DNA from: a virus | Length of the DNA stretch: 64,000 nucleotides | Strand: one strand, 5' to 3' | Virus record (IMG/VR): IMGVR_UViG_3300020411_001722 | Span: 1-64,000 of that record | Shown here: positions 1 to 64,000 of the stretch, one piece after another | How the letters are laid out: each line of letters starts with the position of its first letter | How positions within the stretch are numbered: position 1 is the stretch's first letter | Notes under the pieces: generated by a model | Told to the model about the DNA's origin: nothing | The model's database searches: none | The model's input: only the letters and a program-made list of their open reading frames with translations | Program-made: the position numbers and the translations under genes

Positions 1-3000
1 TATCCAACGTTGGAAGAATCACTCATATCAAAGATATAATTATGATTCCTTGTTAGCATCAATGTAGGATGCTTGGTGTATATGTCTACTCTAGCAATAC
101 TTCCATTAACAAATGCTGGTTCAGCACTAGGGATAGCACGAGTAGTGAATGTGAAATCTCTAGATGAGAATACTTCCTTAACGAAGAATGAACCATTAAA
201 TTCATTAGTAGAGAATCCCTCAGTAAATAGAATATTACCAGCATCAAAATTGTGCCTTGAGTTAGCAACACAATAAACATCTTCAGTTCTTGTTTGACCA
301 CCAGTTGTTAATAGAATAGTCTTATCAAGAATTGCCTGAATTGTTACTTTCTTAATACTGTTGATATTATTAATCTGTAAAACAGTTGGTTCATCTACTT
401 TAGGATTAACTGTAATAGTTCCACCAAGACTTAGACTATCATTAACAATAGAATTAGAATCATGATAGATTTCATTAACTTGGATCTGATAATATGCTTC
501 AGCAGGATCAAATGTTTTAAATCTAGCGTAATTGCTAAGAGGATCAAATGTCTTCTGCCATTCCCAAGTTACAGTACCATCAGTTGCAGTACCAGTAGTA
601 TGTGTAGGAGCAACCTTAGAAGTACGACCACTTACTGTACACTTATAAAGTTGTCTACCATTATAAACTAGATCACCAATTTCATGTATAACTAACTGCT
701 TCCATGCTGGTTCTCTAGGAACAGGATATGCAGTATTAGCAAGGTCAAGTTCTAATGCATCAGTTGCATTACTTGTATAATCCCATGAAACACCACCATC
801 AGATTGATTACCAGTACTATGTGAAGGTCTATTTGGACCAGAAGTAGCATTTGTAGTAGCAGAGTAGAATTTACCATTTGCATATACAACATCTCCAGCA
901 GTGTATGCAGTGGCAGCCTTCCATTCCGCTTCTACACGTTCGGCCGTGAACACTATGTCGGAGATTACATTTGATGCAGTATCAGCAGCAGTAGTAGTTT
1001 TGAATTTGTCTGTAGTATTAAATGTTGCTCCTGCAGGATATATTTTACCAACCTTATATGTGTTTCCAAGACCAGGAGTTGCAATTTCACCTTCTGGTAC
1101 TTCTACGATAGTTCCAAATGCACCGACAACATCAGAATCATTATACTGTTGTAAGATAGTTCCCTTAGTAAATTTAACGTCCTGATTAAATACCATCTTT
1201 TGAACGCTATCAATCTTAGTATAAGAAGCGTCCTTCATATAATACTTCGGTGTAACAACAGGACTAATCTTTAACTTCTTACCACCTGGAGTTGGTACAG
1301 TAGAAGTCTTAGATCCATACACAAATGGATCATTATCAAAGGTATAAGTTCCAGGTGTGAGTTGACTATTTACATCAGAGTAATCAAGTATTTGTAATCC
1401 ACCAGGTCCAATTGTCCAATTGGTTACTACAGGTCCAGTAGTTGAGTTATATGTCCAATTTGTATCCTCAGCAATAATAGCAGAAGTATGATCACTCAAT
1501 CCACTTAAGGTATATGTTCCACGTTTTAAATGCTCTCTATCAAGTTTTACGAGTGCAATACTGTTGTTATTAGTACGTACAGCAATCTCTTCTGTAGGAA
1601 CAGTGAATGATGATCCAGTATACTGAGCAGTTGCATCTACAACAAAGTCATCAACATTACCAAGTAATGATGTAGTTGCAGTAGGAGTTAATAAACCTCC
1701 AACATATACATTATCTATTGGTATATCTGTAGTTGTAGACCACTGTCCAATCTGAGTACCATTACTAAAGACGGTATATGTGAAATTACCGAGAGTTGGT
1801 TCATCCTTAACAAAAGCAATATGAACCCAAGCATCAGCAGCAAAGTTAGTCCAAATAGTTGCACTAGCGGTCTCCATGACCTCTACACCAGCAGCAGCAA
1901 TTTTAACCTTACCGTAATCACCACTAGTCTGATCACCATCAATGAAAAGTCTTAATTCATTAGAAGGATTGGAAGCATCATTAGGTTCAGTGAAGAAGAA
2001 TGTTGGATAACTGTTAGCAGCAGTATGAATACTACTCTCAATTCTAAACCATGCTTGAAGTGTCCATTCCTTACCGTTTAAATTGAGGTCTGTAATACTA
2101 TAATGGTTTTCTGCTTGGAACTTAATTGAATCAGTACCAAACTTCTTAATAGTGCCATCAATAATAGCATTTGTTGCATTATAAAGAGATGCAGTACCAT
2201 TATTCTGTTTTGTTTGATCAAATACGTTAATTACACTTGCAATATTGAAGGTTATATCAGAATAACCATAATTACCAACTTGAGAATCAGTTACAGTAAG
2301 TACTTCACTAGCCTTGTAATTACGACCAGTTTTATTCATCTCAATAGTCGTTGCACCATTAGCAGCAACATTAACATTGATAGATGCATTAACACCAGAT
2401 CCACCAGCAGCACTAATATTTGTATACTGTATTGCCTGTAAAGTTGCAACGTCAAATGTTAGGTTAGCACCACCAAAGTTACCAATCTGAGCATCAGTTA
2501 CCGTGAATACATTACCTAATTGATGTTCTTGACCAGGATTAACAACTGTAATTGCTGATGCAGCACCACTACCATCAATTGTAATATTAAATGTAGCATT
2601 CTCACCATTACCATTACTTGTAGGTGCAACTCCGTTGTATTGATGACCTTGTATGGAAGCAACGTCCATAACAAGAGCACCAGCACCCTGTCCACCTAGA
2701 GTAGAATCCAATATTGTTACTTGATTTGATAAAGCAAAATTCTGTCCACGATTGGTTGCAGTCAATGTTGTGAAAGCACCCAAATTATCAATTACTACAT
2801 CAAATACAGCATTAATACCAGATCCATTAGTAGACCATGCAGTTATACCTGAATATGTAATTCCTTGAGTTCCAGTTACCTCAAATGTGAAGTTAGCAGC
2901 ACCACGATTACCAATACTAGCGTCAGCAATAGTGATAACTTCACCTACAGCATATCCACGACCAGCATTAGCAATTACAAGAGAAGTGATAGCACCACTG

Positions 3001-6000
3001 CTATCCACAGTAATATCGAATGTGCCACCAGCACCGTTACCAGTGGTACTAAGTGGAGCGACCCCATTGTATAGAGCACCACCAGATACAGTAGCAACAT
3101 TGCAAGTAATTGCAGCAGCACCATTATTACCAACATTGGCATCAGCGATAGTTAATGTGTCTCCAGCCTGATATCCATTTCCTGGGTTAGTAACGTTTAA
3201 ATTAGCAACAGAACCATCTGTATTAATCGTAACTTGGAACGTACATCCTGTACCACTACCGTTAGTAGAAGTTGGTACATTACTGTATAATGGAGGTGCC
3301 TTCAGAGTATTTACCTGGAAGTCTATATTTGCAGCACCGCTATTACCTAAATTACTATCTTGGATCTGTAATTGATCATCTTCTGCATAACCTAATCCAG
3401 CAGCAGTTGCAACAGCAAGTGTTACAGCACCATTGGCATCAATAGTGACATCAAAGGTTGCTCCACTACCATTACCAGTTGTTGAGGTTGCAGCAACACC
3501 ACTATATGTTTGAGGAGCAACGATTGTAGCAACATCACATGTTAGAGCAGGAGCACCGTTATTTCCTAAAACTGAGTCTGCAATTGTAATGGTATTATCT
3601 ACTGCATATGCCAAACCTCCGTTATTACCTACAGTTACAGCAGTTGCAGCACCAGAACCATCGATAGTAACATTCAATTTCAATGCATTGTTACCATTAC
3701 CAGAGTTGGTAGTAGCAACGTTATTGTACTGGAATCCACCCAATCCACTTACATCAAAAGTGACATTAGGTGCACCACTATTACCTATAGCAGAATCAGC
3801 AATTGAAAGTGTTTCTGTATTATAATATCCAATACCACCATCATTAATGACAAGTGATACATCACCTGTAGATGAAACGTTAACATCAAATGCTGCATTA
3901 TTACCTGTTGAAGCACCATCAGTACTTGTTGCAGAGACATTCGTATAAGAGAATCCACCAATAGATGCAACATCAAAAGTAACATCTGGTGCACCACCTC
4001 CACCTAACTGTGAGTCAGCAACAGTGATTGTTTCGTTTATAGCAAAGGATATACCACCATTAACGATGTTTATAACAGGTTGACCATTTGACTGAATGTC
4101 AATATTGAATACTGCAGTCTGACCATTTGCAGCACTTGACCATGTTACAGCATTATATTGACCAGGAGTACGAAGACCATTAGGACCACTAACATTACCA
4201 ATAGAAAGAATTTTACCACCACGTAATGTATTGGCAGCAGAAATATTACTCATTAGAGTAATTCTTCCACCTCTTCTCTGAGCAGCAGCACCAATTGTAT
4301 CAACTGTTCCTACAACTCCACCACGTAGAGGATCAGCAGCAGAAATATTATCTACTGTATTAACTGCACCACCACGAAGAGCATCAGCACCAGAAATATT
4401 ATTAACAGTTGAAACTGTACCTGCACGAAGTACTTCTGCTTGAGATTGATTACCAGTGGTTTGAATAACTCCACCACGACGTAGATCAGCACCAACACCA
4501 GTTGTTAGGTTACCAATATTTGTTGCTCTTTGTTGATCAGCACCAGAAATACTACCAACACTTGCAACACCAGCACCACGAGTAGCAGATGTACCAGTAA
4601 TTGTATCGATAGATGCAATAAATCCACCAGCACCAGTGTCAGTGGTACCATTAAACCTATAAGAAGCAACCTGATCTGATACTTGCTTATTGCTTATAGT
4701 AATTACGTCACCAGAGTTATCAATGACATGTGATTTTGCTTGTAGTCCAACTGTACCTACAGATTCAATGGTAGATTGCTTAATCATCGTACCATCAAAC
4801 TTGATGTAGTTTAAACCTACCTTACGATCATTTTCAGCATACTTAACATCAGTTATAAGAACAATATTTCCAAAAATGTCAATACCTATATCTGCATGCC
4901 TAATAGATTCGAAAGTTACACTAGGAGCAAGGATTCTATAGAAATCCCAAACAGGATTATTTGCATTAATTTGAGTTCTAGGAAGTTTTGCTAATCCAAC
5001 AGCAGAATTTTTCTGTGCAGCATTATTGTAGATATCCCAAACCAAATATAGATCATCATATTCATCAATTGTAAATCTAGGATTCTGAGGTCTTCCTCCA
5101 GATGGATTGATGTTTTTAACGTAATTAATCTCTATGTTACTACCATCAAACCAGAATTCACCTAGTAAGATATAGTAATCAGTCATATTCATACCAACGA
5201 ACTGATATGTAGAATTACCAAGATAATGAACTTGGTACATACGTTCGTCATCATCTTCAGAAGAGAATTTCCTCTTCTCTCTCATTTCACCATTCTCATT
5301 CAACTGAATGACCCACATATCATCTGGGTCAGGAGAATTGGTATCTGTATAACCACAAATATAAACACGCTCATCTTCACCAAGAGTAACACCCATTCCA
5401 TAATCACGACGTGTTACACCAGAAACACCAGCAATTTCCTTCTGGTACATTACTTGTCCTTCTGGACTATTAGCATTATCAAAACCAGACTCATACTTAA
5501 CTAAAAGGATATCTGGAGCAAAGTTTGCACTTACGTTATCATATTCAGTCTCACCAATAACATAGATGATATCATTCTCACCACGCTCATCCAAATACAT
5601 GTTATTGTAACGAGCAGTCTTAATTGTTCCTGAAATTGGTTCTAATGTACGATCCCAGATTAAATCACCCAAATCATCGAATTTTGCAATCCATGCAGAC
5701 TCAGTACCATCTGGTTTAGTTACAGAACCACAAACGTAGGTATAACGTAATGAACTTTGAATAGAATGCTTTACATTGAAACTAGAGGTTGATTCTTTAT
5801 ATTCATCAAAGAAATAACGAGTTTTCTTAAATACCTGTGGATGAGATACACGAATTTGTGGTGGATTAGCAGTACTGTAAGAATTACCAGAGTTGGTGAT
5901 ATTTACCTTATTTGCTTGTCCAGTTTGTGTAACATCAATACTAATAAGAGCATCCTGACCACTTTCAGCAATTAGTTCATATGTTGGTGGAATTTGCTCA

Positions 6001-9000
6001 TTATAACCAACACCAGTTTGAGATATTGCAATATCTTCAATACCCGAAACAACCTTAGTATAATACTTCTTATTTGTGTTATCTGGTATTACAGTTGAAG
6101 AAACGATAACTTCGTCACCTACACTTAGGTCATGGTTAGAAGTAGTAGTGATTTTACCGTAAACTATATCATCTTCAATTAATTTACTATATCCAAGTAT
6201 TGTAATACCTTCTACAGAAGAAACCTCTGCAGATGCACCAAAACCATCAGTTCCAGTATTATCAAAGAAAATAACGTCTTGAACCTGATATGATACACCA
6301 GGATTCTCAATAACGAATCCATCTATCTGTGCAGACTCAAATTTCGTAGTTGTTTCAACTTCGATGTCAACTCTAGACTCAGTAGAGACAGTTGGGAAAT
6401 AATCGTAAATTTGAAGGGTTGATTCTTCAGTAATTGGGATAGATTCCAATTGTTCGTTAGAATCGATCAATCCATCATTATTAGTATCCTGAATTTCAAG
6501 AATTATTGGATATCCCTCTAATTCGGTTGTTATAGTATCAGGTTCCTTATTAGGTGCACGATCAACGTCAATATCAACATTAGCGTATGGATCACGGTAA
6601 CGAACAACACCTGAAGGTATATTGTCCTGTGTTGCTTCCTGACTCAAGTTCCATGTGTCTGGTTGTGAGTAGAACTGTGGACCAAGGATATATGGGAACA
6701 ATGCAACACCAGAATTTGATTCATCGATGGTTACAAAGTAAGCATAGGTACCATCTGGGTAATCTGGTGTTTTACAGAAACGACCATTATAGATATCAAG
6801 ATCACCTAACTGGAAAGCATATTCATAGTCATCTACAAATGATCCTGCAGGATATGTACCTTCAGGAGCAGGTGACTGTTCAGCACCATTAACTATAGGA
6901 GGTAATGGAGGTCCATCACCACGAGTAGGTGTTGGGTTAGAATCAATCTCATAAACCAATGCATCCTTAAGTCTATATGAAGTACGTAGTCTTCTTAGAC
7001 CACTATTTTGATCTGTAGGATCAATATAACCATATGGACCATAAATTGGGTTTCCATCAAATGCCCATCCCAAAATTGGGGAATGTTCGTTATTTTGGGC
7101 AACTTCTTGGAAAGTATTAGTTTGTGGATCTAAGAATACGTTATCACCAACAACATAACGCAATTCCTTTGGATCTACTAAGTGAGCATACTCACCACCA
7201 AATTGGTTGTTATATCCAGTAAATACATAACCTCTAGCAAAATCATAGTTGGAAGATAGGTTATGTTGAAGGTTTTGAGTCCATTGGAAGACATTTGACT
7301 GGAATTCAGAATTTTCACCAACTGCTTCCAAACGAATAGTGGTTAATCCTTGAGTATAGTTAATACCCTTGTTTAAAATCTGAATAGTGGTAACTTTACC
7401 CTTATCTTCACCAATAGTACCAATAACTGCTTTAGCAACAGAACCAAAACCATCACCATTGATTACAACGTTAGGTGCAGTGGTATAACCGTTACCAGAG
7501 TTGATGATAGCGATAGATACGATTCTACCGTTAATAACAATAGGTTGTGCTAATGCACCTTCACCAGAATTTAATTTAACATCAGGAAGTGAAGTATATC
7601 CAGAACCACCACTAGAAAGAATTACAGATTGAATAGGACCACGAACTTGAGCAGTTGCAGTTGCACCAGTACCGTTACCACCTGTAATAGAGATTAGAGG
7701 TTGCGAAGTATATCCAGTGCCAGGTTGTTCAACAAGAACTCTACTTACTCGACCACCTGTAATGACTGCTTGTGCAGTAGCACCAGTTCCACCACCACCA
7801 ACGACAGATACAAGAGGTTGTGTTGTATAACCAGTTCCACCAGTGTCAACTTCAATACTAAACAGAGATCCGTTTACAACTACCTCTGCAGCAGCACCAG
7901 TTCCACCACCACCTGTTATTTCTAAATTTGGTTTGCTACCAGCATCATATCCAGTACCACCATTAAGAATTTCAATGCTAGTAATAGGACCATAACGTAC
8001 AAAAGTGCTAGACTTGTAAGACCAGATAGAAACACCGTTTACCCATGTTCCAATTGGAGAATTGGGAGCAATTGTCTCACGTTTTGATACTGTAGTAACA
8101 ACTCTAGGGAAACGTAGCAATTTACGCTGGTTTCCTGGAATTAATGCAGTTCCAGTGAAAGGACCAACCTTATAGTTAGGTAAACCAGTTGCAGCAACAT
8201 AAACGTACTCTTTATTAAAGAAAGTGTTCTGTACGTTTGATGTAAATGGAGTTACAGCAGTATTAATTGAAGAAATATCAGATTTACCTCTATTAAGGTC
8301 TACTGATAGTAAAATATTTCCCTGCGGAATAATATCCGTAGGAGCAAGCATTTGATAAGAGAATGTATAGTCATCTAGACGAGCAGTAACCTGAAAAGTA
8401 CCATTATAGACTGTTGGGTTAGCACCATAGACAGTAACAAGGTCTTCTACCAATAATCCGTGTGGATTGCTAGTTACAATGGTTGCAGTTTGATTATTGT
8501 CTCCACCAGGATTTACAGAGTCAACTCTAATTAGTTTTTTAACGTTATAGAGCCAAGAATCGAGTTTTTTGTCTGCTTCACTAGATCCAAGTGCAGCAAC
8601 AGTTAATTTATCACCTTCTAGGTAATATGAACCAGTATCATCAAGAAGTGTGCTTCCTGCTTCAGCAATACCTAAAATACGGAGTTTACATTCGGTTGGT
8701 AGACCTTTATTTACGTAAACATAGATTTCTGACTGAACAATTGTTCCTGGATCCCAATCTTCAACAATTGAGTTCTTAGAACGAGTACATTCGATAAATT
8801 GGTTCAAAGAACGCTCTTTATACTGTACTTGCTCAACATCGTTAAGTCTAATAGTACCATTTCTCTCTGGCCATCCAATTGTGGAGTCAACGGTAATAAT
8901 TTGATCAGTTTGACTTAAATATTCAACTAATTTCGTTTTATATGGAATTATGAAATTTCCAGTTAGTGTTTCTTCGGAAATCGCCAATTCATAGATTACA

Positions 9001-11438
9001 TCAGTACCCTCAATGATAGAAATCACGTTTTCTATCAATGCAGACGCATCTCCCACATTAGGATCGACTTCATCTGCAGTTTGAGTCAATTGACCATCAA
9101 TAAGGTTTAAAGGATCACCCTCAATTAGACTTGCACGAAGAATTGTGTCAACTACCCAAGTTGCAGCAGAAGGAGATATAACTTCATCCTTTGGATAGTA
9201 AACATCAACCTGTTCACCGAATAAAATCTTGAATAAGAACTGCGAAGCGGTTTTAGTACCCTTAGAAACGTAGAAATCACGAATCTTCTTGATAACCTGT
9301 ACAGGATTGACTTTTGTGTAATCTACATTAAGCGTAGGTAGGTATTGCCGACGCAATTTGTCAAATACCTGATAAATGAAGAGTGTATCAATAGAAGTGA
9401 TTGCGCTACCAGCACTATGATTGCTTAAACGTAAATCTGCCTCTGTTGCAAAGATCTGATTACCGTAATTATCATATGAAATGGTTCCACTAGTACCACG
9501 CACACATCCTACTAATGCAGAAGGTTTATATTCTTGTCCCGCAGTTGTTATATCAAATCCTGTAACTTCATCAAACCCTACATCAACAGAAGAACGTGCT
9601 GCAGCAGGTTCCGCAATATAAACCTTTGGTGGATTAGCAGGATCATACTTTGTACCAAAATTAGTAATACTAATATCAGTAATCTCACCATTAAAGATAG
9701 TTGCAACCGCAGTTGCGCCAGAACCACCTATTGCTACTCCAGCAGCATCCTTTCTATCATCTACAATGTATACAGATGGCGCATCTGTATAACCAGTACC
9801 ACCAGTTAATAGTTCAATATCCGTAACTTCACCGCCACCTATTACAGTACCATCTACATCTAGTAATTGATCCGTAACAGTTACACCCAGTACTTGCGCA
9901 CCAATTGGTTGAATAATACGTGCTCTAGGAGGTGTTAGATATCCTCTTCCCCTATTAGTGATTATGACACTAGAAATCTGTCCTTCTGGAGTTAATAGTG
10001 TAGAGGCAGCTGCCTGTATTCCTCCTACTGGTGGTGGATCTATGTAAATGTATGGAGGATTTTCATATCCTTGACCATTTTTACCTGCAGGTATAGTAAT
10101 ACTTCCTACAACAAGTCTACCTTCCGAATCAATAGTAGGATCAGTAATTTCTGCTCCACCAGGATTCTTAAATGATACAGAAGGTACAAAATCATACCCA
10201 GAACCAGAATTAGTGATAGTAACACTAGAAACCAATCCAGTAGCATCATCAACTGTTAATGATGCAGTTGCCTGAGTACCATTAGGGTTACTTGGGGGTG
10301 CAATTTCAATACTTGGTGGGTTATATGTTGTATATCCTTGTCCACCATCAATTAACTGTATATCTTTAACACCACCAACTAGAGTACGTGCTGTAGCACC
10401 AACACCACCAAGGTCAGATGGTGTAATAGTAACCTTTGGTGCAAAATCTAGACGATAACCACTACCACCCTCTTTAACAATAAGGTCAATTAACGCACCA
10501 GCATCATTAACACTAGAAACAACTTCAGCACCAGATCCAACAGCAAGTGAGGTATACTCAATTGATCGAATATGGATTGTCTCTGAAGAAGATAACTCAG
10601 TTCCAATAAATTCTATGTAATTACCATCAGTAGCAGTCTCATATAGGACATAATCAGTATATGCTTCTAAGAACTGACCATTCCTATTAACAAACAAACC
10701 AATCGCTGATACAGGAGTATAGAACCCTGCATTAAAACGAAGTTTATGTGTTTTAGACGCATCAATAGGTGTGATGGTATCTAAGGTATCGATAACAGTA
10801 CCAGCAAACCCAACCATATAAACGATAGAGGTTGATGCAATATTATCAGTACCAATTCTTGCTCTAGGTGTCGTTAAGAAGCGAATATTACTACCTTCTA
10901 TAACGTAGTCTGTACCAGGTATCTGAGCAATTCCATAAACCCTTACAAGAAGGTGTTCTGCTGATACTGGTGTAACTGGTTCTCCTAAAAACCTTAATGG
11001 GAATGTATTTTCTACTCCATCAAACTGACTGAATGGCGATTCTAAGGTTTGTCTCTTCTTATTGAATTCATTAAGTGAAATGCCAGGTGTCAAAATAGCA
11101 TCAGGACCCCTAGTGATGCTTTCATAGTAAATTACTTCATTATCAATGAGAACGCTTCCATCATTCTCAACAAAACCATCAATTGACTCTACTTCTATTA
11201 ACGACTCATCAAATCCTATATTTTTTAAAAGTGTTGTCCCTGCAGATAACGTTTTCGATGTATATGAATCAACATCAAGGTATAGATTGATGTTGTTTAG
11301 TATATCGTAAGGCTTACCAGTCTTTTCCTGTGACTTATAATATTCAAACAGAAAATTGACAAATTGTTGGTCTTCCTCTCTAATAAAGTCGGGTACTTGG
11401 TACTTGACCCTATCAGAAACACTTATGTTTTTACGCAT
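1..11438 (-). CDS. Giant repeat-rich virion protein, 3' part cut by window edge
   Basis: One open frame runs from an ATG at 11438 to the left edge without a stop, so more than 3800 residues are visible and the C-terminus is missing. The start lies 3 nt after the gp6 stop (TAA GAG ATG). The N-terminus begins MRKNISVSDRVKYQVPDFI and continues with a segment rich in FxNFLFEYYKSQEK-like sequence, a type I recall from large virion proteins beside gp6 in marine T4-like phages. Next come about seven GxGYxxxP beta repeats (9640-10530), a globular region, five more (7400-7990), a region resembling beta-propeller strands (about 5040-5800), eight short LRGG repeats, nine 73-residue repeats, and a LamG-like segment (about 1630-2200). 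The architecture fits a long baseplate-attached fibre or host-contact protein; the exact role is inferred. The frame was read directly in several stretches, including 1-2500, and was open throughout. Confidence 0.85.
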   Translation of the reverse strand, partial: MRKNISVSDRVKYQVPDFIREEDQQFVNFLFEYYKSQEKTGKPYDILNNINLYLDVDSYTSKTLSAGTTLLKNIGFDESLIEVESIDGFVENDGSVLIDNEVIYYESITRGPDAILTPGISLNEFNKKRQTLESPFSQFDGVENTFPLRFLGEPVTPVSAEHLLVRVYGIAQIPGTDYVIEGSNIRFLTTPRARIGTDNIASTSIVYMVGFAGTVIDTLDTITPIDASKTHKLRFNAGFYTPVSAIGLFVNRNGQFLEAYTDYVLYETATDGNYIEFIGTELSSSETIHIRSIEYTSLAVGSGAEVVSSVNDAGALIDLIVKEGGSGYRLDFAPKVTITPSDLGGVGATARTLVGGVKDIQLIDGGQGYTTYNPPSIEIAPPSNPNGTQATASLTVDDATGLVSSVTITNSGSGYDFVPSVSFKNPGGAEITDPTIDSEGRLVVGSITIPAGKNGQGYENPPYIYIDPPPVGGIQAAASTLLTPEGQISSVIITNRGRGYLTPPRARIIQPIGAQVLGVTVTDQLLDVDGTVIGGGEVTDIELLTGGTGYTDAPSVYIVDDRKDAAGVAIGGSGATAVATIFNGEITDISITNFGTKYDPANPPKVYIAEPAAARSSVDVGFDEVTGFDITTAGQEYKPSALVGCVRGTSGTISYDNYGNQIFATEADLRLSNHSAGSAITSIDTLFIYQVFDKLRRQYLPTLNVDYTKVNPVQVIKKIRDFYVSKGTKTASQFLFKILFGEQVDVYYPKDEVISPSAATWVVDTILRASLIEGDPLNLIDGQLTQTADEVDPNVGDASALIENVISIIEGTDVIYELAISEETLTGNFIIPYKTKLVEYLSQTDQIITVDSTIGWPERNGTIRLNDVEQVQYKERSLNQFIECTRSKNSIVEDWDPGTIVQSEIYVYVNKGLPTECKLRILGIAEAGSTLLDDTGSYYLEGDKLTVAALGSSEADKKLDSWLYNVKKLIRVDSVNPGGDNNQTATIVTSNPHGLLVEDLVTVYGANPTVYNGTFQVTARLDDYTFSYQMLAPTDIIPQGNILLSVDLNRGKSDISSINTAVTPFTSNVQNTFFNKEYVYVAATGLPNYKVGPFTGTALIPGNQRKLLRFPRVVTTVSKRETIAPNSPIGTWVNGVSIWSYKSSTFVRYGPITSIEILNGGTGYDAGSKPNLEITGGGGTGAAAEVVVNGSLFSIEVDTGGTGYTTQPLVSVVGGGGTGATAQAVITGGRVSRVLVEQPGTGYTSQPLISITGGNGTGATATAQVRGPIQSVILSSGGSGYTSLPDVKLNSGEGALAQPIVINGRIVSIAIINSGNGYTTAPNVVINGDGFGSVAKAVIGTIGEDKGKVTTIQILNKGINYTQGLTTIRLEAVGENSEFQSNVFQWTQNLQHNLSSNYDFARGYVFTGYNNQFGGEYAHLVDPKELRYVVGDNVFLDPQTNTFQEVAQNNEHSPILGWAFDGNPIYGPYGYIDPTDQNSGLRRLRTSYRLKDALVYEIDSNPTPTRGDGPPLPPIVNGAEQSPAPEGTYPAGSFVDDYEYAFQLGDLDIYNGRFCKTPDYPDGTYAYFVTIDESNSGVALFPYILGPQFYSQPDTWNLSQEATQDNIPSGVVRYRDPYANVDIDVDRAPNKEPDTITTELEGYPIILEIQDTNNDGLIDSNEQLESIPITEESTLQIYDYFPTVSTESRVDIEVETTTKFESAQIDGFVIENPGVSYQVQDVIFFDNTGTDGFGASAEVSSVEGITILGYSKLIEDDIVYGKITTTSNHDLSVGDEVIVSSTVIPDNTNKKYYTKVVSGIEDIAISQTGVGYNEQIPPTYELIAESGQDALISIDVTQTGQANKVNITNSGNSYSTANPPQIRVSHPQVFKKTRYFFDEYKESTSSFNVKHSIQSSLRYTYVCGSVTKPDGTESAWIAKFDDLGDLIWDRTLEPISGTIKTARYNNMYLDERGENDIIYVIGETEYDNVSANFAPDILLVKYESGFDNANSPEGQVMYQKEIAGVSGVTRRDYGMGVTLGEDERVYICGYTDTNSPDPDDMWVIQLNENGEMREKRKFSSEDDDERMYQVHYLGNSTYQFVGMNMTDYYILLGEFWFDGSNIEINYVKNINPSGGRPQNPRFTIDEYDDLYLVWDIYNNAAQKNSAVGLAKLPRTQINANNPVWDFYRILAPSVTFESIRHADIGIDIFGNIVLITDVKYAENDRKVGLNYIKFDGTMIKQSTIESVGTVGLQAKSHVIDNSGDVITISNKQVSDQVASYRFNGTTDTGAGGFIASIDTITGTSATRGAGVASVGSISGADQQRATNIGNLTTGVGADLRRGGVIQTTGNQSQAEVLRAGTVSTVNNISGADALRGGAVNTVDNISAADPLRGGVVGTVDTIGAAAQRRGGRITLMSNISAANTLRGGKILSIGNVSGPNGLRTPGQYNAVTWSSAANGQTAVFNIDIQSNGQPVINIVNGGISFAINETITVADSQLGGGGAPDVTFDVASIGGFSYTNVSATSTDGASTGNNAAFDVNVSSTGDVSLVINDGGIGYYNTETLSIADSAIGNSGAPNVTFDVSGLGGFQYNNVATTNSGNGNNALKLNVTIDGSGAATAVTVGNNGGLAYAVDNTITIADSVLGNNGAPALTCDVATIVAPQTYSGVAATSTTGNGSGATFDVTIDANGAVTLAVATAAGLGYAEDDQLQIQDSNLGNSGAANIDFQVNTLKAPPLYSNVPTSTNGSGTGCTFQVTINTDGSVANLNVTNPGNGYQAGDTLTIADANVGNNGAAAITCNVATVSGGALYNGVAPLSTTGNGAGGTFDITVDSSGAITSLVIANAGRGYAVGEVITIADASIGNRGAANFTFEVTGTQGITYSGITAWSTNGSGINAVFDVVIDNLGAFTTLTATNRGQNFALSNQVTILDSTLGGQGAGALVMDVASIQGHQYNGVAPTSNGNGENATFNITIDGSGAASAITVVNPGQEHQLGNVFTVTDAQIGNFGGANLTFDVATLQAIQYTNISAAGGSGVNASINVNVAANGATTIEMNKTGRNYKASEVLTVTDSQVGNYGYSDITFNIASVINVFDQTKQNNGTASLYNATNAIIDGTIKKFGTDSIKFQAENHYSITDLNLNGKEWTLQAWFRIESSIHTAANSYPTFFFTEPNDASNPSNELRLFIDGDQTSGDYGKVKIAAAGVEVMETASATIWTNFAADAWVHIAFVKDEPTLGNFTYTVFSNGTQIGQWSTTTDIPIDNVYVGGLLTPTATTSLLGNVDDFVVDATAQYTGSSFTVPTEEIAVRTNNNSIALVKLDREHLKRGTYTLSGLSDHTSAIIAEDTNWTYNSTTGPVVTNWTIGPGGLQILDYSDVNSQLTPGTYTFDNDPFVYGSKTSTVPTPGGKKLKISPVVTPKYYMKDASYTKIDSVQKMVFNQDVKFTKGTILQQYNDSDVVGAFGTIVEVPEGEIATPGLGNTYKVGKIYPAGATFNTTDKFKTTTAADTASNVISDIVFTAERVEAEWKAATAYTAGDVVYANGKFYSATTNATSGPNRPSHSTGNQSDGGVSWDYTSNATDALELDLANTAYPVPREPAWKQLVIHEIGDLVYNGRQLYKCTVSGRTSKVAPTHTTGTATDGTVTWEWQKTFDPLSNYARFKTFDPAEAYYQIQVNEIYHDSNSIVNDSLSLGGTITVNPKVDEPTVLQINNINSIKKVTIQAILDKTILLTTGGQTRTEDVYCVANSRHNFDAGNILFTEGFSTNEFNGSFFVKEVFSSRDFTFTTRAIPSAEPAFVNGSIARVDIYTKHPTLMLTRNHNYIFDMSDSSNVG
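1630..2200 (-). other. LamG / concanavalin A-like segment in the giant protein
   Basis: Within the giant frame, a stretch of about 190 residues has the pattern of a laminin-G-like jelly roll: DSIKF near its start, then WTLQAWFRI, a strand ending LRLFIDG, AWVHIAFVK, and NVYVGG followed by GNVDDFVV. This order (small strand, W-T-x-x-x-W-F, D-G, W-x-H-x-A, D-D-F) is typical of LamG-type domains, which often bind carbohydrate. The call rests on pattern recognition, not alignment. In a tail protein it would suit binding of host surface glycans. Confidence 0.5.
2235..4176 (-). repeat. Nine tandem 73-residue (about 219-bp) coding repeats
   Basis: The codon for the Asp of a conserved IADS/IADA-like motif recurs at plus-strand positions 4014, 3795, 3576, 3357, 3141, 2922, 2706, 2493 and 2286. 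The spacings are 219, 219, 219, 216, 219, 216, 213 and 207 bp. Each unit reads approximately: YxxV followed by a small-residue loop, GxxAxFxVxIDGxG, a short strand, NxGxGYxxGExxTIADS, xxGNxGAxxxTFDVA. All spacings are multiples of three and the reading frame is kept. The units drift in sequence and length toward the C-terminal end. The pattern of alternating strands and Gly/Asn turns suggests a beta-rich fibre built from stacked modules. Confidence 0.85.
4185..4640 (-). repeat. About eight short (about 19-21 residue) LRGG repeats
   Basis: Just N-terminal to the 73-residue repeats, the giant protein contains about eight short units of the form NISGADxLRGGxVxTVD. Clear examples are ISGADALRGGAVNTV, ISAADPLRGGVVGTV and ISAANTLRGGKILSI. 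The period is about 57-66 bp. The last unit leads directly into the first 73-residue unit through a linker of the form GKILxI...GLRTPGQYN. Confidence 0.75.
7400..7990 (-). repeat. Five GTGYTSxP beta repeats (period about 115-124 bp)
   Basis: Five copies of the motif G-x-G-Y-[TD]-x-x-P followed by a GGGGTGATA-like loop occur with the GY codons near 7950, 7834, 7710, 7596 and 7483. Examples are GGTGYTTQPLVSVVGGGG and PGTGYTSQPLISITGGNG. Such Gly-rich strand-turn repeats are common in phage tail and baseplate-associated proteins. Confidence 0.75.
9640..10530 (-). repeat. About seven GxGYxxxP beta repeats, N-terminal set
   Basis: Seven diverged copies are seen: GGSGYRLDFAP, GGQGYTTYNPP, GSGYDFVP, GQGYENPP, GRGYLTPP, GGTGYTDAP and FGTKYDPANPP. 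Spacing is irregular, about 110-150 bp. The units carry more Pro and fewer poly-Gly loops than the set at 7400-7990, so the two arrays diverged separately or arose independently. Confidence 0.65.
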
Positions 11439-11441
11439 CTC

Positions 11442-13538
11442 TTAGAAGCAGGAGTCGAATTCTGGATACGCAAAGGTATCCGAAGGATAATCAATGATAT
11501 TTATGTCGGTAGGACCATAGTTCCAACCGTCGAAGTTGTTAGGATCAAACGGAGAAGTTACCGCAGGATTTGTGTTATAATCTATGGGGAACACGTTAGG
11601 GTTGAATATAATTGGATCAACTCCTGGTGGAATTACAATAGAAACAGAATATGGGTTTGCTGCTATAGGTAATCTTGTACTACCATCAGGTGTACCAGCA
11701 ATTGCTAAAGGTCCAACGCAAACATGTCCTGTTGCATAATCAACTGTTCCAACATCACTATTTAAGATTAATTCTTTCTCATTTCTAGTTGTAACAAGCA
11801 TCATCTTACCTTTACCATCATCACGGATGTTTACAGGTACCAATGTCTCTGTATCTTCTGAAGTTAAAGTTGTTGATAACTGAGAAGTAGAAACACCCTC
11901 TGCAACAACATCTGCTAACTTAGCGGTATATCCAGTTGCATAGAAAGTACCAGATTTTACACTAGAATATGAAGGAGAACAGGTTGTACCAGTTGGAGTA
12001 TCGTCTCCTCCAGAAGGATCAGTAGGTTGTCCAGAATGTTCATTAGGATCATGTAATGGATTACCAAAATCCAAACATTCTGTAAATACACTACCAAAAA
12101 CAAAATTTTCCAAATTCTGACCCAAGGTTATTTGAGTAACACTACCAGAAATGGCATCATCAGTGTTATCAAGCATTGAGGTATATTTTGAACCTTCAAG
12201 ACGACCACCAAACCTATCAGTTTGACCAGCATCATTGAATCTATCAATATTTCTCAAAAGATCAGTTTCAAGTTCAGATGAACTCTTTCCAGTAGCATTA
12301 CCATCATAATATACCCAAGATTTTGGAATTAGATAGTAAGAAACAGGGTCAGTAATCACTGGCTCAATTGCTGCCATTGAATACTTCAATAAATCGTTCT
12401 TTATGCTAGTCTTAGTTGTAGCATTCAGTTTTGTCCCTGCTTTAGATCTAATAGCAATGAATACTTTACCGTAAACAGGTGGACTTAACTTCTCACCACC
12501 ATAAGCGGTTATTGACGCTGCTTGAGGATATATGGTTGAAACAATGTATTCATAGTCTGCTTCAGTAACCGCCCTGTTCTGCGTCGCATACGCCCTAGGA
12601 GCGTTGAATTTGATGCTTAGGGGTGTTTCCCTAGATTCACCGTCCTGTGCTGCATCTATGGTCGTTACCTTGATGTTCTGAGGAGGTATAGGTCTACCTT
12701 CTGAGTCAATTATAAGTCCAGTGAAGGCAAAATCAGTACATCCATTCGCTTCTTCTCCAACTGTACGTACATAATGTAAATCTACTATCTCACCATCAAC
12801 TAATTTACGTCCTAGAACACCATCACCAAAAATAACTTTATATCTAAGATCATCTACTTCCTCTAAGAAGTAAATACGACTATTAGAGTCCAAATTAACT
12901 GCATTACCTACAGGAGAGTAAATATCAATCTCTTGTGACTGAACATTTGGACGTACTTGAACTTTAAGTAGTTCAGTATCAATATTTTCAGATGGTATAA
13001 TGAAATCTTGGTCTTTAGTATCATCTACAGTGTAGTTGAAATCTAATAGATTACCTTGATAGAAAATAATCTTGCTAAAATTAGCAAGACCAGTTGTAGG
13101 GTTAACTGAAACCTGAATATCATTACGAACACAGAAAACGTAACTGTCAACTACGTTTCTTGATATAAAGACATCACCTTTCTTAAGGGTAACTGTAGAA
13201 GGAAAATTAGTACCACCACCAACAGCAGAAGTTTGAACATCAATTGCTACACATGCCCTTGCAGCTTTGATGGATCTTGGTGTATAATTTAATTGTTTAG
13301 CAATACGTACAATATTATCTCTAACAGTAGCAGATTCCAAGAAGGTCTCGTTCAATGCCATATTTGCATTGAATGCACTGTAATACGTATTGTATGCTAG
13401 AATGTCAATAAGGTATGCAGCACTAGATCCCTCAAAATCATAATCAGTAAATTCTGATCTAGTTCTTAAATACGATTTTATCGACTCCTTAATTTCATAG
13501 AAATCGAGTGAAGTAAGTTGTGAAGGAACGGCTGGCAT
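11442..13538 (-). CDS. 6: Baseplate wedge protein gp6
   Basis: The 698-aa product matches the T4-like gp6 family, the ring-forming wedge subunit of the baseplate inner layer. The N-terminal SYLRTRSEFTDYDFEGS and ILAYNTYYSAFNANMALNE segments are hallmarks of gp6/gpJ-type proteins. The C-terminal quarter is Pro/Thr/Asp-rich and less conserved. The gene starts with ATG directly after gp25 (1 nt between stop and start) and is followed 3 nt later by the giant virion gene. No separate promoter is visible, so it is probably transcribed from the late promoter at 13975. Confidence 0.93.
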   Translation of the reverse strand: MPAVPSQLTSLDFYEIKESIKSYLRTRSEFTDYDFEGSSAAYLIDILAYNTYYSAFNANMALNETFLESATVRDNIVRIAKQLNYTPRSIKAARACVAIDVQTSAVGGGTNFPSTVTLKKGDVFISRNVVDSYVFCVRNDIQVSVNPTTGLANFSKIIFYQGNLLDFNYTVDDTKDQDFIIPSENIDTELLKVQVRPNVQSQEIDIYSPVGNAVNLDSNSRIYFLEEVDDLRYKVIFGDGVLGRKLVDGEIVDLHYVRTVGEEANGCTDFAFTGLIIDSEGRPIPPQNIKVTTIDAAQDGESRETPLSIKFNAPRAYATQNRAVTEADYEYIVSTIYPQAASITAYGGEKLSPPVYGKVFIAIRSKAGTKLNATTKTSIKNDLLKYSMAAIEPVITDPVSYYLIPKSWVYYDGNATGKSSSELETDLLRNIDRFNDAGQTDRFGGRLEGSKYTSMLDNTDDAISGSVTQITLGQNLENFVFGSVFTECLDFGNPLHDPNEHSGQPTDPSGGDDTPTGTTCSPSYSSVKSGTFYATGYTAKLADVVAEGVSTSQLSTTLTSEDTETLVPVNIRDDGKGKMMLVTTRNEKELILNSDVGTVDYATGHVCVGPLAIAGTPDGSTRLPIAANPYSVSIVIPPGVDPIIFNPNVFPIDYNTNPAVTSPFDPNNFDGWNYGPTDINIIDYPSDTFAYPEFDSCF

Positions 13539-13539
13539 G

Positions 13540-13953
13540 CTAAGCTCTCTCTAAGAGAAAATCGACTGTTTGTAGTATAGTTTGTCCCGTAATACGATAA
13601 TCAAGAGCAATATTTAATTCATTAACATCTTCATCAGCTTGAACACGAACATCAGTCAATTCAACTCTTGGTTCTAAGCGTTCAATGACGTTTCGTATCT
13701 CAGTTCTCATTTCTTCCGCTAAAAATACGTCAAAAGGTTCAAAAAGAAGTCCTTTAATACGTGAACCTATAGCTGGTTGAAATGGACGGTCACCAAAGTT
13801 GGTTAACATCAAATTTCTGATGGATTGCTTAATAGCATTCTCATTTTTCACGGCACCAAAGTCTTTAGTGTTGGGATTTGCAGCAAAAGAAATCGCTAGG
13901 TCTTTAAAACCCCTACTTAGAAATTTTTCTGATCGAAATCTGTAGGCTGGCAT
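13540..13953 (-). CDS. 25: Baseplate wedge protein gp25
   Basis: The 137-aa product is a full-length gp25-type protein: the family core includes the segment around FGDRPFQPAIGSRI and the conserved Glu-Pro-Arg motif within ERLEPRVELTDV, followed by strands that complete the lysozyme-like fold. gp25 triggers sheath assembly and contraction at the baseplate wedge. A late promoter (GATAAATA) lies 22 nt upstream of the ATG. gp6 follows at once. Confidence 0.95.
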   Translation of the reverse strand: MPAYRFRSEKFLSRGFKDLAISFAANPNTKDFGAVKNENAIKQSIRNLMLTNFGDRPFQPAIGSRIKGLLFEPFDVFLAEEMRTEIRNVIERLEPRVELTDVRVQADEDVNELNIALDYRITGQTILQTVDFLLERA

Positions 13954-13974
13954 TTTATTTGCTATCTATAGATT

Positions 13975-13982
13975 TATTTATC
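13975..13982 (-). promoter_or_regulatory. T4-type late promoter before gp25
   Basis: On the minus strand the octamer is GATAAATA, one base from the T4 late consensus TATAAATA. It overlaps the stop codon of the SET-domain gene and lies 22 nt upstream of the gp25 ATG, matching the spacing seen before seven other minus-strand genes here. Confidence 0.65.
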
Positions 13983-14277
13983 ACACTTTGTAGAAAGTAT
14001 ACTTTAAGAACAATTCTTGACCCTTCTTAATTGGTTTAATAGTTCTCATATGATATATCTTACCCCACTCTTCTTGCTCAAAGACTTTAACGCAGTTTGG
14101 ATCATCAGAATGATTTACAAACCCACCTAAAGGAGTTCTCATAATCTCTTCATCCACTACTACATGAGATATACCAAGATAAACATCATCAGGTATATCC
14201 TCCAAAGCAAATAAGCCCTGTCCAGCGACAGGGCTATCTTTTATGTGTAAACAGTTAGGTAATGCTTTGTAAGTCAC
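13981..14277 (-). CDS. Small SET-domain protein (putative lysine methyltransferase)
   Basis: The 98-aa product has the compact arrangement of a viral SET domain. GQGLFALEDIPDD forms the N-terminal SET-N motif. GGFVNHSDDPNC is the canonical NHSxxPN motif that binds S-adenosylmethionine. IKPIKKGQELFLKYTFY is the C-terminal GEEL-Y motif, with the final Tyr in place. SET proteins methylate protein lysines; the substrate here is unknown. The start is GTG at 14277, overlapping the stop of the upstream 48-aa gene as GTGA, which suggests coupled translation. It sits just before gp25, so it may act on a virion or host protein late in infection. Confidence 0.8.
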   Translation of the reverse strand: MTYKALPNCLHIKDSPVAGQGLFALEDIPDDVYLGISHVVVDEEIMRTPLGGFVNHSDDPNCVKVFEQEEWGKIYHMRTIKPIKKGQELFLKYTFYKV

Positions 14278-14420
14278 CTTCCTTGACCTCTATATTTCTT
14301 CTTAGCAGCGTTTCTTGACGATGCAGCGTACTTAGTGTTCTGACTATCGCCTTGACGACTCTTTTTAGGTTTTGTAGGAACGTAATTTCCCGTATTACTC
14401 CATACTCCCTTTGCAGCCAT
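14274..14420 (-). CDS. Small basic conserved protein (48 aa)
   Basis: Reading from ATG at 14420 gives 48 residues beginning MAAKGVWSNTGNYVPTKP and ending SSRNAAKKKYRGQGR. It is very rich in Lys, Arg, Ser and Asn and has no acidic patch, so it could bind nucleic acid or an acidic virion surface. Proteins with the same NTKYAASSRNAAKKKYRG ending are familiar to me from cyanophage virion clusters, without a known function. The stop overlaps the GTG of the SET gene. Confidence 0.75.
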   Translation of the reverse strand: MAAKGVWSNTGNYVPTKPKKSRQGDSQNTKYAASSRNAAKKKYRGQGR

Positions 14421-14449
14421 AATAAAATTGGTTAACTGTACTAATTATA

Positions 14450-14983
14450 TCATGAAGCAAGCACTGTTGCACTACCCCATGCAACACAACTCGAACATGG
14501 ATATGACCAACCCGTAAATCCGACTCCCAAGGGGTCAAGCAATCTACCTATAGGTAACTTCAAAGCAAACACTGTAAGCGTAGTGGTGAACAGGGTTCTC
14601 GGATGCCCTATTCCACCAGCATCCTCAATTGTAAGTAGTGAACAGACAATTGGTGTAGGAACAGGGCAAGTTGATTTACCACAAGGACACCAATAGATGA
14701 TAATATTTGTACACGGACTAGGATGTGGTATAAATGTATCACCCAAAAGGTATATGGGTAAGAAATGTACTAGAACCGTTGCTCTGATAGGAGTTAGAGG
14801 TGTAAGCGGTACTGTAGCGAGTGGTGGCCACCAACAAGTGAACTCTTTTACCTTAATTGTGTAAGGAATGGGTGGAGTTCCGCAACTTTGATTACTATGC
14901 ACCGTTGAAGGTAAACATAATCCGTGTCCACTGCAAGGTAAACCATTATGTGCGGCTACTGGTTTTAAAAATCCGTATGCCAT
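14450..14983 (-). CDS. PAAR-like spike-tip candidate, Cys-rich
   Basis: The 177-aa product has features of PAAR proteins, which cap phage and type VI spikes: GLPCSGHGLCLPSTVHSNQ near the N-terminus, a GDTFIPHPSPC motif at mid-length, and GIGHPRTLFTTTLTVFALKLP with the family-like alternation of Gly-His and hydrophobic strands. At least ten cysteines and several histidines could bind metal. It lacks long charged regions. Its TAATG overlap with the 1283-aa virion gene puts it in the same late operon. No other PAAR protein is seen here; gp5 lies far away at 50-53 kb. The fold is inferred from motifs only. Confidence 0.5.
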   Translation of the reverse strand: MAYGFLKPVAAHNGLPCSGHGLCLPSTVHSNQSCGTPPIPYTIKVKEFTCWWPPLATVPLTPLTPIRATVLVHFLPIYLLGDTFIPHPSPCTNIIIYWCPCGKSTCPVPTPIVCSLLTIEDAGGIGHPRTLFTTTLTVFALKLPIGRLLDPLGVGFTGWSYPCSSCVAWGSATVLAS

Positions 14984-17900
14984 TAGAAACCATCTCCTAT
15001 AATTTCACCAATATCCGTTTCACACTCAGAGAAATACGGATTACTCAAATATTGAACCGCTTTAGAGTAAGTAATCGTCGCACCTGTCAAATAATTACGC
15101 ACTTTCATTTCTCCTCGGTACGGTCCCATAACCATTTGGTTAGTTCCAGTTATTCTTCCAGGTTGAACTGCGATAGAAGAATCCAACACTTCATTTAGTG
15201 CTACGCAAGCAGCAAATAATTCTGAGGTTGCACCATATGTTTGACCAGGAATAGGATCACCATCTGCATCATATCCGCACCAAACTTCTAAAGGTCCGTC
15301 AGCAGCAACCACGTCACGAACGAAAGTATCCCAACATCTATTAGGTGGTTGTCCACCAGACCACGGTAAAACATCAATTTCCGTGTAATCGAACGTATGT
15401 TCCGTACCTGAACCTGGAACTTCTGGGTCAGCATGTGCTACCCATGTTGCAACACCCGCTTGAGTGCTCACATTTCCCTGTAACCAACCTTGTAATTGCT
15501 CTAATTCTGTATATCCAGATCTATTATAGTCAAATGTGTTCTCATCTAGTCCAGTTGGCACGAAAACTATGCCTCCAGACTGAGGATCACGGTAACAACG
15601 ACCTTCAACTGGTCCTCTCCAGCAATTCCAGCACTTTTCACCGTTAGGAACAGTCCTAGTTGGGGTTAACTTGGCTGCTGGCATGTCATTGCGAAGGAAA
15701 TCCATGAATTCTTGCCCCTGTGACCCCGTTGTATGCCCCTCTACGAGCATCGAAACGTTAAAAGAGGCATTATCATTCTTCGAGGCACAATATTTGTGTA
15801 TCATCCACCCATAAGCGGTCTCTTTAGGTTCATCATTTGGGTCTAATGGTTCAGATAACCCTTTATAGGAGCAAGGAATGTCGAAAAATCGACTTGCGGT
15901 GTAAGTTTTTGGTTGAGGAAGGACAATACAGTTCTTTCCTTTGTTAAAACCATACAAACCACCATGATTTACTGCCTCTCTGTCAGCAGTTTTACCTGCT
16001 AGGACTGCATCAGGCCAAACTTCTTGATAGAAAGTAGCAATATTTGGTGAATATTTGTTCATTTCCGTAAATTGGTCATCTTTTGGCAGTGCATCAGAGA
16101 CAATTCCAGGAAAATTATGGTTTAAACACGCAGCAGGTAGGTCTTGACACAGTGTAGTCTGCTCTGAATCCGATACTTCGGTGATTTTTAGGTAACCTTC
16201 TGGTATATCTACCTTTACACCCGCTTCAATTTCTTCAAATGGACGTGCCATTAGCACATCGATGTCAAAACCATCCTCAGAAGACATATATTCCTTCACA
16301 TGTTTGTACTGACCTTCGTCTTGCTTCGCTCCAGACATGTCTGTACCTTCAAAACCCTTACTTACTCTATCTGGAATGACTACAGCAATGTATGGTGGGT
16401 GGTCTGCAGTGTACCCTGCACCCCTTTCTTCGACTATAACACCAATAATTGACCCTGAGTCATCAAGTTCACTAACTCTAACCACCGCTTGTTTCTGCTG
16501 TACCGCCTTTCCTCTGTTAAATACCACCTGTTTTGCGGTAGCATCATCACTAGCAGCCAAAGTATTGGAACCTTTTTCAATAGCATTGAACATTTGGACA
16601 TCATAATTCTTCGTAGATATGAGATCATCACCCTGTTCTTGCTCTTCTGCGGGGTAACTGGGTATAACTTGACTATCAACCTTGTTCTGATTGTACATTT
16701 CTGACGCTAAATCACCGCCAGTGAACTCTTCCATGATTCCAGGAGAGCTAACTGCCAGTTGAATGTTCTCCATATTGTACCCTCTACCCGAATTTACGAT
16801 AATTACATCCACTAATTCCCCATTATCGTTGATCACAGGCTCCAATTTTGCTTCATCTAGCGTCCTCATAGCAACCAAAGCGTCACTATTGACCTCTACT
16901 CGGTAGTAAGATATGTTTTTTCTGAACTCATACACCCCAAAGAACGCACATTTATCAAAAATACCGTATCCAGCGAGTGCAATTATGGTTGCACCGTCCT
17001 CTGCAGTGTAAGTTTGACGGTAAACGAAGTCTTCACCTGCTGGCATATCGCTATCCATCTCATTTAATTCCATGAAACCTGCTTTTTGCTTGTCTCCAAA
17101 GTAACGAATCTCGGAAATTAACCACCCATTGATCATTTCTCCACGCTTAAACGCACCAGTAGATGATGTATAGCGGAATAGTAGGCGGGTTGTATGTGTA
17201 TCAGCGACCCAGAAGGACTCATTTACACCTGAAGAGTTACCATCAGACAGTTCTATGGTCGAAGAAGTGGTCTGCCAACAGTCTTCACGGATAGAATAGA
17301 AGTGAGAATGGTAAGTATAGTTAGGAATACACTCTGGACAACCCGATGAGTCCTCTGCATTAGGGCAACATGCTGCATCTGAGAGAGTATACTGTATAGA
17401 ATAGATCGGACCGTTCCAAGGAAAGGACGTATCATACAAATAATAGACAAATTGGGAGTCATACATGTCCTCGAAACCCAAATATCGAGGAACAGAACCC
17501 TTAACAGCACCGTTCAGACCATAAGACCACTCAAAAAGTGCATCTTCAGTCAACATTTCAGCAAAATCTGGGTCACCCCAACCGTTTACAGCAGGAGTTC
17601 CCTCCCAACGGTTGCCATTTTGATCCATTTGCTGTCTGTACATGAAGTATGTGTACTGACTATTGCCATTATAATTACTGTCATCCTCTGGACGGTAGTC
17701 ATACCAACCACTTTTGTCCACACATTGACCACAAGGACCAATTTTACCTACATCTATTACTGTTTTCTGCCTACGATCCTCAACCATAAGGATTCTAAGG
17801 ATACCATTACAGTCATTTCCATGTCCATCCTTCAAACATAACCATTGTCCACCATCTCTAACCTCAATTGGACTGTTAGAAGGGTGTAAATTAGTGTATG

Positions 17901-18834
17901 TAATTGGATATGTGCCTGGTGTTAACCCACTTATCGTCTCAGACTGGTTTCCTTTCTTACCAGATCTTGTCCAAGTCTTAGTACCAATCTGGAGTGAGTC
18001 TAAATTGACACCCGCTATACTTGTACTATCATTCCAACGGTATTCAATAACAATATTTCCACTACTTGAACCTGTTACAATTAAATTATTTCCTGTAGAA
18101 TCAAAGTATGCACCTAATGTAGGGGAAGGATATGCTGTAGTATATGCCCATCCTATAATTCCTTGATATACATACTGTCCTTGCTGTGCATCTTTCGGAG
18201 GAATTGGTCCTCCTGATAGGTTTACCTCAACTGAGGGATCGGTTGTATAGAAATCGTTTTGATGTGTTGCTGAATAATAATGATATAAGGGTACTTCACC
18301 ACCCCCGTAGACCTGTGCTGCCTGTTGACCTGCTGCCATATATCCTATGACACCAGTATTGACGTATCCTGCCTCTGTAACGTTACCAGTTATTTTAGTG
18401 TTCTTTAGGGTAGAACTATAATGTCTATGAAATGGGACTGCTGTACCCTCTTCTGGGGTGTCTAGCATGTAGAATATAGGAGCATTCCTTCTTGGTTGAG
18501 GATGGTATGCTTTTATCTCCTTTCCTTTATTCTTCTCTCCAGGATAATCATCCTTAGTTAATTTATTTTCTACCCAGTAATCATGGTTTGCAGCAGTACC
18601 ACCTTTATAGAAACGGTAGATACCCATTCTTTCGGTACCTACTATTACATCTTGCTCGTCTCCAATATAGTGGACGTTATCCTTCCCTAAAGGAAGGGAA
18701 CCTGGACCTTCATCATAAAATTCAATTTGATATCCATCAGGAACACCCTCATACCCATCCCAAGTTCTTAAGAAGTCCTTTGCTTCTATGGGATTACGGT
18801 ATGATCTAGATGTTTCTAATATATACGCTGGCAC
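14983..18834 (-). CDS. Large virion structural protein (1283 aa)
   Basis: I do not recognise a T4 counterpart. Residues about 60-230 contain repeated units ending in patterns such as HYYSATHQNDFYTTDP and YVYQGIIGWAYT, resembling the DUF5648-type beta repeats found in secreted and surface proteins. The middle is rich in Trp, Tyr and Cys, with repeated CPxC-like pairs. Two GxGY repeats (NSGRGYNMENI and ERGAGYTADHPPYI) resemble those of the giant protein at the left edge. A late-promoter-like AATAAATA lies 30 nt upstream. It ends by overlapping the PAAR-like gene. A tail fibre or baseplate-associated adhesin is likely, by position and composition. Confidence 0.7.
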   Translation of the reverse strand: MPAYILETSRSYRNPIEAKDFLRTWDGYEGVPDGYQIEFYDEGPGSLPLGKDNVHYIGDEQDVIVGTERMGIYRFYKGGTAANHDYWVENKLTKDDYPGEKNKGKEIKAYHPQPRRNAPIFYMLDTPEEGTAVPFHRHYSSTLKNTKITGNVTEAGYVNTGVIGYMAAGQQAAQVYGGGEVPLYHYYSATHQNDFYTTDPSVEVNLSGGPIPPKDAQQGQYVYQGIIGWAYTTAYPSPTLGAYFDSTGNNLIVTGSSSGNIVIEYRWNDSTSIAGVNLDSLQIGTKTWTRSGKKGNQSETISGLTPGTYPITYTNLHPSNSPIEVRDGGQWLCLKDGHGNDCNGILRILMVEDRRQKTVIDVGKIGPCGQCVDKSGWYDYRPEDDSNYNGNSQYTYFMYRQQMDQNGNRWEGTPAVNGWGDPDFAEMLTEDALFEWSYGLNGAVKGSVPRYLGFEDMYDSQFVYYLYDTSFPWNGPIYSIQYTLSDAACCPNAEDSSGCPECIPNYTYHSHFYSIREDCWQTTSSTIELSDGNSSGVNESFWVADTHTTRLLFRYTSSTGAFKRGEMINGWLISEIRYFGDKQKAGFMELNEMDSDMPAGEDFVYRQTYTAEDGATIIALAGYGIFDKCAFFGVYEFRKNISYYRVEVNSDALVAMRTLDEAKLEPVINDNGELVDVIIVNSGRGYNMENIQLAVSSPGIMEEFTGGDLASEMYNQNKVDSQVIPSYPAEEQEQGDDLISTKNYDVQMFNAIEKGSNTLAASDDATAKQVVFNRGKAVQQKQAVVRVSELDDSGSIIGVIVEERGAGYTADHPPYIAVVIPDRVSKGFEGTDMSGAKQDEGQYKHVKEYMSSEDGFDIDVLMARPFEEIEAGVKVDIPEGYLKITEVSDSEQTTLCQDLPAACLNHNFPGIVSDALPKDDQFTEMNKYSPNIATFYQEVWPDAVLAGKTADREAVNHGGLYGFNKGKNCIVLPQPKTYTASRFFDIPCSYKGLSEPLDPNDEPKETAYGWMIHKYCASKNDNASFNVSMLVEGHTTGSQGQEFMDFLRNDMPAAKLTPTRTVPNGEKCWNCWRGPVEGRCYRDPQSGGIVFVPTGLDENTFDYNRSGYTELEQLQGWLQGNVSTQAGVATWVAHADPEVPGSGTEHTFDYTEIDVLPWSGGQPPNRCWDTFVRDVVAADGPLEVWCGYDADGDPIPGQTYGATSELFAACVALNEVLDSSIAVQPGRITGTNQMVMGPYRGEMKVRNYLTGATITYSKAVQYLSNPYFSECETDIGEIIGDGF

Positions 18835-18837
18835 AAG

Positions 18838-19134
18838 TTAGATTCCAAGTACAGTCTCAATTGTATTTATTCTCTCATAGAGATCTTCGAAGACGGAGGC
18901 GAGATTTTTATACTCGTCTTCACCAGGAGGTTTATATTGAATCATCTCTGGACCAGGTGGAGGCATCTTATTAAACGCTTCCTCCAGCACCGACAACCTA
19001 CTGGATAGGTTTTCTAACCCACTAGCGACAAATTCAAAGTTCTTACTAACTTGAGTCATTGCATCCTGTATGTCTACATACTTGGTTTCTTCAATTGTTC
19101 TGTCTTTCATTTTTAAAGATCTCGTTATTTCCAT
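18838..19134 (-). CDS. Small coiled-coil protein (98 aa), unknown
   Basis: The 98-aa product begins MEITRSLKMKDRTIEETKY. It contains two heptad-like stretches (AMTQVSKNFEFVASGLENL and YKNLASVFEDLYERINTIE) separated by a Pro-rich loop, so it is probably a coiled-coil oligomer. A second Met at residue 9 is a possible start. It lies between the AbrB-like gene and the 1283-aa virion gene, and its last codons contain the late promoter of the latter. No family is recognised. Confidence 0.65.
   Translation of the reverse strand: MEITRSLKMKDRTIEETKYVDIQDAMTQVSKNFEFVASGLENLSSRLSVLEEAFNKMPPPGPEMIQYKPPGEDEYKNLASVFEDLYERINTIETVLGI
18864..18871 (-). promoter_or_regulatory. Late promoter candidate before the 1283-aa gene
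   Basis: The minus-strand octamer AATAAATA lies 30 nt upstream of the ATG at 18834, inside the 3' end of the preceding coiled-coil gene. It is one base from TATAAATA. Spacing is slightly longer than for the other late promoters here. Confidence 0.5.
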
Positions 19135-19155
19135 TGAGTTCCACTCGCCATTTTT

Positions 19156-19320
19156 TTATGGTTCGTACTTTTCCAAGCACAATGTACCAAACTCCTCTTC
19201 AGTATACTCTAAAGTGTCCCCATCTGTCCACCCTAGTTCATCTGTAAGGTCTGTAGGTAAAGTGACAGATAGATTACCATCGTCATCCTCTACTAATTGT
19301 AGAGTATATCTTTTACTCAT
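19156..19320 (-). CDS. AbrB/MazE/SpoVT-like swapped-hairpin protein (54 aa)
   Basis: From ATG at 19320 the product is 54 aa, beginning MSKRYTLQLVEDDDGNL, with a central SVTLPTDLTDELGWTDGDTL. This matches the pattern of the AbrB/MazE DNA-binding half-barrel: V-x-L-P-x-x-L-x-x-x-L-G-W-x-x-G-D. No toxin gene is adjacent, so it is more likely a stand-alone regulator or structural relative than a toxin-antitoxin pair. It lies between the NlpC/P60-like gene and the coiled-coil gene. Confidence 0.7.
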   Translation of the reverse strand: MSKRYTLQLVEDDDGNLSVTLPTDLTDELGWTDGDTLEYTEEEFGTLCLEKYEP

Positions 19321-19353
19321 ACTCTTATTTCCTTAACTGTAGGTATGTATGTA

Positions 19354-19824
19354 TTATCGAACTCCACCAACACAAGCAGTTTGATATAATGAATAAGACT
19401 TATGTGTAATATCACATATCTCACTAGTCTCCTTATATAACTGATGTAAAATAAAACCATCACCTAGGTATATCGCTCCATGATTAGGTGCACGATCCAC
19501 TGGTACTGAGTAACCTCCTATCAACGGGTCAGTGTATACACGATATAACATAAGGTCATGTTCTTTTATAACATCTAAGTCCAACATATCACCCCACGCA
19601 CTCTTCCATGCATACACACCGTTCTCAGCATCCAACGCTGCTTGGTTGAAACTGTAGATCTTAAGTTCAGAAAAGTCTGCGAGAGTTCTCTTATCTGGGT
19701 GATATTTTTTAAAGTACTTTTGAATAACGTCGTAACAACCTGGGTACCTTCTTCCAGACCAAGGGAGATCAATTAGGTCTGCGAATTTATTTTTTAACTC
19801 GGAAAGTTTTTCGGAGCGATTCAT
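19354..19824 (-). CDS. NlpC/P60-like peptidase
   Basis: The 156-aa product has the signature of phage tail-assembly NlpC/P60 cysteine peptidases. PGCYDVIQKYFKKY holds the candidate catalytic Cys in the C-x-x-x-(V/L)-x-x-Y-(F/Y) context. NHGAIYLGDGFILHQLY holds the catalytic His in the H-x-(A/G)-I-Y-L-G pattern, with a later His. Such enzymes cut peptidoglycan cross-bridges or mature tail proteins. It is the first gene after the small-gene region and heads the virion genes to the left. No strong promoter is visible; a TATAAC hexamer at about 40 nt upstream is weak. Confidence 0.75.
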   Translation of the reverse strand: MNRSEKLSELKNKFADLIDLPWSGRRYPGCYDVIQKYFKKYHPDKRTLADFSELKIYSFNQAALDAENGVYAWKSAWGDMLDLDVIKEHDLMLYRVYTDPLIGGYSVPVDRAPNHGAIYLGDGFILHQLYKETSEICDITHKSYSLYQTACVGGVR

Positions 19825-19871
19825 ATATGATCTTCAATAATTCTCTACTAGTTATACTAACATAATGAAAT

Positions 19872-19906
19872 TCCTCCCGTAGAGAAACCCCTAGGGAGGA
19901 TTTTTT
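19872..19906 (+). terminator. Possible rho-independent terminator (plus-oriented)
   Basis: TCCTCCC (19872-19878) pairs with GGGAGGA (19894-19900) and is followed by TTTTTT on the plus strand. This would stop plus-strand transcripts, although no plus gene is nearby. In the minus direction the hairpin is followed only by ATTTC, so it would be a weak terminator for the genes to the right. Confidence 0.4.
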
Positions 19907-20029
19907 ATATAAATTTATTTTTTTATTTCGATAACTCACTCTCGATCCTATACTTTTGTAGGTTAACACAATTGCAAAAATTAATATAGCAAAATATCAA
20001 TTAGTGCATGAACAGTTTGTGTTAATTAG

Positions 20030-20221
20030 TCATGCTAATTGCACGTCATAACACATACCTTCAGCAATGAAATAATCACATAATTGTTGATACTGAAGCA
20101 GGTCATTGTGTAGGTCACAATCTATCAAGAACTGTGCCATCTCTATTTGTTCATCAGGGGGCAAATTACCCTCATCATAAATGTCTAATAAGACCTGCAA
20201 TCTCTTTGGAATTGTTGTCAC
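20030..20221 (-). CDS. Small conserved hypothetical protein (63 aa)
   Basis: The start is GTG at 20221, preceded by a strong GGAGGAGGG Shine-Dalgarno sequence, which supports it over any ATG. The 63-aa acidic product contains LLDIYDEGNLPPDEQIEMAQ, a pattern I recall from many small cyanophage proteins of unknown function. It overlaps the stop of the upstream gene as TAGTG. Predicted helical and cytoplasmic, with no membrane segment. Confidence 0.7.
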   Translation of the reverse strand: MTTIPKRLQVLLDIYDEGNLPPDEQIEMAQFLIDCDLHNDLLQYQQLCDYFIAEGMCYDVQLA

Positions 20222-20403
20222 TAACCCTCCTCCAAATTAGGGTTACTATGTGTTATCGCATCTTTCAACGCTGAGTGATAAGAACTAAACGGACCATTCT
20301 TTACACATTGTGGGTAATTATATGCCCAAAAGTGTTTAGAACGTGTTTCCCACAATTTAACATCTACAGGGGGTGAAGTTTCGAGTGTAATTGTTTTAGT
20401 CAT
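20221..20403 (-). CDS. Small hypothetical protein (60 aa)
   Basis: A 60-aa product starting MTKTITLETSPPVDVKLWE and containing ETRSKHFWAYNYPQC and a helical C-terminus. No family is recognised. It is coupled to the next gene through TAGTG, and its 3' end carries that gene's ribosome binding site. Confidence 0.6.
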   Translation of the reverse strand: MTKTITLETSPPVDVKLWETRSKHFWAYNYPQCVKNGPFSSYHSALKDAITHSNPNLEEG

Positions 20404-20451
20404 TTGAGGGCAATTAGGGCAGGTGAGTAATAAGCAAAATGGGCAAATTAG

Positions 20452-20637
20452 TCAAAACTCGTTATTACTTTTCTTCCTTATACTGTGCGCAGGTTTGTTA
20501 TACTTAACAGTATAATCTGCGGATGAGTTAGTATCATCGAACCTGTACTTATTAGAGCGAGAATTGTTTCTCTTTTCTCTAATACTTTTCGCCCTATGTG
20601 ATGAATAGGGGTCATTCCGTTTGTAAGTCCTTCCCAT
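20452..20637 (-). CDS. Small basic hypothetical protein (61 aa)
   Basis: The 61-aa product is very basic and polar (Arg, Lys, Ser, Asn), with no hydrophobic core visible, so it may be disordered or nucleic-acid binding. It is the first gene downstream of the sigma70-like promoter at 20678-20706, so it is probably made early. No family is recognised. Confidence 0.55.
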   Translation of the reverse strand: MGRTYKRNDPYSSHRAKSIREKRNNSRSNKYRFDDTNSSADYTVKYNKPAHSIRKKSNNEF

Positions 20638-20677
20638 TGAAAATTGAGGCAGTAATTAACATTTTGGAACTGAACGT

Positions 20678-20706
20678 ATTATATAGCATTAGTGAGCAAA
20701 TTGCAA
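20678..20706 (-). promoter_or_regulatory. Sigma70-like early promoter
   Basis: On the minus strand TTGCAA (20701-20706) is followed after 17 nt by a perfect TATAAT (20678-20683). It points left toward the 61-, 60- and 63-aa genes. The TTGCAA hexamer matches 4 of 6 of the -35 consensus. Confidence 0.65.
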
Positions 20707-20751
20707 TACCTTCAGTGATAGTCAGGGTTTCGAAATATGCTCTGCTATGTG

Positions 20752-20780
20752 TTGACAACTCTCTGTCGATATGCTACAGT
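20752..20780 (+). promoter_or_regulatory. Plus-strand sigma70-like promoter candidate
   Basis: TTGACA (20752-20757), a perfect -35, is followed after 17 nt by TACAGT (20775-20780), which matches TATAAT at 4 of 6. It points away from the minus promoter at 20678, so the two form a divergent pair. Any transcript would run into the 3' end of the 211-aa gene as antisense RNA. Confidence 0.45.
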
Positions 20781-20821
20781 TAGAGACAACAATTAACCGC
20801 ATACTTTTAGAAACAATATAA

Positions 20822-20878
20822 CACAAACCTATGTTTTTTTAAGTATTAATTTTAACGTGTAATTTAACAAGGTTTGTG
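20822..20878. repeat. Inverted repeat in the 279-nt gap
   Basis: CACAAACCT (20822-20830) is perfectly complementary to AGGTTTGTG (20870-20878), with 39 nt of very AT-rich sequence between. It lies in the non-coding gap 20638-20916, downstream of the plus-strand promoter candidate and just after the stop of the 211-aa gene. Apart from these signals I see nothing else in this gap. Confidence 0.4.
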
Positions 20879-20916
20879 GAAAAAACTGTGGAAAACTTAC
20901 GCATAATTGTTGATAA

Positions 20917-21552
20917 CTAAGCGGGTGCAATATTCACTGTTAATGTTATTCTTTCTCCTGTAGGGTTTGATTCATAACCTCGTGTAAGATTAGAGGGAAA
21001 AATAACAACATCTCCTTCGCTGTAAGGTATAAAACATTCAGGCATATTAAAGATTGATTCTTTACTACAAGGCACCTGTAATACGGGAAAGAAAGATGAT
21101 ACAATATGCCTTCTAAATTTAAGAGGTGAATGTAATTTAGAGTCGTAATTTACAAAATAAACTAATGAATAGAGGCAATTACTTGACTCATGTGGTGCAT
21201 AGATAGCACCCTCATCTGCGAGTTCTAAGTAACACTCACTGACTTGTAATCTTGATTGATAATTATTAGCATTATTGTTGTGCTTATCTATCAACAACAT
21301 CAAGGCATCTTTCAATTCGGGGATATCATTTAATACCTCATTATCCTTGCCAATTGTTGTTACATTGTGGGAAATCATTCTCCTGGAATGATCTGGAACT
21401 AATTCCTTAGTTGTCATCCACTTAAGCAAATCTTGCTTGAATTGTTGATGATTAGGAAGTGTAAATGATGAGACTGCTTGTGGAAAAATACCAAATGTTT
21501 GGTTCTTTTGTAATACTTCCTTTTCGAGATTGTCGCTTAATTCATTAGACAT
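20917..21552 (-). CDS. Degenerate 2OG-Fe(II) oxygenase-like protein (211 aa)
   Basis: The 211-aa product has the sequence layout of a short 2OG-Fe(II) oxygenase. There is an N-terminal helical region, then LQVSECYLELADEGAIYAPH, NCLYSLVYFVNYDS, GDVVIFPSNLTRGYESN and ERITLTVNIAP. The iron-binding HxD is replaced by HESS, and the usual distal His (as in H-G-V-x-x-N) is Arg in LTRGYESN. The final Arg that binds 2-oxoglutarate is present in GERITL. It may therefore be inactive or bind differently. It stands apart from the main oxygenase cassette. Confidence 0.6.
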   Translation of the reverse strand: MSNELSDNLEKEVLQKNQTFGIFPQAVSSFTLPNHQQFKQDLLKWMTTKELVPDHSRRMISHNVTTIGKDNEVLNDIPELKDALMLLIDKHNNNANNYQSRLQVSECYLELADEGAIYAPHESSNCLYSLVYFVNYDSKLHSPLKFRRHIVSSFFPVLQVPCSKESIFNMPECFIPYSEGDVVIFPSNLTRGYESNPTGERITLTVNIAPA

Positions 21553-21570
21553 AGTAGATGAAATTAGAGT

Positions 21571-21738
21571 TTAGTTTGTTGTAATTAACCAATCGTACTT
21601 ATCAATTGATTGTTTACAATCAGGGCAGGTTAATCCTGAGAAGTTGAAGTGATAAACTGTGCGGGAAGAATTACATTTAGGACATGTAATTTGCTTGCCA
21701 TTCTTACCACTTCGTGTGTAACGATTGACATTGTTCAT
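21571..21738 (-). CDS. Small zinc-ribbon protein (55 aa)
   Basis: Reading from ATG at 21738 gives 55 residues with two CxxC knuckles: ITCPKCNSSRTVYHFNFS and LTCPDCKQSIDKYDW. The spacing of about 20 residues between knuckles fits a zinc ribbon. Similar MxNRYTRxGKNG...YDWLI proteins are common in marine cyanophages, with no proven function; nucleic-acid or protein binding is likely. Confidence 0.8.
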   Translation of the reverse strand: MNNVNRYTRSGKNGKQITCPKCNSSRTVYHFNFSGLTCPDCKQSIDKYDWLITTN

Positions 21739-21749
21739 TGTTATCTATA

Positions 21750-21902
21750 TCAGTAATTGCGGAGAGTTCTATACGGTTTGTACTGATAATTAACAGGGGT
21801 TTGTAATACTTTCTCAGTCTGATGTATGACCTCTAAAGTATCATTTAGTTGGTCGTAATCCTTCAAGAGTTCTTGATAGATTTGTGGGGTCAATGGTTGC
21901 AT
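21750..21902 (-). CDS. Small hypothetical protein (50 aa)
   Basis: The frame is open from 21953, but the Met at 21902 (MQPLTPQIYQELLKDYDQL) is preferred: the sequence before it is Phe/Asn-rich and not conserved in style. The product is helical and mostly polar. No family is recognised and no Shine-Dalgarno sequence is seen before either start. Confidence 0.5.
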   Translation of the reverse strand: MQPLTPQIYQELLKDYDQLNDTLEVIHQTEKVLQTPVNYQYKPYRTLRNY

Positions 21903-21959
21903 GATTTTGTTAATGAAAAGGTGAAAAAAATTGGCGTTGGTATCAAATAGCATGAAAGA

Positions 21960-22412
21960 TTATCTCATATAGAGATAACCTCCCGCCCAACCTGTGTTTA
22001 CTGAATTATGTAAAAACTCTCTCTGATTGATAATTCTCATGTCATATCTTACATGTTTGGCAGGTGATTTCCAAGAAGCAGGTTTGTAAACTTCACCTGT
22101 ATTCTTATCAATAAATGCATGTACAGATCCGTCTCTGTACTCGTTTCTGTCCTGAAATGTGTCATAGTCCTGCTGTATGACCTTGTAATACTTTTTACCA
22201 TTTTGTACCCTGAAACGCATTAGGTTTGCTGTACCGTCTTCTACTGCCTTCAACTGTGCTTGACAGTAAGAAGATCCACCGTCTCTAGCATTCATAGACT
22301 GCATAGAGCGAACATGATAATCTCTGTAATTACGCTCAAGTGCTTTGCATAGTCCTTCAGTCCACTCAAGGACTTTAGTTTGTGTTTTGAGAGTTTCAGT
22401 TGAAATGGTCAT
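21960..22412 (-). CDS. Conserved marine-phage protein of unknown function (150 aa)
   Basis: The 150-aa product has a helical N-terminus (EWTEGLCKALERNYRDYHVR) and a C-terminal beta segment with VHAFIDKNTGEVYKPASWKS and a terminal WAGGYLYMR. I recall the KTGEVYKPASWKSPAK pattern from many cyanophage and pelagiphage proteins of unknown function. It is the first gene after the terminator and promoter at 22442-22501, so early expression is likely. Confidence 0.75.
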   Translation of the reverse strand: MTISTETLKTQTKVLEWTEGLCKALERNYRDYHVRSMQSMNARDGGSSYCQAQLKAVEDGTANLMRFRVQNGKKYYKVIQQDYDTFQDRNEYRDGSVHAFIDKNTGEVYKPASWKSPAKHVRYDMRIINQREFLHNSVNTGWAGGYLYMR

Positions 22413-22441
22413 TTAAGGCAATGTTGTTTGTTGATATAATC

Positions 22442-22469
22442 ATTATAGGGCATATAGGCAAGAGGACAA
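22442..22469 (-). promoter_or_regulatory. Sigma70-like promoter after a terminator
   Basis: Minus strand: TTGTCC (22464-22469), 16 nt, then a perfect TATAAT (22442-22447). It begins two nt downstream of the terminator's T-run and is 30 nt upstream of the 150-aa gene's ATG. Confidence 0.55.
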
Positions 22470-22470
22470 G

Positions 22471-22501
22471 AAAAAGTGTGACAGTTTGCCGACTGCCACA
22501 C
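22471..22501 (-). terminator. Rho-independent terminator
   Basis: Minus strand: GTGTGGCAGT, loop CGGCAA, ACTGTCACAC, then TTTTT. All ten stem positions pair, one as G-U. It lies 21 nt after the stop of the 46-aa gene. The hairpin is 21/25 identical to a second one at 24914-24937. Confidence 0.85.
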
Positions 22502-22521
22502 CATAACTAACAACAAACAAA

Positions 22522-22662
22522 TTAAGCGTTTAAGATAGTTGCGTTCGATAATTTGTGAAACAAACTATCAACAACTGTTTCCTCCTGTTTATTAAGATCT
22601 TCACCTTGTATGCCTGACTCAATGTAAAATAGAATTGTATCTATTTCTTCTTGAGTTAACAT
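22522..22662 (-). CDS. Small acidic hypothetical protein (46 aa)
   Basis: ATG at 22662 gives a 46-aa product, MLTQEEIDTILFYIESGIQ and onward, ending LSNATILNA. It is helical and acidic and is closed by the strong terminator at 22471-22501. No family is recognised. Confidence 0.6.
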   Translation of the reverse strand: MLTQEEIDTILFYIESGIQGEDLNKQEETVVDSLFHKLSNATILNA

Positions 22663-22696
22663 AACTGATGCAAGATTTAACTGAGTGAGTGTTACT

Positions 22697-22801
22697 TTAA
22701 TAGTTAAATTCCTCCGCTAAATCTTCGAGCAATGCCAAAATGTCATTGCCATCTACACAATCTTCAAACAATTCATCAAGAAATGCTGGAGAGTATGCCA
22801 T
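22697..22801 (-). CDS. Very small acidic hypothetical protein (34 aa)
   Basis: ATG at 22801 gives MAYSPAFLDELFEDCVDG and an acidic helical tail ending LAEEFNY, 34 aa in total. Its length makes it uncertain, but it fills an otherwise empty gap between two genes and resembles other small acidic cyanophage proteins. Confidence 0.45.
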   Translation of the reverse strand: MAYSPAFLDELFEDCVDGNDILALLEDLAEEFNY

Positions 22802-22863
22802 AATTAAGACCTCAAAGTGTGTGAATAATGTGTAACTTTAGGGCGAACACATTCCCATATTAA

Positions 22864-23130
22864 TTACCTATATTCTGCTTCACATGGTGGATCGTCATCA
22901 TAACTTACCTCAACATATTGTCGAGATACATTATCAATTAGTTCATCCAATGTGTCTTCGTCAAATGTAAATCTAATCTCATCTTTGAGTTCATTTGTTG
23001 ATAGTCTGCTAAAGTCATCTATCAAGGTATTTCTAACAAATTCCTCCAAAGATTTGTAGTCCATACTATCAACACATAGATCTACATACTGTTCAATTAG
23101 TTCATCAAATTGTGCAGGATTTAGTGTCAT
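22864..23130 (-). CDS. Acidic hypothetical protein (88 aa)
   Basis: The 88-aa product is strongly acidic and helical (FDELIEQYVDLCVDSMDYKS; FDEDTLDELIDNVSRQYVEV). No family is recognised. An intrinsic terminator at 23155-23179 separates it from the upstream gene, so it may need its own promoter, which I could not identify with confidence. Confidence 0.65.
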   Translation of the reverse strand: MTLNPAQFDELIEQYVDLCVDSMDYKSLEEFVRNTLIDDFSRLSTNELKDEIRFTFDEDTLDELIDNVSRQYVEVSYDDDPPCEAEYR

Positions 23131-23154
23131 TTGTGTAAAGAAATAGTAGACAAT

Positions 23155-23179
23155 AAAAAGAGATAGACTATGCTATCTC
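23155..23179 (-). terminator. Rho-independent terminator overlapping a stop codon
   Basis: Minus strand: GAGATAG, loop CATAGT, CTATCTC, then TTTTT. The left arm contains the last codons of the 115-aa gene and the loop contains its TAG stop. Confidence 0.75.
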
Positions 23180-23515
23180 AAGTTGTGGAGTGTCCAAAAG
23201 GATCATGCCATCAGTAAATGATGTGACCTGACCACGAAATGAGACAAACCAATCAAAGTTTTTTTGGAATACCCTTGCCCCATACTTGACCTCTTCCAAT
23301 AGTGCATTTAATCTTGACTTAGTTGTGACGGTCTCATAACCGCATGAGTCAAGTTTAACAGCATTTGTGGAGTGGTCTACTGTTGCAATTAGGTGACCAT
23401 GTAGACGAACCTGAGAGCAGTCTGTATGCTCATTGTAGGTAACTTGAGTATTAGAACCACACCAGTTGCCTTTGTTGGATACTGCGAAGTTCATTTGTCT
23501 TTCAAGTTTTCTCAT
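23168..23515 (-). CDS. Conserved marine-phage protein of unknown function (115 aa)
   Basis: The 115-aa product contains MNFAVSNKGNWCGSNTQV, a VRLHGHLIATVD strand, TTKSRLNALLEEV and a FQKNFDWFVSF end. This arrangement (MNxAV...W.SxNT.V, LHGxxIA, TTKSRLNALL, VFQKxxxW) is one I recall in both T4-like and T7-like marine phages, with no known role. It is mostly beta and probably cytoplasmic. It is closed by the terminator at 23155-23179. Confidence 0.75.
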   Translation of the reverse strand: MRKLERQMNFAVSNKGNWCGSNTQVTYNEHTDCSQVRLHGHLIATVDHSTNAVKLDSCGYETVTTKSRLNALLEEVKYGARVFQKNFDWFVSFRGQVTSFTDGMILLDTPQLEIA

Positions 23516-23560
23516 GGATTAAATGCTTTGTTTGTTTGACTCTTTAATAATAACCGATAA

Positions 23561-23770
23561 TCACCAGTGTTCAACAAACTGTGTGCCACTTTCTTGACTG
23601 GCATAGTAATTGTCGGTTACGCTCTGAAGTTCCGCATAGATGCGCTGCACCTCTAGGGACGGTATGTAATCTGTCCCACAATCCTCCGCAACTTGGTCTA
23701 AGTAATACAAAATGGTGGAGATTTCACCGCCAGTTAGATTAACTTTGTGCGTGGTATGTTCATAACTCAT
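23561..23770 (-). CDS. Small hypothetical protein (69 aa)
   Basis: The 69-aa product begins MSYEHTTHKVNLTGGEIST and carries a helix with VQRIYAELQSVTDNYYAS. It starts 2 nt after the stop of the upstream 89-aa gene, so the two are likely co-translated. No family is recognised. Confidence 0.6.
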   Translation of the reverse strand: MSYEHTTHKVNLTGGEISTILYYLDQVAEDCGTDYIPSLEVQRIYAELQSVTDNYYASQESGTQFVEHW

Positions 23771-23772
23771 TG

Positions 23773-24042
23773 TTAAATAACCTCCACAATTACATGGTCT
23801 TTATCTAACTCTGAGAATTTACGGTGATTAACAACAAGTGCGTAAATGTTGAGTAGTTCCCTAACATCTACCTCACTGTAATCATCCCAGTCTGATACAT
23901 AATCAGCATTATCAAAATCAATCTTATTATCTACAAATAGTGGTGCAGATTGTAGATCATTGTATTCATTAACCCAAAATGCACGTCCAAAAACATCACT
24001 TCTATAAATCAATTGATCTGCAATTGTTGTTGATTTAGTCAT
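23773..24042 (-). CDS. Acidic hypothetical protein (89 aa)
   Basis: The frame is open from 24081, but the ATG at 24042 is chosen because a GGAGG Shine-Dalgarno sequence sits about 9 nt before it and because it overlaps the stop of the preceding 48-aa gene, as neighbours do here. The product begins MTKSTTIADQLIYRSDVFG and contains many Asp, including VSDWDDYSEVDVRELL. No family is recognised. Confidence 0.65.
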   Translation of the reverse strand: MTKSTTIADQLIYRSDVFGRAFWVNEYNDLQSAPLFVDNKIDFDNADYVSDWDDYSEVDVRELLNIYALVVNHRKFSELDKDHVIVEVI

Positions 24043-24181
24043 TGGAATTACCCTCCATAGATAAGATTTTATCAAACACATTTGTTTGATTAGGTGTTAA
24101 CTCAAAGTCCATATCTCTGAGTATATCGTATAACTTAACGAACTCATATAGTTCGTCATTTGTAACATGAATTGTTCTCAT
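24035..24181 (-). CDS. Small hypothetical protein (48 aa)
   Basis: ATG at 24181 yields 48 residues beginning MRTIHVTNDELYEFVKLYD, containing FELTPNQTNVFDKIL. It is helical and acidic and overlaps the start of the 89-aa gene by 8 nt, with that gene's Shine-Dalgarno sequence inside its last codons. Confidence 0.6.
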   Translation of the reverse strand: MRTIHVTNDELYEFVKLYDILRDMDFELTPNQTNVFDKILSMEGNSND

Positions 24182-24182
24182 A

Positions 24183-24386
24183 TTACAACCTATTAGTATA
24201 ACTGGAGTGGTTAATTAGATCCCATGTTTCACAAAAACATGTTAACCAATTACGTTGAGATGATGTTAGTTCATTATCATCTTTATCAACATTAGAATAT
24301 AACAAATCAGATGCACATTGCAACTCTAAGTTATTCCTAATGCAGAAATCTTCTAATACATCAGACATCCAATCTAAGTTATTCAT
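24183..24386 (-). CDS. Small hypothetical protein (67 aa)
   Basis: The 67-aa product starts MNNLDWMSDVLEDFCIRNN and has three cysteines and a C-terminal aromatic region (RNWLTCFCETWDLI). A strong AGGAGG sits upstream of the ATG. It overlaps the end of the preceding 49-aa gene by 8 nt. No family is recognised. Confidence 0.65.
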   Translation of the reverse strand: MNNLDWMSDVLEDFCIRNNLELQCASDLLYSNVDKDDNELTSSQRNWLTCFCETWDLINHSSYTNRL

Positions 24387-24528
24387 TGTTAGAAACCTCC
24401 TGAGAATAATAAAGTTTATCTAATAACGAGTCGATACAATCTTTCTCGTTATCTTCTAAGAATACTCGCTGATTGAGTATTGATTTGAATACAACTCCGT
24501 ATTCTAATCTTGTTAGTTTCATTGGCAT
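24379..24528 (-). CDS. Small hypothetical protein (49 aa)
   Basis: The product begins MPMKLTRLEYGVVFKSILN; either the ATG at 24528 or the one two codons later could be used, and a GAGG sits 4 or 10 nt upstream respectively. Its first ATG overlaps the stop of the 48-aa gene upstream. The product is helical with an acidic middle (FLEDNEKDCIDSLLDKLYY). Confidence 0.55.
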   Translation of the reverse strand: MPMKLTRLEYGVVFKSILNQRVFLEDNEKDCIDSLLDKLYYSQEVSNNE

Positions 24529-24665
24529 AATTCCTCGAAACGTTGATAAACAATGGACTCAATTTCTTTTTGAGTATACATTGTAATATTTCCTGTTTGA
24601 GTTGCCTCGTCTATGAATTCCTCATAGATTGTTTCAAGAAGTGCTTCATGATGTAGAGTGCTCAT
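24519..24665 (-). CDS. Small acidic hypothetical protein (48 aa)
   Basis: ATG at 24665 overlaps the stop of the upstream gene as ATGA. The 48-aa product begins MSTLHHEALLETIYEEFID and contains MYTQKEIESIVYQRFEEL. It is helical and acidic. No family is recognised. Confidence 0.6.
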   Translation of the reverse strand: MSTLHHEALLETIYEEFIDEATQTGNITMYTQKEIESIVYQRFEELCQ

Positions 24666-24847
24666 GCTGTCACCTCATTAAGAATTGTTGCAACCTGATT
24701 GTTTCTTGTGTCACTGTACTCAATGCCCTGATCGAGTAGAAAGTCCCATGCTAGTTCGTAGTCAGGGAGTTGACCATCTTCGGCATTGATGAAGAGATAA
24801 CCAAGATAACCTCTTAGGTCGTCTAGGATTTCAGTTGAAATACACAT
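24662..24847 (-). CDS. Small hypothetical protein (61 aa)
   Basis: An upstream TTG is in frame, but the ATG at 24847 is the plausible start (MCISTEILDDLRGYLGYLF). The product continues DYELAWDFLLDQGIEYSD and is helical and acidic. It is the first gene after the terminator at 24890 and an extended -10 promoter, so it heads an early operon of small genes running left to 23773. Confidence 0.6.
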   Translation of the reverse strand: MCISTEILDDLRGYLGYLFINAEDGQLPDYELAWDFLLDQGIEYSDTRNNQVATILNEVTA

Positions 24848-24878
24848 TGGCAAAGGTGTGTTTGTTGTTTACTCTTAT

Positions 24879-24887
24879 ATTATACCA
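24879..24887 (-). promoter_or_regulatory. Extended -10 promoter
   Basis: Minus strand reads TGGTATAAT: a perfect -10 with the TGn extension and no recognisable -35. It follows the T-run of the terminator at 24890 directly and lies 32 nt upstream of the ATG at 24847. Confidence 0.6.
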
Positions 24888-24889
24888 AT

Positions 24890-24911
24890 AAAAAACCCCC
24901 TGAGTAGGGGG
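24890..24911 (-). terminator. Rho-independent terminator
   Basis: Minus strand: CCCCC, loop TACTCA, GGGGG, then TTTTTT. It ends the 105-aa gene whose stop is at 24938. Confidence 0.85.
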
Positions 24912-24913
24912 TG

Positions 24914-24937
24914 TGTGTCAGTTTGTGGACTGTCACA
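24914..24937 (-). repeat. Hairpin repeat, second copy
   Basis: Minus strand: TGTGACAGT, loop CCACAA, ACTGACACA, one mismatch in the stem. Over 25 nt it is 21 identical to the terminator stem at 22476-22501, and it also lies right after a stop codon. Confidence 0.65.
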
Positions 24938-25255
24938 TCATTTGGAGAATTCTGCCTGATAACGATCTTTTGCGTAGTTTACAAATGTTACGATTTGTTT
25001 CGAAATCGCATTGTAAGCAAACTTGAGATCTTTACCTAGTAGATCAACCTCATAGGAGTGGATCTGCCATCTGATGATGATGTCCTTTTTGTAGTCTTCC
25101 AATGTTAAAAGTGGAGTGGGTGCCTTGACTTCAAGGGTTTCAACTACTCCTCTTTTTGCTACCGCTTTCTTCGCTACAGTGGTTTTCTTCGCTGTTGCTG
25201 AAGTTCTTTTGCGGGTTGCTGGCATAGGATCAGGAATTTCGTTGGACTCGCTCAT
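24938..25255 (-). CDS. Protein with histone-like Lys/Ala-rich N-terminus (105 aa)
   Basis: Residues about 14-38 are rich in Lys, Ala, Thr and Arg (RKRTSATAKKTTVAKKAVAK), resembling histone H1-type tails and probably disordered and DNA-binding. The C-terminal 60 residues look folded and helical (LEDYKKDIIIRWQIHSYEVD, then QIVTFVNYAKDRYQAEF). It is followed by two hairpins and a terminator. No full-length family is recognised. Confidence 0.65.
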   Translation of the reverse strand: MSESNEIPDPMPATRKRTSATAKKTTVAKKAVAKRGVVETLEVKAPTPLLTLEDYKKDIIIRWQIHSYEVDLLGKDLKFAYNAISKQIVTFVNYAKDRYQAEFSK

Positions 25256-25306
25256 TATAAAACCTCATTGGGTAATTTGGGTTAAAATCGTAACAAATTG
25301 AAATAA

Positions 25307-25657
25307 TTACATTTTATCTAAATCTTTTCCATGCTTCATTGTACTAATTAAATGGTCAACTTTCTCGCTATAGTTATCATCTTTCATTTCATTCTCCCAT
25401 GCAAAGTATTTCTCTAATTCAGAATATGCTGCGGGACTAACACCTTGTTGGTTATCTTTCTCTGCTAATCTATACACTCTGTACTCACCAATTAGTGATA
25501 ACAAATCAAATACTTCATCCTTAATTGTATCACCTTCAACGTAATTCTCTACTTCAAGTATATAACTTGATAGAGAATCCATCATTAAATCTAACTGTCT
25601 AACAGTTAATCTGTTTTCATTGTTTTCTCTTAACTCTTCAGGAATTTGGTAGGTCAT
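25307..25657 (-). CDS. Helical hypothetical protein (116 aa)
   Basis: The 116-aa product is highly charged and helical (LRENNENRLTVRQLDLMMDS; YLEVENYVEGDTIKDEV-like region). Its start is close behind the stop of the 61-aa upstream gene. No family is recognised. Confidence 0.6.
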   Translation of the reverse strand: MTYQIPEELRENNENRLTVRQLDLMMDSLSSYILEVENYVEGDTIKDEVFDLLSLIGEYRVYRLAEKDNQQGVSPAAYSELEKYFAWENEMKDDNYSEKVDHLISTMKHGKDLDKM

Positions 25658-25658
25658 A

Positions 25659-25844
25659 TTATTGAAAGAATGAAAGTTGTCTCTCTAATTCATATTTAAC
25701 ACTTGCAAGATGTTGTTCACAAGCATTATACCATTTGTTATGTTTAAGTATTTCTAAACACGCATCTACCATCTCAAGACAATCTTCTGTCTCTTCATAA
25801 GTATTACCAAACATGCCAAATACTTCTTCTTCGTTGTTATTCAT
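25659..25844 (-). CDS. Small acidic hypothetical protein (61 aa)
   Basis: The 61-aa product starts MNNNEEEVFGMFGNTYEE and has a helix CLEMVDACLEILKHNKWYNA. It overlaps the stop of the 58-aa gene upstream as ATGA. No family is recognised. Confidence 0.55.
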   Translation of the reverse strand: MNNNEEEVFGMFGNTYEETEDCLEMVDACLEILKHNKWYNACEQHLASVKYELERQLSFFQ

Positions 25845-26017
25845 TTGTCAAAATTCCTCATTGATGAATAGAATTGTTCAGATAATATGTGTTCAATATT
25901 ATCTATCTGATCATCATTAAGTATATCCACATAATGATATATTATTTCTTTTAATAAAGAATCGTCGCTTTTTACAGCATTAAATAACTCTTTCTCTATT
26001 AAATCTTTGGATCTCAT
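25841..26017 (-). CDS. Small hypothetical protein (58 aa)
   Basis: ATG at 26017 gives MRSKDLIEKELFNAVKSDD, then an Asp/Ile-rich helical part (YHYVDILNDDQIDNIEHIL). It overlaps the upstream stop by one base (TAATG) and its own stop forms ATGA with the next start, so it is part of a tightly coupled operon. Confidence 0.6.
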   Translation of the reverse strand: MRSKDLIEKELFNAVKSDDSLLKEIIYHYVDILNDDQIDNIEHILSEQFYSSMRNFDK

Positions 26018-26232
26018 TAACTCAAACCCCAGTTAATTTGTAGATAATCATCATCATGTACTCTTGAATCTTCATCAATTAAAAATATAAATTCCTCACT
26101 AAAATACTCAGTAGATATACCACCGAGTTCTTCGCATGAGTGCATGATATCATCAATATCTTTTACTCTCCAGAAACCTAACTCCTCAATCAGGAAATCA
26201 ATGTCCTTGATGATCTGTTCGGCAATGTTCAT
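26017..26232 (-). CDS. Acidic hypothetical protein (71 aa)
   Basis: The 71-aa product begins MNIAEQIIKDIDFLIEELG and is acidic throughout (FSEEFIFLIDEDSRVHDDDY). A TATAAT hexamer at 26257-26262 (minus strand), without a clear -35, lies 24 nt upstream and may drive this operon. Confidence 0.6.
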   Translation of the reverse strand: MNIAEQIIKDIDFLIEELGFWRVKDIDDIMHSCEELGGISTEYFSEEFIFLIDEDSRVHDDDYLQINWGLS

Positions 26233-26309
26233 GGATTTAATTCATTTGATACATGTATTATACTGGTTATCGTAGCATAATACTATTGATGTGTCCAGTA
26301 TATCAAGTG

Positions 26310-26558
26310 TCACATATCATTTCGTAATGTATGGCAATACTCTATGATACGCTCCCTTACGTTCATGAGTTCATTGTAACACCTCTGATTATGAGCACAT
26401 GCTCTAAGAGCATTATCAGGTTTATGCACTGACTCAATGAAGAGATCAAGTGCTCTCTGATACTTTATTTCTGGTGCTTCATCATCATGTATGCTATTTT
26501 GATCTTTCATTGCTAATAGGTATTGTTGTAAGAGATAAGGGTACTGATTGTCTGACAT
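26310..26558 (-). CDS. Hypothetical protein (82 aa)
   Basis: The 82-aa product starts MSDNQYPYLLQQYLLAMKDQ and contains APEIKYQRALDLFIESVHKP and CAHNQRCYNELMNVRERI. It is helical. A GGGAG Shine-Dalgarno sequence precedes the ATG by only a few nt. Its stop is followed by an imperfect TGTGACA palindrome related in style to the hairpins at 22476 and 24914. Confidence 0.6.
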   Translation of the reverse strand: MSDNQYPYLLQQYLLAMKDQNSIHDDEAPEIKYQRALDLFIESVHKPDNALRACAHNQRCYNELMNVRERIIEYCHTLRNDM

Positions 26559-26603
26559 ACTCCCTCGTGCGTGTACGTGCGAGCATATAGGGGCAAATGG
26601 GCA

Positions 26604-27158
26604 TTAGGGCACATTGCTTAATCCTTTTGGATCATGCTCATCTAGTGTGTAGTTTAGATGCCAAATGTATCCTAGACTATACCTAACTGGTGATTTAGTA
26701 GGTGGTAGTCCTTGATGCCATATTGTAGAGTTGAATAAGATCAATCTACCTTGCTTAAATGGTACTCTATAAGTCTCCTCTAGTTCTGTATTATAGAATA
26801 CAGTGTCACCATCACCTACTACTTGATAGATGCCACTGATCCTTGTGTTACTATTAGAATCAGTATGTGGTTGTGCATTTAGTCCTTGTGTCTGACAATT
26901 AAGTAAACACCTATCTAAATGATCTATTTTATAATCTAATAGTATATCATTACATACACATTGATGTAAGTAATCAATAAAGAAAAAGGGTGGACATGGT
27001 GCCACCCATACTTCTCTTTCTACTAAATTACAACCAAAAAACCTACTTGTTTCATAGTCACCATAAGGTGAGTTAGTATATGTAACAGGTACAATAGGTA
27101 TTTCAGATGCAACCTTATCTATTAACCAATCTGGTAAGTAACCATCAATAACTTTCAT
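26604..27158 (-). CDS. 2OG-Fe(II) oxygenase (184 aa)
   Basis: The product has a full set of prolyl-hydroxylase-like motifs. HTD in QPHTDSNSNTRISGIYQ is the first iron ligand pair, WHQG is the distal His, and Arg in SPVRYSLGYIW is the 2-oxoglutarate ligand. GRLILFNSTIWHQGLPP is a typical family strand. It should couple oxidation of an unknown substrate to 2-oxoglutarate decarboxylation. It follows the helicase gene after 3 nt and differs from the PF13759-type group at 30-35 kb. Confidence 0.8.
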   Translation of the reverse strand: MKVIDGYLPDWLIDKVASEIPIVPVTYTNSPYGDYETSRFFGCNLVEREVWVAPCPPFFFIDYLHQCVCNDILLDYKIDHLDRCLLNCQTQGLNAQPHTDSNSNTRISGIYQVVGDGDTVFYNTELEETYRVPFKQGRLILFNSTIWHQGLPPTKSPVRYSLGYIWHLNYTLDEHDPKGLSNVP

Positions 27159-27161
27159 ACT

Positions 27162-28379
27162 TTAAACTAATGCTAGAGGGGGAATACCTTTGTTGAAGAT
27201 AGCATCAACTACATTCTGTATTCTACTATGTGTTTTCTTTCCATATGACTTATGTACTGGAATAGTGACATAACCACATGGTTTCTTATACATTGCGAAG
27301 CAACCTGCTGCTACTTCACCATTACGAATTCTTTGTGAATCCTCCTTATGTAGACGTATAACACGACCTACAGTTTGTGCCATCTCAACAACATTTAAGT
27401 TGCGTAATAATATAGAATGAGTTAAACCAGATACATTAATTCCTTCAGATAATATACTGTAATGGAAGATAACAAACTTCTTATTGTTATCTGAACCCCA
27501 CTCATTTAATGTTCTAAAGAACTCAGTACGATTAACTTTAGTTGCATTAACATAAGCACCAAACTTACTGGTAATATGTAATACATCATACCCCTGCTTA
27601 TATAATTCTTTGAGTAGCATTGTCTTAGTAATAATATTACCAAGAATACGAGATGATGGTACTGATACCAATATCTTTGATGCTTGACTCTCAGGTAACG
27701 AATCAACTACATCTTCAATAGTCTTTGCATGATGCACGTGTGCATTTTCACGACTAAAATGTGTATTTGTTTCGTATGTAATTACTTTAGGTGGTATGAT
27801 TGCACCAGACTTGATTAACTCTTGTGCTGGTACTGAAATTAGTATGTCACCATATACATCACTGTTGTTCATACCTCTGTAACTTGAGTTAGAGGTCTTA
27901 GGTGTAGCAGTGAAGAAATATGCTCTAGTAGCAACAACTTGTGCTGTTGGATAAAAGAACTGTTTTGATGTGCTATTATGTGCCTCATCAAAATATATGG
28001 AATCAATATGTATACCTGACTCAACAATCTTATGAAGTGAGTGGTATGTTGTAAAGATTATACGATTATAATCTCTATTTGTATAGTGCCAATCATTGAT
28101 TGCGTCACTATTTGTTGTGTTAATAAATCTTGTTCTGCCTGAATGACAATGAATGACTTTGGCATCAATGTGTGCATCAAAGTCTTCACATAACTGCTGT
28201 GCTAGTAATATTCTAGGTGCAACAACCACAATGGATTGTCTATTAGAAGCACATAGTTGTTGTGCATGTTTAATCATAACAAAAGTCTTACCACCACCTG
28301 TAGGGATGATAACCTGACCTTTATTAGATACAGTCATTGCCTCCAGTGCCCTATTTTGATGTGGACGTAGAGTAATCAC
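27162..28379 (-). CDS. SF2 DNA helicase / ATPase
   Basis: The 405-aa product has an SF2 core. Walker A is IIPTGGGKT at residues 24-32, DEAH is at 131-134, FFTATP is motif III, and QTVGRVIRLHK near residue 330 is motif VI. It resembles UvsW-like and restriction-type DEAD/DEAH helicases that remodel forks or recombination structures. The start is GTG at 28379, with no clear Shine-Dalgarno sequence; a three-codon ORF (ATG TTT TAA) ends just before it. The structured RNA at 28403-28550 is immediately upstream and may be its leader. Confidence 0.85.
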   Translation of the reverse strand: MITLRPHQNRALEAMTVSNKGQVIIPTGGGKTFVMIKHAQQLCASNRQSIVVVAPRILLAQQLCEDFDAHIDAKVIHCHSGRTRFINTTNSDAINDWHYTNRDYNRIIFTTYHSLHKIVESGIHIDSIYFDEAHNSTSKQFFYPTAQVVATRAYFFTATPKTSNSSYRGMNNSDVYGDILISVPAQELIKSGAIIPPKVITYETNTHFSRENAHVHHAKTIEDVVDSLPESQASKILVSVPSSRILGNIITKTMLLKELYKQGYDVLHITSKFGAYVNATKVNRTEFFRTLNEWGSDNNKKFVIFHYSILSEGINVSGLTHSILLRNLNVVEMAQTVGRVIRLHKEDSQRIRNGEVAAGCFAMYKKPCGYVTIPVHKSYGKKTHSRIQNVVDAIFNKGIPPLALV

Positions 28380-28402
28380 TTAAAACATGAAATAAAGAAC
28401 GG

Positions 28403-28550
28403 GTTGAGGGAACGGGGCATTGACCTAGGTTTCACCTAGATGCCCAAATTTACCTACTGGGAATCGCTTACACCTGAACCCCTACTACTCATATCTTAGT
28501 AGGATAACCCCACAAATGAGTTTCGGGCAGTAGAACCGTTATCCCTCAAC
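28403..28550 (-). ncRNA. Undescribed structured RNA element or leader (148 nt)
   Basis: The ends pair: on the minus RNA GTTGAGGGA with TCCCTCAAC, then a TA bulge, then ACGG with CCGT. Inside are a hairpin GGGCAT-CTAGGT-GAA-ACCTAG-(GTCA)-ATGCCC, a hairpin CCTACTA-(9 nt)-TAGTAGG, a helix CTACTG/CAGTAG, and a possible pseudoknot of CTCAT with ATGAG in the second hairpin's loop. GGGCA (28441-28445) can pair either with 28415-28420 or with TGCCC at 28525-28529, so two folds exclude each other. A TATAAT ends 7 nt before the 5' end. No long ORF covers the segment. I do not recognise a known riboswitch, tRNA or ribozyme class. It could be a leader of the helicase gene or an independent RNA. Confidence 0.6.
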
Positions 28551-28556
28551 AAATAT

Positions 28557-28584
28557 ATTATAGACCAAACATGACCTGTTCCAA
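28557..28584 (-). promoter_or_regulatory. Sigma70-like promoter of the structured RNA
   Basis: Minus strand: TTGGAA (28579-28584), 16 nt, TATAAT (28557-28562). It overlaps the end of the methyltransferase gene. A start 7 nt downstream falls at 28550, the first paired base of the RNA element. Confidence 0.55.
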
Positions 28585-29508
28585 CAGTGAGTGTGCTGGT
28601 TCCTCATCTGGCACACGCTGTTGTATCAACTCACCATATCCCTCGTGCAGTTCACAACCAATATAATCTCTACCCAACTCACGTGCCACCATAGCAGTGG
28701 TACCTGATCCCATGAATGGATCTAGTACAATATCCCCTTCCTCGCTTCCTGCCTTGATACAGGGTTCAATCAGATCAGGTGGATAACATGCGAAGTGTGC
28801 ACCTTTATATGGTTTATTGGTCACTGACCAGACAGAGCGTTTATTCTTTGTTGGATATGATTTCGTAAGACCTGAATGTGGTTGTAGTCCTGATCCTTCG
28901 TTGTGATACTTTCCTTTTGTTCTGTCTCTGGTTCCCCAGTCTTTTGCTGGTTCTTTGATTGCTTCATTGTTATAGTAATATTTTCTATTCTTACTCAATA
29001 AGAAGATATATTCATGTGACTTAGTACATCTATCTCTTACTGACTCTGGCATAGGATTTGGTTTATGCCATATAATATCTTGCCTTAAATACCATCCATC
29101 TGCTCTTAATGCAAATGCTAACATCCAAGGTATACCAATTAAATCTTTTTCTTTGAGTCCTTCGAGTCTGTTTCCTCTACGAGGACACACATCTGGTAGG
29201 TCTTGCTTAGTAGTTGATACTGTTTGTTTTGCCAGTCCTTGTCCTCTGCCTGGTCTGTAATTATAGTAAGAATCGCCAATATTAACCCAAAGAGTTCCAT
29301 CATCTGTGAGCACATTTTTCACCTCCCTGAATACCTTCACCAGTTCATCAATATATTCCTCTGGTGTTTGCTCTTGACCTATTTGTTCACCTTCTCCACC
29401 ATAATCACGTAATCCATAATAAGGTGGTGATGTAACACACATACGTGCTTTCTCATCAAATTGTGATAATGTCTCTCGACAATCACCAAATAATACTGTA
29501 TTTCGCAT
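28558..29508 (-). CDS. Orphan DNA methyltransferase (beta class)
   Basis: The 316-aa product has motif IV TSPPYYGL near residue 27 and the SAM-binding motif DPFMGSGTT at 263. This catalytic-before-SAM order defines beta-class amino-methyltransferases. TSPPY is more typical of N4-cytosine enzymes, but N6-adenine specificity is possible. A variable region between residues about 70 and 230 would hold the target recognition part. No restriction endonuclease is nearby, so it probably protects phage DNA from host enzymes or marks it. The start overlaps the upstream stop as TAATG. Confidence 0.9.
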   Translation of the reverse strand: MRNTVLFGDCRETLSQFDEKARMCVTSPPYYGLRDYGGEGEQIGQEQTPEEYIDELVKVFREVKNVLTDDGTLWVNIGDSYYNYRPGRGQGLAKQTVSTTKQDLPDVCPRRGNRLEGLKEKDLIGIPWMLAFALRADGWYLRQDIIWHKPNPMPESVRDRCTKSHEYIFLLSKNRKYYYNNEAIKEPAKDWGTRDRTKGKYHNEGSGLQPHSGLTKSYPTKNKRSVWSVTNKPYKGAHFACYPPDLIEPCIKAGSEEGDIVLDPFMGSGTTAMVARELGRDYIGCELHEGYGELIQQRVPDEEPAHSLLEQVMFGL

Positions 29509-29849
29509 TAGCGTTTTTTGACTGGTGGTAACATGTCATTTCCTGGATGATCTCCTACAGGTCTCCAGTAATTACGTTTGTTTTGGAAGTGTTGATCCTC
29601 AATTTCAAGTTCATCCCAAGCACACTCAGGACATACAACATTAACCTCATTCCATTTACTTTTAGCATGTTGAGCAACCTCTGGTGGTTTCTCCCAACGG
29701 TGAATACATATGGTTATGTACTCGTCACTTATGAAATTAATATAACCTTCTTCACCTCTCCAGCGTACTCTTCTACCCTTTTCGAGTGATTTAAGAATGT
29801 TCCTTAACTCCAACGCAACTGCCTCCGATAATAGAATAGGTATGGTCAT
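29508..29849 (-). CDS. Conserved hypothetical protein (113 aa)
   Basis: The product contains GRRVRWRGEEGYINFISDEY, ITICIHRWEKPPEVAQHA and VVCPECAWDELE. The pattern of a small beta domain with R-W-x-G-x-x-G-x-I-x-F and a C-terminal W-x-E-L is familiar from cyanophage proteins of unknown role. It overlaps its neighbours on both sides by TAATG, so it is co-translated with the methyltransferase and may work with it. Confidence 0.65.
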   Translation of the reverse strand: MTIPILLSEAVALELRNILKSLEKGRRVRWRGEEGYINFISDEYITICIHRWEKPPEVAQHAKSKWNEVNVVCPECAWDELEIEDQHFQNKRNYWRPVGDHPGNDMLPPVKKR

Positions 29850-30385
29850 TATGTCAACTTAATGTAACGGTTCTCTAACTCTGGTGGAATCGGATCTGTC
29901 TCACCTATGAATATATCCATTGCCATACTGATCCGTATATTATCTGTAGGATTCTCAGGTACACCATGCTGCATCTCACTAGGAAATACTGTCATCTCAC
30001 CTATACAGTTCTTATACTTCACACGCTCATACCACGTGCCTATCTCAGGGTCACCACGTAAGAATATATTAGCAGAGGTGTGACCTCTACCATGTGCATG
30101 TGGTTTAATACCTTCACCCTTCCTAAATGTATTTGCCCAACACTGAACAGTACATTTACCAAAGATTGCAATTAACTTAGGTACAACAATAGATTTAACT
30201 GGATCATCCTTTAAGTAGTTATAACACCAATGCCTACCAGATAATGAGTCAGGTGCAACTTGACCTTTACCTTTAAATACATCATCACCCATTGCTTTAA
30301 CATCATCCTCAATGTCAAGTATATGGTCAGCAATAATATTACTCTCAATAGAGGTTAAGAAATCGTAAGAAGTAATAGCAGTCAT
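29849..30385 (-). CDS. 2OG-Fe(II) oxygenase-like protein (178 aa)
   Basis: Putative ligands lie in KPHAHGRGHTSANIFLRG (His residues in an H-x-H context) and in MQHGVPEN (distal His), with Arg in DNIRISMAM for 2-oxoglutarate. The acidic first ligand is not the usual HxD, so activity is uncertain, although a family of phage oxygenase-like proteins shares this layout. It is coupled to the upstream PF13759-like gene through ATGA and to the downstream gene through TAATG. Confidence 0.65.
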   Translation of the reverse strand: MTAITSYDFLTSIESNIIADHILDIEDDVKAMGDDVFKGKGQVAPDSLSGRHWCYNYLKDDPVKSIVVPKLIAIFGKCTVQCWANTFRKGEGIKPHAHGRGHTSANIFLRGDPEIGTWYERVKYKNCIGEMTVFPSEMQHGVPENPTDNIRISMAMDIFIGETDPIPPELENRYIKLT

Positions 30386-31011
30386 AATGTTAGTAAATTA
30401 GTAAAGTCTCCATATGAACCATCCAACCAATAATTAAATGCTACAGAGTAACGGTGTTCATGTGATGTATTAGGTGCAACTGAATGTACACATGTAGATG
30501 GAAATAATGCTATCAATCCGTTTCTAGGTTTTATTGCCCATTCACTAGAATTTAATAGATTCATCTCATTTAATTTTGGCATGAATACTGGACTAATATA
30601 TGTTGGGTGATTAGTATCATTATGAAATGATAAATTACCTGAATTCTCATTGCATTGAATATATATTACCCCACTATAAAGACTATGAGCATGACTGTGA
30701 CTATGTGCACTATCACCATTTAAATGTCTAGTTGCCCATGAGCATGTATGTCTCAATGTATATTTTCTATCTACTGATAATTCACCATGTACAAAGAAGT
30801 CTAAATGTTTCTCAACTATTGCTCTAAGTTCTGGTATATTTTCTAATACTGTTTGACTCTCTGTACATGCACCATTATATTGTTTAATATCATCAATATA
30901 ATCTAAATCTTTAACACGTTGGAGTATTTCTGGTGTGATTATATCTTGTGCAAGATATAATGGTGTGGAGAACATAGGCATGATCTCCCATTTATCTGAG
31001 GGTGGTTTCAT
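30382..31011 (-). CDS. PF13759-type 2OG-Fe(II) oxygenase (209 aa)
   Basis: The product shows the family's FSTPLYLAQ near the start, AHSHSHAHSLYSGVIYIQ as the metal-binding strand, NSGNLSFHND, GLIALFPSTCVHSVAPN with the distal His, and HRYSVAFNYWL with the Arg ligand. This family is putative 2OG-Fe(II) oxygenases with largely unknown substrates. It is the last of four such genes here. The upstream 49-aa gene's stop overlaps its ATG. Confidence 0.8.
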   Translation of the reverse strand: MKPPSDKWEIMPMFSTPLYLAQDIITPEILQRVKDLDYIDDIKQYNGACTESQTVLENIPELRAIVEKHLDFFVHGELSVDRKYTLRHTCSWATRHLNGDSAHSHSHAHSLYSGVIYIQCNENSGNLSFHNDTNHPTYISPVFMPKLNEMNLLNSSEWAIKPRNGLIALFPSTCVHSVAPNTSHEHRYSVAFNYWLDGSYGDFTNLLTL

Positions 31012-31157
31012 AATATACGTTGTGCTAATGATCTAGCATGTGCATTGTGTTCAAGTAATTTGTGCATCCATATTCTCTCTTCGAGAGTAACAGTACGTTG
31101 CAACTTAATTCTATATAATATTTCACATAACCTCAACCTATATTCCCTGCTTAACAT
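31008..31157 (-). CDS. Small basic hypothetical protein (49 aa)
   Basis: ATG at 31157, inside the end of the upstream oxygenase gene, gives MLSREYRLRLCEILYRIKL followed by VTLEERIWMHKLLEHNAHA and RSLAQRIL. Its TGA overlaps the ATG of the next oxygenase as ATGA. The amphipathic helical pattern and LEERIW motif resemble small conserved cyanophage proteins. Function is unknown. Confidence 0.7.
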   Translation of the reverse strand: MLSREYRLRLCEILYRIKLQRTVTLEERIWMHKLLEHNAHARSLAQRIL

Positions 31158-31797
31158 AATTCCAATCTGGTTCTCGATATGAATCCATTATTAATCGTCT
31201 AGTAGGTGCACTAAAGTCACCACACAACATAATATTAAAACCTAGAGAATATCTATCCTCAGTATTATTATTAATACCAGTATAATGATCTACATGAGAT
31301 GGAAAACATACAATCATACCATTCTCAGGTCTAATATTCCATTTACGACTGTTCTGTATATTATCCTCCCACACTGGTGGATCTAATGTACCTGTATTCC
31401 ATGTAGCATGATTATATGATGCTTCAAATATAAGATCCCCACTATCTTCTGGAACATCAAGATATAAACAACCAGTGAACATACTATTTGTATGTCCATG
31501 TCTATTAGCACTATGACCTGTAGGATGTTTGTTAACCCAACTACACACAATATCCATGTGCATATGATCCTCAATTGCTAAGAATTTATAGATATATTCT
31601 GCACAATGTTCAATGCAAAGTTGTTTTAAATCTGGATATTTCTCCAGTATTTGTTCATCAACTGTACAACTTCCATCTAATTGTTTAGGATAGTCATGAT
31701 ATTCTTCATTCTTGATATCATCAAGAGTTTTTCTTGATATTCTATTTTCATATGTTCTAACCGATAATGGTGTAGAAAATAGTGGGAATACTTCCAT
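31138..31797 (-). CDS. PF13759-type 2OG-Fe(II) oxygenase (219 aa)
   Basis: Family features: PLFSTPLSVRTYE at the N-terminus, GHSANRHGHTNSMFTGCLYL as the metal strand, DSGDLIFEAS, MIVCFPSHVDHYTGINNN with the distal His and DRYSLGFNIML with the Arg ligand. It is closest in layout to the 209-aa protein next to it, suggesting a local duplication with the 49-aa gene between. It starts 1 nt from the stop of the 71-aa gene. Confidence 0.8.
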   Translation of the reverse strand: MEVFPLFSTPLSVRTYENRISRKTLDDIKNEEYHDYPKQLDGSCTVDEQILEKYPDLKQLCIEHCAEYIYKFLAIEDHMHMDIVCSWVNKHPTGHSANRHGHTNSMFTGCLYLDVPEDSGDLIFEASYNHATWNTGTLDPPVWEDNIQNSRKWNIRPENGMIVCFPSHVDHYTGINNNTEDRYSLGFNIMLCGDFSAPTRRLIMDSYREPDWNYVKQGI

Positions 31798-32012
31798 TAT
31801 GTTTCTGGATGTCTGTGTACATTCTTAAGTGGTGAATCATACCGTAGATGCAGCACTTCACCTATTTCCATGATATAATCCTTTTCTTCCTGTGTTAGTT
31901 CACCATGCTTCTGGTGTAAATCCTTAATCAGTAATAATACTGCTTTCTTAAGCAATCCCTTAGCACCCTTTGTAATATATGGACTATGAAGTCCTAAAGG
32001 ATAAGTTGTCAT
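31797..32012 (-). CDS. Small conserved hypothetical protein (71 aa)
   Basis: The frame opens at 32039, but the ATG at 32012 is preferred because GGGAG lies about 9 nt before it and the promoter -10 at 32040-32045 abuts the upper start. The product begins MTTYPLGLHSPYITKGAKG and is a basic-then-acidic helical protein with LTQEEKDYIMEIGEVLHLRY. I do not recognise a function. Confidence 0.65.
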   Translation of the reverse strand: MTTYPLGLHSPYITKGAKGLLKKAVLLLIKDLHQKHGELTQEEKDYIMEIGEVLHLRYDSPLKNVHRHPET

Positions 32013-32039
32013 AGTGTAACTCCCAGTGTTTTGACCCAT

Positions 32040-32067
32040 ATTATATCTATAAGAACCCCCCAGTCAA
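32040..32067 (-). promoter_or_regulatory. Strong sigma70-like promoter inside the oxygenase cassette
   Basis: Minus strand: TTGACT (32062-32067, 5 of 6 of the -35 consensus), 16 nt spacer, then perfect TATAAT (32040-32045). It lies in the short gap between the JmjC-like gene and the 71-aa gene, and it would drive the left half of the cassette independently of the late promoters. Confidence 0.75.
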
Positions 32068-32777
32068 ATGTTTATGTTGGTAAGAGTATATTCCCTACGA
32101 TCTGACTGTGGCATATCTAAACCATGCCACAACGGAATACTCATACTCAAACGAGCATTTTTGGACGGATGGGCACAGTGATAACTGCGGGATGGTATGT
32201 ATATCATATCACCTGGTGTCAAGACCACATCCATTAATGGTTCACCTAAGTATGATTCATCACCATTGAATATAAATGAACCATGTTTAATCAGTGTGCT
32301 ACACCTCTCATTATATACTTTCCAGTGTGTCTCACCTATGAGTTGCATAATAAAATTTGATGGTTGATCCCAGTGTATATTAAATGACTTAGATCCCTTA
32401 CCAGTAGCACCATACAAATGTATATCACAATGTATATCAAATGTTTTCTCTATTTTATCTAACAACTCATCACAATGTCTATTGTGGTGACCATACATTC
32501 CTATAACAAATGTATCATTATTATTAACATGTTTAAATATCTCATCTTTCCTAGGATGTTGAGCATTTAACCATGTTTCTGTTGCTTGTGCAAGATGAAC
32601 CTTATTACTCTTCTTATCTAATATTTCAACATGATAGTTCCAAGGATTGTTGAGACAATCCTGTACATCCTTCCATGTAGCATAGTCCTCTGGTGTGTCG
32701 CATACCTTCTCAAATACTAAAGGTACATCACCAACATAATAATGTTCAGGATTTAGAAAGGTAGTTGAAATGGACAT
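32064..32777 (-). CDS. JmjC/cupin-like oxygenase (237 aa)
   Basis: The C-terminal half has a cupin core: FNIHWDQPSNFIMQLIGETH with the HxD iron ligands, WKVYNERCST, LTPGDMIYIPSRSYHCAHPS with the distal His, and SMSIPLWHG. This is the pattern of JmjC-type hydroxylases of the Cupin_4/ROXA group, many of which hydroxylate proteins. A GAGGAGGG ribosome binding site stands 3-4 nt before the ATG, which lies inside the end of the upstream gene. Confidence 0.8.
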   Translation of the reverse strand: MSISTTFLNPEHYYVGDVPLVFEKVCDTPEDYATWKDVQDCLNNPWNYHVEILDKKSNKVHLAQATETWLNAQHPRKDEIFKHVNNNDTFVIGMYGHHNRHCDELLDKIEKTFDIHCDIHLYGATGKGSKSFNIHWDQPSNFIMQLIGETHWKVYNERCSTLIKHGSFIFNGDESYLGEPLMDVVLTPGDMIYIPSRSYHCAHPSKNARLSMSIPLWHGLDMPQSDRREYTLTNINI

Positions 32778-33499
32778 TTACCCTCCTCATCTTTATTCAA
32801 TCTGTTCATAATAATACTCCATGATTTAAATGGTTGCCAGTCCTTAAACTCTCTGTCTTGCCACAATCTTCTAACCATGTCCTTACCTTCAGGTATAGAT
32901 CTCTCTAACCTGAAATCACTGGTCTTATGTGGCATGTCATCAAAGAATCGAACAGTACATAATGGTTCACCACGTCTAATAAGTATATCCTTATCAAAAG
33001 TCTTAATGACCATACCTATAGTCATAGGTCTTAACCAATTTGATATTGGAAAATGACCTGACACTACTTCAAAATTATGTTGTGATGGGTGTCCAGTAAA
33101 CTCTACCCATACCTTCTTATGCTTAGTCCAGAATAAATGTAAGTATTGTATCTCTACCTCTGGATACTCTCCATCCCACCATCCATTTCTAACTTGAAAT
33201 AATCTATTAAACTGATCCTGACCATTACATTTATCAGAACCAATCATCTTATTCGTACTATCAATACGAAAATGTATATCAATAGGTGTATACAATGTAT
33301 ATCTATTCTTCATCCAACTCTTATTTGCTGGACAATGATAGTGGTCATGTGTATTGTCTAGATCATCCCTATGTGGTGTAGGTTCAATAATATAATCATC
33401 AGGAAATGTAGGACGTTGAAAATCCTCCCAACCTGAGATACCCAACCTACCTTGTGTACTATCAGGGATAGTTGATGTCCAATTAATTACTTTACTCAT
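32753..33499 (-). CDS. DUF6065-like protein A (248 aa)
   Basis: The Met at 33499 is preferred over that at 33514 because it overlaps the upstream stop in the style of its neighbours (ATGAGTAA). The product shows CPANKSWMKNRYTLYTPIDI near residue 57, VEFTGHPSQHNFEVVSGHFP in the middle and IRRGEPLCTVRFFDD near the end. The layout (CP, W, P-x-D, a G-H beta strand and an RG-x-P-L-C-x-V end) resembles the uncharacterised DUF6065 family and the 239-aa protein at 35263. The family name is a guess from memory. Confidence 0.5.
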   Translation of the reverse strand: MSKVINWTSTIPDSTQGRLGISGWEDFQRPTFPDDYIIEPTPHRDDLDNTHDHYHCPANKSWMKNRYTLYTPIDIHFRIDSTNKMIGSDKCNGQDQFNRLFQVRNGWWDGEYPEVEIQYLHLFWTKHKKVWVEFTGHPSQHNFEVVSGHFPISNWLRPMTIGMVIKTFDKDILIRRGEPLCTVRFFDDMPHKTSDFRLERSIPEGKDMVRRLWQDREFKDWQPFKSWSIIMNRLNKDEEGKCPFQLPF

Positions 33500-34169
33500 G
33501 TGCGTTACCATCAATCCACATAGTAGTTGCCTTTGGATCTAGACCACGTTTAACTATAAGATTAAATGCTAATGATATACGTTCCTCATCAGTATTATTT
33601 GTTGATACATCATGTGGAACCCAACCAGGAAATAATATAAGTTTATTTACCATTGGTGGATATGTATAAGAACCCCAAGTACATGGTGTATCACCTTTAC
33701 TACCAGTAGAATAAGATCCCATACTTTTATATAAATGTGTCTCTAACAGATTACGTCTCACACTTAAACTACCACAGTCACCCTCTGGTACTTGTATATA
33801 AGTAGCACCACCAAATACAACACCAGGATGTGTATGAACTGATATCTTATCGCCAGGTGGTGTGAATACAAACCAGAAATTATCCATCTCAACATGTGAG
33901 TTGAATGGTGCCATATCATAATAACATTCCTTTGCTTTAGTCTCAACCTGATCGATCATATCACCTACAGGGCAAGAATGACCACGATAATCATCTGCAT
34001 TAAGATATTTTGATTCGTAACTTCCACCATCCATTTGAGTGAGTGCATCAACAATACGTCTATCACCTCTCACCTCACGTTGTGACTGTGCAAAGTCAAG
34101 TAGACCTTCAATCTGAAGATCTATATCACCATGCCACACTGGTGTTGGAAATAAGAATTCACACTCCAT
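33492..34169 (-). CDS. PF13759-type 2OG-Fe(II) oxygenase (225 aa)
   Basis: The ATG at 34169 (MECEFLFPTPVWHGDI) is chosen because LFPTPVW is the family's normal N-terminus. Ligand motifs: KISVHTHPGVVFGGATYIQV, GDCGSLSV, KLILFPGWVPHDVSTNN and ERISLAFNLIV. The HTHPG metal strand matches the next protein upstream (HTHPGSVLSG), so the two are recent relatives. They form the second pair of such genes. Confidence 0.85.
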   Translation of the reverse strand: MECEFLFPTPVWHGDIDLQIEGLLDFAQSQREVRGDRRIVDALTQMDGGSYESKYLNADDYRGHSCPVGDMIDQVETKAKECYYDMAPFNSHVEMDNFWFVFTPPGDKISVHTHPGVVFGGATYIQVPEGDCGSLSVRRNLLETHLYKSMGSYSTGSKGDTPCTWGSYTYPPMVNKLILFPGWVPHDVSTNNTDEERISLAFNLIVKRGLDPKATTMWIDGNAHE

Positions 34170-34836
34170 AATGTTTAGCAACCTCTCCAAAATATGCTGA
34201 CTCATTCTCTATTTGAGGAGTCAAATTAAATGATACTGATATACGATCTTCTACATTATGACCTGCTTCTACACCATGTGGTAACCATGCAGGGAAGAAC
34301 ATTAAACGACCAGCGACAGGTGGATATGCCATCTGACTCCAACACCAAGGTGTATCCTCACCACCTTCACATGATGACTGCATGACACCAGCAGATGCAA
34401 AGAGAAAAGCAGATGTATGATCCCTATGGAATATTAAATCACCACTATCAGGTGGTGTTTTAACATAATATACACCAGACAATACAGAACCAGGATGTGT
34501 ATGAGTTACATTATAATCTCCACTATTAGAGTTATTAATGTTCATCCATATATTTGCTAACCTGACGTTACAACCCCAAGGTTTAAACCTAGCATGTATA
34601 TCTTCACCTAATGCTTTAATTCTTCTTGCTAAATCACCTAACGCATGGTCAGAATCCAGCATGTCCTCACCATCAAAATCAGGTGATTGAAAACCACCTA
34701 CATTTGATCTGGACATGCCCTTACCTTTATCTCTTACACTATAACAAAATGAGGCAATTGCGTCATTATCAACATCTAACTCTGTCCACCATATAGGTGT
34801 AGGAAAGAGTAATTCCTCCATCAAGTTGTCTGCCAT
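34159..34836 (-). CDS. PF13759-type 2OG-Fe(II) oxygenase (225 aa)
   Basis: Family motifs: LLFPTPIWWTELDV, NVTHTHPGSVLSGVYYVKTP, DSGDLIFHRDHTSAF, RLMFFPAWLPHGVEAGHN and DRISVSFNL. All expected metal and co-substrate residues are present. It starts by TAATG overlap with the upstream gene and shares the HTHPG strand and overall length with the gene downstream. Confidence 0.85.
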   Translation of the reverse strand: MADNLMEELLFPTPIWWTELDVDNDAIASFCYSVRDKGKGMSRSNVGGFQSPDFDGEDMLDSDHALGDLARRIKALGEDIHARFKPWGCNVRLANIWMNINNSNSGDYNVTHTHPGSVLSGVYYVKTPPDSGDLIFHRDHTSAFLFASAGVMQSSCEGGEDTPWCWSQMAYPPVAGRLMFFPAWLPHGVEAGHNVEDRISVSFNLTPQIENESAYFGEVAKHYGV

Positions 34837-35270
34837 TACACACCAGTTTTAACATCTGGTGCATTTGGATCAGGTACCCAATCTGCTAGATCTTCAAAAC
34901 CTGCTTTACCTTTAACTCTAACCTTTGGTGATGGTTTCTTAGGTATCTCTACATATGTCCTTGCTTCTTCACCCTTAACCTGTGTTAGAAACAAGTTCAA
35001 TGCATCAAGACCACCTTCAAGTTTAACCACTTCATCTCTTAATGATTGTACTTCTCTAAGGTCAAATGTATTATTACCTTGCTGTGGTTTATTACATATT
35101 GCATCCACCTGACTCTTAAGAACCAAATACCTATCATATTTAATAGCGTGTTGTGCTTTAAGATTTTCAAACAACTGATCAAATGTAATTAGATCAGTTT
35201 CCTCTCTTGGTGCCAGATCAGGATCATTTTTGAGTTCTAGATCTTCAATCTTGGTTACTTCTTCAGTCAT
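34836..35270 (-). CDS. Coiled-coil hypothetical protein (144 aa)
   Basis: The Met at 35270 is chosen: it overlaps the upstream stop (ATGACTGA), whereas the Met at 35309 needs a longer overlap. The product starts MTEEVTKIEDLELKNDPDLA and has a long amphipathic helix from about residue 32 to 105 (LRDEVVKLEGGLDALNLFLT). It ends in a Lys/Pro/Asp-rich tail. No family is recognised. It may serve as a scaffold or adaptor for the enzymes around it. Confidence 0.6.
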   Translation of the reverse strand: MTEEVTKIEDLELKNDPDLAPREETDLITFDQLFENLKAQHAIKYDRYLVLKSQVDAICNKPQQGNNTFDLREVQSLRDEVVKLEGGLDALNLFLTQVKGEEARTYVEIPKKPSPKVRVKGKAGFEDLADWVPDPNAPDVKTGV

Positions 35271-35982
35271 AATAGTTCTTAATAATTTTTGAGTTGTTTC
35301 TAACGACACTGGGTGTGTCAGGTTTGAATTTAGTATCCATACTATAATTTATAGCATTTTCAAACCTCATATCTTTAGCAGTTGCATCTTCTACAACATA
35401 GTCCCAAGATCTTATTGAATCTCTAAGAATAGGTGTGAGTTGTAAGAGTGGTGTTCCCGCCTCAATTAAGGTTTCTCCCTCCTTAATATGCCAGTATAGT
35501 TGTGCATTTAATTGTGGAACCTTAGATGGATCTAATAGACCTGTTGCTGCGGTAAACCGTTTCTCTCCATTATATAGCACTGGAGACTGTATGAATACTA
35601 TGTCTTTACGTGCTGACACCCTCCAAGTAGTACCAATCTTAATTACAGAATTAATACTATTAGGTGGTGCTGAAGATTTTGCTTGCTTACCATCATGTAC
35701 ACCAATAAATCCTGAATCACTATCAAGTAGAGTTGGTGCTTCCCAATCTACTGACTCCATATCACCATTGGTCTTGATTATTAAATCACATGGCATAGGT
35801 AATATAAAACCTAGATTACCATATAATTTAATACCTGGGCATTTACTGGCATGTTTCTGCTTAGTAGCATGTTCACATGCACCAATACTCCTCTTTAACT
35901 TAGTTGCAGGGATTATTGGGTGGCAATCCTTGACACCAGGGCAAGTTGACCAAAATCTAATTGGTGGTTTCTTCTTGAACAT
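35263..35982 (-). CDS. DUF6065-like protein B (239 aa)
   Basis: The product contains PPIRFWSTCPGVKDCHPIIP near the start, LYGNLGFILPMPCDLIIKTN (Leu/Pro-rich core), and HIKEGETLIEAGTPLLQLTP near the end. The same order of Cys-Pro, a hydrophobic P-x-D strand and an E-x-G-T-P-L ending is seen in the protein at 32753. It overlaps the halogenase stop by 26 nt and would be translated with it. No catalytic residues are obvious. Confidence 0.5.
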   Translation of the reverse strand: MFKKKPPIRFWSTCPGVKDCHPIIPATKLKRSIGACEHATKQKHASKCPGIKLYGNLGFILPMPCDLIIKTNGDMESVDWEAPTLLDSDSGFIGVHDGKQAKSSAPPNSINSVIKIGTTWRVSARKDIVFIQSPVLYNGEKRFTAATGLLDPSKVPQLNAQLYWHIKEGETLIEAGTPLLQLTPILRDSIRSWDYVVEDATAKDMRFENAINYSMDTKFKPDTPSVVRNNSKIIKNYYD

Positions 35983-37525
35983 TGTATATGTTATCCAATA
36001 AGTATTGCCAAGACGATTTACATCCGTTGATGTATTCTAACGCTTCTGCCTGTGCTTTGTCAACTACCTTATCCCACTCCTCAACTGGTGCTTCACCATA
36101 TTTAAAAGTCTTATGCTTCATTCCTATAGATCTAAGAGGTGAATAGTTATTACCAGCAAGTACATATAAATCTCCTGCAAATTGTTCAGGAAAATCATAA
36201 GTCTTATACTTACATACACTTAGATCTCTAAAAGGATTATCCTCTGGATGTGGCATATTTGTATGATCTCGATGATAATCAATATCCTCAGTCACATGCC
36301 TCCAATACTTTGTATCTCTACGCATTGAAAATGCATAATGCCATGCAATAAAGTCAGAGAAACCTTCCATCTCTCTACTTGCTGCTTCATTAAATAAATC
36401 CTTTTCAATACTACCTATAACACCCTCACGATTCTCTAGAGTACCAATCAATCTGATTATATTCTCATGTGTTGTTAATAATCCTGTTGATTCTAATGGT
36501 TCTAAGAAACCATATGATAACCCAATCGCTACAACATTCTTATACCATGCTGACTCATGCTTACCATTTTTAATATCAATAGTCTTTAACTCAGGTGGCA
36601 TATAATGTGGATATACTTCCTCTATATGCTCACGAAATTCTTTCTCTGCACCCTCTTGATCCTGATATAAATCAGACCAAACATATCCTGCACCAGTTCT
36701 ATTCCATAAAGGAACACTCCATGCCCAACCATTACCTAAAGCATATCCATTAGTAAAGTTCTTTACTTCACCTGTATCATCACCCCAATGAGGTATTCTA
36801 CACACTGTTGCTTTATTATTAGGAAGAATATCTTTATATGAATGATGCTTCACACACATATATTCTTCAAGTAACAGTGATTTAAATCCTGTACAATCAA
36901 TAAACAAATCTGCTGTGAAATCACCAGCAGATGTCTTTAAGGTTTCAATACCTCTATCAGACTCAGTAAAATCTAATACATCTGCTGATACATGTTTAAT
37001 ATTCTTACATACATTATTCTTTAACCACTGACCAAACTTAATTGAATCCATATGATAAGAATAATCCTTACCAAAGGAACCCCACCTACCCTCACTATCT
37101 AATTTATTCTCTTCCATTAGCAAGGTATTACCATTTACTAACCTTGCAAAGGTATTAGGATTACCATACTTTTCTGGATATGCATCTCTCAAATACCAAA
37201 AAGTTTGTAATCCTGCTGGTAATGATTCATCAGATGGTTCAACAAATGGATAATCCCAATATGTACCATCATTCTTATAGAAATTAGTAAATCTTATTCC
37301 TACCTTATAGGTAGCATCACATTCTTGCATCCACTCCTTATCTTCTATTCCAAGAAGTCGCATGAAAAAATTAATATGCCCCAAAGTAGATTCCCCGACT
37401 CCTATGGTAGGAACGTTCGGGGATTCTATTAGAGTTACATTGTAGTCAGGGAGCATCCTTTCAAATGCTGCTGCGGTCATCCATCCAGAGGATCCACCGC
37501 CCACGATAATAACATTACGAATCAT
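35957..37525 (-). CDS. Flavin-dependent tryptophan-halogenase-like enzyme
   Basis: The 522-aa product has all hallmark motifs of the PrnA-type family. GGGSSGWM binds FAD at residues 9-16, and GVGESTL lies at 42-48. The catalytic Lys sits in ATYKVGIRF near residue 74, and the diagnostic WxWxxP motif is WAWSVPLW. LSYGFLEPLESTGL matches the family's Glu-Pro-Leu-Glu-Ser segment. These enzymes use reduced FAD, oxygen and halide to halogenate aromatic carbons. A marine cyanophage member (VirX1) has been characterised and prefers iodide, which suits a seawater setting. A flavin reductase is not seen in the window. Substrate is unknown; specificity for free Trp is not shown. It is followed by the oxygenase cassette. 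Confidence 0.92.
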   Translation of the reverse strand: MIRNVIIVGGGSSGWMTAAAFERMLPDYNVTLIESPNVPTIGVGESTLGHINFFMRLLGIEDKEWMQECDATYKVGIRFTNFYKNDGTYWDYPFVEPSDESLPAGLQTFWYLRDAYPEKYGNPNTFARLVNGNTLLMEENKLDSEGRWGSFGKDYSYHMDSIKFGQWLKNNVCKNIKHVSADVLDFTESDRGIETLKTSAGDFTADLFIDCTGFKSLLLEEYMCVKHHSYKDILPNNKATVCRIPHWGDDTGEVKNFTNGYALGNGWAWSVPLWNRTGAGYVWSDLYQDQEGAEKEFREHIEEVYPHYMPPELKTIDIKNGKHESAWYKNVVAIGLSYGFLEPLESTGLLTTHENIIRLIGTLENREGVIGSIEKDLFNEAASREMEGFSDFIAWHYAFSMRRDTKYWRHVTEDIDYHRDHTNMPHPEDNPFRDLSVCKYKTYDFPEQFAGDLYVLAGNNYSPLRSIGMKHKTFKYGEAPVEEWDKVVDKAQAEALEYINGCKSSWQYLLDNIYNVQEETTN

Positions 37526-37532
37526 AAATCAA

Positions 37533-38114
37533 TTAGTTGTAGTCTTCGTCTTTCTCCTCTCTTGGTAATACTGGTTCAGTTTCAGCATTGTCCCATTTAC
37601 ATCCATCACCTTCAACCATATATTTTACATAGGTTTGGTACTGTTTGTCAATCTTTAATGAAGGATACTCTGCTTCTGCCTCTTCACGAGTCCACCATGC
37701 AGGTATTAAATCATTGTGTTCCCAAGGTTGGTATGGATCCCAAGGTTTTCCAGTTTCAGGATCGATCTGGATGTCACCATACTTCTCTTTTGCTTCTATC
37801 TTTACAGATTCAATTGCTCTAAAGAATTTACCTTTCTTAGCATCCTCACCAAATAGTCCATCCTTTATATCATCATAGATACGTGCAAGTTGTGAACCCT
37901 GATCACCATATCCTACAACTCTTGCTTGTAATGGATCTACGTGGTTATGATTTGGAATCCACTCATTGAATTCCATTTTCCAGTCGAGTGTTACCTCGTC
38001 AGGTGCGTCTACCCAATGGAGTTTAGCACCAGGACCAGTATATACATCAAACTCATCTCCAGGTTCGACGATATCTGTTATATGTCCAGATTGTTGAATT
38101 AATGCTCTTTTCAT
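37533..38114 (-). CDS. Tail-associated hypothetical protein (193 aa)
   Basis: The 193-aa product has a small N-terminal beta domain (GDEFDVYTGPGAKLHWVDAP), then a segment ARVVGYGDQGSQLARIYDDI followed by KDGLFGEDAKKGKFFRAIES. This segment resembles XkdW-like and tail-fibre-assembly helical pieces that usually read Y-G-S-I-G-D-Q-L-D-x-x-Y-H-D-I. The C-terminus is acidic. It lies between the adhesin genes and the halogenase, 2 nt from the former. A tail-assembly role is inferred, not shown. Confidence 0.55.
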   Translation of the reverse strand: MKRALIQQSGHITDIVEPGDEFDVYTGPGAKLHWVDAPDEVTLDWKMEFNEWIPNHNHVDPLQARVVGYGDQGSQLARIYDDIKDGLFGEDAKKGKFFRAIESVKIEAKEKYGDIQIDPETGKPWDPYQPWEHNDLIPAWWTREEAEAEYPSLKIDKQYQTYVKYMVEGDGCKWDNAETEPVLPREEKDEDYN

Positions 38115-38115
38115 T

Positions 38116-38919
38116 TTAGTTAAAGTTGTAGACTACGATGTAACCTTGACGACCATTTCCACCTCGCTCACTGTTACGTCCTGATGAACCACCAGCACCC
38201 CAAGCAGCGTGTGATCTATAGTTGTGTGCCCACTGTTGTTGGAAGTGTGATGTTGGTGCAGCACCACCCCAGAAGGAAGTACCACCAAATCCCATACCTG
38301 GTTGGGAGTTCTTGTGACCATCACCTGATCCACCGTAAACCTGTACAGCACCCTGATTAGGTGATCCACCTAATGAACCTGAGTGTTGTCTTTGTCTGTT
38401 AGCACCCTGTCCACCACCAGATGAACAATAGTTACCGAATGATGAGGTACCACCGTTACCACCTTGAGATGAATATCCAACACCATTACCTTCACCACCA
38501 ACAGTAACGTTGATTGAGTTTATATTCGATACATCAATAATCTGTTCAGTATGTGCACCAGCACCAGCAGTTTCACCATAACCTGATGAACCACCGCCAC
38601 CACCTGTACATTTGACCCAAATCCTCTTAACTCCAGAAGGTTTGTTCCATGTAGTGTTGTTATTATATGTGTTAATAGAAATCGGTCCACCACCACCTTG
38701 AACAGTTCCCCATGACATGTTAGTGCCGTCTGTGGTCAAATACTTACCTGCTTGACCAGACTGTGATGGGATAATTTGTCCAGATGAACCACTGATAGTA
38801 CCATTGATTTGCAGGTTTGTAACCGTCAATGTACCATTCGCAGTTATACTTCCACTAGAAAAGGAAAATCCACCTTGTCCAGCGAGGTCTTTAACCGATG
38901 CAACTTTTAGGGTACTCAT
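38116..38919 (-). CDS. Glycine-rich tail fibre / adhesin (267 aa)
   Basis: The N-terminus has a typical marine-phage fibre start (MSTLKVASVKDLAGQGG, then SGSITANGTLTVTNLQING and GKYLTTDGTNMSWG). The C-terminal half is glycine-rich (GGGGGSSGYGE, GGEGNGVGYSSQGGNGG) and resembles the tips of gp38-like adhesins, which pack poly-Gly helices. A strong late promoter, TATAAATA, lies 27 nt upstream. It is the last adhesin before the halogenase operon. Confidence 0.75.
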   Translation of the reverse strand: MSTLKVASVKDLAGQGGFSFSSGSITANGTLTVTNLQINGTISGSSGQIIPSQSGQAGKYLTTDGTNMSWGTVQGGGGPISINTYNNNTTWNKPSGVKRIWVKCTGGGGGSSGYGETAGAGAHTEQIIDVSNINSINVTVGGEGNGVGYSSQGGNGGTSSFGNYCSSGGGQGANRQRQHSGSLGGSPNQGAVQVYGGSGDGHKNSQPGMGFGGTSFWGGAAPTSHFQQQWAHNYRSHAAWGAGGSSGRNSERGGNGRQGYIVVYNFN

Positions 38920-38945
38920 TCTTTACTTTGAACCTCTTACGTTTT

Positions 38946-38953
38946 TATTTATA
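38946..38953 (-). promoter_or_regulatory. Perfect T4-type late promoter
   Basis: Minus strand TATAAATA, identical to the T4 consensus, 27 nt upstream of the ATG at 38919. It would serve the adhesin and the cassette leading into the halogenase. Confidence 0.8.
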
Positions 38954-38967
38954 ATAATTCTTTGGTA

Positions 38968-40677
38968 TTAATGGACCCAAAGCGTCCAGTCATTTGTATA
39001 ACGATACTCACCGTAGGCATCAGTGGTACCCCAAATTATCCAAGGATCATTAGTGGTTTCACTACCAAATCCATTTGGTCCATAGTTTGCAGAGTGTGAG
39101 TTATTACCACTACCTAGGTTGCCAGGATCAATAACATGCATGTCTTGACTCCAACTACCACTGTTACCAGTCCAGATCACTGCCCAGTATCCAGATCCAT
39201 TATTCTCATAAGGACTGTTGTTAATAATACCACTGAAGTTCTGGTTAAAGTTACCAAAGTCAGCAGTGTGCCAACCACCTGCCTGATATGAAGCATTATA
39301 CTTAACTCTAGTTAGTCTTGGAAGACCAATTCTAATTGTAGATAATGAGTTACCACCTTGATGGTTTTGCTCTCTACCTATTCTATGGAGTCCTTGACTA
39401 ATAGTAGAATTAGATGTGCTATCAGTGGAATTGTTATGGAAAGCAGGTCTTATACTCTCTGGTGAACCATATACTGTATATGGAATATTATTATAGTTTT
39501 GACCAAAGAATGAATCATCAAACTTTGCCCATCCTGCATGTCCAGAACCAAATCTATCACTAGCATCATACTCCATTTCTAAAGCAGTGCCATGAACTTT
39601 CAACCATACTGTACTACCAGTATGACCCTCTGATGCTGCTTGTCTAGCAGAATCGGCAGGATTACTTTGGGATCCACCTTTTCTACTACCTCCACCTCCA
39701 CCAGTCTGGAGATTTTTTGGAACAATAACTAAGAGACCACCGCCTCCACGACCACCTGAGTTTCCACCTCTACCCACATTTGTATTAGGGAAATATGGAG
39801 ATGATTGACCAGCAGCGTTACCTCCTCGACTTCCTCGTGCCCAACTAGCACTACCGACACGACCTATATATCCTGATCCACCGCCACCTGCACCTGGACC
39901 TGAGGAACCGCCACCGCCTCCTCCGTAGTATCCACCACCGCCACCTGCTCCTTGACTTCCTCCAGTACCACCTCTCATGGCACCAGAGCAGCAAGCGTTA
40001 GCACCAGCGTTACCGTTGGATCCACCACCAGACTGGGATCCACCACCACCGCCACGTGAGCAGCAGTTTGATGCTTGGTCTCCTGATGAACCACCGCCAC
40101 CACCGCCATATGCAGTGTCACCTGATCCACCACCACCGCCTCCAGCGATGATAATTGCTTGTCCTGTTGAAATACTAGTTGAAAGGAATATTCCTGTTAG
40201 TCCTCCTCCACCACCACCATCATTATTACTATTACTATTGGTACCAGAGTTACCAGCACGAGTATTATATCCGTTATATTGATTATTGTCTGAAGGAGAC
40301 TGGTTACCTCCCTCACCTGCTCCACCTATTATGACTCCGTATGCATTACCTGCATTAAATGTATATGTTCCTGAAGCAAATCCACCACCTCCACCAGTCT
40401 GACTACTAGTTCTCTTAGTTCCACCACCACCAGCACCCCATGCATATATGGTAGTTTCAGTTTCCTCACTGAATGTGATAGTTGTGTTATACCATCCAGA
40501 TCCACCATTATTTTCTGCGTTCCATGAAATTGGTGAATCATTTGCTAAGGTATACTCATTATTAATTTGACCACTTATAGTTAATTTATAAGTACGTCCA
40601 CCACCAGCAGCACCACCACCTGCTGCTTTCACACCAGATGACATGGGTCTATATGCTCCAGAAAATCCAAATTTCAT
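38968..40677 (-). CDS. Very glycine-rich receptor-binding adhesin (569 aa)
   Basis: About residues 80-330 contain many runs of 4-7 Gly separated by Ser, Asn and Tyr, including repeated GGGGSG and GGSGYIG pieces, as in polyglycine-sandwich adhesins (gp38 type) and ALK-like Gly-rich domains. Two Cys-Cys pairs (NCCSRGG and ACCSGAM) interrupt the array. The C-terminal 200 residues lose the glycine and become Trp/Asn-rich with a globular look (SGYWAVIWTGNSGSWSQ). It lies in the fibre operon and probably recognises the host surface. Confidence 0.75.
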   Translation of the reverse strand: MKFGFSGAYRPMSSGVKAAGGGAAGGGRTYKLTISGQINNEYTLANDSPISWNAENNGGSGWYNTTITFSEETETTIYAWGAGGGGTKRTSSQTGGGGGFASGTYTFNAGNAYGVIIGGAGEGGNQSPSDNNQYNGYNTRAGNSGTNSNSNNDGGGGGGLTGIFLSTSISTGQAIIIAGGGGGGSGDTAYGGGGGGSSGDQASNCCSRGGGGGSQSGGGSNGNAGANACCSGAMRGGTGGSQGAGGGGGYYGGGGGGSSGPGAGGGGSGYIGRVGSASWARGSRGGNAAGQSSPYFPNTNVGRGGNSGGRGGGGLLVIVPKNLQTGGGGGSRKGGSQSNPADSARQAASEGHTGSTVWLKVHGTALEMEYDASDRFGSGHAGWAKFDDSFFGQNYNNIPYTVYGSPESIRPAFHNNSTDSTSNSTISQGLHRIGREQNHQGGNSLSTIRIGLPRLTRVKYNASYQAGGWHTADFGNFNQNFSGIINNSPYENNGSGYWAVIWTGNSGSWSQDMHVIDPGNLGSGNNSHSANYGPNGFGSETTNDPWIIWGTTDAYGEYRYTNDWTLWVH

Positions 40678-40683
40678 AGGTAT

Positions 40684-41550
40684 CTACGTGCTATATTCAG
40701 ATGAAGAACCGAAAATAATAAAGTTTTGTCCAACTGGTTGTCCATCATAGGAAGTATTAATCCATGAGAATGACTGTATCAAATGTGTACCTGCCATTGA
40801 TGGTGCTTGTCCACCTGCCCAAATTACTGTTTGATCCACACCATTAATCTGTAGATTATTACAAGCACCAACTGCACCATCATTAGCATTAACAATAGTA
40901 AGACCGTATCCTGCTTGCTCTAATTGTACGTTGGTTAAATTAAGAGTATAGTCACCACCACCAGTCCTCCTCATATATATGAGGTTACCATCATTAAAAC
41001 TATGTGTCTGACTACTACTTGCTGAAGAATAATATTTAACTATCTCCTTAGTTTCAGAGAAATGGAATGTACCAGTAGCAGTAAGTTTATCTGTAGTAAT
41101 ATCTGTTGAACTAATAACTGTCTGATCGTTGGTACCCATAACCATCCACGTGGCACCATTCTCTACGGTAACCGTGAAACCATTTTGTATTGTTACAGGA
41201 CCAGCAGTAAATCCATTAGTAAACTCAGCACCACCGTTAGCAGTAGGACCAACTGTTACGTTCTCTGCAATAGTTGTTCCGTTAGTTCTAATAATTGAGT
41301 TCTCACCAACAGCAGGACCACCACCACCGACACTTGCCCAACCAGCAGCACCAGAAGCAGCATCCTGTAAATATATCTGTGCTTTATCTTCTGTCGTATT
41401 ATATACTAAAGTTCCAAATGCAGGAGTACCAAGTGCATCACGTTGTGATGTGTTTAAGTCTGGTAAGTTGACCTGCTCTGTTACATCCATTGCAGTTACA
41501 ATGGCACGAGTAGCAGCATCAATCTGATTACCAATTATTTTTGTTGTCAT
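40684..41550 (-). CDS. Tail fibre-like structural protein (288 aa)
   Basis: The N-terminal MTTKIIGNQIDAATRAIV and NTSQRDALGTPAFGTLVYN segments are standard for marine-phage fibre proteins, with a trimeric beta-prism-like middle (GFTVTVENGATWMVMG). The C-terminus is a beta domain with NNLQINGVDQTVIWAGG and IIFGSSSEYST. It lies between the 1190-aa and the glycine-rich proteins and is probably assembled with them. Confidence 0.7.
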   Translation of the reverse strand: MTTKIIGNQIDAATRAIVTAMDVTEQVNLPDLNTSQRDALGTPAFGTLVYNTTEDKAQIYLQDAASGAAGWASVGGGGPAVGENSIIRTNGTTIAENVTVGPTANGGAEFTNGFTAGPVTIQNGFTVTVENGATWMVMGTNDQTVISSTDITTDKLTATGTFHFSETKEIVKYYSSASSSQTHSFNDGNLIYMRRTGGGDYTLNLTNVQLEQAGYGLTIVNANDGAVGACNNLQINGVDQTVIWAGGQAPSMAGTHLIQSFSWINTSYDGQPVGQNFIIFGSSSEYST

Positions 41551-41572
41551 GAGTTGTGCCTCGTGAAATTAA

Positions 41573-44500
41573 TTAGATAACAAGTTCACGTATTTGTACC
41601 TTATCACCTGTAGCAGGTGGAGTACCAACACTGAAATCAACAGCATTACCAGTAACAGTGTAATCAACGCCAGGTACCTGACAAACACCATTTAAGAATA
41701 CTAATAATGAATATGCTGTATGTCCAGCAGTTATAGCAAATGAGGATGTAGAACCATCACCATTGTACATAACACCATTATTACTGTTAGCAATACCAGT
41801 TGCCAATGAATAGTTATCCACACAACCATACTTACCAGTAACATCTAGATCACCAGTAATGGTTGTATTACCATTTACTCTCAATCTATTTGATGCATCT
41901 GCTGATTCACCTAGACCGAAGTGAGTAGTACCACCGAATCTAGTAGTCTTAATATCCTCAGAATCAGAAACACCAAACTTATACCAGATACCTTGATCGT
42001 ATATCCAACCTAATGGTGTACCTGGAGTCCAGTCAATGTTATAACAAATATCACCATTATTAAATGCAGTACCCGCTTGAACGTCAGGTAATCCAGTTCC
42101 CAATTCTTCAGCAAGGAAGAACTGTTTCAATACAGTACCATCATCATTAGAAAATGTCTGCTTAATAGTTTGGATATTCTCCTGTGATGTTATCTTCTTC
42201 TGGAAGGTAACAGGACCAGAGAATACTGATTCCAACTGGTTAGCAGCACCACCAATAACAGTTAATTTATCAGTAAGAACGATTTCACTAAACGTCTCGA
42301 TCTCACCTTCTTCACCCACAACATTTAATTGTGCAATATCTTCTGAAGTTATCTGACCTGTAACTGGGTTAATAACTTGGTTACCAATGAATAGTTCACC
42401 ATCACTGTTAACACCAGTATAGTATGCAACACCTGCTTCTTCTTTTAACTGCTGAGATAATCTAACCTCTGCCTGAGTTAAAACTTGTACCTGTGTTGAT
42501 GGGAACGCTGTACTGTAGTTACCTGGACCAAAACCAAGATATTCAAATGTGTGACCTGATGCTCTTAGAATTGAATATCTTCTCAATTCAGTTAACAATG
42601 GTGATACTGATAGGTCAGCATTTAATTTCAATGCTATCTTTCTTTCTTCCTCATCACCTAAACCTGCAACAACACTAACATTATTCAATGTGTTAGCAGA
42701 CGTACTATATCCTAAGTTATTTTCAGTTTCAAGTAAGAAGAACTGTGCTGCTTCCCTAGTAATTGAAAGTAATGTATTTTCTGCTGGAGTTGGTGATGCA
42801 CCATCTGTAGTTTTAACAAGACCAATGATCTGATTGTCTGCAACAGATACAGCAGCAGCAGGATCAGCAGCAGGATTATCTCTATCAAATGCAGGATATA
42901 CATCCGACGTTTGTTGAGAGAACGCCATATCATTGAAGTTATCAGTAGATGGTGTTACTGATGCTGATAGTATAGTTAGATAATATACACCGTCAGTTAC
43001 ACCTCTTTCAAATGGTATATGTGTCTCAACTTCAAAGATATAATATACCTTAGAATATTGTGGTGAGTTAGTCTCGGATGAACGTGGTTGTAATACGAAA
43101 CCAGTAATAGGTTCACGAGGTACAGGGAATGCATCCTTATCAAGAACATATCTAAATCTGTATGTTCTATCCTTCAAGTTACGTGGGTCAGGTAGACGAC
43201 GTACAAATGTTGGTGGAGTAAATGCTAAGTTTTGATATAAACTATTTGCTAATAGTGTTGTATAGATCGTATTAGCAGAAGAATCAACAGAAATATACCA
43301 GTTATTCTGTGCTGGATCCCATTTAATAGGTGAGTTCTCATCACCTGGTTTTTGACCTGTTACAGTAGGACCAGCAGGGTTAATATTTGCGTAGTGAGTA
43401 GTAGGATTATCTGCACCTGATGCTTTCAGTAATACATATACCTTATCTGGTTCAGATACACTATCACGACGTGCACCTATAGTATATCCCTGTACTTTAC
43501 TTGGTGGTTTCGCTGTTTCAGACGTATAACCATAGAGATATAGTTTAGATGAGTCAGCAGCAGATCTGATCTTTGCAATATCTAATGATACCCAGTTAAT
43601 AGGTACCTCTGCTACGTCAGCTAATGACTTAGGTGGAATTATATGTGTTACGGAACCTGCTTTGTCTTTAGTAAATGCAGAATCCCTGAAACCTTTGGAT
43701 CGTAAGGATGTGTTACCGAAGTTTGAGTTAGAGTTCGTGATAGAGAGGTCACCACCACTGTCTGCGAAGAAGTGGTCTCCGAATCCAACAGCGAACACAG
43801 ATACGACTTGTATGAATGCTCCATTTGATGCCTTAATATGTACACTTCGCCAACCCTTTCGGTGTTTTGCTAGACCATTAATATGCGAACCTGATCCTTG
43901 TGCTTGTGGTTCATATGCACTTGTAGATTGGTTATACAATACAAATGCTCTGTCATCCTTTTGTAGTGAGATACCAGTGAACTGTGCCACAACCATTGAT
44001 TTAAAACCAGTTGCCTTAGCACCATCTGCATGCATACCACATATACCCCATACTGATCTTAGTGAACAGTTAAAGACATATGGTGATGCAGAGTCAACAG
44101 TATCAATCTCAACCTTAACTAGGATATTAGAACCAAGAGCATTACCTGATGGTTCAGATGCCATCTGATAGGTAAACTGGTTACCTTGAGCAGACGTAAT
44201 TAAGAATGATCCATTATATAAGAGTTGGTCTTGTTCTGTAGGACCAGTAACACCAGAGATGTTAACTGCAACACCCACAGAGAAACCGTGGTTCTTGGGG
44301 TTACCAAGTTCATCCACAGTAAATGCTGTTGCGGTCTGACCATTTCTAACAATCTGAGATATAGCAAATTCGTCAGAAATTGGACCAACAATTCTATTTT
44401 CCTCAACCCTTGCCTGTATCTGATCCTGTGCAACGAGACCAGAAGAATCAGGAATAGTAGCATAACCTTTAGAGATCTTCTGATAGTATAAATCTAGATC

Positions 44501-45145
44501 ATCTGTAGTTGCAAAGGTGAAGCAAGTTATCTTGTGGTGGGAATAGTTAGGAGCGATAGTTGCAATATCGTCACCACGATAATAAACGCCATTATTATCT
44601 CCATCAAAAAATGACATCTGCCAGAAGTAGGCAGCACCAGTTAATTTAAATATACCTGACGCTAATGGTTCATTGGCAGCAGTAATACCTAAACTACCAG
44701 AAGTAGTAGGATATGGTACATACTTAGGAACAATCTTTGTACGTCTTAAGTCTGATCCAACAACAGAACAACCTCTAGGTACAATAACTCCACCTTCAGC
44801 AGAATTAAACTTATAAAGTATATTTGATGAAGATGTGATATCGAAGTTTGTATTAGCATCAAAAGGTTGAATCTGATTATAATCAGTTACACCTGGACGA
44901 TTATCAATTACATATTCAGATGGATAGAGATAGATTGAAAATGCATCAAATTCATCATTACTTAATCCAACTCTATATGAAAATCGTGCTACTTCTAGGA
45001 AAGCACGTTGCAACGTCTTAAACGGACGTAACGCAGAGTTACCTCTATTATCGTATGCATCCGATGCATCAAAGTCGTCGGGGTTAACGTATATAATACG
45101 ACCAGTCCTCGACGTTATGATATTTTTAAGACGTGTGAGTGCCAT
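41573..45145 (-). CDS. Large virion protein with beta-helix-like N-terminus (1190 aa)
   Basis: The N-terminus MALTRLKNIITSRTGRIIYV followed by DDFDASDAYDNRGNSALRPF is one I recall from large structural proteins of cyanophages. Residues about 30-330 look like a pectate-lyase-type beta helix (SEGGVIVPRG-like turns, GSDLRRTKIVP). The later part contains DVTGKYGC and a C-terminal DYTVTGNAVDFSVGTPPATG module typical of phage fibre tips. A late promoter, AATAAATA, lies 20 nt upstream and an AAGGAA ribosome site precedes the ATG. Confidence 0.75.
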   Translation of the reverse strand: MALTRLKNIITSRTGRIIYVNPDDFDASDAYDNRGNSALRPFKTLQRAFLEVARFSYRVGLSNDEFDAFSIYLYPSEYVIDNRPGVTDYNQIQPFDANTNFDITSSSNILYKFNSAEGGVIVPRGCSVVGSDLRRTKIVPKYVPYPTTSGSLGITAANEPLASGIFKLTGAAYFWQMSFFDGDNNGVYYRGDDIATIAPNYSHHKITCFTFATTDDLDLYYQKISKGYATIPDSSGLVAQDQIQARVEENRIVGPISDEFAISQIVRNGQTATAFTVDELGNPKNHGFSVGVAVNISGVTGPTEQDQLLYNGSFLITSAQGNQFTYQMASEPSGNALGSNILVKVEIDTVDSASPYVFNCSLRSVWGICGMHADGAKATGFKSMVVAQFTGISLQKDDRAFVLYNQSTSAYEPQAQGSGSHINGLAKHRKGWRSVHIKASNGAFIQVVSVFAVGFGDHFFADSGGDLSITNSNSNFGNTSLRSKGFRDSAFTKDKAGSVTHIIPPKSLADVAEVPINWVSLDIAKIRSAADSSKLYLYGYTSETAKPPSKVQGYTIGARRDSVSEPDKVYVLLKASGADNPTTHYANINPAGPTVTGQKPGDENSPIKWDPAQNNWYISVDSSANTIYTTLLANSLYQNLAFTPPTFVRRLPDPRNLKDRTYRFRYVLDKDAFPVPREPITGFVLQPRSSETNSPQYSKVYYIFEVETHIPFERGVTDGVYYLTILSASVTPSTDNFNDMAFSQQTSDVYPAFDRDNPAADPAAAVSVADNQIIGLVKTTDGASPTPAENTLLSITREAAQFFLLETENNLGYSTSANTLNNVSVVAGLGDEEERKIALKLNADLSVSPLLTELRRYSILRASGHTFEYLGFGPGNYSTAFPSTQVQVLTQAEVRLSQQLKEEAGVAYYTGVNSDGELFIGNQVINPVTGQITSEDIAQLNVVGEEGEIETFSEIVLTDKLTVIGGAANQLESVFSGPVTFQKKITSQENIQTIKQTFSNDDGTVLKQFFLAEELGTGLPDVQAGTAFNNGDICYNIDWTPGTPLGWIYDQGIWYKFGVSDSEDIKTTRFGGTTHFGLGESADASNRLRVNGNTTITGDLDVTGKYGCVDNYSLATGIANSNNGVMYNGDGSTSSFAITAGHTAYSLLVFLNGVCQVPGVDYTVTGNAVDFSVGTPPATGDKVQIRELVI

Positions 45146-45164
45146 TAATCTGTTCCTTCAGAGG

Positions 45165-45172
45165 TATTTATT
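45165..45172 (-). promoter_or_regulatory. Late promoter before the 1190-aa gene
   Basis: Minus strand AATAAATA, 20 nt upstream of the ATG at 45145 and within the 33-nt gap after the 729-aa gene. Confidence 0.6.
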
Positions 45173-45178
45173 GTGGAG

Positions 45179-47368
45179 TTATTCCTTCGGTAGGTGAATA
45201 ATAGTGTAATCTGATGATGCAGTTTCAAAACCTTGAACTACAACACTAACACCTGTACCTGATGCCCTTGCAATCAAATTCTGACCAGGACCAACGACAA
45301 TTGCAGCATCACGTTGTTGTGTATTTGCAGCAACATCTAAGTCATAATGTAGATAATCTTGATCTTCAATTGCAGTAACGTCAACATGAACACCAGTCGA
45401 AACAGTATCAACATCAAATGTCAAGTTCGCTGCTCCACCAGCACCAAGAACTGAGTCAGCAATAGTAATAGTTTCAGAGTTAACAAACCCCTTACCACCA
45501 TCTACTATAGTTACAGTAGCAGCACCAGAACCATCAACTACAACATTAAATGTTGCATTAGTTCCACTGTTCTGTGCGGAATATGCTACAGAATTATATG
45601 TACCAGCAGTTCTACTACCATCTGCACCACTCTGAGAAGTAATGGTTAAAATCTTACCAGTAACAACCTCTGTCAATACACGATTAGCAGCAATTTTAGT
45701 AGGAGTATCATATAACAAATCACCATTTGCAAATGCTTGAGATCCGTGCTGTAAAGATACCTTCAATAATGCATTAGCAGCGTCATAAGCATGTACATAA
45801 CCATAAGGTCCAGGAGTTATACCACCTGATTGTACTGTTTGAGTACTACCACCAATGGTGAATGTATCAGCAACAGCAAATGGTTGTGCTTGTAAATCAT
45901 AGATAAAGATCTCTTCATATGCAGGTGCCAATACTGTAGAGAATTCAAAACCAGCACCCTCGTCAGCAGCAGGACCACCAGCAGTACCAGCGTCACTATA
46001 TGCATATAAGGTTGTAGGTATGTTATCATCAATAGTTATTTGAGAATAAGAACCCGCTTGACCAGCAGTACCAACTTTCTGAACACCAGTAGTAAATTCT
46101 GTACCAGTTGGGGAGTTTGCACCCTCTTCATTATCACTGGAGAATTTCAATGGGTGACCAGTATTACTTGCATCAACCTGATCAAACTTATAAACACGCT
46201 CATTATTTAAAATGATTGGTTCAACGATCTCATGATCTGTAGCAGCAACACCAGTAGTTGATAATACGAAACTAGGTGTTACTTGAACACTCTCTGACCC
46301 AACTATAAAGTTACAGGTTGCAGTTGCATTACTTGTACCAAAGGTAAGGTTTTCTCCCTCTGTGAAATAGTTCACGAGATAATCACCACCATCTGTAAGT
46401 ACAGTAACAGCAGTACCATTATTATGATCTACATCCGCAGTACCATACATACCACGTGTTACAGTTAAGTCATTACCATTGACATCTGTAACTTCTAGAA
46501 TTTCATTTTCACATATAATAAATGCACCCGTAAGGAATCCCGTTGCATCTGTTATAGTTAAAGTTACATCACCAGCAGCATAAGTTGCACCTTCATTAAT
46601 TGTCGAAGCAGTTGCAGAAACACTATATGCTTTCACAAATTCTCCTTCTTTAATTGCTCTAGCAGTGGTTGCATGTGCACCACGTGTTACAGTCAATGTA
46701 TTAGTAGATGTGTTAATACCACCACTATCAATAGTAATAATTTCAGTGTCAGCAGCACTCTTTAAACCAACAGTCAACTTCATTGCATCTGCAAGACCCG
46801 TGTTACGGGAAACTTTTATTGAAGTTGTACCTGAAGCAACGTCAGCAATCTCAATATGTGCTGTTTCATCTGCAGCAAGATAACCACGATTAGTTGCAGT
46901 TAATCCTGAAGTTGCACCTGTGATGGTTTCTCCACCAACAGGAATACCAACAACACTATCAAGTGTAATATCAGAGATATCTACAAACTTAGTATAGTAT
47001 GTGATGGTATCCGTAGGTTTAAATACATCGAGAATTTTTGCCTGTGCACCATTATTAGTGGTGATCTGTGCACCAGGAATTGCTTCCTGATATGTAAATC
47101 CTGGACTGAGTTTTAGTTTATATCCACTAATAGGATTACCCTTTGTGAACTCATGGGTGGAAGCAACACCACCATTGGAGTTCTCTTGTGGTCCCGATAC
47201 TCGAAGAATTTGATCATAATCTCTTAATGCGAGACGATAATCCAGCACACCTGCTGTGCGGTTGGCAGCAGTAACGAGCACACTTGCTGTGTGATCAATA
47301 TCTGCTGTATAAACCACTGTATTCGTAGTAGCGGCAAGATTTGTTGCTTTAAGTCTTCCTGCTGTCAT
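45179..47368 (-). CDS. Virion protein carrying one module of the giant protein's repeat (729 aa)
   Basis: Residues about 75-420 are strand-rich (CxxGEN-like, TVTRGAHATTARAIKEGEFV, TVTRGMYGTADVDHNNGTAV). Residues about 560-660 match the 73-residue repeat of the giant ORF with its linker: GKILTITSQSGADGSRTAGT, YNSVAYSAQNSGTNATFNVV, then TITIADSVLGAGGAANLTFD. The stop-to-start gap to the 444-aa gene upstream is 3 nt. A fibre or baseplate-associated role is inferred. Confidence 0.7.
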   Translation of the reverse strand: MTAGRLKATNLAATTNTVVYTADIDHTASVLVTAANRTAGVLDYRLALRDYDQILRVSGPQENSNGGVASTHEFTKGNPISGYKLKLSPGFTYQEAIPGAQITTNNGAQAKILDVFKPTDTITYYTKFVDISDITLDSVVGIPVGGETITGATSGLTATNRGYLAADETAHIEIADVASGTTSIKVSRNTGLADAMKLTVGLKSAADTEIITIDSGGINTSTNTLTVTRGAHATTARAIKEGEFVKAYSVSATASTINEGATYAAGDVTLTITDATGFLTGAFIICENEILEVTDVNGNDLTVTRGMYGTADVDHNNGTAVTVLTDGGDYLVNYFTEGENLTFGTSNATATCNFIVGSESVQVTPSFVLSTTGVAATDHEIVEPIILNNERVYKFDQVDASNTGHPLKFSSDNEEGANSPTGTEFTTGVQKVGTAGQAGSYSQITIDDNIPTTLYAYSDAGTAGGPAADEGAGFEFSTVLAPAYEEIFIYDLQAQPFAVADTFTIGGSTQTVQSGGITPGPYGYVHAYDAANALLKVSLQHGSQAFANGDLLYDTPTKIAANRVLTEVVTGKILTITSQSGADGSRTAGTYNSVAYSAQNSGTNATFNVVVDGSGAATVTIVDGGKGFVNSETITIADSVLGAGGAANLTFDVDTVSTGVHVDVTAIEDQDYLHYDLDVAANTQQRDAAIVVGPGQNLIARASGTGVSVVVQGFETASSDYTIIHLPKE
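45400..45665 (-). repeat. Single copy of the 73-residue module outside the giant gene
   Basis: The segment encodes GKILTIT, RTAGTYNSVAYS, GTNATFNVVVDGSGAATVTI, GKGFVNSETITIADSVLGAG and ANLTFDV. The same order (GKIL, RTPGQYNAVTWS, AVFNI, NETITVADSQLGGGGA, VTFDV) begins the nine-unit array at 4176. Confidence 0.75.
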
Positions 47369-47371
47369 TTG

Positions 47372-48706
47372 TTACCAACCTGCTTGGAAATAAGATTGTA
47401 GTCGTACTGAACCTGCTAATACAGGTGCAGCTAAAGGTCCACCGAAACTAATAGCAACGTCACTTATATTGTTCGTTGATAGTAAAGTTGCGTCTGCATT
47501 TGGAAACTGTATCGTTACCGCATCGGTGATATTACTTGTGTCAATTGATACACGACCATTAACCTCGGCAGGGTTATCAAAACTTGTGTTCTGTAAGATC
47601 TTGTTATTGACTATTTGTGTTGCCTGTTCAGCAACCAAAACGTTTGAGTTACCTCCATTATTTAGAGGATATGCAATACTTCCTTCTGGGAATGTATAGT
47701 CTAAAGTGGAGTTCGTATTTAAGTTTGTAAGATTAATATTAATCTTCTTAGTTACGTCTGCTGTATCCTGTAGAACTGCACCAGCATATGCTTTGTTAGT
47801 TAATGTCTGTGTTGATGCTTCACCAACAACAATAACGTTAAGGTCTGGCCACGTAACTGTTCTATCCTGTGTAATTAAACTTTGATCAAAGATAATTTTC
47901 TCAGTAGGATTATTAGGATCAGTAGATGGAGTTCCAGAGAACGTAGGGTTAACCAAGTTCTTGCTACTAACATTCTGCTCTGTAATATCATCCAATAAAG
48001 TTGATTGAGTCTGAGCAGCACCAAAGTCAGGTAACTTATAAGTATGTGTACCTGGTGCTTCCCATGAGTCAGTTTCAAACTTCGCTACTTTAGATGCGTT
48101 TGATGAACCAATAACCTGAAAGTCTTGGTCTTTAATCAAGATCGTCTTATTACTAATAGTCTGGACAGTATTGTCTGCTAAGAGAGTAGTAGATGTTAAT
48201 GTACCAACATTCGGCATGTCGATACGACGTGTACCTGTCTGCGCAGATACCGTGTCAGCATTAAAGTAGAATTTCTTACCTGGGTTTTGTGCACCTTGAA
48301 CAATAGTATTCTGGTCTGTAAATTGTGAAACACCATTCACAGTGAAAAATCCAGATCCCTGTGGAGTAATCTGGAAATTAGAATTGGATGATGCACTATC
48401 AATGACCCTTGCGGAAACAGTACTTGATCCATCATTGTTCGCTGTTCTATCATAATATACCGAAGCACTACCAAAAGTAAGACCAATCTCATTAACTGAT
48501 GATTGATATATTCCTGTATCTCGGTCAAGGTCAAAAGCTAGACCAGGGGCAGCAGCATCACCTGCTGCTACACCCCTGAACAATTGATTGATTTTTGCTT
48601 TTCTGTTAGGTATTAGAGGATCGGAGATCACGATAGGCATCACTGCCTCGCCTGTTACCAAATCATCTCCAATCGTATCTAACTGCGATATTCTTTTAGT
48701 TGCCAC
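47372..48706 (-). CDS. Tail fibre-like protein with NK-x-x repeats (444 aa)
   Basis: The 444-aa product has an N-terminal QLDTIGDDLVTGEAVMPIVI and then four or five repeats marked by TISNKTILIKD, NVSSKNLVNPTFSGTPSTDP, TLTNKAYAGAVLQD and IVNNKILQNTSFDNPAEV. These T-x-T-N-K-x-x-x-x-P-x-F-S-G motifs are common in shafts of marine-phage fibres. It starts 27 nt below a perfect late promoter. Confidence 0.75.
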   Translation of the reverse strand: MATKRISQLDTIGDDLVTGEAVMPIVISDPLIPNRKAKINQLFRGVAAGDAAAPGLAFDLDRDTGIYQSSVNEIGLTFGSASVYYDRTANNDGSSTVSARVIDSASSNSNFQITPQGSGFFTVNGVSQFTDQNTIVQGAQNPGKKFYFNADTVSAQTGTRRIDMPNVGTLTSTTLLADNTVQTISNKTILIKDQDFQVIGSSNASKVAKFETDSWEAPGTHTYKLPDFGAAQTQSTLLDDITEQNVSSKNLVNPTFSGTPSTDPNNPTEKIIFDQSLITQDRTVTWPDLNVIVVGEASTQTLTNKAYAGAVLQDTADVTKKININLTNLNTNSTLDYTFPEGSIAYPLNNGGNSNVLVAEQATQIVNNKILQNTSFDNPAEVNGRVSIDTSNITDAVTIQFPNADATLLSTNNISDVAISFGGPLAAPVLAGSVRLQSYFQAGW

Positions 48707-48732
48707 AGGGTACAGATATTATTCTACTGATT

Positions 48733-48740
48733 TATTTATA
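48733..48740 (-). promoter_or_regulatory. Perfect T4-type late promoter
   Basis: Minus strand TATAAATA, 27 nt upstream of the ATG at 48706, overlapping the end of the HNH gene. Confidence 0.8.
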
Positions 48741-49263
48741 CACGACTTTTCTTAAGATCGTTTGCTTTACGCATCCACTGATTAGTTGTGTAATCCTTCT
48801 CAGTAAGATTGTCTCCGTAGTTGTTCAATTTGTTGTCATCTGCGTGATCAACTACAGGTGTCTCTGGCCAACGACCATTGTGTAGTGCAAATGCGACTGT
48901 GTGGAATTGAATGTTACGCTGTACAATTTTACCCGAAAAAGTTTTTCCAGTTACCTGTACTGTACGATAGGTTTTCGCACCGTTCCAACCACCCTTAACT
49001 AGGTCACCGTTCTTCTTGTAGATGTTACCACGGCACTCAGCAGGTTTTCCCCACTTAGCAACGTATGAAGGTGGACCAATTTGCTCTACAGTTGCACGAA
49101 GGTCATAGCGTGATTGTAGATCTCTTACATCTAATTCTCTGTACTTGTTGATCTTCTTGAATACTCCTGCATCCTCAAGGAGTGCTCTGATGTCATAACC
49201 CGCTTCCTTTAATGCTTTTGCGGACTCTACGAGAGTATTGATTTGTGAAGTCATGTCGTTCAT
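48736..49263 (-). CDS. HNH endonuclease (homing-type), 175 aa
   Basis: The frame is open from a TTG at 49290 but ATG at 49263 is preferred. The C-terminal half has the HNH core: RNIQFHTVAFALHNGRWPET, VVDHADDNKLNNYGDNL with the His-Asp and Asn, and TEKDYTTNQW. An N-terminal helix precedes a NUMOD-like middle. Such free-standing HNH genes are often homing elements that spread into phage genomes. It interrupts the virion cluster and has its own sigma70-like promoter. Confidence 0.85.
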   Translation of the reverse strand: MNDMTSQINTLVESAKALKEAGYDIRALLEDAGVFKKINKYRELDVRDLQSRYDLRATVEQIGPPSYVAKWGKPAECRGNIYKKNGDLVKGGWNGAKTYRTVQVTGKTFSGKIVQRNIQFHTVAFALHNGRWPETPVVDHADDNKLNNYGDNLTEKDYTTNQWMRKANDLKKSRV

Positions 49264-49278
49264 TGATTTGATACCTAT

Positions 49279-49307
49279 AGTATAACCCAAAAGTTAAGAC
49301 TATGCAA
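49279..49307 (-). promoter_or_regulatory. Sigma70-like promoter before the HNH gene
   Basis: Minus strand TTGCAT (49302-49307), 17 nt, TATACT (49279-49284). The -10 matches TATAAT at 5 of 6; the -35 only 3 of 6. A start would fall very close to the ATG at 49263, giving a leader of about 10 nt. Confidence 0.4.
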
Positions 49308-49308
49308 C

Positions 49309-49452
49309 TCAAGTGGACGGTTCTTCATCTGTCCTCTTCATATTATCAATAACTGTCTGATAATCCTCCGCACTATCAAGGATTGCCTTCTTAAGATCTT
49401 CTAAAGACCAAGGTTCATTCTCCTTTCCTTCTGAGGGGGTCGTTGTGCTCAT
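49309..49452 (-). CDS. Small acidic hypothetical protein (47 aa)
   Basis: ATG at 49452 gives MSTTTPSEGKENEPWSLEDL followed by a helical end (LKKAILDSAEDYQTVIDNM). It overlaps the end of the upstream 66-aa frame by 38 nt. The W-S-x-E-D-L-x-K-A-I pattern looks genuine, but the length and overlap keep confidence moderate. Confidence 0.5.
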   Translation of the reverse strand: MSTTTPSEGKENEPWSLEDLKKAILDSAEDYQTVIDNMKRTDEEPST

Positions 49453-49615
49453 GCATTACCTTGTCAATTTTCCTTTCTATATCTATGAGACATGCTTCCA
49501 TATTCTCAGCATTACCTGTATAGAACTCCTGCTCATAAGCAATTAGAGTCCAATGGAAGTCATCATGATATGAAATCTTGATATCAAGAGTTAAGTTCTG
49601 CTTCAAGTTCTCCAA
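49415..49615 (-). CDS. Small hypothetical protein (66 aa)
   Basis: The frame starts with TTG at 49615, overlapping the preceding gene by 32 nt; no better start is seen. The product has LDIKISYHDDFHWTLIAYEQ and a helix MEACLIDIERKIDKVMHEHN. No family is recognised and the start is uncertain. Confidence 0.5.
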   Translation of the reverse strand: MENLKQNLTLDIKISYHDDFHWTLIAYEQEFYTGNAENMEACLIDIERKIDKVMHEHNDPLRRKGE

Positions 49616-49853
49616 GGGTTTCTCTCACATAATTTTGGGTTCCGACTGGATCAATAAATTCTTCTGGATTGGTAGGTAAGTCGGGTACCTCTCCTATAGG
49701 TGGATTAACTTCCCGACTAGGAAGTGGCACCATCATTACTCTGGATCCATCTTCTCTAATGATCTTGATGGATGTTCCTCTTGTTACGAGGTTTAGGCAG
49801 AATCCAAGATTTTCTACAATTTCAGTTTCACTGACTTCTACTACATTATTCAT
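49584..49853 (-). CDS. Small protein with a Phd/YefM-like N-terminus (89 aa)
   Basis: The start at 49853 is chosen because its ATG overlaps the upstream stop as ATGA. Residues 3-45 read VVEVSETEIVENLGFCLNLV then TRGTSIKIIREDGSRVMMVP. This is the layout of Phd/YefM antitoxin folds (V-x-x-S-E-x-x-x-x-L-x-x-x-L-x-x-V-x-x-G, then I-x-R-x-G-x-x-V-x-V-x-P). No toxin gene is adjacent. The C-terminal 45 residues are Pro/Glu-rich. A regulator or decoy antitoxin is possible, but the match is from memory and may be superficial. Confidence 0.5.
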   Translation of the reverse strand: MNNVVEVSETEIVENLGFCLNLVTRGTSIKIIREDGSRVMMVPLPSREVNPPIGEVPDLPTNPEEFIDPVGTQNYVRETLGELEAELNS

Positions 49854-50047
49854 TTGTATACAAAGCAAATATCTTCACTGGGTAAACTCTCCACAATGTT
49901 AGTAATTGTTTCTTGAAATCCGTCAGCACCCTCCTCGTCAAACTTCCATTGAATTTGTTCCTCAACACCATCACTAGCGAGTAGTGTCAGTGTTCTTCGA
50001 GGAATATTAATCCAAACGTGCTCTAGAGTAGACTCACTATCGGGCAT
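49850..50047 (-). CDS. Small hypothetical protein (65 aa)
   Basis: The 65-aa product begins MPDSESTLEHVWINIPRRTL and contains TLLASDGVEEQIQWKFDEEG. It is acidic, with an alternating strand then helix pattern. It overlaps the next gene by ATGA. The gap of 31 nt to the gp5 stop holds no recognisable promoter of the late type. Confidence 0.6.
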   Translation of the reverse strand: MPDSESTLEHVWINIPRRTLTLLASDGVEEQIQWKFDEEGADGFQETITNIVESLPSEDICFVYK

Positions 50048-50078
50048 AGATCAATCTCTGTTGTGGATTCAGTATACA

Positions 50079-52853
50079 CTAATTCAGGAGTAATGGCAAC
50101 CCATACACCTGATTTGGACCTACAGCACACCCAAATGCAGCAAATCCAGTGTTGACTCCATAGGAGCAAAGTCCAGTGGTAGTCTGGTTTATGATGGCAC
50201 CACTGCCACATGTTACAATTTCACCGATACCACCAGTAGGGGTGGATACAAACGTGAAGTGAACGCCTGGTTGACCACCAGTCATAATGTCTGCAAACGC
50301 AGTAGGAACCACATTTGCTATGGACATACGAATCTGAGCAGCAGGTACAGAACCAATTCCAGGTTGGTCAGTTGTTACATCAACAATAGCACCCTTAACA
50401 ATATTATATTGTCCAGATAGAGTACTCATTGCATCAAACAATGCAACAAACTCAAAACGACCACAGTTTAAGAATGAAGTAATCCACTGTGCTTCATTAA
50501 CTATCTCACCATCTGCACTATTAGTAATGTTATTACCTTCTATCTTAATCTGGTTACCATTCAACTTAAGGTTAGTAATGGCAGCAATATGAACTTGGTT
50601 ACCTTGTATCCTAACGTCACCAGAATATGCTATATCATGGTCACCAGACTTACGATCACCAGAACGCTGTTCAGTATCATCTGTAGTTGCAGTTTGTAGG
50701 GTTGAATATTTCATAGGTGGACTTACCCTACCAGAACCCTCTGGAATCATAGGTTTAAGATTTGAATAAAACTCCTCATCCTCCCTAAGAATCCTTTCTT
50801 CAAGTGTTTCAATACGACGTTGATGTGTTGCTAGATCACTGAAACGTATCATTTCAGAAGAACTGCTACTATCACTACTACCACCACTATCACTACTACC
50901 ACCACTGGTTGATGATCCAGAATCACCATCTAATGATGCTGAATCTGTTTTAGATGATCCAGATGCCTCTGCCTGTGGTCCATTACCTTGACTATTATTA
51001 ATTGCACCCTCAACTTCTATATGCCAGTTACCATGAACCTTAAGATGATAATCACCCTCAACTGTATGAATTAAATTCTTTTTAACGTTTACAGCATAGT
51101 CACGTGAGATAATCTTTGTTTGGTTATTAGGTACGTTGGTATGAATATTACCTTGGTTATCTTGGAAGTTGGATACACCACCTGGTCCTTGTTCAGCAAA
51201 GAACTCTTTACCCTTAGTAGCATTGTGTATGATACGACTACCATCAAGGAATGACTGTACTTGCGTTACACGTGTATTGATACCCATGAATAGACTATCA
51301 ATATAACCAGAAGCACTAGATATACCACCTTGATTAGTACCACTACCACCTGTAGATTCAGACCATGACTTAAGACTGGTTGGAACTGCTCCACCAGTAA
51401 TAAACTCGGTTACATTTTCGCAATCAGTGGATCCTATTAGTGGGAACCACTGTTTAGTCTTCGGTTTCTTTATTTTCCTCCCACAATCCTTCTTGAATAA
51501 TGCTCCAAGGATTGCCATGATGATACCAAGAAGACTTCCCCAATCAAGATTAGAGAAATCAACCTTGAATAACTTATCAAGTTGACCTGCTATCTTACCA
51601 ATATTTTCAACTGCATTTTTAACTGCTGATATACCAGCAACAACAGTAGCAGCAACATCACGAACCTTACTTATTGCACTACTGATCTCACCTAAGATTT
51701 TATCTGTTACACCCTGTACCTTAGAAGCAATTGTAGATACAACACTGGTTATCTTTTGAGACACCATACCTACAATTTGATCTGCAAATGCCGTAACATT
51801 AGTTAATGCACCTGATACCAGACTCAACCATGCAGGGTGTGGCATACAGAACATATCCAATATCATCCCTATAAGACTCAAAATTGCAGTGATAACACTA
51901 ATAGGAATAAATTTTGATATTGCTTTGACTACTGCATTTACAATCTTGACCATTACTTGTGCCAAGAATTCCTTTAATGGTGCAAGAATAGCAGATATTG
52001 CTGAAGAAATATAATTAGCAATATTACCTAGATGTTCTAAGATCTTATCACCATTTACCCTGTGACCAGTAATCATAGAGATAAACTGACCATCACTTGC
52101 AGTTGCAAGACTTGCTGTCATATTACCCATCTCGGTCAACATACGAGTTAGACCTTTCTCAAATCCTCCTCCACCTGGACCTTCTGCACCATTAGCAACC
52201 TCTTGTGATTCTGTAGGTGGTTTAATTGGGTTAGTTACAGAGTTACCTGGAGTTGTAATCTCAGCAGTGCTTAAACCTGCACCCCTAGATTCCTCTTGTC
52301 CACCTTGAGGTGTTGCTGATACCTGTGATTGATCTTTAACGAAAGGACCACCACCGAAATTCTTTTCTCCTGTTAATGTCTCTTGCTGTGGAGTATTGGT
52401 TTGATGTTTATCAGCATTACTAATATCAGCAATGGTAGTTGCCTTTGTTGTCTCCGTTGCACCCTTCTCTTTACCACTTGCAGACTTCTGATCATCTGCT
52501 TGACGGAATCCACGGAATGAACCCATAACTACGGGTAATTGTGCTTCTTCCCCGTCTAAGAAGAATCCTAAAACAAATGCACCAGGTTGTAGTTCTGTTG
52601 TTGTACCAGCGTTCTTCGTTTGTGGTTTATCAGTTGGGAGAAGAACAGTTGCCCAAGGTAAATTCTCTGTAGGTAATGTCTTAGTATATGAATCTGCACC
52701 ATTATTTGAATTGGCACCAGTGTACCAACCAATGATACGAACCTTGACCCTACCTAGGTCAGAAGGATCATCTATATTTTCAACCTCGCCTACCCACCAC
52801 GTGAATCCATCACGTCCAGCGAAGTCAGTTTTATAACCTTGAAATCCTTCCAT
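50079..52853 (-). CDS. 5: Baseplate hub / spike protein gp5 type, without lysozyme domain
   Basis: The 924-aa product starts with an OB-fold like gp5 N-terminal domain (FTWWVGEVENIDDPSDLGRV, VRIIGWYTG, GAFVLGFFLDGEEAQLPVVM). It is followed by a Gln/Thr/Pro-rich linker and, at about 270-440, an unusual Ala/Ile/Val-rich helical region. A C-terminal strand repeat follows (NVKKNLIHTVEGDYHLKVHG, NWHIEVEG), typical of the gp5 triple beta-helix spike. A serine-rich linker sits at about 610-640. The T4 gp5 lysozyme domain is absent between OB fold and helix; a lysozyme domain is found in the protein at 55609. A late promoter lies 22 nt upstream. Confidence 0.85.
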   Translation of the reverse strand: MEGFQGYKTDFAGRDGFTWWVGEVENIDDPSDLGRVKVRIIGWYTGANSNNGADSYTKTLPTENLPWATVLLPTDKPQTKNAGTTTELQPGAFVLGFFLDGEEAQLPVVMGSFRGFRQADDQKSASGKEKGATETTKATTIADISNADKHQTNTPQQETLTGEKNFGGGPFVKDQSQVSATPQGGQEESRGAGLSTAEITTPGNSVTNPIKPPTESQEVANGAEGPGGGGFEKGLTRMLTEMGNMTASLATASDGQFISMITGHRVNGDKILEHLGNIANYISSAISAILAPLKEFLAQVMVKIVNAVVKAISKFIPISVITAILSLIGMILDMFCMPHPAWLSLVSGALTNVTAFADQIVGMVSQKITSVVSTIASKVQGVTDKILGEISSAISKVRDVAATVVAGISAVKNAVENIGKIAGQLDKLFKVDFSNLDWGSLLGIIMAILGALFKKDCGRKIKKPKTKQWFPLIGSTDCENVTEFITGGAVPTSLKSWSESTGGSGTNQGGISSASGYIDSLFMGINTRVTQVQSFLDGSRIIHNATKGKEFFAEQGPGGVSNFQDNQGNIHTNVPNNQTKIISRDYAVNVKKNLIHTVEGDYHLKVHGNWHIEVEGAINNSQGNGPQAEASGSSKTDSASLDGDSGSSTSGGSSDSGGSSDSSSSSEMIRFSDLATHQRRIETLEERILREDEEFYSNLKPMIPEGSGRVSPPMKYSTLQTATTDDTEQRSGDRKSGDHDIAYSGDVRIQGNQVHIAAITNLKLNGNQIKIEGNNITNSADGEIVNEAQWITSFLNCGRFEFVALFDAMSTLSGQYNIVKGAIVDVTTDQPGIGSVPAAQIRMSIANVVPTAFADIMTGGQPGVHFTFVSTPTGGIGEIVTCGSGAIINQTTTGLCSYGVNTGFAAFGCAVGPNQVYGLPLLLN

Positions 52854-52866
52854 TAATAATACAACC

Positions 52867-53343
52867 CTACGATTTATTTATTCGAGTGAACATGAACTCA
52901 CCTTCCTCTTCGGATTTACCCCATTTAAATTCTTTAGTTACAAGATCAAGTCCAGTGTCCCTAGACCTATACTCAGTACCATTGAAACGAACATGAGATT
53001 TAACCAGTGAATTATTTAGAATACAATCCTTACTAGGTTCACCCCACCACCATCCATTAAAAAATCCCCAATGCCAATCACATGCTGGTTCACCTGTTAA
53101 TGTATTAAGTGAAGTAGTATGGCAATTACCATCCTCATCATATCTATACGACAAATGAAAGACCCCATATGGATCCTCTTCTCCCTTATATTTGTACCAC
53201 GATTTAAGTTCTACTATACCATCTTCAACTAAAGAATTTCTAATGATGATATGTGGCCAAAGAGAAGGGTTACTCTGTGCCTGTTTCTTGTTCTCGTACT
53301 TCCCCTGAATCATCAGGTGGAACTGGTCGCATTGTGTAATCAT
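52867..53343 (-). CDS. CpeT-like protein (158 aa)
   Basis: The product resembles CpeT/CpcT phycobilin lyases: IQGKYENKKQAQSNPSLWPH matches the G-x-x-x-N-x-x-Q-A-x-x-x-P-x-x-x-x-H-I opening, and RDTGLDLVTKEFKWGKSEEE with GEFMFTR matches the family's D-R-G-x-D...W-G-s...G...F-x-R end. CpeT-like genes are known in T4-like cyanophages, where they may affect pigment attachment. Key chromophore residues cannot be confirmed. It overlaps the end of the P4H-like gene by 74 nt (a Met at residue 11 is an alternative start). It supports a cyanobacterial host. Confidence 0.75.
   Translation of the reverse strand: MITQCDQFHLMIQGKYENKKQAQSNPSLWPHIIIRNSLVEDGIVELKSWYKYKGEEDPYGVFHLSYRYDEDGNCHTTSLNTLTGEPACDWHWGFFNGWWWGEPSKDCILNNSLVKSHVRFNGTEYRSRDTGLDLVTKEFKWGKSEEEGEFMFTRINKS
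52875..52882 (-). promoter_or_regulatory. Late promoter before gp5
   Basis: Minus strand AATAAATA, 22 nt upstream of the gp5 ATG at 52853, inside the last codons of the CpeT-like gene. Confidence 0.6.
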
Positions 53344-53908
53344 ACCAACCTGTTGCTATTATCTTAGTTTCATTAGGTGCAGGTATTCCCTGATGAAAAT
53401 GTGTCCAATCTGCTGGCCAAAGTATTGTTAAACCTTTAACTGGTTTTATCTTTGCTTCTTGTGTTGGAAAGTATGTATATCCTCCTTCATCTACTGTATT
53501 TAAATAAGTCATCCATGCCATTACTCTCTGAGAAACCTCATATTGACTTGCCATCTTTTCAGTATGCATCTGAAAGAAACCTCCACCAGGTTCATACTTC
53601 TGAACATTAAAAGGTGAAATAAGATCCCAAGAGATCTTACCAAAGAAAGGATATCTATTAATATATTCTACCGTAACTTCCCCTAATTGGTCAAGATAAT
53701 CCTGTACTCTCTTATCCTTTAAATGTACAGGAATAGTCATATCTATGGAATCTTTTACCTTCTTATCAACCCCATGTCCACACGATCCTGGTTCTCTCAG
53801 TAAATAATCGCATGTATTATAAAAGTCCACGAGACCATCGCAGACTTCTTCAGGGATTTTAGCACCCGCAATAAAACTCTTGGGTGCATCTACTTCAATC
53901 AGATCCAT
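53270..53908 (-). CDS. Prolyl-4-hydroxylase-like 2OG oxygenase (212 aa)
   Basis: Motifs: FFQMHTEKMASQYEVSQRVM with the HTE iron ligands, AWMTYLNTVDEGGYTYFPTQ, IKPVKGLTILWPADWTHFHQ with the distal His, and TKIIATGWYDY with the co-substrate Lys. This is the P4H layout used for many phage hydroxylases (Glu replaces Asp). The substrate may be a phage or host protein, or a pigment-related protein given the flanking CP12- and CpeT-like genes. Its 3' end overlaps the CpeT-like gene. Confidence 0.85.
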   Translation of the reverse strand: MDLIEVDAPKSFIAGAKIPEEVCDGLVDFYNTCDYLLREPGSCGHGVDKKVKDSIDMTIPVHLKDKRVQDYLDQLGEVTVEYINRYPFFGKISWDLISPFNVQKYEPGGGFFQMHTEKMASQYEVSQRVMAWMTYLNTVDEGGYTYFPTQEAKIKPVKGLTILWPADWTHFHQGIPAPNETKIIATGWYDYTMRPVPPDDSGEVREQETGTE

Positions 53909-53921
53909 AATAAATTAAAAG

Positions 53922-54179
53922 TTATTCGTCGTAAACTCTACACTCCTCAGCGTCAGGATGATTATCACAATAGATCTCAAGTTTAGAGTCCTGATGTCTT
54001 AAGTGCCAGTCATTAATACCAGTCTCAGGTTCATCATTCTTATGATACTCTTCATAATAAGCATGGGATGATTCTAAGTCTGCCTTAGTATACTCTATCT
54101 TACCATGATTAATATGTTCCTTGCCATCTTTAGGATCAAGGTAAACTTCGTGGTCTAAATCGTGCTTAATGTCTGCCAT
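53922..54179 (-). CDS. CP12-like protein (85 aa)
   Basis: The C-terminus LEIYCDNHPDAEECRVYDE closely matches the C-terminal CP12 motif (L-E-x-Y-C-x-x-N-P-x-x-x-E-C-R-x-Y-D), which carries the paired cysteines and binds glyceraldehyde-3-phosphate dehydrogenase. The N-terminal part (YTKADLESSHAYYEEYHKND) is acidic and lacks the N-terminal Cys pair, as reported for phage CP12 proteins. CP12 blocks the Calvin cycle, and phage versions are thought to redirect carbon flow to nucleotide synthesis. Its late promoter ACTAAATA is 22 nt upstream, so expression is late, unlike many auxiliary genes. Confidence 0.75.
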   Translation of the reverse strand: MADIKHDLDHEVYLDPKDGKEHINHGKIEYTKADLESSHAYYEEYHKNDEPETGINDWHLRHQDSKLEIYCDNHPDAEECRVYDE

Positions 54180-54200
54180 AGAACTAATAGCGTACTTAAA

Positions 54201-54208
54201 TATTTAGT
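54201..54208 (-). promoter_or_regulatory. Late promoter (CTAAATA type) before the CP12-like gene
   Basis: Minus strand ACTAAATA, matching the cyanophage late core CTAAATA, 22 nt upstream of the ATG at 54179. Confidence 0.65.
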
Positions 54209-54209
54209 A

Positions 54210-55607
54210 TTATACCCTAACGCTATCTCTTGTGAGTTCTAATGTTGTGGATACACCATCTTTCTGCCAAACATGAGAGACACCTGCAACCAAATACTTA
54301 CCAGAATATGTCTTATCTTCTTCAACCTTACCACTATCAGATCTACCTAAAGGTATCATAACATCAACAACACTTCCTGCAGCAATACCAGTATTACCTG
54401 GTATCTCTATTCGTAATGATATTGCTCTTATCATCTGATACCTTGCCATAGCATAAGTACCAACATCTAAGGTAGCAGATATTGCTGTTGCTGCTCCAGC
54501 ATTAGGATCACCCGCAGGTTTTCCACCTGATTCTTTCTGATCCTTTAAACCTGGAAGTATTCTCATCTTTTGACGAGTTGGAAAATAATCCTCATACTCC
54601 TGTAGATGTGGCATTGGAGTACCCTTTTCAAGAGTATCCATCTTCCTAAACTGTTGTGAAAGTGTTGATTCACGAGGTCCAGTTATTGTACCACCTCCAC
54701 CACCAGAAGTATCCATTGCAATTGCTGAACGTGTCATTGCTGGTAACATAATACCTGCAGTAACATTCTTAATAACACCTGTTCTTAATTTCTCTAAGAT
54801 ATTAGTACGATCAGGGAATGAAATATTGTTTATAAGATAATAATTCCTTTCAGTATTACTGATAGATACGTTGGACTGCTCCATTGTATATTTGTACATT
54901 GGTTCTTGACCACATAAGCGATCAATACTTGTAAAATTGAATCCATATTTATTTTCAAAGAATATAAAACCTGATTGTTGTTGTGATCCTTGACCAGCAT
55001 TGGTACGTGTTACCTTATCGCAGATATAATTAATAAAATCAACAGGTCTCCAGTTAGGAGAAACGAAATTAATACTAGAACAGGATTCAATCGCTCCTGC
55101 GTGTTTGATTTTGTTTCCACCATGTAATTTCTCTTTAATAGCCCACTTAACGATACCTTCCTTTGCTGAGGTACCATCACCAGCAGGACCGAATGTGCCG
55201 AAAATTCTATTTACCTCATTGTTGAATGACTCTGTACTAACACAGTTCAACGTATAGGCACAAGTTCTTTCGGACTTTACAACATTACTTATCTTAAATA
55301 TTTGTCCTTCCCATTTAAGACCTTGATTTTTTGATGCATCAGTGGTGATATCAAGATGAACTATCTCTCCACCACGTAATATATTTAAAAAATCAACTGA
55401 TTCTATAATGGATATATCCAATCTACAAAATGGTGCATCAATTGATTCATACCATATAAATTCTGCTGCTACTTGTCGTAGATCAAAACTATTTTTAGAA
55501 TCCTTCTTAAATCTTGCTGCTATGTCACCACTAGCTTGACGGTTAGTACCACTAGGAATGGTAACCGTAAGATCTTTAAGTTCATAATCTCTTGCTTGCT
55601 GTGACAT
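54210..55607 (-). CDS. 27: Baseplate hub protein gp27-like
   Basis: The 465-aa product has the early beta domain and mid-region of gp27 hub proteins: FDLRQVAAEFIWYESIDAPF near the N-terminus, VDFLNILRGGEIVHLDIT, RPVDFINYICDKVTRTN in the centre, and KYGFNFTSIDRLCGQEP. In T4, gp27 trimers bind gp5 at the spike base. The order here (tape measure, gp27, then gp5) fits. The stop lies 30 nt upstream of the CP12-like gene's ATG. Confidence 0.85.
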   Translation of the reverse strand: MSQQARDYELKDLTVTIPSGTNRQASGDIAARFKKDSKNSFDLRQVAAEFIWYESIDAPFCRLDISIIESVDFLNILRGGEIVHLDITTDASKNQGLKWEGQIFKISNVVKSERTCAYTLNCVSTESFNNEVNRIFGTFGPAGDGTSAKEGIVKWAIKEKLHGGNKIKHAGAIESCSSINFVSPNWRPVDFINYICDKVTRTNAGQGSQQQSGFIFFENKYGFNFTSIDRLCGQEPMYKYTMEQSNVSISNTERNYYLINNISFPDRTNILEKLRTGVIKNVTAGIMLPAMTRSAIAMDTSGGGGGTITGPRESTLSQQFRKMDTLEKGTPMPHLQEYEDYFPTRQKMRILPGLKDQKESGGKPAGDPNAGAATAISATLDVGTYAMARYQMIRAISLRIEIPGNTGIAAGSVVDVMIPLGRSDSGKVEEDKTYSGKYLVAGVSHVWQKDGVSTTLELTRDSVRV

Positions 55608-55608
55608 A

Positions 55609-58080
55609 TTAAGTGAGCATTCCTACTGGAGTGTGATTTTCATTCATCAAACCAAATTTAGGTATCATGAATTCTGCTGCTGCTTGTTGCTTCTTAGGTA
55701 AACCTATAAGTTGAGGTTTACCACCTCCACCTCCACCTACTGCTGGTTGATCTATTGGTTTTAACTCTGATACAGAGACGTTTGCTTGTGCTGCTGCATT
55801 CTCTAATCTCTCATCTTGTGCTTTTTGTGATTGATTAATTCTCTCACCAACACCTGTATTACTTGATGGTGGATTAAAGTTCATATAATCAGCACCATGA
55901 TCCTTACCTTTAATTAGATTAATAATCGTATCAGCACGACGACCAACTTGACCATACCACGCACTATCTTTAAGTTCTTCACCTGCTTTATTATAGTCAC
56001 CTTCTGCAAATGCTTTCCTGAATGCTGGAAATCCATCTGCCCACGCTGGTCCCATATTAAATGTAAGATCAATTAATGCTGCTTTCTGTGCTTCTGTTGC
56101 CTTCTTCCATCCTTTAATCCTTTCTGCTGCTTGCTTATGATGGGTAAAGTCAGCATCAAATAATTTATCTGCTTCCTGCTTAGTTATAGTATCAGGAATA
56201 GACTCATTATTCTCAATTAGATGTCCGTAACCTATAGTGGGGAATCCTAAACTATCCTGATATTTCTGAAGACGTAACCCCTCATGGAGTTTAATCATCT
56301 CCTTAGCAAAACCAAACTGTCCTCCTTCTTCAAAACCAGGAAGTTTATACCCTGCTAATGCTGCTTCCTTCATCCTCTTCCCAGTTAGAGAAGGATCCTT
56401 TCTAGTTGCAGGTGTATCAAATGGTATAACAAATCCACCTTTACTCATCTGAGCAACATATTCCAAACCATGACCAATAAAATCTGTACCTCTACCATCT
56501 AGAGATACAGCATAACCTTCTTGAGGTCCATTAATCCATCCTCCTGCTGCTAATGCTGCTACAGCAGTTGCAGTCATAAGTTTTCCACCCTTTGCTTTAC
56601 CATCATTATCACCATCCTTCACTGTAGCAGTATCACTACCTGATGTTTCCTCACCTCTTATTGCTGCCATAACCTTCTTGACGGCATCAAATACTTTAAA
56701 GAAAGGCATAAGATAAATCTCCAATCCTGTCTGAACTAAATTCTTGAGTTTTGCTATGTATGGTGATAAGAAGTCTTTAATAGTGGTGAATATCTCTCCA
56801 AAGAATCCAAAGGTTGCATCCAATTGTTTCTTGAAGAATCCAATTACATTACCAAATATCTTCTTGATCTGATCAAACATCCCAAGAATGGGTTTCATAA
56901 TAAAATCAAAACCCTTCTTCAGTGTAGCACCAATTCCACCACCTTTAGCTTTCTTACTACCCTCCTCAGCATCCTTTGCAACTTTTGCTTTAATATCCTG
57001 CGCAGCACTCTCTATAAATGCTTTAGATTCATCTGTACCACCTTCTGGACCATAGTGTTTAAAGTCTTCATCTCTTGGGGTAACAGTAGAAAGTATATCA
57101 TCTTCAGTAAATGAATCTGAGTCTTGTTCCTCATCACCACGATTCATCATCTTATTAATACCCCATCCAGCAAGGGCAACACCACCCATTATCAATGCTG
57201 CTTTAGGGTTCTTTATTGCAAATTTACCAACCTTAAACAACCCTTTGGCTGCTATCTTACCTAAGTTGAGTATAAACTTACCTAAACCTTTCAGTAAACT
57301 CATTACAGGTTTAAGTACCGCTTTTGGTTTAGTGATTAATGCAAACAACCCTGCCTTTATTAACGCAGGACCAGCAAATATACCACCCAAAACCATAAAG
57401 AACTTGAACAATCCAAATATCCCCTTAAAGGACTTAGGATTCTCCATAAAATCACTAATACCACCCAGAGCAACCCCTGTTAACCAACTAGCAATCTTAT
57501 ATACAAATTTACCAATTTTAGCGATGGCTTCAACCATCTTCTGAACTTTTTCTGGGTTCTTCGATATCCAATCAAGTGCTGCATATCCTACTAATTTGAA
57601 GAAGAATGAACCTAACTTCTGTAGGAATCCCATTATTCCTTGACCGACCTTCCCTGCTACAAAACCAGCAACATATCCAGTTCTAGCAGCAAGAAGGTTA
57701 GCACCCTCCATCTTTGCTTCTGCTGCATCATCTGCTGCTCTACCTAATGCCTTCTCCTTATCTCTCTTATCATCTCTTTCTCTCTGTGCTTGATCACTAA
57801 GTGCTGCATCCTGTGCATTGGCAATCTTATCTTGTTGTTGTATCTGAAGATTAACAGATTCCTTGAAAGAACTGTTCATACTCTCCATCATAAGTGCCAT
57901 GCTATTCATTGTGGCACCAAGACGATTCAATGCAAATGACATCTGCTTGAATCCAGAGTTTGCACTAGTAACGATCTGTTTAGTGTCAGACTCACCAAGC
58001 TTACGACTTTCGATTCCCTTAAAGGAAACCATCTTATAAAGTTTTGCTTTTGATTCTTTATTTGGTGCAGTTTTCGCCAT
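55609..58080 (-). CDS. Tape-measure-like protein with C-terminal T4-type lysozyme domain (823 aa)
   Basis: The ATG at 58080 is preferred over the TTG at 58086 because it overlaps the preceding stop (TAATG). Residues about 30-60 are Gln/Ser-rich coil. Residues 140-320 are hydrophobic helices (ALDWISKNPEKVQKMVEAIA), followed by a basic linker and helices. Residues about 590-728 are a GH24 lysozyme: IKLHEGLRLQKYQDSLGFP and TIGYGH carry the Glu, Asp and Thr triad of T4 lysozyme, and LTFNMGPAWADGFPAFRKAF and WYGQVGRRAD follow in order. The enzyme would cut cell-wall peptidoglycan during injection. The C-terminus is Pro/Gly-rich. Confidence 0.85.
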   Translation of the reverse strand: MAKTAPNKESKAKLYKMVSFKGIESRKLGESDTKQIVTSANSGFKQMSFALNRLGATMNSMALMMESMNSSFKESVNLQIQQQDKIANAQDAALSDQAQRERDDKRDKEKALGRAADDAAEAKMEGANLLAARTGYVAGFVAGKVGQGIMGFLQKLGSFFFKLVGYAALDWISKNPEKVQKMVEAIAKIGKFVYKIASWLTGVALGGISDFMENPKSFKGIFGLFKFFMVLGGIFAGPALIKAGLFALITKPKAVLKPVMSLLKGLGKFILNLGKIAAKGLFKVGKFAIKNPKAALIMGGVALAGWGINKMMNRGDEEQDSDSFTEDDILSTVTPRDEDFKHYGPEGGTDESKAFIESAAQDIKAKVAKDAEEGSKKAKGGGIGATLKKGFDFIMKPILGMFDQIKKIFGNVIGFFKKQLDATFGFFGEIFTTIKDFLSPYIAKLKNLVQTGLEIYLMPFFKVFDAVKKVMAAIRGEETSGSDTATVKDGDNDGKAKGGKLMTATAVAALAAGGWINGPQEGYAVSLDGRGTDFIGHGLEYVAQMSKGGFVIPFDTPATRKDPSLTGKRMKEAALAGYKLPGFEEGGQFGFAKEMIKLHEGLRLQKYQDSLGFPTIGYGHLIENNESIPDTITKQEADKLFDADFTHHKQAAERIKGWKKATEAQKAALIDLTFNMGPAWADGFPAFRKAFAEGDYNKAGEELKDSAWYGQVGRRADTIINLIKGKDHGADYMNFNPPSSNTGVGERINQSQKAQDERLENAAAQANVSVSELKPIDQPAVGGGGGGKPQLIGLPKKQQAAAEFMIPKFGLMNENHTPVGMLT
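55903..56319 (-). other. GH24 (T4-lysozyme-type) domain
   Basis: This 138-residue segment has the lysozyme order: HEGLRLQKYQD, then GFPTIGYGHL, ITKQEADKLFDADF, QKAALIDLTFNMG, and WYGQVGRRADTIINLI. T4 lysozyme itself has DEGLRLKIYKD, YTIGIGHL, ITKDEAEKLFNQDV and WYNQTPNRAKRVI in the same order. Confidence 0.9.
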
Positions 58081-60464
58081 TAACAATTAACCGTGGCTGA
58101 TGGGTTAGGTCTCATAATAACTAACTCAGATGTTGATTGAGATACAGTCTGTTGTCTAATCTTTTGTATTAATATTGCTGCACTACCACCTTGAACTTGA
58201 CGGTCAAAACTTCTAGCATTGCTATTGAAGGATAGTGAACTCATACTATTACTAGTGTTATTTATTGAAGGTCCAGGACTAATAGATGGTCCCCAATCTT
58301 TCATACCAGTAGGAACATCTGCACCTGTATCAACACTATAATCTGGTTTAAATGTCTTTGGTGGAGTAGTAAAGTTCTCAATTAACTCACCTGCACTTAA
58401 AGGATTCTTCTTTATACCCTCAATAGTAGTCTTAAACTTCTCAACATTAAACCCTTTAACTTTTAATTTACCAGTCTTAGCATCAACATGTATAAGGGTT
58501 CTCTCTGTATTAAATTTTAAAAACTCTTCAGCTCTACGTATTGCTGTTAATTCTTTTGCATGACTCTCATCAAATACTACATCAGGAACATTTACCTTAC
58601 CTTGAGTAATATCTTCTACAGTAATATTCGCTGGTGCTTTAGGATGATTGATAATATCTTGATGATTTTCAACCACGATATCCATATCTACTGCACCAAT
58701 CTTCTCCTTAAAGAAGGATTTAATTATAGTCTTTTGCTCAGATAAAGACTCCCTTAAATCATTAAATTCATCTACTTTATAGACTAATTGAGGTGGTAAT
58801 ATTTTACCTACAGTATCGTTTATTAATTTACCACCATCCATCTTCTCTTCTGGTTTCTTCTTAAACCAGTTTAAAGGATTAACTGCATTTAATACTTGAC
58901 CTGTTTTCTCCTTTACTCCACCCACAAAATTCATTACTGCCTTGGCACCATTAATAATCTTCATGACACCTTTCACAAGAACATCTACAGCAGCATCAGC
59001 TATAAACTCAATGAACGGTTTAATGTAATCAAGACCTTTCTGTATTATATCAACAAACATAAAGATGAAATCCAATGCAGGTTTCATCACCTTAATTTGA
59101 ATCGCTACTATCTTCCTAATTAAATTCTGTACAAATTCTCGCATCTTTCCTAAGAATTTGAAGAATCCTTTAAATGCACCTTCAATAATAGGACCAAGTT
59201 TTTCACCTACCCATCCACCTACCCACTCTCCAACTATACTACCCAGTATAGGTGCAAATGGACCAATAAATGGACCTAAGAAAGCAGTAGCAATTGCTGC
59301 ACCTGCCATACCACCTGCTGCCTTACCTACACCAAGACCTACTGCTTCTGCATTAGTCTTACCTGCTGCTATTGCCTCCTGATATGCACTAACACCAGAG
59401 AATACAGCACCAACACCAGCACCAATTTTAGCAAATTTGGTAAGACCTTTCATCTTACCTAACTTACCAGTCCACTTACCTAACTTAGATTGTAACTTCT
59501 TACTCTTATCACCAAGTCTTTTAACTTTTTGTGCCCATTTATTATTCCTTATCTTACCGCCAAATCTTTTTCTAGACGCATCCTTACCAAAACGTCTTTG
59601 ATATCTCTTTCTTGCTTCCTTCGAAGCATTTCTAGTTCTCTGATTTCTATTAGGTCTTTGATTAGGACCACCACCATCTTCACCCTGATCACGTAATGCT
59701 GTGAATAGATTAGATAATGCCTTAAAATCTCCAACTAACTTCCAAGGCATGAATACCCTAGATGCAAACCATAGTCCACCCAATCCTCCAATTAATTGGA
59801 GTACACCTTTTAATCCTGAAAAAGTCTTCTCAATAAGATTTTTATTAGGATCCAATATATCCCCAAAGGATGTTAATGAATCACCAATATTACCAATCCC
59901 CCATGAGAGGATTTTCATTCCAAATTTACCCCATCCGATAAAGAAGTTAATAGCATTCTCTACCTTCTCAGGATTCTTTTCAATCCATTCGAGAGTTGTG
60001 AACAACCCTAAAGCAATTGCTAACCCCTTTAGAGGTTTAAGTATTGCACCAATGAATCTAAATAAACCTAAAAATTTCGATAACTTACCTTCCTTTTCCT
60101 TATCTATTGCTTCCTGTGATGCTTTCTCATCTTCAGGAGTCAAATCTGTTTCCTGAAGATTTTCAGCAGCAGTATCCTGTTTCTTGTTGAGAAGTTTTTC
60201 CTCAACTCTCTTTCTCTGTTGATAACGCTTCTCTGCTTCTTTAGCAGTATTATTGATTACCTTAACTCTATCCTTGGTATGATCTTGTAGATATTCCGAT
60301 TGAAACTCATGCAACGTATGAATGCTTTTAGTTGAATTCGCAATGCCTGTAAGAGAAATACCAAGGTTATTGACCTGCTTGACATTAGTCACAAACCCAC
60401 TAGAAAACCCCTTCCCTTGAGGAAGTTTTACTGGTTGGTATTTGTAGACTGATAGTTTTGCCAT
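58080..60464 (-). CDS. Tape-measure-like hub protein (794 aa)
   Basis: The 794-aa product has a coiled N-terminus (KEAEKRYQQRKRVEEKLLNK), a hydrophobic segment near 150-200 with TLEWIEKNPEKVENAINFF, a strongly basic stretch near 270-340 (RNQRTRNASKEARKRYQRRF), then a long Gly/Ala/Ile-rich helical span with GxxxG motifs, and a polar tail. Hydrophobic helices with basic spacers fit a tape measure or membrane-inserting injection protein. The (T/D)(L/x)(E/D)WIxKNPEKV block is shared with the next protein. It is coupled to that gene as TAATG. Confidence 0.75.
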   Translation of the reverse strand: MAKLSVYKYQPVKLPQGKGFSSGFVTNVKQVNNLGISLTGIANSTKSIHTLHEFQSEYLQDHTKDRVKVINNTAKEAEKRYQQRKRVEEKLLNKKQDTAAENLQETDLTPEDEKASQEAIDKEKEGKLSKFLGLFRFIGAILKPLKGLAIALGLFTTLEWIEKNPEKVENAINFFIGWGKFGMKILSWGIGNIGDSLTSFGDILDPNKNLIEKTFSGLKGVLQLIGGLGGLWFASRVFMPWKLVGDFKALSNLFTALRDQGEDGGGPNQRPNRNQRTRNASKEARKRYQRRFGKDASRKRFGGKIRNNKWAQKVKRLGDKSKKLQSKLGKWTGKLGKMKGLTKFAKIGAGVGAVFSGVSAYQEAIAAGKTNAEAVGLGVGKAAGGMAGAAIATAFLGPFIGPFAPILGSIVGEWVGGWVGEKLGPIIEGAFKGFFKFLGKMREFVQNLIRKIVAIQIKVMKPALDFIFMFVDIIQKGLDYIKPFIEFIADAAVDVLVKGVMKIINGAKAVMNFVGGVKEKTGQVLNAVNPLNWFKKKPEEKMDGGKLINDTVGKILPPQLVYKVDEFNDLRESLSEQKTIIKSFFKEKIGAVDMDIVVENHQDIINHPKAPANITVEDITQGKVNVPDVVFDESHAKELTAIRRAEEFLKFNTERTLIHVDAKTGKLKVKGFNVEKFKTTIEGIKKNPLSAGELIENFTTPPKTFKPDYSVDTGADVPTGMKDWGPSISPGPSINNTSNSMSSLSFNSNARSFDRQVQGGSAAILIQKIRQQTVSQSTSELVIMRPNPSATVNC

Positions 60465-60647
60465 CTATAGTGATTTTCGTTCCTGTGCTTTTTGTCTCCT
60501 TTCCTCCTCTTGCAAGTGAGCAAGGAGTAAATTCACGTAAACATCACGTTCCCAAGGTATCATATTCTCCAGTTCTGTTAAACTGTACTTATGATGTTGC
60601 ATTAATGCGAAATTCACCTTAAACATATTCATAAGGGAATCATGCAT
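60465..60647 (-). CDS. gp51-like hub assembly protein (60 aa)
   Basis: The product has KYSLTELENMIPWERDVYVN then LLLAHLQEEERRQKAQE, the compact W-E-R-x-x-Y-x-x-L-L...E-E-E pattern of phage tail and hub assembly chaperones such as T4 gp51. It lies between gp26 and the tape-measure-like genes, as expected from T4 order (26, 51, then hub genes). T4 gp51 is needed for hub formation but is not in the final virion. Confidence 0.6.
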   Translation of the reverse strand: MHDSLMNMFKVNFALMQHHKYSLTELENMIPWERDVYVNLLLAHLQEEERRQKAQERKSL

Positions 60648-60652
60648 GAGTG

Positions 60653-61357
60653 CTATCCGAAAAAAGCAGCAAGTCCTTCCAGTGGAATAGTACTTTCTAC
60701 ATTAGTTTTAGGATTAGTAACAACCAAATCATGCTTAAGTTTAGGTATAGTGTCAAAGAATTTTTGAACCTGTTGGAATTGTTCAGAATTCAAATCACCA
60801 ATGAAATCTAATGCTTCTTTTAGAGTAAAGGAATCATAAACCTCATCTGCATCATATACTTTATCAATGCACTGAGCAGCAAGTTTAAACATATCCTCGA
60901 TATTAGGATCATCCCTTAAGTTCTGATCGATGAATAGATCCAATGATGGATACTTCATAACGATACCAACTGTTTCGGATAATTTAATATCTTTGGTATG
61001 CTCATCATCTTGTTGTATTTCAATTTGCTCCAGAGGTAATTTCACATCAACAGTTGTTTTATTATCATCTGGGCAAGTTACGGTAAACTCACTAATTTCA
61101 CCAACTGCTTTTGCACGAATACGTAGAAATAGGTATTCAATCTCAAAAGTTGGAATTTTATTCAAATTCGCTTTTAGATCTGTGCAATTTTTGATTATAG
61201 TCTTTACTGCATTGACCATTTCTTTCTCTTTTTGAGATTCCATGGCTAAGTACAGTAATTTCTCCTCCTTAACAAGAAAAGGTCGATATTTGACCTTTAA
61301 GTTCGATACAGGTAATTCGCATTCGTATTCAGGTATCGCTAACTTTGGTAATGCCAT
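60653..61357 (-). CDS. 26: Baseplate hub assembly protein gp26-like
   Basis: The 234-aa product fits the T4 gp26 family: an N-terminal LAIPEYECELPVSNLKVKYR, VKTIIKNCTDLKANLNKIPT, FEIEYLFLRIRAKAVGE, and FTVTCPDDNKTTVDVKLPLE. A CTAAATA late promoter is 22 nt upstream. The order gp26, gp51-like, hub proteins follows the T4 arrangement. Confidence 0.85.
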   Translation of the reverse strand: MALPKLAIPEYECELPVSNLKVKYRPFLVKEEKLLYLAMESQKEKEMVNAVKTIIKNCTDLKANLNKIPTFEIEYLFLRIRAKAVGEISEFTVTCPDDNKTTVDVKLPLEQIEIQQDDEHTKDIKLSETVGIVMKYPSLDLFIDQNLRDDPNIEDMFKLAAQCIDKVYDADEVYDSFTLKEALDFIGDLNSEQFQQVQKFFDTIPKLKHDLVVTNPKTNVESTIPLEGLAAFFG

Positions 61358-61378
61358 AATTTAACATAGTATTGTAGT

Positions 61379-61386
61379 TATTTAGT
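61379..61386 (-). promoter_or_regulatory. Late promoter (CTAAATA type) before gp26
   Basis: Minus strand ACTAAATA, 22 nt upstream of the ATG at 61357 and a few nt upstream of the stop of the gp54-like gene, which lies at 61390. Confidence 0.65.
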
Positions 61387-61389
61387 AGG

Positions 61390-62142
61390 TCAAATTCCGA
61401 AATCATTTACCTCCGCTTGTTCTGCCCTACCTGCCCCAAGACCTAGATTTTCTAATACTTGGTTTCTAGGACTAAAGTCAATTATCCTATCTCTCTTACC
61501 TGCTCCAAATCCAACATCAGTCATCACCTGATCAAAACGATATCTCTCATATGACCACTCAATATCCATCTTCATAAGTGTTGCTTGTTCATTGTTTAAA
61601 TTCATCACACTGATATTAGTTGGAAAAGCACCATATAGATTCCAAACACCTGTAACTCTATTCAATCTACTCCTAGGTGGTGGTGAACTCTTCGAACTAC
61701 TATCCTGATAAACTATATTACTTCCCAATTCCCACTTTTGTATGATTAGATTAGTTACGTACTGATCATAAAAAGCAGTTCTATTTTCCTGATCTCCTGC
61801 CATCTCATTCATCCAATGTTCAAAGACATGTCTTAGGAATAGATCTTTAGATACAAGGAATGAAATAGTAATAGGACTATTAACTTGTCCTGTGGCATAC
61901 TTTCTCTGCATACCAAAATCTTTAACTTCCGCAGTAGTAACCTGTCTACTAGGTACAGTTACATCATCTGCTGCGAAATTGACATATTCATACCATTTAC
62001 GCCACTGATATACCTCATTATCTCTAAGAATCGCTGGCATACCACAGAATACTGAATATAGATTAGATCTAGCGGGTTCCGCACCTCCAGTACGGACCCA
62101 ATCCATAAATTCTGTAAATGAATTTGGGGTTGTAAATGCCAT
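61390..62142 (-). CDS. Tail-tube-fold baseplate protein (gp54-like)
   Basis: The product has the tail-tube fold pattern: ARSNLYSVFCGMPAI near the N-terminus, DDVTVPSRQVTTAEVKDFGM, YATGQVNSPITISFLVSKDL, LYGAFPTNISVMNLNNEQAT and MKMDIEWSYERYRFDQV. This order (R-x-N-x-F/Y, V-P-x-R-x-x, G-x-x-F-P, L-x-V-x-F/W-x-Y) is shared by gp19, gp48 and gp54. Its place beside the gp48-like gene favours gp54, the tube initiator; gp19 would be next to gp18, which is not in this window. It starts by TAATG overlap. Confidence 0.7.
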   Translation of the reverse strand: MAFTTPNSFTEFMDWVRTGGAEPARSNLYSVFCGMPAILRDNEVYQWRKWYEYVNFAADDVTVPSRQVTTAEVKDFGMQRKYATGQVNSPITISFLVSKDLFLRHVFEHWMNEMAGDQENRTAFYDQYVTNLIIQKWELGSNIVYQDSSSKSSPPPRSRLNRVTGVWNLYGAFPTNISVMNLNNEQATLMKMDIEWSYERYRFDQVMTDVGFGAGKRDRIIDFSPRNQVLENLGLGAGRAEQAEVNDFGI

Positions 62143-62618
62143 TATGTACGACTCCAGATGTGACTACTAGGCACCTCCATCCATCTACCCACAACGCTCA
62201 TAACGAACTGTTCTAATGGTAATGGAATCATATCAATAAATTCTTCTCTTGGCACCACTTTAATATTTGTAGCATTAGACATAAAGTATTTATGGTGACA
62301 CTGCAAAGGGTATTGCCTACCACCCAAAGACCATGATTTACCAACTGCTTTTCTCATCTCTGGTCTTAAATAATGGAGATTACCACCTTGAAATTGGAGA
62401 TTTTGCATATCTCTATCATATATCTGAACCATAGGATATTGGTCATACCAAGGTAACTTATCTGGTGATGTTGCTGCACCATATCTGAAAAATATAATAT
62501 CACCAGATAGGAAACCACCAGTATAGTCCTGCAGACCATAAAACATCTGTGAGCGATACCAGTCCTTTGACTGTGAGGATCCCTCTGCAAGATCTTTTAC
62601 ATCCTGAAATATACTCAT
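62142..62618 (-). CDS. Conserved virion protein of marine T4-like phages (158 aa)
   Basis: The product contains GFLSGDIIFFRYGAATSPDK, LPWYDQYPMVQIYDRDMQ and FQGGNLHYLRPEMRKAVG. I recall the L-P-W/Y-Y-D-x-x-P-x-V and G-x-N-L-H-Y-L patterns from cyanophage structural genes, without assigned function. Position after gp4 would suggest gp53 by T4 order, but sequence does not match T4 gp53 at any motif I know, so I leave it unnamed. Starts by ATGA overlap with gp4. Confidence 0.65.
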   Translation of the reverse strand: MSIFQDVKDLAEGSSQSKDWYRSQMFYGLQDYTGGFLSGDIIFFRYGAATSPDKLPWYDQYPMVQIYDRDMQNLQFQGGNLHYLRPEMRKAVGKSWSLGGRQYPLQCHHKYFMSNATNIKVVPREEFIDMIPLPLEQFVMSVVGRWMEVPSSHIWSRT

Positions 62619-63049
62619 ACCTTTAATTCTTTTTCTGTGAGTATCATAAATTCCATTTTGCGATCTTTACAGTATTCCCGTGCTGCTTTCCACTTCGCTT
62701 GATTAATCCCGTATGTTCTTACCTCAGCAAGATACCTCGGTCCCTTACGTGGTTTCGGTTTTCTAGTTTGAGCATAAGGTTTGACCTCAATGACTCTTTT
62801 CTTGGGTCTTCCCGTTTTGCTTCTAGATTCAACATAGAAATCAGGGAAATAGCGATGAGGACGACGATCCACGGGGCTAATATAGGGAATAATAACTTCT
62901 TCACTTGACCATTTGATAACATTTGCATTCTGATCACACCAATTCATAAATTTTAACTCCCACAAAGACCTATAAATAATATTTGTAGGATCACCTTTAT
63001 ATTTTGTAGGATTTGATGGTTTGAATTTTCCTTTATAGCCTTTTTTCAT
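62615..63049 (-). CDS. 4: Head completion protein gp4
   Basis: The product carries the gp4 signature: YKGKFKPSNPTKYKGDPTNI then IIYRSLWELKFMNWCDQNAN, SSEEVIIPYISPVDRRPHRY, YFPDFYVESRSKTGRPKK and IEVKPYAQTRKP. This is a TnsA-type nuclease-like fold, with Asp and Glu-x-Lys residues arranged as in PD-(D/E)XK enzymes (PDFY...IEVKP). gp4 is needed to complete heads so that tails join. Its ATG overlaps the opposite gp48-like start in the sequence CATG. Confidence 0.9.
   Translation of the reverse strand: MKKGYKGKFKPSNPTKYKGDPTNIIYRSLWELKFMNWCDQNANVIKWSSEEVIIPYISPVDRRPHRYFPDFYVESRSKTGRPKKRVIEVKPYAQTRKPKPRKGPRYLAEVRTYGINQAKWKAAREYCKDRKMEFMILTEKELKV
62971..62978 (+). promoter_or_regulatory. Plus-strand late promoter inside gp4
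   Basis: Plus strand TATAAATA, identical to the T4 consensus, 70 nt upstream of the ATG at 63048 and internal to the gp4 coding region. No other plus gene exists, so it most likely drives the gp48-like gene. Confidence 0.7.
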
Positions 63050-64000
63050 GGCATTCGTATTTCCAAGATTAAAACCACTTGGAGCCTCATCAGATGGTTC
63101 CAGGAAAAGTATTGGTCGAAAATCCAGTTATCCAACTGAATCGATGGATTACTTAAAAATCGATATTTTCGATTCTAAGAAGAATAATCCATATAACTAT
63201 GTAGGTGCCAATGCTGGAACTGGGCGTTCTGCTGGTGTTGCTAAAGACTCGATATTTCTATATTTACCAGGTAATTTATCAGAACAATATACAACAAGAT
63301 ATAATCAACAAACAGCAATCGGTGCTGCTGGTGTTGCTGCTATCGGAAACATGGGTCAGGGAACTACTGAAGGAATTGGTGAAAAGATATCTGCTGCTGC
63401 TACTCAAGTTAAAACTAACCTTGCTGCACAAATTGCTGCTGATGCAGTAAACCTATCAAACCTAGGTAATACGAATTTAAGTCCTAATGATCTTGCTGCC
63501 TTAACTAAAAAGGCAATAATGAACCCATATGAGGAAACCACATTTCAGGGAACTGATTATAGAAATCATTCATTTGATTTCAAAATGGTACCAAAGAGTA
63601 TGGAAGACGTACAAACGATTAAGAATATTATTCATAAACTACGTATATCCATGCTACCTGGTAAAAACTCTACTGCTGGTATAAGTGATGGTCAATCACA
63701 AGACATTTTCACTCAACTTGAAGAAGGTGGTAGAGGTAGAGGAGATCGTTGGTTAACAATTCCAGATTTCTTCCATTTAAGTATTGTGAGATATAGAGGT
63801 TCGCAAGAAAGAGCTAATGAAGCAATGGATAGACCAGCAACATTAGGATATATCATGCAATTTCCAACAAAATGCGTTCTATCTGGAATGAACGTTAATC
63901 TAACTCCAGATGGTCAACTTTCTACTCTAAGAAATGGTGCCACTGGTGATAACGATGAGTATGATTATGGTCCTAATGCATATAACCTATCGTTGACATT
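63048..64000 (+). CDS. 48: Baseplate tail-tube cap protein (gp48-like), partial
   Basis: The frame is open from ATG at 63048 to the right edge, 317 codons, so the C-terminus is missing. The product starts MAFVFPRLKPLGASSDGSR, then MDYLKIDIFDSKKNN and DSIFLYLPGNLSEQYTTRYN, an Ala-rich helical region, and the tube-fold core YRNHSFDFKMVPKSMEDVQT, WLTIPDFFHLSIVRYRGSQE, MQFPTKCVLSGMNVNLTPDG. The F-x-F-x-M-x-P-K-S and P-T-x-C-V/x-L-x-G-M-x-V patterns are those of marine gp48-type proteins. It is the only plus-strand gene here, and it lacks a Shine-Dalgarno sequence. Confidence 0.8.
   Translation, partial: MAFVFPRLKPLGASSDGSRKSIGRKSSYPTESMDYLKIDIFDSKKNNPYNYVGANAGTGRSAGVAKDSIFLYLPGNLSEQYTTRYNQQTAIGAAGVAAIGNMGQGTTEGIGEKISAAATQVKTNLAAQIAADAVNLSNLGNTNLSPNDLAALTKKAIMNPYEETTFQGTDYRNHSFDFKMVPKSMEDVQTIKNIIHKLRISMLPGKNSTAGISDGQSQDIFTQLEEGGRGRGDRWLTIPDFFHLSIVRYRGSQERANEAMDRPATLGYIMQFPTKCVLSGMNVNLTPDGQLSTLRNGATGDNDEYDYGPNAYNLSLT

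Follow-up and report, generated by a model that had tools for sequence, protein, structure and literature searches.

The window (the whole 64,000-nt stretch of viral DNA analysed here) carries a 148-nt intergenic element on the minus strand, running from 28550 to 28403 between the genes for a DNA methyltransferase and a DNA helicase. An ORF scan of the element found no open reading frame of 40 residues or more. It is the single copy of this RNA in the 79.7-kb virus record, and a covariance search of the window returned it as hit R1 (28390–28556; Infernal, 123.8 bits, E 2e-32). The 3′ end of the methyltransferase gene overlaps the −10 box of the RNA, and the two hexamers that an earlier note on this DNA had read as promoter boxes are both present. 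On the other side, the helicase gene starts with GTG, 24 nt past the end of the RNA and without a Shine-Dalgarno sequence. As that note had also described, a three-codon ORF, ATG TTT TAA (28377–28388), abuts this start (TAA-GTG), a junction at which re-initiation is possible.

Table 1 Features of the RNA locus (window coordinates)
Feature	Position	Strand	Remarks
Upstream gene, DNA methyltransferase	28558..29508	-	PHROG 67, E 1.8e-79
Possible -35 box TTGGAA, 16-nt spacer	28579..28584	-	window sequence only
-10 box TATAAT	28557..28562	-	6 nt before +1 (28550)
Structured RNA, scaffold plus 49-nt insert	28403..28550	-	only copy in the window; homologues found
P1, 5′ strand	28542..28550	-	partner 28403-28411; own versus swapped arms
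P1b, 5′ strand	28537..28539	-	partner 28412-28414; GUG/CAC, ACG/CGU and GCG/CGC versions
P2, 5′ strand	28528..28533	-	partner 28454-28459; 14 fully complementary versions
P3, 5′ strand CCC, mouth of variable slot	28525..28527	-	
Partner of P3, GGG	28480-28482	-	
Exchangeable slot plus insert	28480..28527	-	95 distinct inserts in 153 copies
Insert module stem	28516-28521/28487-28492	-	in slot
Module M2 GTGGGGTTATCCTACTAAG in slot	28495..28513	-	19-mer identical in 22 viral contigs
Near-invariant unpaired core GUUCAGGUGUAAGCGAUUCC	28460..28479	-	few varying positions in fetched copies
Joining strand GUAAAUUU, P2 to P4	28446..28453	-	129/140 copies identical
P4	28415..28445	-	P4a 28440-28445/28415-28420; P4b 28435-28439/28425-28429
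P4 cap G-UGAAA-C, T-loop-like by sequence	28435-28429	-	loop kept while P4b covaries
P1, 3′ strand	28403..28411	-	partner 28542-28550; own versus swapped arms
Downstream gene, DNA helicase, GTG start	27162..28379	-	PHROG 16, E 5.2e-65

Searches of Rfam 15 gave no match in the window at gathering thresholds, none at E up to 10 in the region 28300–28700, and none in 12 relative loci. ARAGORN found no tRNA or tmRNA gene in the whole window, and literature searches did not find the RNA described. Fetching of marine viral contigs yielded 170 further copies beyond that in the window, representing 153 distinct sequences, and these were used for comparative analysis of the fold. For the minus strand, folding energy was modestly lower than expected (z −2.70; 2 of 200 shuffles), and for the plus strand it was lower still (z −4.42), so energy alone fixes neither strand nor fold. 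Single-sequence folding was also misleading because the conserved fold of the window copy (−41.7 kcal/mol) differs from its minimum-energy fold (−50.5 kcal/mol).

An alignment (A1) was made of 31 copies with the shortest insert type. RNAalifold, run unprompted on A1, predicted 28 pairs, 14 of them with compensatory changes. When the named structure was imposed, 95.0% of cells were paired, and both sides had changed in 19 of the 31 scaffold pairs. The alignment contained 115 compensatory cells; shuffles gave 33.9 ± 5.6 (0 of 500), and slid controls gave 6–20. Such compensatory changes in relatives were what the earlier note had named beforehand as support for its fold, and its outer stem, which corresponds to P1 and P1b, covaries: own arms of P1 form 8.4 bp versus 5.8 bp for swapped arms (swapped maximum 6.1 in 300). 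Likewise, the long-range helix that it had drawn is P2, which is paired at all six positions in 151 of 153 copies and whose versions include CUACUG/CAGUAG, CCUAUG/CAUAGG, CUCUAG/CUAGAG, GCUAUG/CAUAGC and CCAUAG/CUAUGG. The larger of its two hairpins is P4, within which P4a is paired in all 153 distinct copies, with up to five pair types per position. Across the aligned copies the fold is thus proven by compensatory changes, and we regard it as virtually certain that the RNA is real and conserved.

Other proposed pairings fared differently. The second hairpin (28481–28503), which makes use of the AGUA-GG of the slot mouth, is possible in 5 of 153 copies. Bases 28516–28520 do pair with 28488–28492, but the helix is a plain stem nested within the variable insert rather than a pseudoknot. 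The segment GGGCA, for which two mutually exclusive partners had been suggested, forms 5 of 5 pairs with its true partner at 28415–28420 in 153 of 153 copies, whereas the second partner offers at most 3 of 5 pairs when the P4a arm is GGACU, GGUCU or GGCCU. The alternative helices are therefore not conserved, and there is no evidence for a switch.

Several parts of the RNA are unpaired yet nearly fixed in sequence, namely the core, the joining strand and the UGAAA loop capping P4, which stays constant while its closing helix varies (GG/CC, GAG/CUC, AAG/CUU). In the slot, GAA (28522–28524) faces AGUA (28483–28486). The UGAAA within its G-C closing pair and the GAA opposite AGUA are sequence signatures conserved among copies and resemble those of a T-loop and a loop-E (bulged-G) motif, respectively. 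Since copies were retrieved via core or P4 patterns, invariance of the core is partly a matter of ascertainment; one core-independent scan and two wildcard scans still revealed few variable core positions.

To locate the 5′ end, upstream regions were compared among GTTG-type copies (those whose P1 starts GTTG or similar, the window copy included). In 57 of 70 distinct upstream regions, and in 24 of 31 after redundancy reduction, TAnnnT ended exactly 6 nt ahead of P1, while any other offset accounted for at most 19 of 70 (overlapping boxes). This fixed spacing identifies the first P1 base as +1, as the earlier note had placed it, and marks the RNA of GTTG-type copies as a predicted transcription unit of its own. 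Divergent copies with an altered P1 (GUCAGGGA/UCCCUGAC) retain TATTAT-ATAAAT ahead of it (e.g. TATTAT-ATAAAT-GTCAGGGA), and several copies lie directly behind an upstream terminator-like hairpin and T-run. Together, the Rfam nulls, the covariation and the −10 spacing strongly support two proposals: an undescribed structured RNA whose matched promoter is its own, and a free-standing RNA. In the window phage the RNA is very probably an independent transcript.

These data also bear on the idea that the element belongs to the upstream gene as a 3′ untranslated or processing element, a stability or termination structure cut from the mRNA of that gene. The upstream gene is co-oriented in 123 of 131 copies, and a same-strand upstream gene is also expected of a processed operon part. 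In addition, about 60 copies have no GTTG-type start, and many of these have no −10 box. Nevertheless, the exactly spaced promoter in most GTTG-type copies, sometimes right after the upstream gene's terminator-like hairpin, together with a complexity and invariance well above those of a terminator, makes such an origin hardly probable. Among the non-GTTG copies, some follow a conserved GGGGG.CG..TAAAGTGT and others, as in P-SSM2, follow further RNA modules, so these may be co-transcribed. A GGGGG(A/T)CGNNTAAAGTGTNNNNATAGTGTGAGGG-like conserved stretch was seen upstream of the scaffold at five loci without a −10 box (L017, L026, L029, L056 and L088).

The most unusual property of the RNA is the swappable slot at P3, which the earlier note overlooked because it is visible by comparison only. 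The CCC/GGG pairs of P3 lead into an insert whose length ranges from 14 to about 230 nt. Most inserts fall into three types: a short CCCCGAUUAAGUUUGGGGG-like hairpin, CCC-GAA ... AGUA-GGG, and CCCCAAACC ... GGUUGAAAGUGGUGGGGG. Inserts of the second type form 3.63 bp between their own closing arms versus 2.24 bp when arms are swapped (permutation maximum 2.95; 2000 permutations), and 41 unrelated inserts had a mean folding z of −1.6, 24 of them falling below −1.5. A resemblance to a group I intron or ribozyme, in the form of an S-like AAGATAT, was considered by eye and dropped because this motif belongs to the variable insert and is not conserved.

Several inserts are assembled from recurrent modules, which also turn up, nested, in further slots and in different RNAs. 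Modules M1, M2, M3 and M9 were seen in several slots, the slot categories being pattern-assigned and approximate. M1 (AUACAUCCAUUUNUGGUUAGGAG) occupies the P3 slot, a sub-slot within inserts of the third type, and GGC/GUAAGUCC loops belonging to other RNAs. M2 also occupies the P3 slot and the sub-slot, lies inside M9 and on stand-alone stems, and occurs on several different scaffolds. M3 occurs in at least four places, twice within one RNA (L057). Flanks of the modules vary between copies and mostly pair with each other.

Recurrence of this kind could reflect selfish palindromes, comparable with the repetitive or double hairpin elements of mitochondria, either as the whole element or as a load that the RNA carries, the inserts being mobile hairpins that landed in loops. 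Inverted-repeat ends, differing genomic neighbours and the repetition of modules at many places are all in keeping with this. Against it, one scaffold copy was present in 9 of 14 records and none in 5 of 14 (L032 has two), the promoter sits at a fixed spacing, the 20-nt unpaired core is near-invariant and covariation is strong, all of which points to selection for scaffold function; module flanks also pair with each other. As an account of the whole RNA, selfish hairpins are therefore unlikely, while it is possible that mobile hairpins explain the inserts alone.

Two further observations concern the modules. An internal loop, GGC-A / GUAAGU-CC, recurs at many loci (e.g. L014:2240–2295 and L124:2985–3025) with covarying flanks and hosts modules; in L148 and L153 its two strands occur in reverse order. 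In P-SSM2, clear module matches cluster in two unannotated intergenic stretches (55814–56117 and 56566–56933) around PSSM2_070 (PHROG 1987), one of which contains the scaffold.

The RNA is far more widespread than the earlier note suggested. A scan for the 20-base core turned up at least 119 viral contigs, and blastn matches included the Prochlorococcus phages P-SSM2 (cultured) and P-SSM5 as well as single-cell marine viruses, several of the latter that carry the RNA being classed with Kyanoviridae. Annotated records with a blastn match have no gene under the matching stretch. Many large ocean cyanobacterial viruses appear to encode a small folded RNA with a constant core and a swappable arm. 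None of 84,980 bacterial and archaeal genomes contained the core 20-mer (exact match, either strand) or a looser core-plus-joining-strand pattern; an origin in a bacterial host was rejected on this basis, and the core has no perfect 20-nt antisense target among these genomes.

Flanking genes vary widely among phages, but genes for methyltransferase, helicase, PHROG 1987, PHROG 818 and PHROG 767 are frequent within a few kb, and copies elsewhere are often near the methyltransferase, helicase or PHROG 1987 gene. This combination of shared nearby genes and differing neighbours indicates that the RNA moves within a variable region of P-SSM2-like genomes. A fixed genome position was rejected, since L004, L005 and L010 share the helicase yet have no RNA and other copies lie beside other genes.

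The genomic context also speaks to a cis-acting, riboswitch-like leader, which the earlier note had favoured alongside a free-standing RNA and which would sense a ligand or protein and control the downstream gene, here the helicase. Proximity to a start codon without a Shine-Dalgarno sequence would suit such a role, as would a big invariant unpaired core resembling a ligand pocket, and the helicase lies downstream in other phages too. However, many of the downstream genes are unrelated, and although the downstream gene is co-oriented in 101 of 122 copies it is antisense in 21 of 122; no alternative helix is conserved; and a variable domain with extra 3′ modules does not resemble a conserved expression platform. 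A cis-acting leader is accordingly very unlikely, and the RNA quite likely acts in trans rather than in cis.

Among known systems, phi29 pRNA and T4 RNAs C and D are likewise small, stable, single-copy phage RNAs, and they are not known to share sequence or structure with the present RNA. GOLLD has been linked to phage. The glnA, manA, wcaG and PhotoRC-II RNAs of T4-like cyanophages are in Rfam and have been described as cis-regulatory (PMC2864571; PMC10665884). They too are structured RNAs of T4-like cyanophages and marine metagenomes, but none is matched by the present RNA, whose downstream gene is not constant. GOLLD and ROOL, both large orphan RNAs of bacteria, have structures made up of RNA-only complexes (PMC12286853). 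They resemble the present RNA in being free-standing, structured and variable in peripheral parts; they span hundreds of nucleotides, whereas the scaffold here is about 120 nt, with one defined slot, many alternative domains and no Rfam match. The repetitive elements of sponge mitochondria that form hairpins (PMC2800124), like double hairpin elements, are similar as hairpin modules repeated at many sites, but the present scaffold is single copy and linked to a promoter, its long-range helices covary, and its unpaired core is near-invariant. We place the RNA among the orphan phage structured RNAs.

On balance, we favour as probable a free-standing phage ncRNA that acts in trans and combines a constant core with an exchangeable domain. 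In GTTG-type copies, transcription would start at the first P1 base behind a sigma-70-type −10 box. P1/P1b close two arms, P2-P3 and P4, the near-invariant 20-nt core is unpaired, P4 is capped by UGAAA, and the P3 end is a slot for a folded domain that differs among copies, with several recurrent modules among the many alternatives. The RNA would then act in trans during infection. More tentatively, the constant core and P4 might bind one conserved partner (a host or phage protein, tRNA or the ribosome), with the slot domain adding a second, variable contact that is swapped between phages by recombination. Such exchange would fit infection machinery under shifting selection, for example from host variety or defence.

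Heavily selected structured RNAs in a very abundant ocean virus group usually have important roles, and this one is absent from Rfam. In the slot, nature supplies a library in which dozens of folded RNA domains share a common frame, of use in RNA structural biology and design. Expression and function can be tested directly in the cultured pairs P-SSM2/Prochlorococcus NATL1A and S-SSM7/Synechococcus WH8109.

A second scaffold, GGGAAACAAAAC...GUUUUUGUUUCUC, starts just past a TATAAT-like box in L203 (5330–5415) and in the cultured phages S-SSM7 (L243:604–682) and P-TIM68 (L244:440–556). Its insert is M1 in L203, UACAUCAACGAUUCGCUC in S-SSM7 and another sequence in P-TIM68, and the UACAUCAACGAUUCGCUC module also occupies the P3 slot of the first scaffold. 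It is plausible, at somewhat under even chances, that the two are frames of a natural combinatorial RNA system, in which a few promoter-linked scaffolds accept shared plug-in domains that are nested at several levels and exchanged between phages, each phage having its own assembled RNA tool. If so, this would be RNA domain shuffling comparable with that of proteins, and a separate kind of system.

Many phages have a further domain 3′ of the scaffold that reads as an H-type pseudoknot (M8 pseudoknot stems were judged by eye), with CUAAUC/GAUUAG and variants crossed by GGURGUUUC/GAAACYACC. It was seen in L029, L059, L061, L094 and about 24 other distinct sequences, among which both stems vary, with CAACCC/GGGUUG and CUAGUC/GACUAG, and GGUAGUUUC/GAAACUACC and GGUGGUUUC/GAAACCACC, as variants.

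Follow-up and report, generated by a model that had tools for sequence, protein, structure and literature searches.

A dense minus-strand operon at positions 29849-37525 of a cyanophage-type locus appears to belong to a late-expressed cassette whose enzymes add halogen and hydroxyl groups to the distal loops of a glycine-rich tail adhesin. The operon lies in the window, i.e. the whole stretch of 64,000 nucleotides analysed here (positions 1-64,000 of IMG/VR record IMGVR_UViG_3300020411_001722, a 79.6-kb virus fragment). In marine cyanophages, a fixed set of one halogenase gene and many hydroxylase genes directly behind the genes for glycine-rich tips suggests that the phage decorates its own host-binding protein. 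This interpretation is given a probability of roughly 65%; the substrate is inferred, and modified residues have yet to be observed.

The gene content is directly supported (Table 1). The operon comprises genes for a halogenase, a DUF6065 relative, a coiled-coil protein, five PF13759 proteins, a second DUF6065-like protein and a JmjC_2 protein, most of which overlap. Starting from the halogenase, the overlaps across the first seven genes are 26, 47, 1, 47, 23 and 25 bp; further along come overlaps of 1, 4 and 1 bp and short gaps of 24 and 126 bp. Every gene named in the original prediction of a dense halogenase-oxygenase operon was found, and the few-base overlaps that it described are real (1-47 bp). 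Its count of six to seven oxygenases also holds, with six in the interval and a seventh, the predicted further 2OG oxygenase downstream of the helicase, identified as a PF13640 protein (S-WAM1 and other relatives encode it in the corresponding position). What had been described as four PF13759 proteins plus one 2OG-like protein are actually five PF13759 proteins above the curated cut-off. The two DUF6065-like proteins both exist but are not adjacent, one being encoded after the halogenase and the other, only a distant relative of DUF6065, after the second 2OG gene. Complete cyanophage genomes show this gene order too, as do most of the 80 related IMG/VR loci, a recurrence far beyond chance.

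Table 1. Features of the adhesin-halogenase-oxygenase locus (window coordinates)
Feature	Position	Strand	Evidence or remark
Fibre-associated protein FIB, 288 aa, upstream of adhesins	40684..41550	-	phrog_29506 / phrog_7459, weak tail-fibre PHROG match
Glycine-rich fibre protein, 569 aa	38968..40677	-	PF12810 Gly-rich domain 4e-6, phrog_4831
Putative T4-type late promoter core TATAAATA	38946..38953	-	26 bp upstream of adhesin start
Glycine-rich tail adhesin GLY, proposed substrate	38116..38919	-	phrog_863 5.8e-58, PF21722 5.8e-6
CHA, probable tail-fibre assembly chaperone (function inferred)	37533..38114	-	phrog_1787 5e-19
Predicted flavin-dependent halogenase, VirX1 type	35957..37525	-	PF04820 3e-95; PDB 6qgm 1.5e-115
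DUF6065 relative, dUTPase-like fold (predicted)	35263..35982	-	phrog_7084 1e-40
Coiled-coil protein, 157 aa	34836..35309	-	ORF; relatives in same position, ~19 loci (phmmer)
2OG oxygenase 1, PF13759	34159..34836	-	3.8e-22; HxH...H...R intact
2OG oxygenase 2, PF13759	33492..34205	-	5.7e-17; HxH...H...R intact
Second, distant DUF6065-like protein	32753..33514	-	phrog_17480 4.5e-22, phrog_7084 5e-4
JmjC_2 / cupin-like oxygenase, 237 aa	32064..32777	-	PF08007 4.5e-19, phrog_8014 3.5e-71
Small protein, 80 aa	31797..32039	-	ORF; relatives in 6 loci
2OG oxygenase 3, PF13759	31138..31797	-	1.2e-17; HxH...H...R intact
2OG oxygenase 4, PF13759	30382..31011	-	1.7e-20; HxH...H...R intact
2OG oxygenase 5, PF13759, short, split match	29849..30385	-	2.4e-11; HxH...H...R intact
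2OG oxygenase beyond helicase, loosely associated	26604..27158	-	PF13640 1.3e-6

The halogenase scores 320 bits against PF04820 (cut-off 21), contains the FAD-binding motif GxGxxG as GGGSSG, and keeps the WxWx[IV]P motif (WAWSVP), K74 and EPLEST; K74 and the glutamate residues are invariant across 11 relatives. In the PDB it matches VirX1 (6qgm). By sequence, the protein is a predicted flavin-dependent halogenase of PF04820 variant A, with halogenating activity inferred from the orthologue VirX1, the only one in which it was assayed according to the review passages on that enzyme (PMC8407142), which also describe its active site as unusually large and accessible. The five PF13759 proteins score 79.0, 62.4, 64.5, 73.7 and 44.3 bits (cut-off 27), and the metal and 2OG-binding residues H112, H114, H187 and R198 are invariant in 15 sequences, all five window proteins included; as in 2rg4 and 3bvc, the metal motif reads HxH instead of HxD. 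In the JmjC_2 protein (68.7 bits, cut-off 22), the triad H135/D137/H200 (HxD...H) is invariant in 36 sequences. Loss of catalytic residues in most members would have refuted the original prediction; the motifs are observed to be intact in the halogenase, the JmjC protein and all five PF13759 proteins.

The PF19541 (DUF6065) profile does not match the first DUF6065 protein of the window itself and is matched by 10 of 56 aligned relatives (best 7e-7). The AlphaFold model of this protein (pLDDT 90) resembles dUTPases (Foldseek E 6e-5; VIA Z ~10 over 115-140 residues), and inspection by eye detects only a partial motif III (GxxDPxY) among the motifs of trimeric dUTPases; C48, H96, W120 and P184 are invariant. 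On the strength of this model, a dUTPase-like fold is predicted and no catalytic role is assigned. An hhalign comparison of the second DUF6065-like protein with the DUF6065 relatives yields a probability of 65% over 33 columns. Identity of DUF6065 with SapC was rejected after hhalign gave no similarity, as was its assignment to the oxygenases, given the dUTPase-like model; the notion that the gp46-type second 2OG-type gene of Syn10, S-CREM1 and S-RIM44 is a DUF6065 copy is not supported by alignment. The alignments used for structure prediction were built from the window and the IMG/VR loci only.

The adhesin GLY passes the PF21722 cut-off, and the best Foldseek match of its AlphaFold model (pLDDT 86) is the Pam3 fibre (E 7.5e-9), so that GLY is a glycine-rich phage tail adhesin of the gp38/Pam3 gp24 type, with a fold that rests on a predicted model. 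Among 60 sequences, the distal-loop residues Y149, H179, H202 and H237 are invariant and H225, H232 and H234 are kept in at least 95%, meaning that the tip is conserved in large part, with variation at other loop positions. CHA is encoded between the adhesin and the halogenase (median CHA-halogenase gap of 29 bp in 77 non-redundant pairs). A comparison with the PDB gave no match for CHA; hence its probable role as a tail-fibre assembly chaperone is inferred from position. The FIB family is found upstream in 25 phage loci. As a point against the proposed reading, the published virion proteome of S-SZBM1 lists the fibre proteins 52-54 but neither adhesin. Modification could explain this, as could a low copy number or adhesins missing from the virions; the adhesin peptides of this phage include NQQHDGALGGNPNQGSVR, IYGGSSQGHR, NPPGLGHGGTSFWGGSSPTAHR and DHAAYGAGGSSGR.

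The association between these genes is near-obligate. IMG/VR scans were seeded from cassette-bearing loci and limited to the best 80 matches each; looser adhesin relatives were not sampled. Among the matches listed, the adhesin-seeded scan, with the adhesin as sole query, finds the halogenase within 3.5 kb in 63/63 loci and PF13759 together with JmjC within 8 kb in 56/56. Among those listed for CHA, the figures are 70/70 for the halogenase and 62/62 for PF13759 with JmjC; and among those listed for JmjC, 55 of 56 loci have the halogenase and all 56 have the adhesin or CHA upstream. Among complete phages, the halogenase is present in 16/16 records with this adhesin and in 20/21 with CHA, the sole exception being a weak CHA match in S-RIM14. 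The cassette follows the adhesin genes near the helicase in Syn10, S-WAM1 and P-TIM40 and before the neck gene in S-RIM44, Sf-FP1 and Sf-FR1; Syn30 and S-RIM4 have the same layout without this adhesin, and there neither the halogenase nor the cassette is present. The order adhesin-CHA-halogenase-DUF6065-2OG-JmjC is conserved over ~36 diverged halogenase lineages and the two genome places. Around the halogenase, glycine-rich genes cluster 0-4 kb upstream and oxygenases 0-4 kb downstream. The halogenase and 2OG genes also adjoin unrelated glycine-rich adhesins (Sf-CH1a, four contigs and S-SSM6a). Against the adhesin reading stand S-B64 and S-H35, which have a halogenase of the VirX1 clade that is not part of such a cassette (in S-B64, it lies near gp46). 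JmjC, too, is missing from 10/34 adhesin-bearing cassettes, which rules out a strict tie of JmjC to His-rich tips, and occurs in 0/7 halogenase loci that have neither the cassette adhesin nor CHA.

The upstream sequences point in the same direction. The core TATAAATA before the adhesin is one of two exact minus-strand matches in the window. In relatives, it occurs within 100 bp upstream of 17% of adhesin, 16% of CHA and 6% of halogenase genes, compared with 0.3% for PF13759, 0% for JmjC and a background of 0.3%. Putative late-promoter cores, recognized by motif match alone, are thus enriched before the adhesin, CHA and the halogenase and almost never precede the oxygenases.

Scattered homologues without co-occurrence were the other outcome that would have told against a common tailoring pathway. 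The genes are not scattered, and their almost obligate co-occurrence and retained catalytic residues support such a pathway, although the chemical modification itself is undemonstrated. Of the substrates originally considered, the evidence now clearly points to a phage fibre or adhesin rather than a host small molecule or a surface polymer, on account of the adhesin-seeded scans, the late promoters before the adhesin and not the oxygenases, and the recurrence beside other glycine-rich adhesins. Under the proposed mechanism, transcription would start from late promoters before the adhesin and run through the assembly protein, halogenase and oxygenases, and modification would occur during adhesin folding or just afterwards. 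The open-pocket halogenase, supplied with reduced flavin by a host reductase, may place a halogen on an aromatic side chain, while the O2- and 2-oxoglutarate-dependent JmjC_2 and PF13759 enzymes may add hydroxyl groups to further side chains of the distal loops with the invariant His and Tyr. The modified tip might then differ in binding, stability or cross-linking; the residues modified and the purpose of the modification are inferences, as is the substrate.

The target could instead be a host or surface component, such as an outer-membrane protein, LPS or capsule; its modification might prevent superinfection or prepare release, and the proximity to fibre genes would result merely from host-range co-evolution. 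Surface-protein substrates are plausible because bacterial relatives adjoin TonB receptors, and S-SSM6a carries additional sugar-related genes, but such a target would not require one-to-one linkage and joint relocation with one adhesin family and a chaperone-like gene, and late expression leaves little time for altering the host surface; this alternative appears unlikely. Even less probable is a small-molecule pathway, in which a halogenated metabolite (an antibiotic or toxin) shields the infected host or kills competitors. Such a role has been proposed for cyanophage prnA (PMC2984593; PMC9964418) and for the S-SSM6a cluster (PMC7824862), and the review passages on VirX1 report that it accepts many small aromatics (PMC8407142). 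However, the cassette contains no scaffold-building gene (NRPS, PKS, ligase or carrier), it is linked to an adhesin and an assembly gene in a late-promoter layout and not to host-type metabolism, the large number of parallel oxygenases in each genome suits a polymer with many sites better than a single metabolite, and even the S-SSM6a cluster stands behind two adhesin-like proteins.

Little weight can be given to hitch-hiking, in which genes without joint function gather behind the fibre genes, where the genome is plastic: the region is variable and 2OG genes are also scattered elsewhere in these genomes, but the gene order persists across the diverged lineages and both genome places, the oxygenase genes downstream are without their own late promoters, and catalytic residues are conserved. 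Repair or modification of DNA or RNA by the 2OG enzymes, an older proposal for cyanophage 2OG genes beside uvsX/uvsY (PMC2984593; PMC3037559) with which the DNA methylase and helicase just downstream of the cassette would fit, can practically be set aside, given that PF13759 and JmjC_2 have protein histidyl hydroxylases, not AlkB, among their closest solved relatives and that the methylase and helicase are missing beside many cassettes.

If adhesin modification is confirmed, phages chemically edit their host-range protein, a layer of variation not visible in the gene sequence. The adhesin link would also offer a substrate for the 2OG oxygenases, which rank among the most frequently recurring genes of marine cyanophages that still lack an explanation; this linkage played no part in the published proposals of an antibiotic, DNA repair or a secondary metabolite.

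Several known systems resemble parts of the cassette. VirX1, an iodinating halogenase of cyanophage Syn10, is orthologous to the window enzyme (41% identity over the full length), and its gene is likewise located between glycine-rich adhesins and 2OG/JmjC genes; VirX1 has been well studied as a stand-alone biocatalyst without a known native substrate or natural job, and a tie to the host-binding tip would give it a concrete, testable substrate. The review passages on VirX1 (PMC8407142) do not mention the adhesin linkage. The Pam3 gp24 fibre with its chaperone gp25 and the T4-type gp38 resemble the adhesin in fold and glycine-rich tip and likewise have an assembly gene immediately downstream. 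According to PMC9608196, the Pam3 tip is hypervariable, a tendency rather than a strict criterion, and no modifying enzymes are reported for it, in contrast to the invariant His and Tyr and the enzyme block found here. The nearest PDB relatives of the JmjC_2 protein (1e-8) are the ribosomal histidyl hydroxylases NO66/MINA53, which share the HxD...H triad and act on Gly/His-rich protein loops. With only ~23 residues behind its JmjC match, the phage protein lacks the C-terminal winged-helix domain and therefore is not classed as a ribosomal oxygenase (ROX); the NO66 substrate motif NHXH is not enriched in 60 adhesins (1 observed, 1.7 expected), so that a direct parallel through this motif was rejected.

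The S-SSM6a cluster of jumbo cyanophages, for which a secondary metabolite or capsule decoration has been proposed (PMC7824862), also combines a halogenase with 2OG and cupin enzymes downstream of adhesin-like proteins, but its halogenase is only 29% identical and the cluster includes carbamoyltransferases and sugar enzymes. The bacterial halogenase-SapC-Cupin_8-DUF6445 clusters, in which the halogenase with SapC and Cupin_8 adjoins TonB receptors, differ from the phage cassette in possessing SapC, whose profile detects no phage protein, and in having no adhesin, DUF6065 or PF13759 expansion. Like the cassette, they place a halogenase, a JmjC/Cupin_8 enzyme and a 2OG-like protein beside a surface protein, and the Cupin_8 and DUF6445 profiles match the phage JmjC and 2OG proteins. 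It is an evenly balanced proposition that phages own a dedicated system for halogenating and multiply hydroxylating adhesins, of which these clusters are the cellular counterpart; if so, one general class of oxidative surface-protein tailoring would explain many PF04820 halogenases without a known small-molecule substrate.

The window belongs to a 79.6-kb IMG/VR virus record, a fragment of a T4-like cyanophage, in which the genes of this region are encoded on the minus strand. Most adjacent genes of the halogenase-oxygenase block overlap by 1 to 47 bases. The original prediction listed the genes of this block correctly but misplaced one of the two DUF6065-like genes, the second of which comes after two PF13759 genes. 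Downstream of the cassette lie genes for a DNA methylase, a helicase and one more 2OG protein; the group encoded in 29849-26604 (a 113-aa protein, the methylase, the helicase and a PF13640 2OG gene) also follows the cassette in several relatives.

Genes of the fibre-halogenase-oxygenase region, in transcription order
Feature	Coordinates	Strand	Placement
Fibre-associated protein	41550-40684	minus	first
Glycine-rich fibre protein 1	40677-38968	minus	
Glycine-rich fibre protein 2 (adhesin)	38919-38116	minus	
CHA (probable fibre-assembly chaperone, inferred), 193 aa	38114-37533	minus	
Halogenase	37525-35957	minus	
DUF6065 relative	35982-35263	minus	
Coiled-coil protein		minus	after DUF6065 relative
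Two PF13759 oxygenases		minus	after coiled-coil protein
Second, distant DUF6065-like protein		minus	after first two PF13759 oxygenases
JmjC_2 enzyme		minus	after second DUF6065-like protein
80-aa protein		minus	after JmjC_2 enzyme
Three further PF13759 oxygenases	end at 29849	minus	after 80-aa protein

Judging from their intact motifs, the cassette enzymes look active; no chemistry has been observed. The halogenase is an orthologue of VirX1, the iodinating flavin halogenase of cyanophage Syn10 (PDB 6qgm, E 1.5e-115; 41% identity), and retains GGGSSG, Lys74, WAWSVP and EPLEST. All five PF13759 proteins retain the H-x-H ... H ... R pattern shared with the solved relatives 2rg4 and 3bvc, and the JmjC triad (H135, D137, H200) is invariant in 36 sequences. 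The nearest solved relatives of the JmjC_2 enzyme are the histidyl hydroxylases NO66 and MINA53, but it is too short for the winged-helix domain found in both and is therefore not classed as a ribosomal oxygenase. The predicted model of the DUF6065 relative (pLDDT 90) has a dUTPase-like fold (Z about 10), with a set of invariant residues (C48, H96, W120, P184) different from that of dUTPase. Distant DUF6065 relatives occur near baseplate genes of haloarchaeal tailed viruses (e.g., L008:7755-8597), with no annotated halogenase within the stretch seen. Several cassette genes of annotated cyanophages (L003, L004, L006, L007) that are labelled “DNA endonuclease V” (phrog_274) or “ferrochelatase” resemble 2OG oxygenases, and phrog_274 is also matched by the PF13640 protein of the window; these labels probably reflect a spreading misannotation.

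In 80 IMG/VR loci retrieved with the halogenase, profile searches reveal a recurrent order: adhesin (1-3 copies), CHA, halogenase, DUF6065, coiled coil, PF13759, PF13759, JmjC and more 2OG genes. Among the best matches kept, the halogenase lies within 3.5 kb in 63/63 loci retrieved by the adhesin alone and in 70/70 retrieved by CHA, with PF13759 and JmjC within 8 kb in 56/56 and 62/62, respectively; loci found by JmjC contain the halogenase in 55/56 cases and an upstream adhesin or CHA in 56/56. Phylogenetic relatedness inflates these raw counts; the adhesin- and CHA-seeded sets include about 36 and about 29 diverged halogenase lineages, respectively. Because the scans were seeded from cassette loci and limited to the best 80 matches each, the counts hold for this adhesin family, not for all glycine-rich fibres. 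A variant arrangement is seen in contig L394, which encodes the adhesin and CHA, several 2OG proteins and two JmjC proteins; here the halogenase gene does not directly follow CHA but comes after the first JmjC gene.

Among complete phages, the records with adhesin and CHA coincide with those with the halogenase, except for one weak CHA match in S-RIM14 (L177:1-3160 and 6387-9264). This CHA-like gene lies behind long genes without annotation, which may encode fibres; no halogenase is annotated nearby, and several unannotated 640-720-bp genes are located upstream. In Syn10, S-WAM1 and P-TIM40, the block has fibre genes on one side and the helicase/methylase region on the other; in S-RIM44, Sf-FP1 and Sf-FR1, it is located in front of the neck gene. 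At both places, adhesins directly precede it. The comparable fibre region of Syn30 and S-RIM4 lacks both this adhesin and the halogenase block. One exception is S-B64, where a halogenase without the cassette lies near gp46.

The core motif TATAAATA is that of T4 late promoters, and the same role in these phages is inferred by analogy. It lies 26 bases upstream of the adhesin in the window; in relatives, the 100 bases ahead of the gene contain it in 17% of cases for the adhesin, 16% for CHA and 6% for the halogenase, whereas the corresponding figures are 0.3% for PF13759, zero for JmjC and DUF6065, and 0.3% for random stretches. Thus, the oxygenase genes appear to be read through from adhesin promoters.

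The best-supported reading is that the cassette is expressed late and oxidatively tailors the adhesin, with the substrate unproven by linkage. The predicted adhesin model (pLDDT 86) best matches the fibre of cyanophage Pam3 (E 7.5e-9), a trimer for which gp25 serves as assembly chaperone; the glycine-rich tip of this fibre is the presumed host-binding part and is described as hypervariable (PMC9608196). By contrast, 60 diverse adhesin sequences all retain Y149, H179, H202 and H237, and nearly all retain H225, H232, H234 and N174. Such conserved reactive side chains in normally variable loops fit modification sites, although a metal-binding role is also possible; the adhesins show no enrichment of the exact NO66 motif NHXH. 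The published virion proteome of S-SZBM1 lists fibre proteins 52-54 and not the two adhesins, which contain at least 8 well-sized tryptic peptides. Modified peptides overlooked by a standard search would explain this, as would adhesins that are scarce in virions or missing from them. Earlier suggestions were antibiotic protection (PMC2984593, PMC9964418); for the oxygenases, a role in DNA repair or in drawing down 2OG (PMC3037559); and a secondary metabolite or decoration of the capsule (PMC7824862). No link between these enzymes and an adhesin was found in the open-access literature searched.

Further examples are Sf-CH1a (L180:6770-12932) and contigs L067, L078, L084 and L090, in which halogenase and 2OG genes are flanked or adjoined by another set of glycine-rich proteins and both CHA and JmjC are absent; fibre-assembly genes and a 2OG gene adjoin the halogenase of P-SSM2. 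The halogenase/carbamoyltransferase cluster of S-SSM6a, for which a secondary-metabolite product was suggested earlier (PMC7824862), is preceded by two tandem Cys- and Trp-rich proteins (L414:553-2146; about 3.4% Trp) that by eye resemble glycine-rich adhesins; the adhesin profile does not match them. Matches to the halogenase also occur in four Campylobacter phage records.

Among bacteria, 46/80 halogenase loci contain a TonB-dependent receptor, a count without a background rate in genomes where such receptors are abundant. A recurrent cluster of halogenase, SapC, Cupin_8 and halogenase, at times with DUF6445, is found beside these receptors in loci L158, L110, L135, L143, L166, L174 and others; no prior description was found in the open-access literature searched. 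The SapC profile has no phage match, and the Cupin_8 and DUF6445 profiles match the phage JmjC and 2OG proteins.
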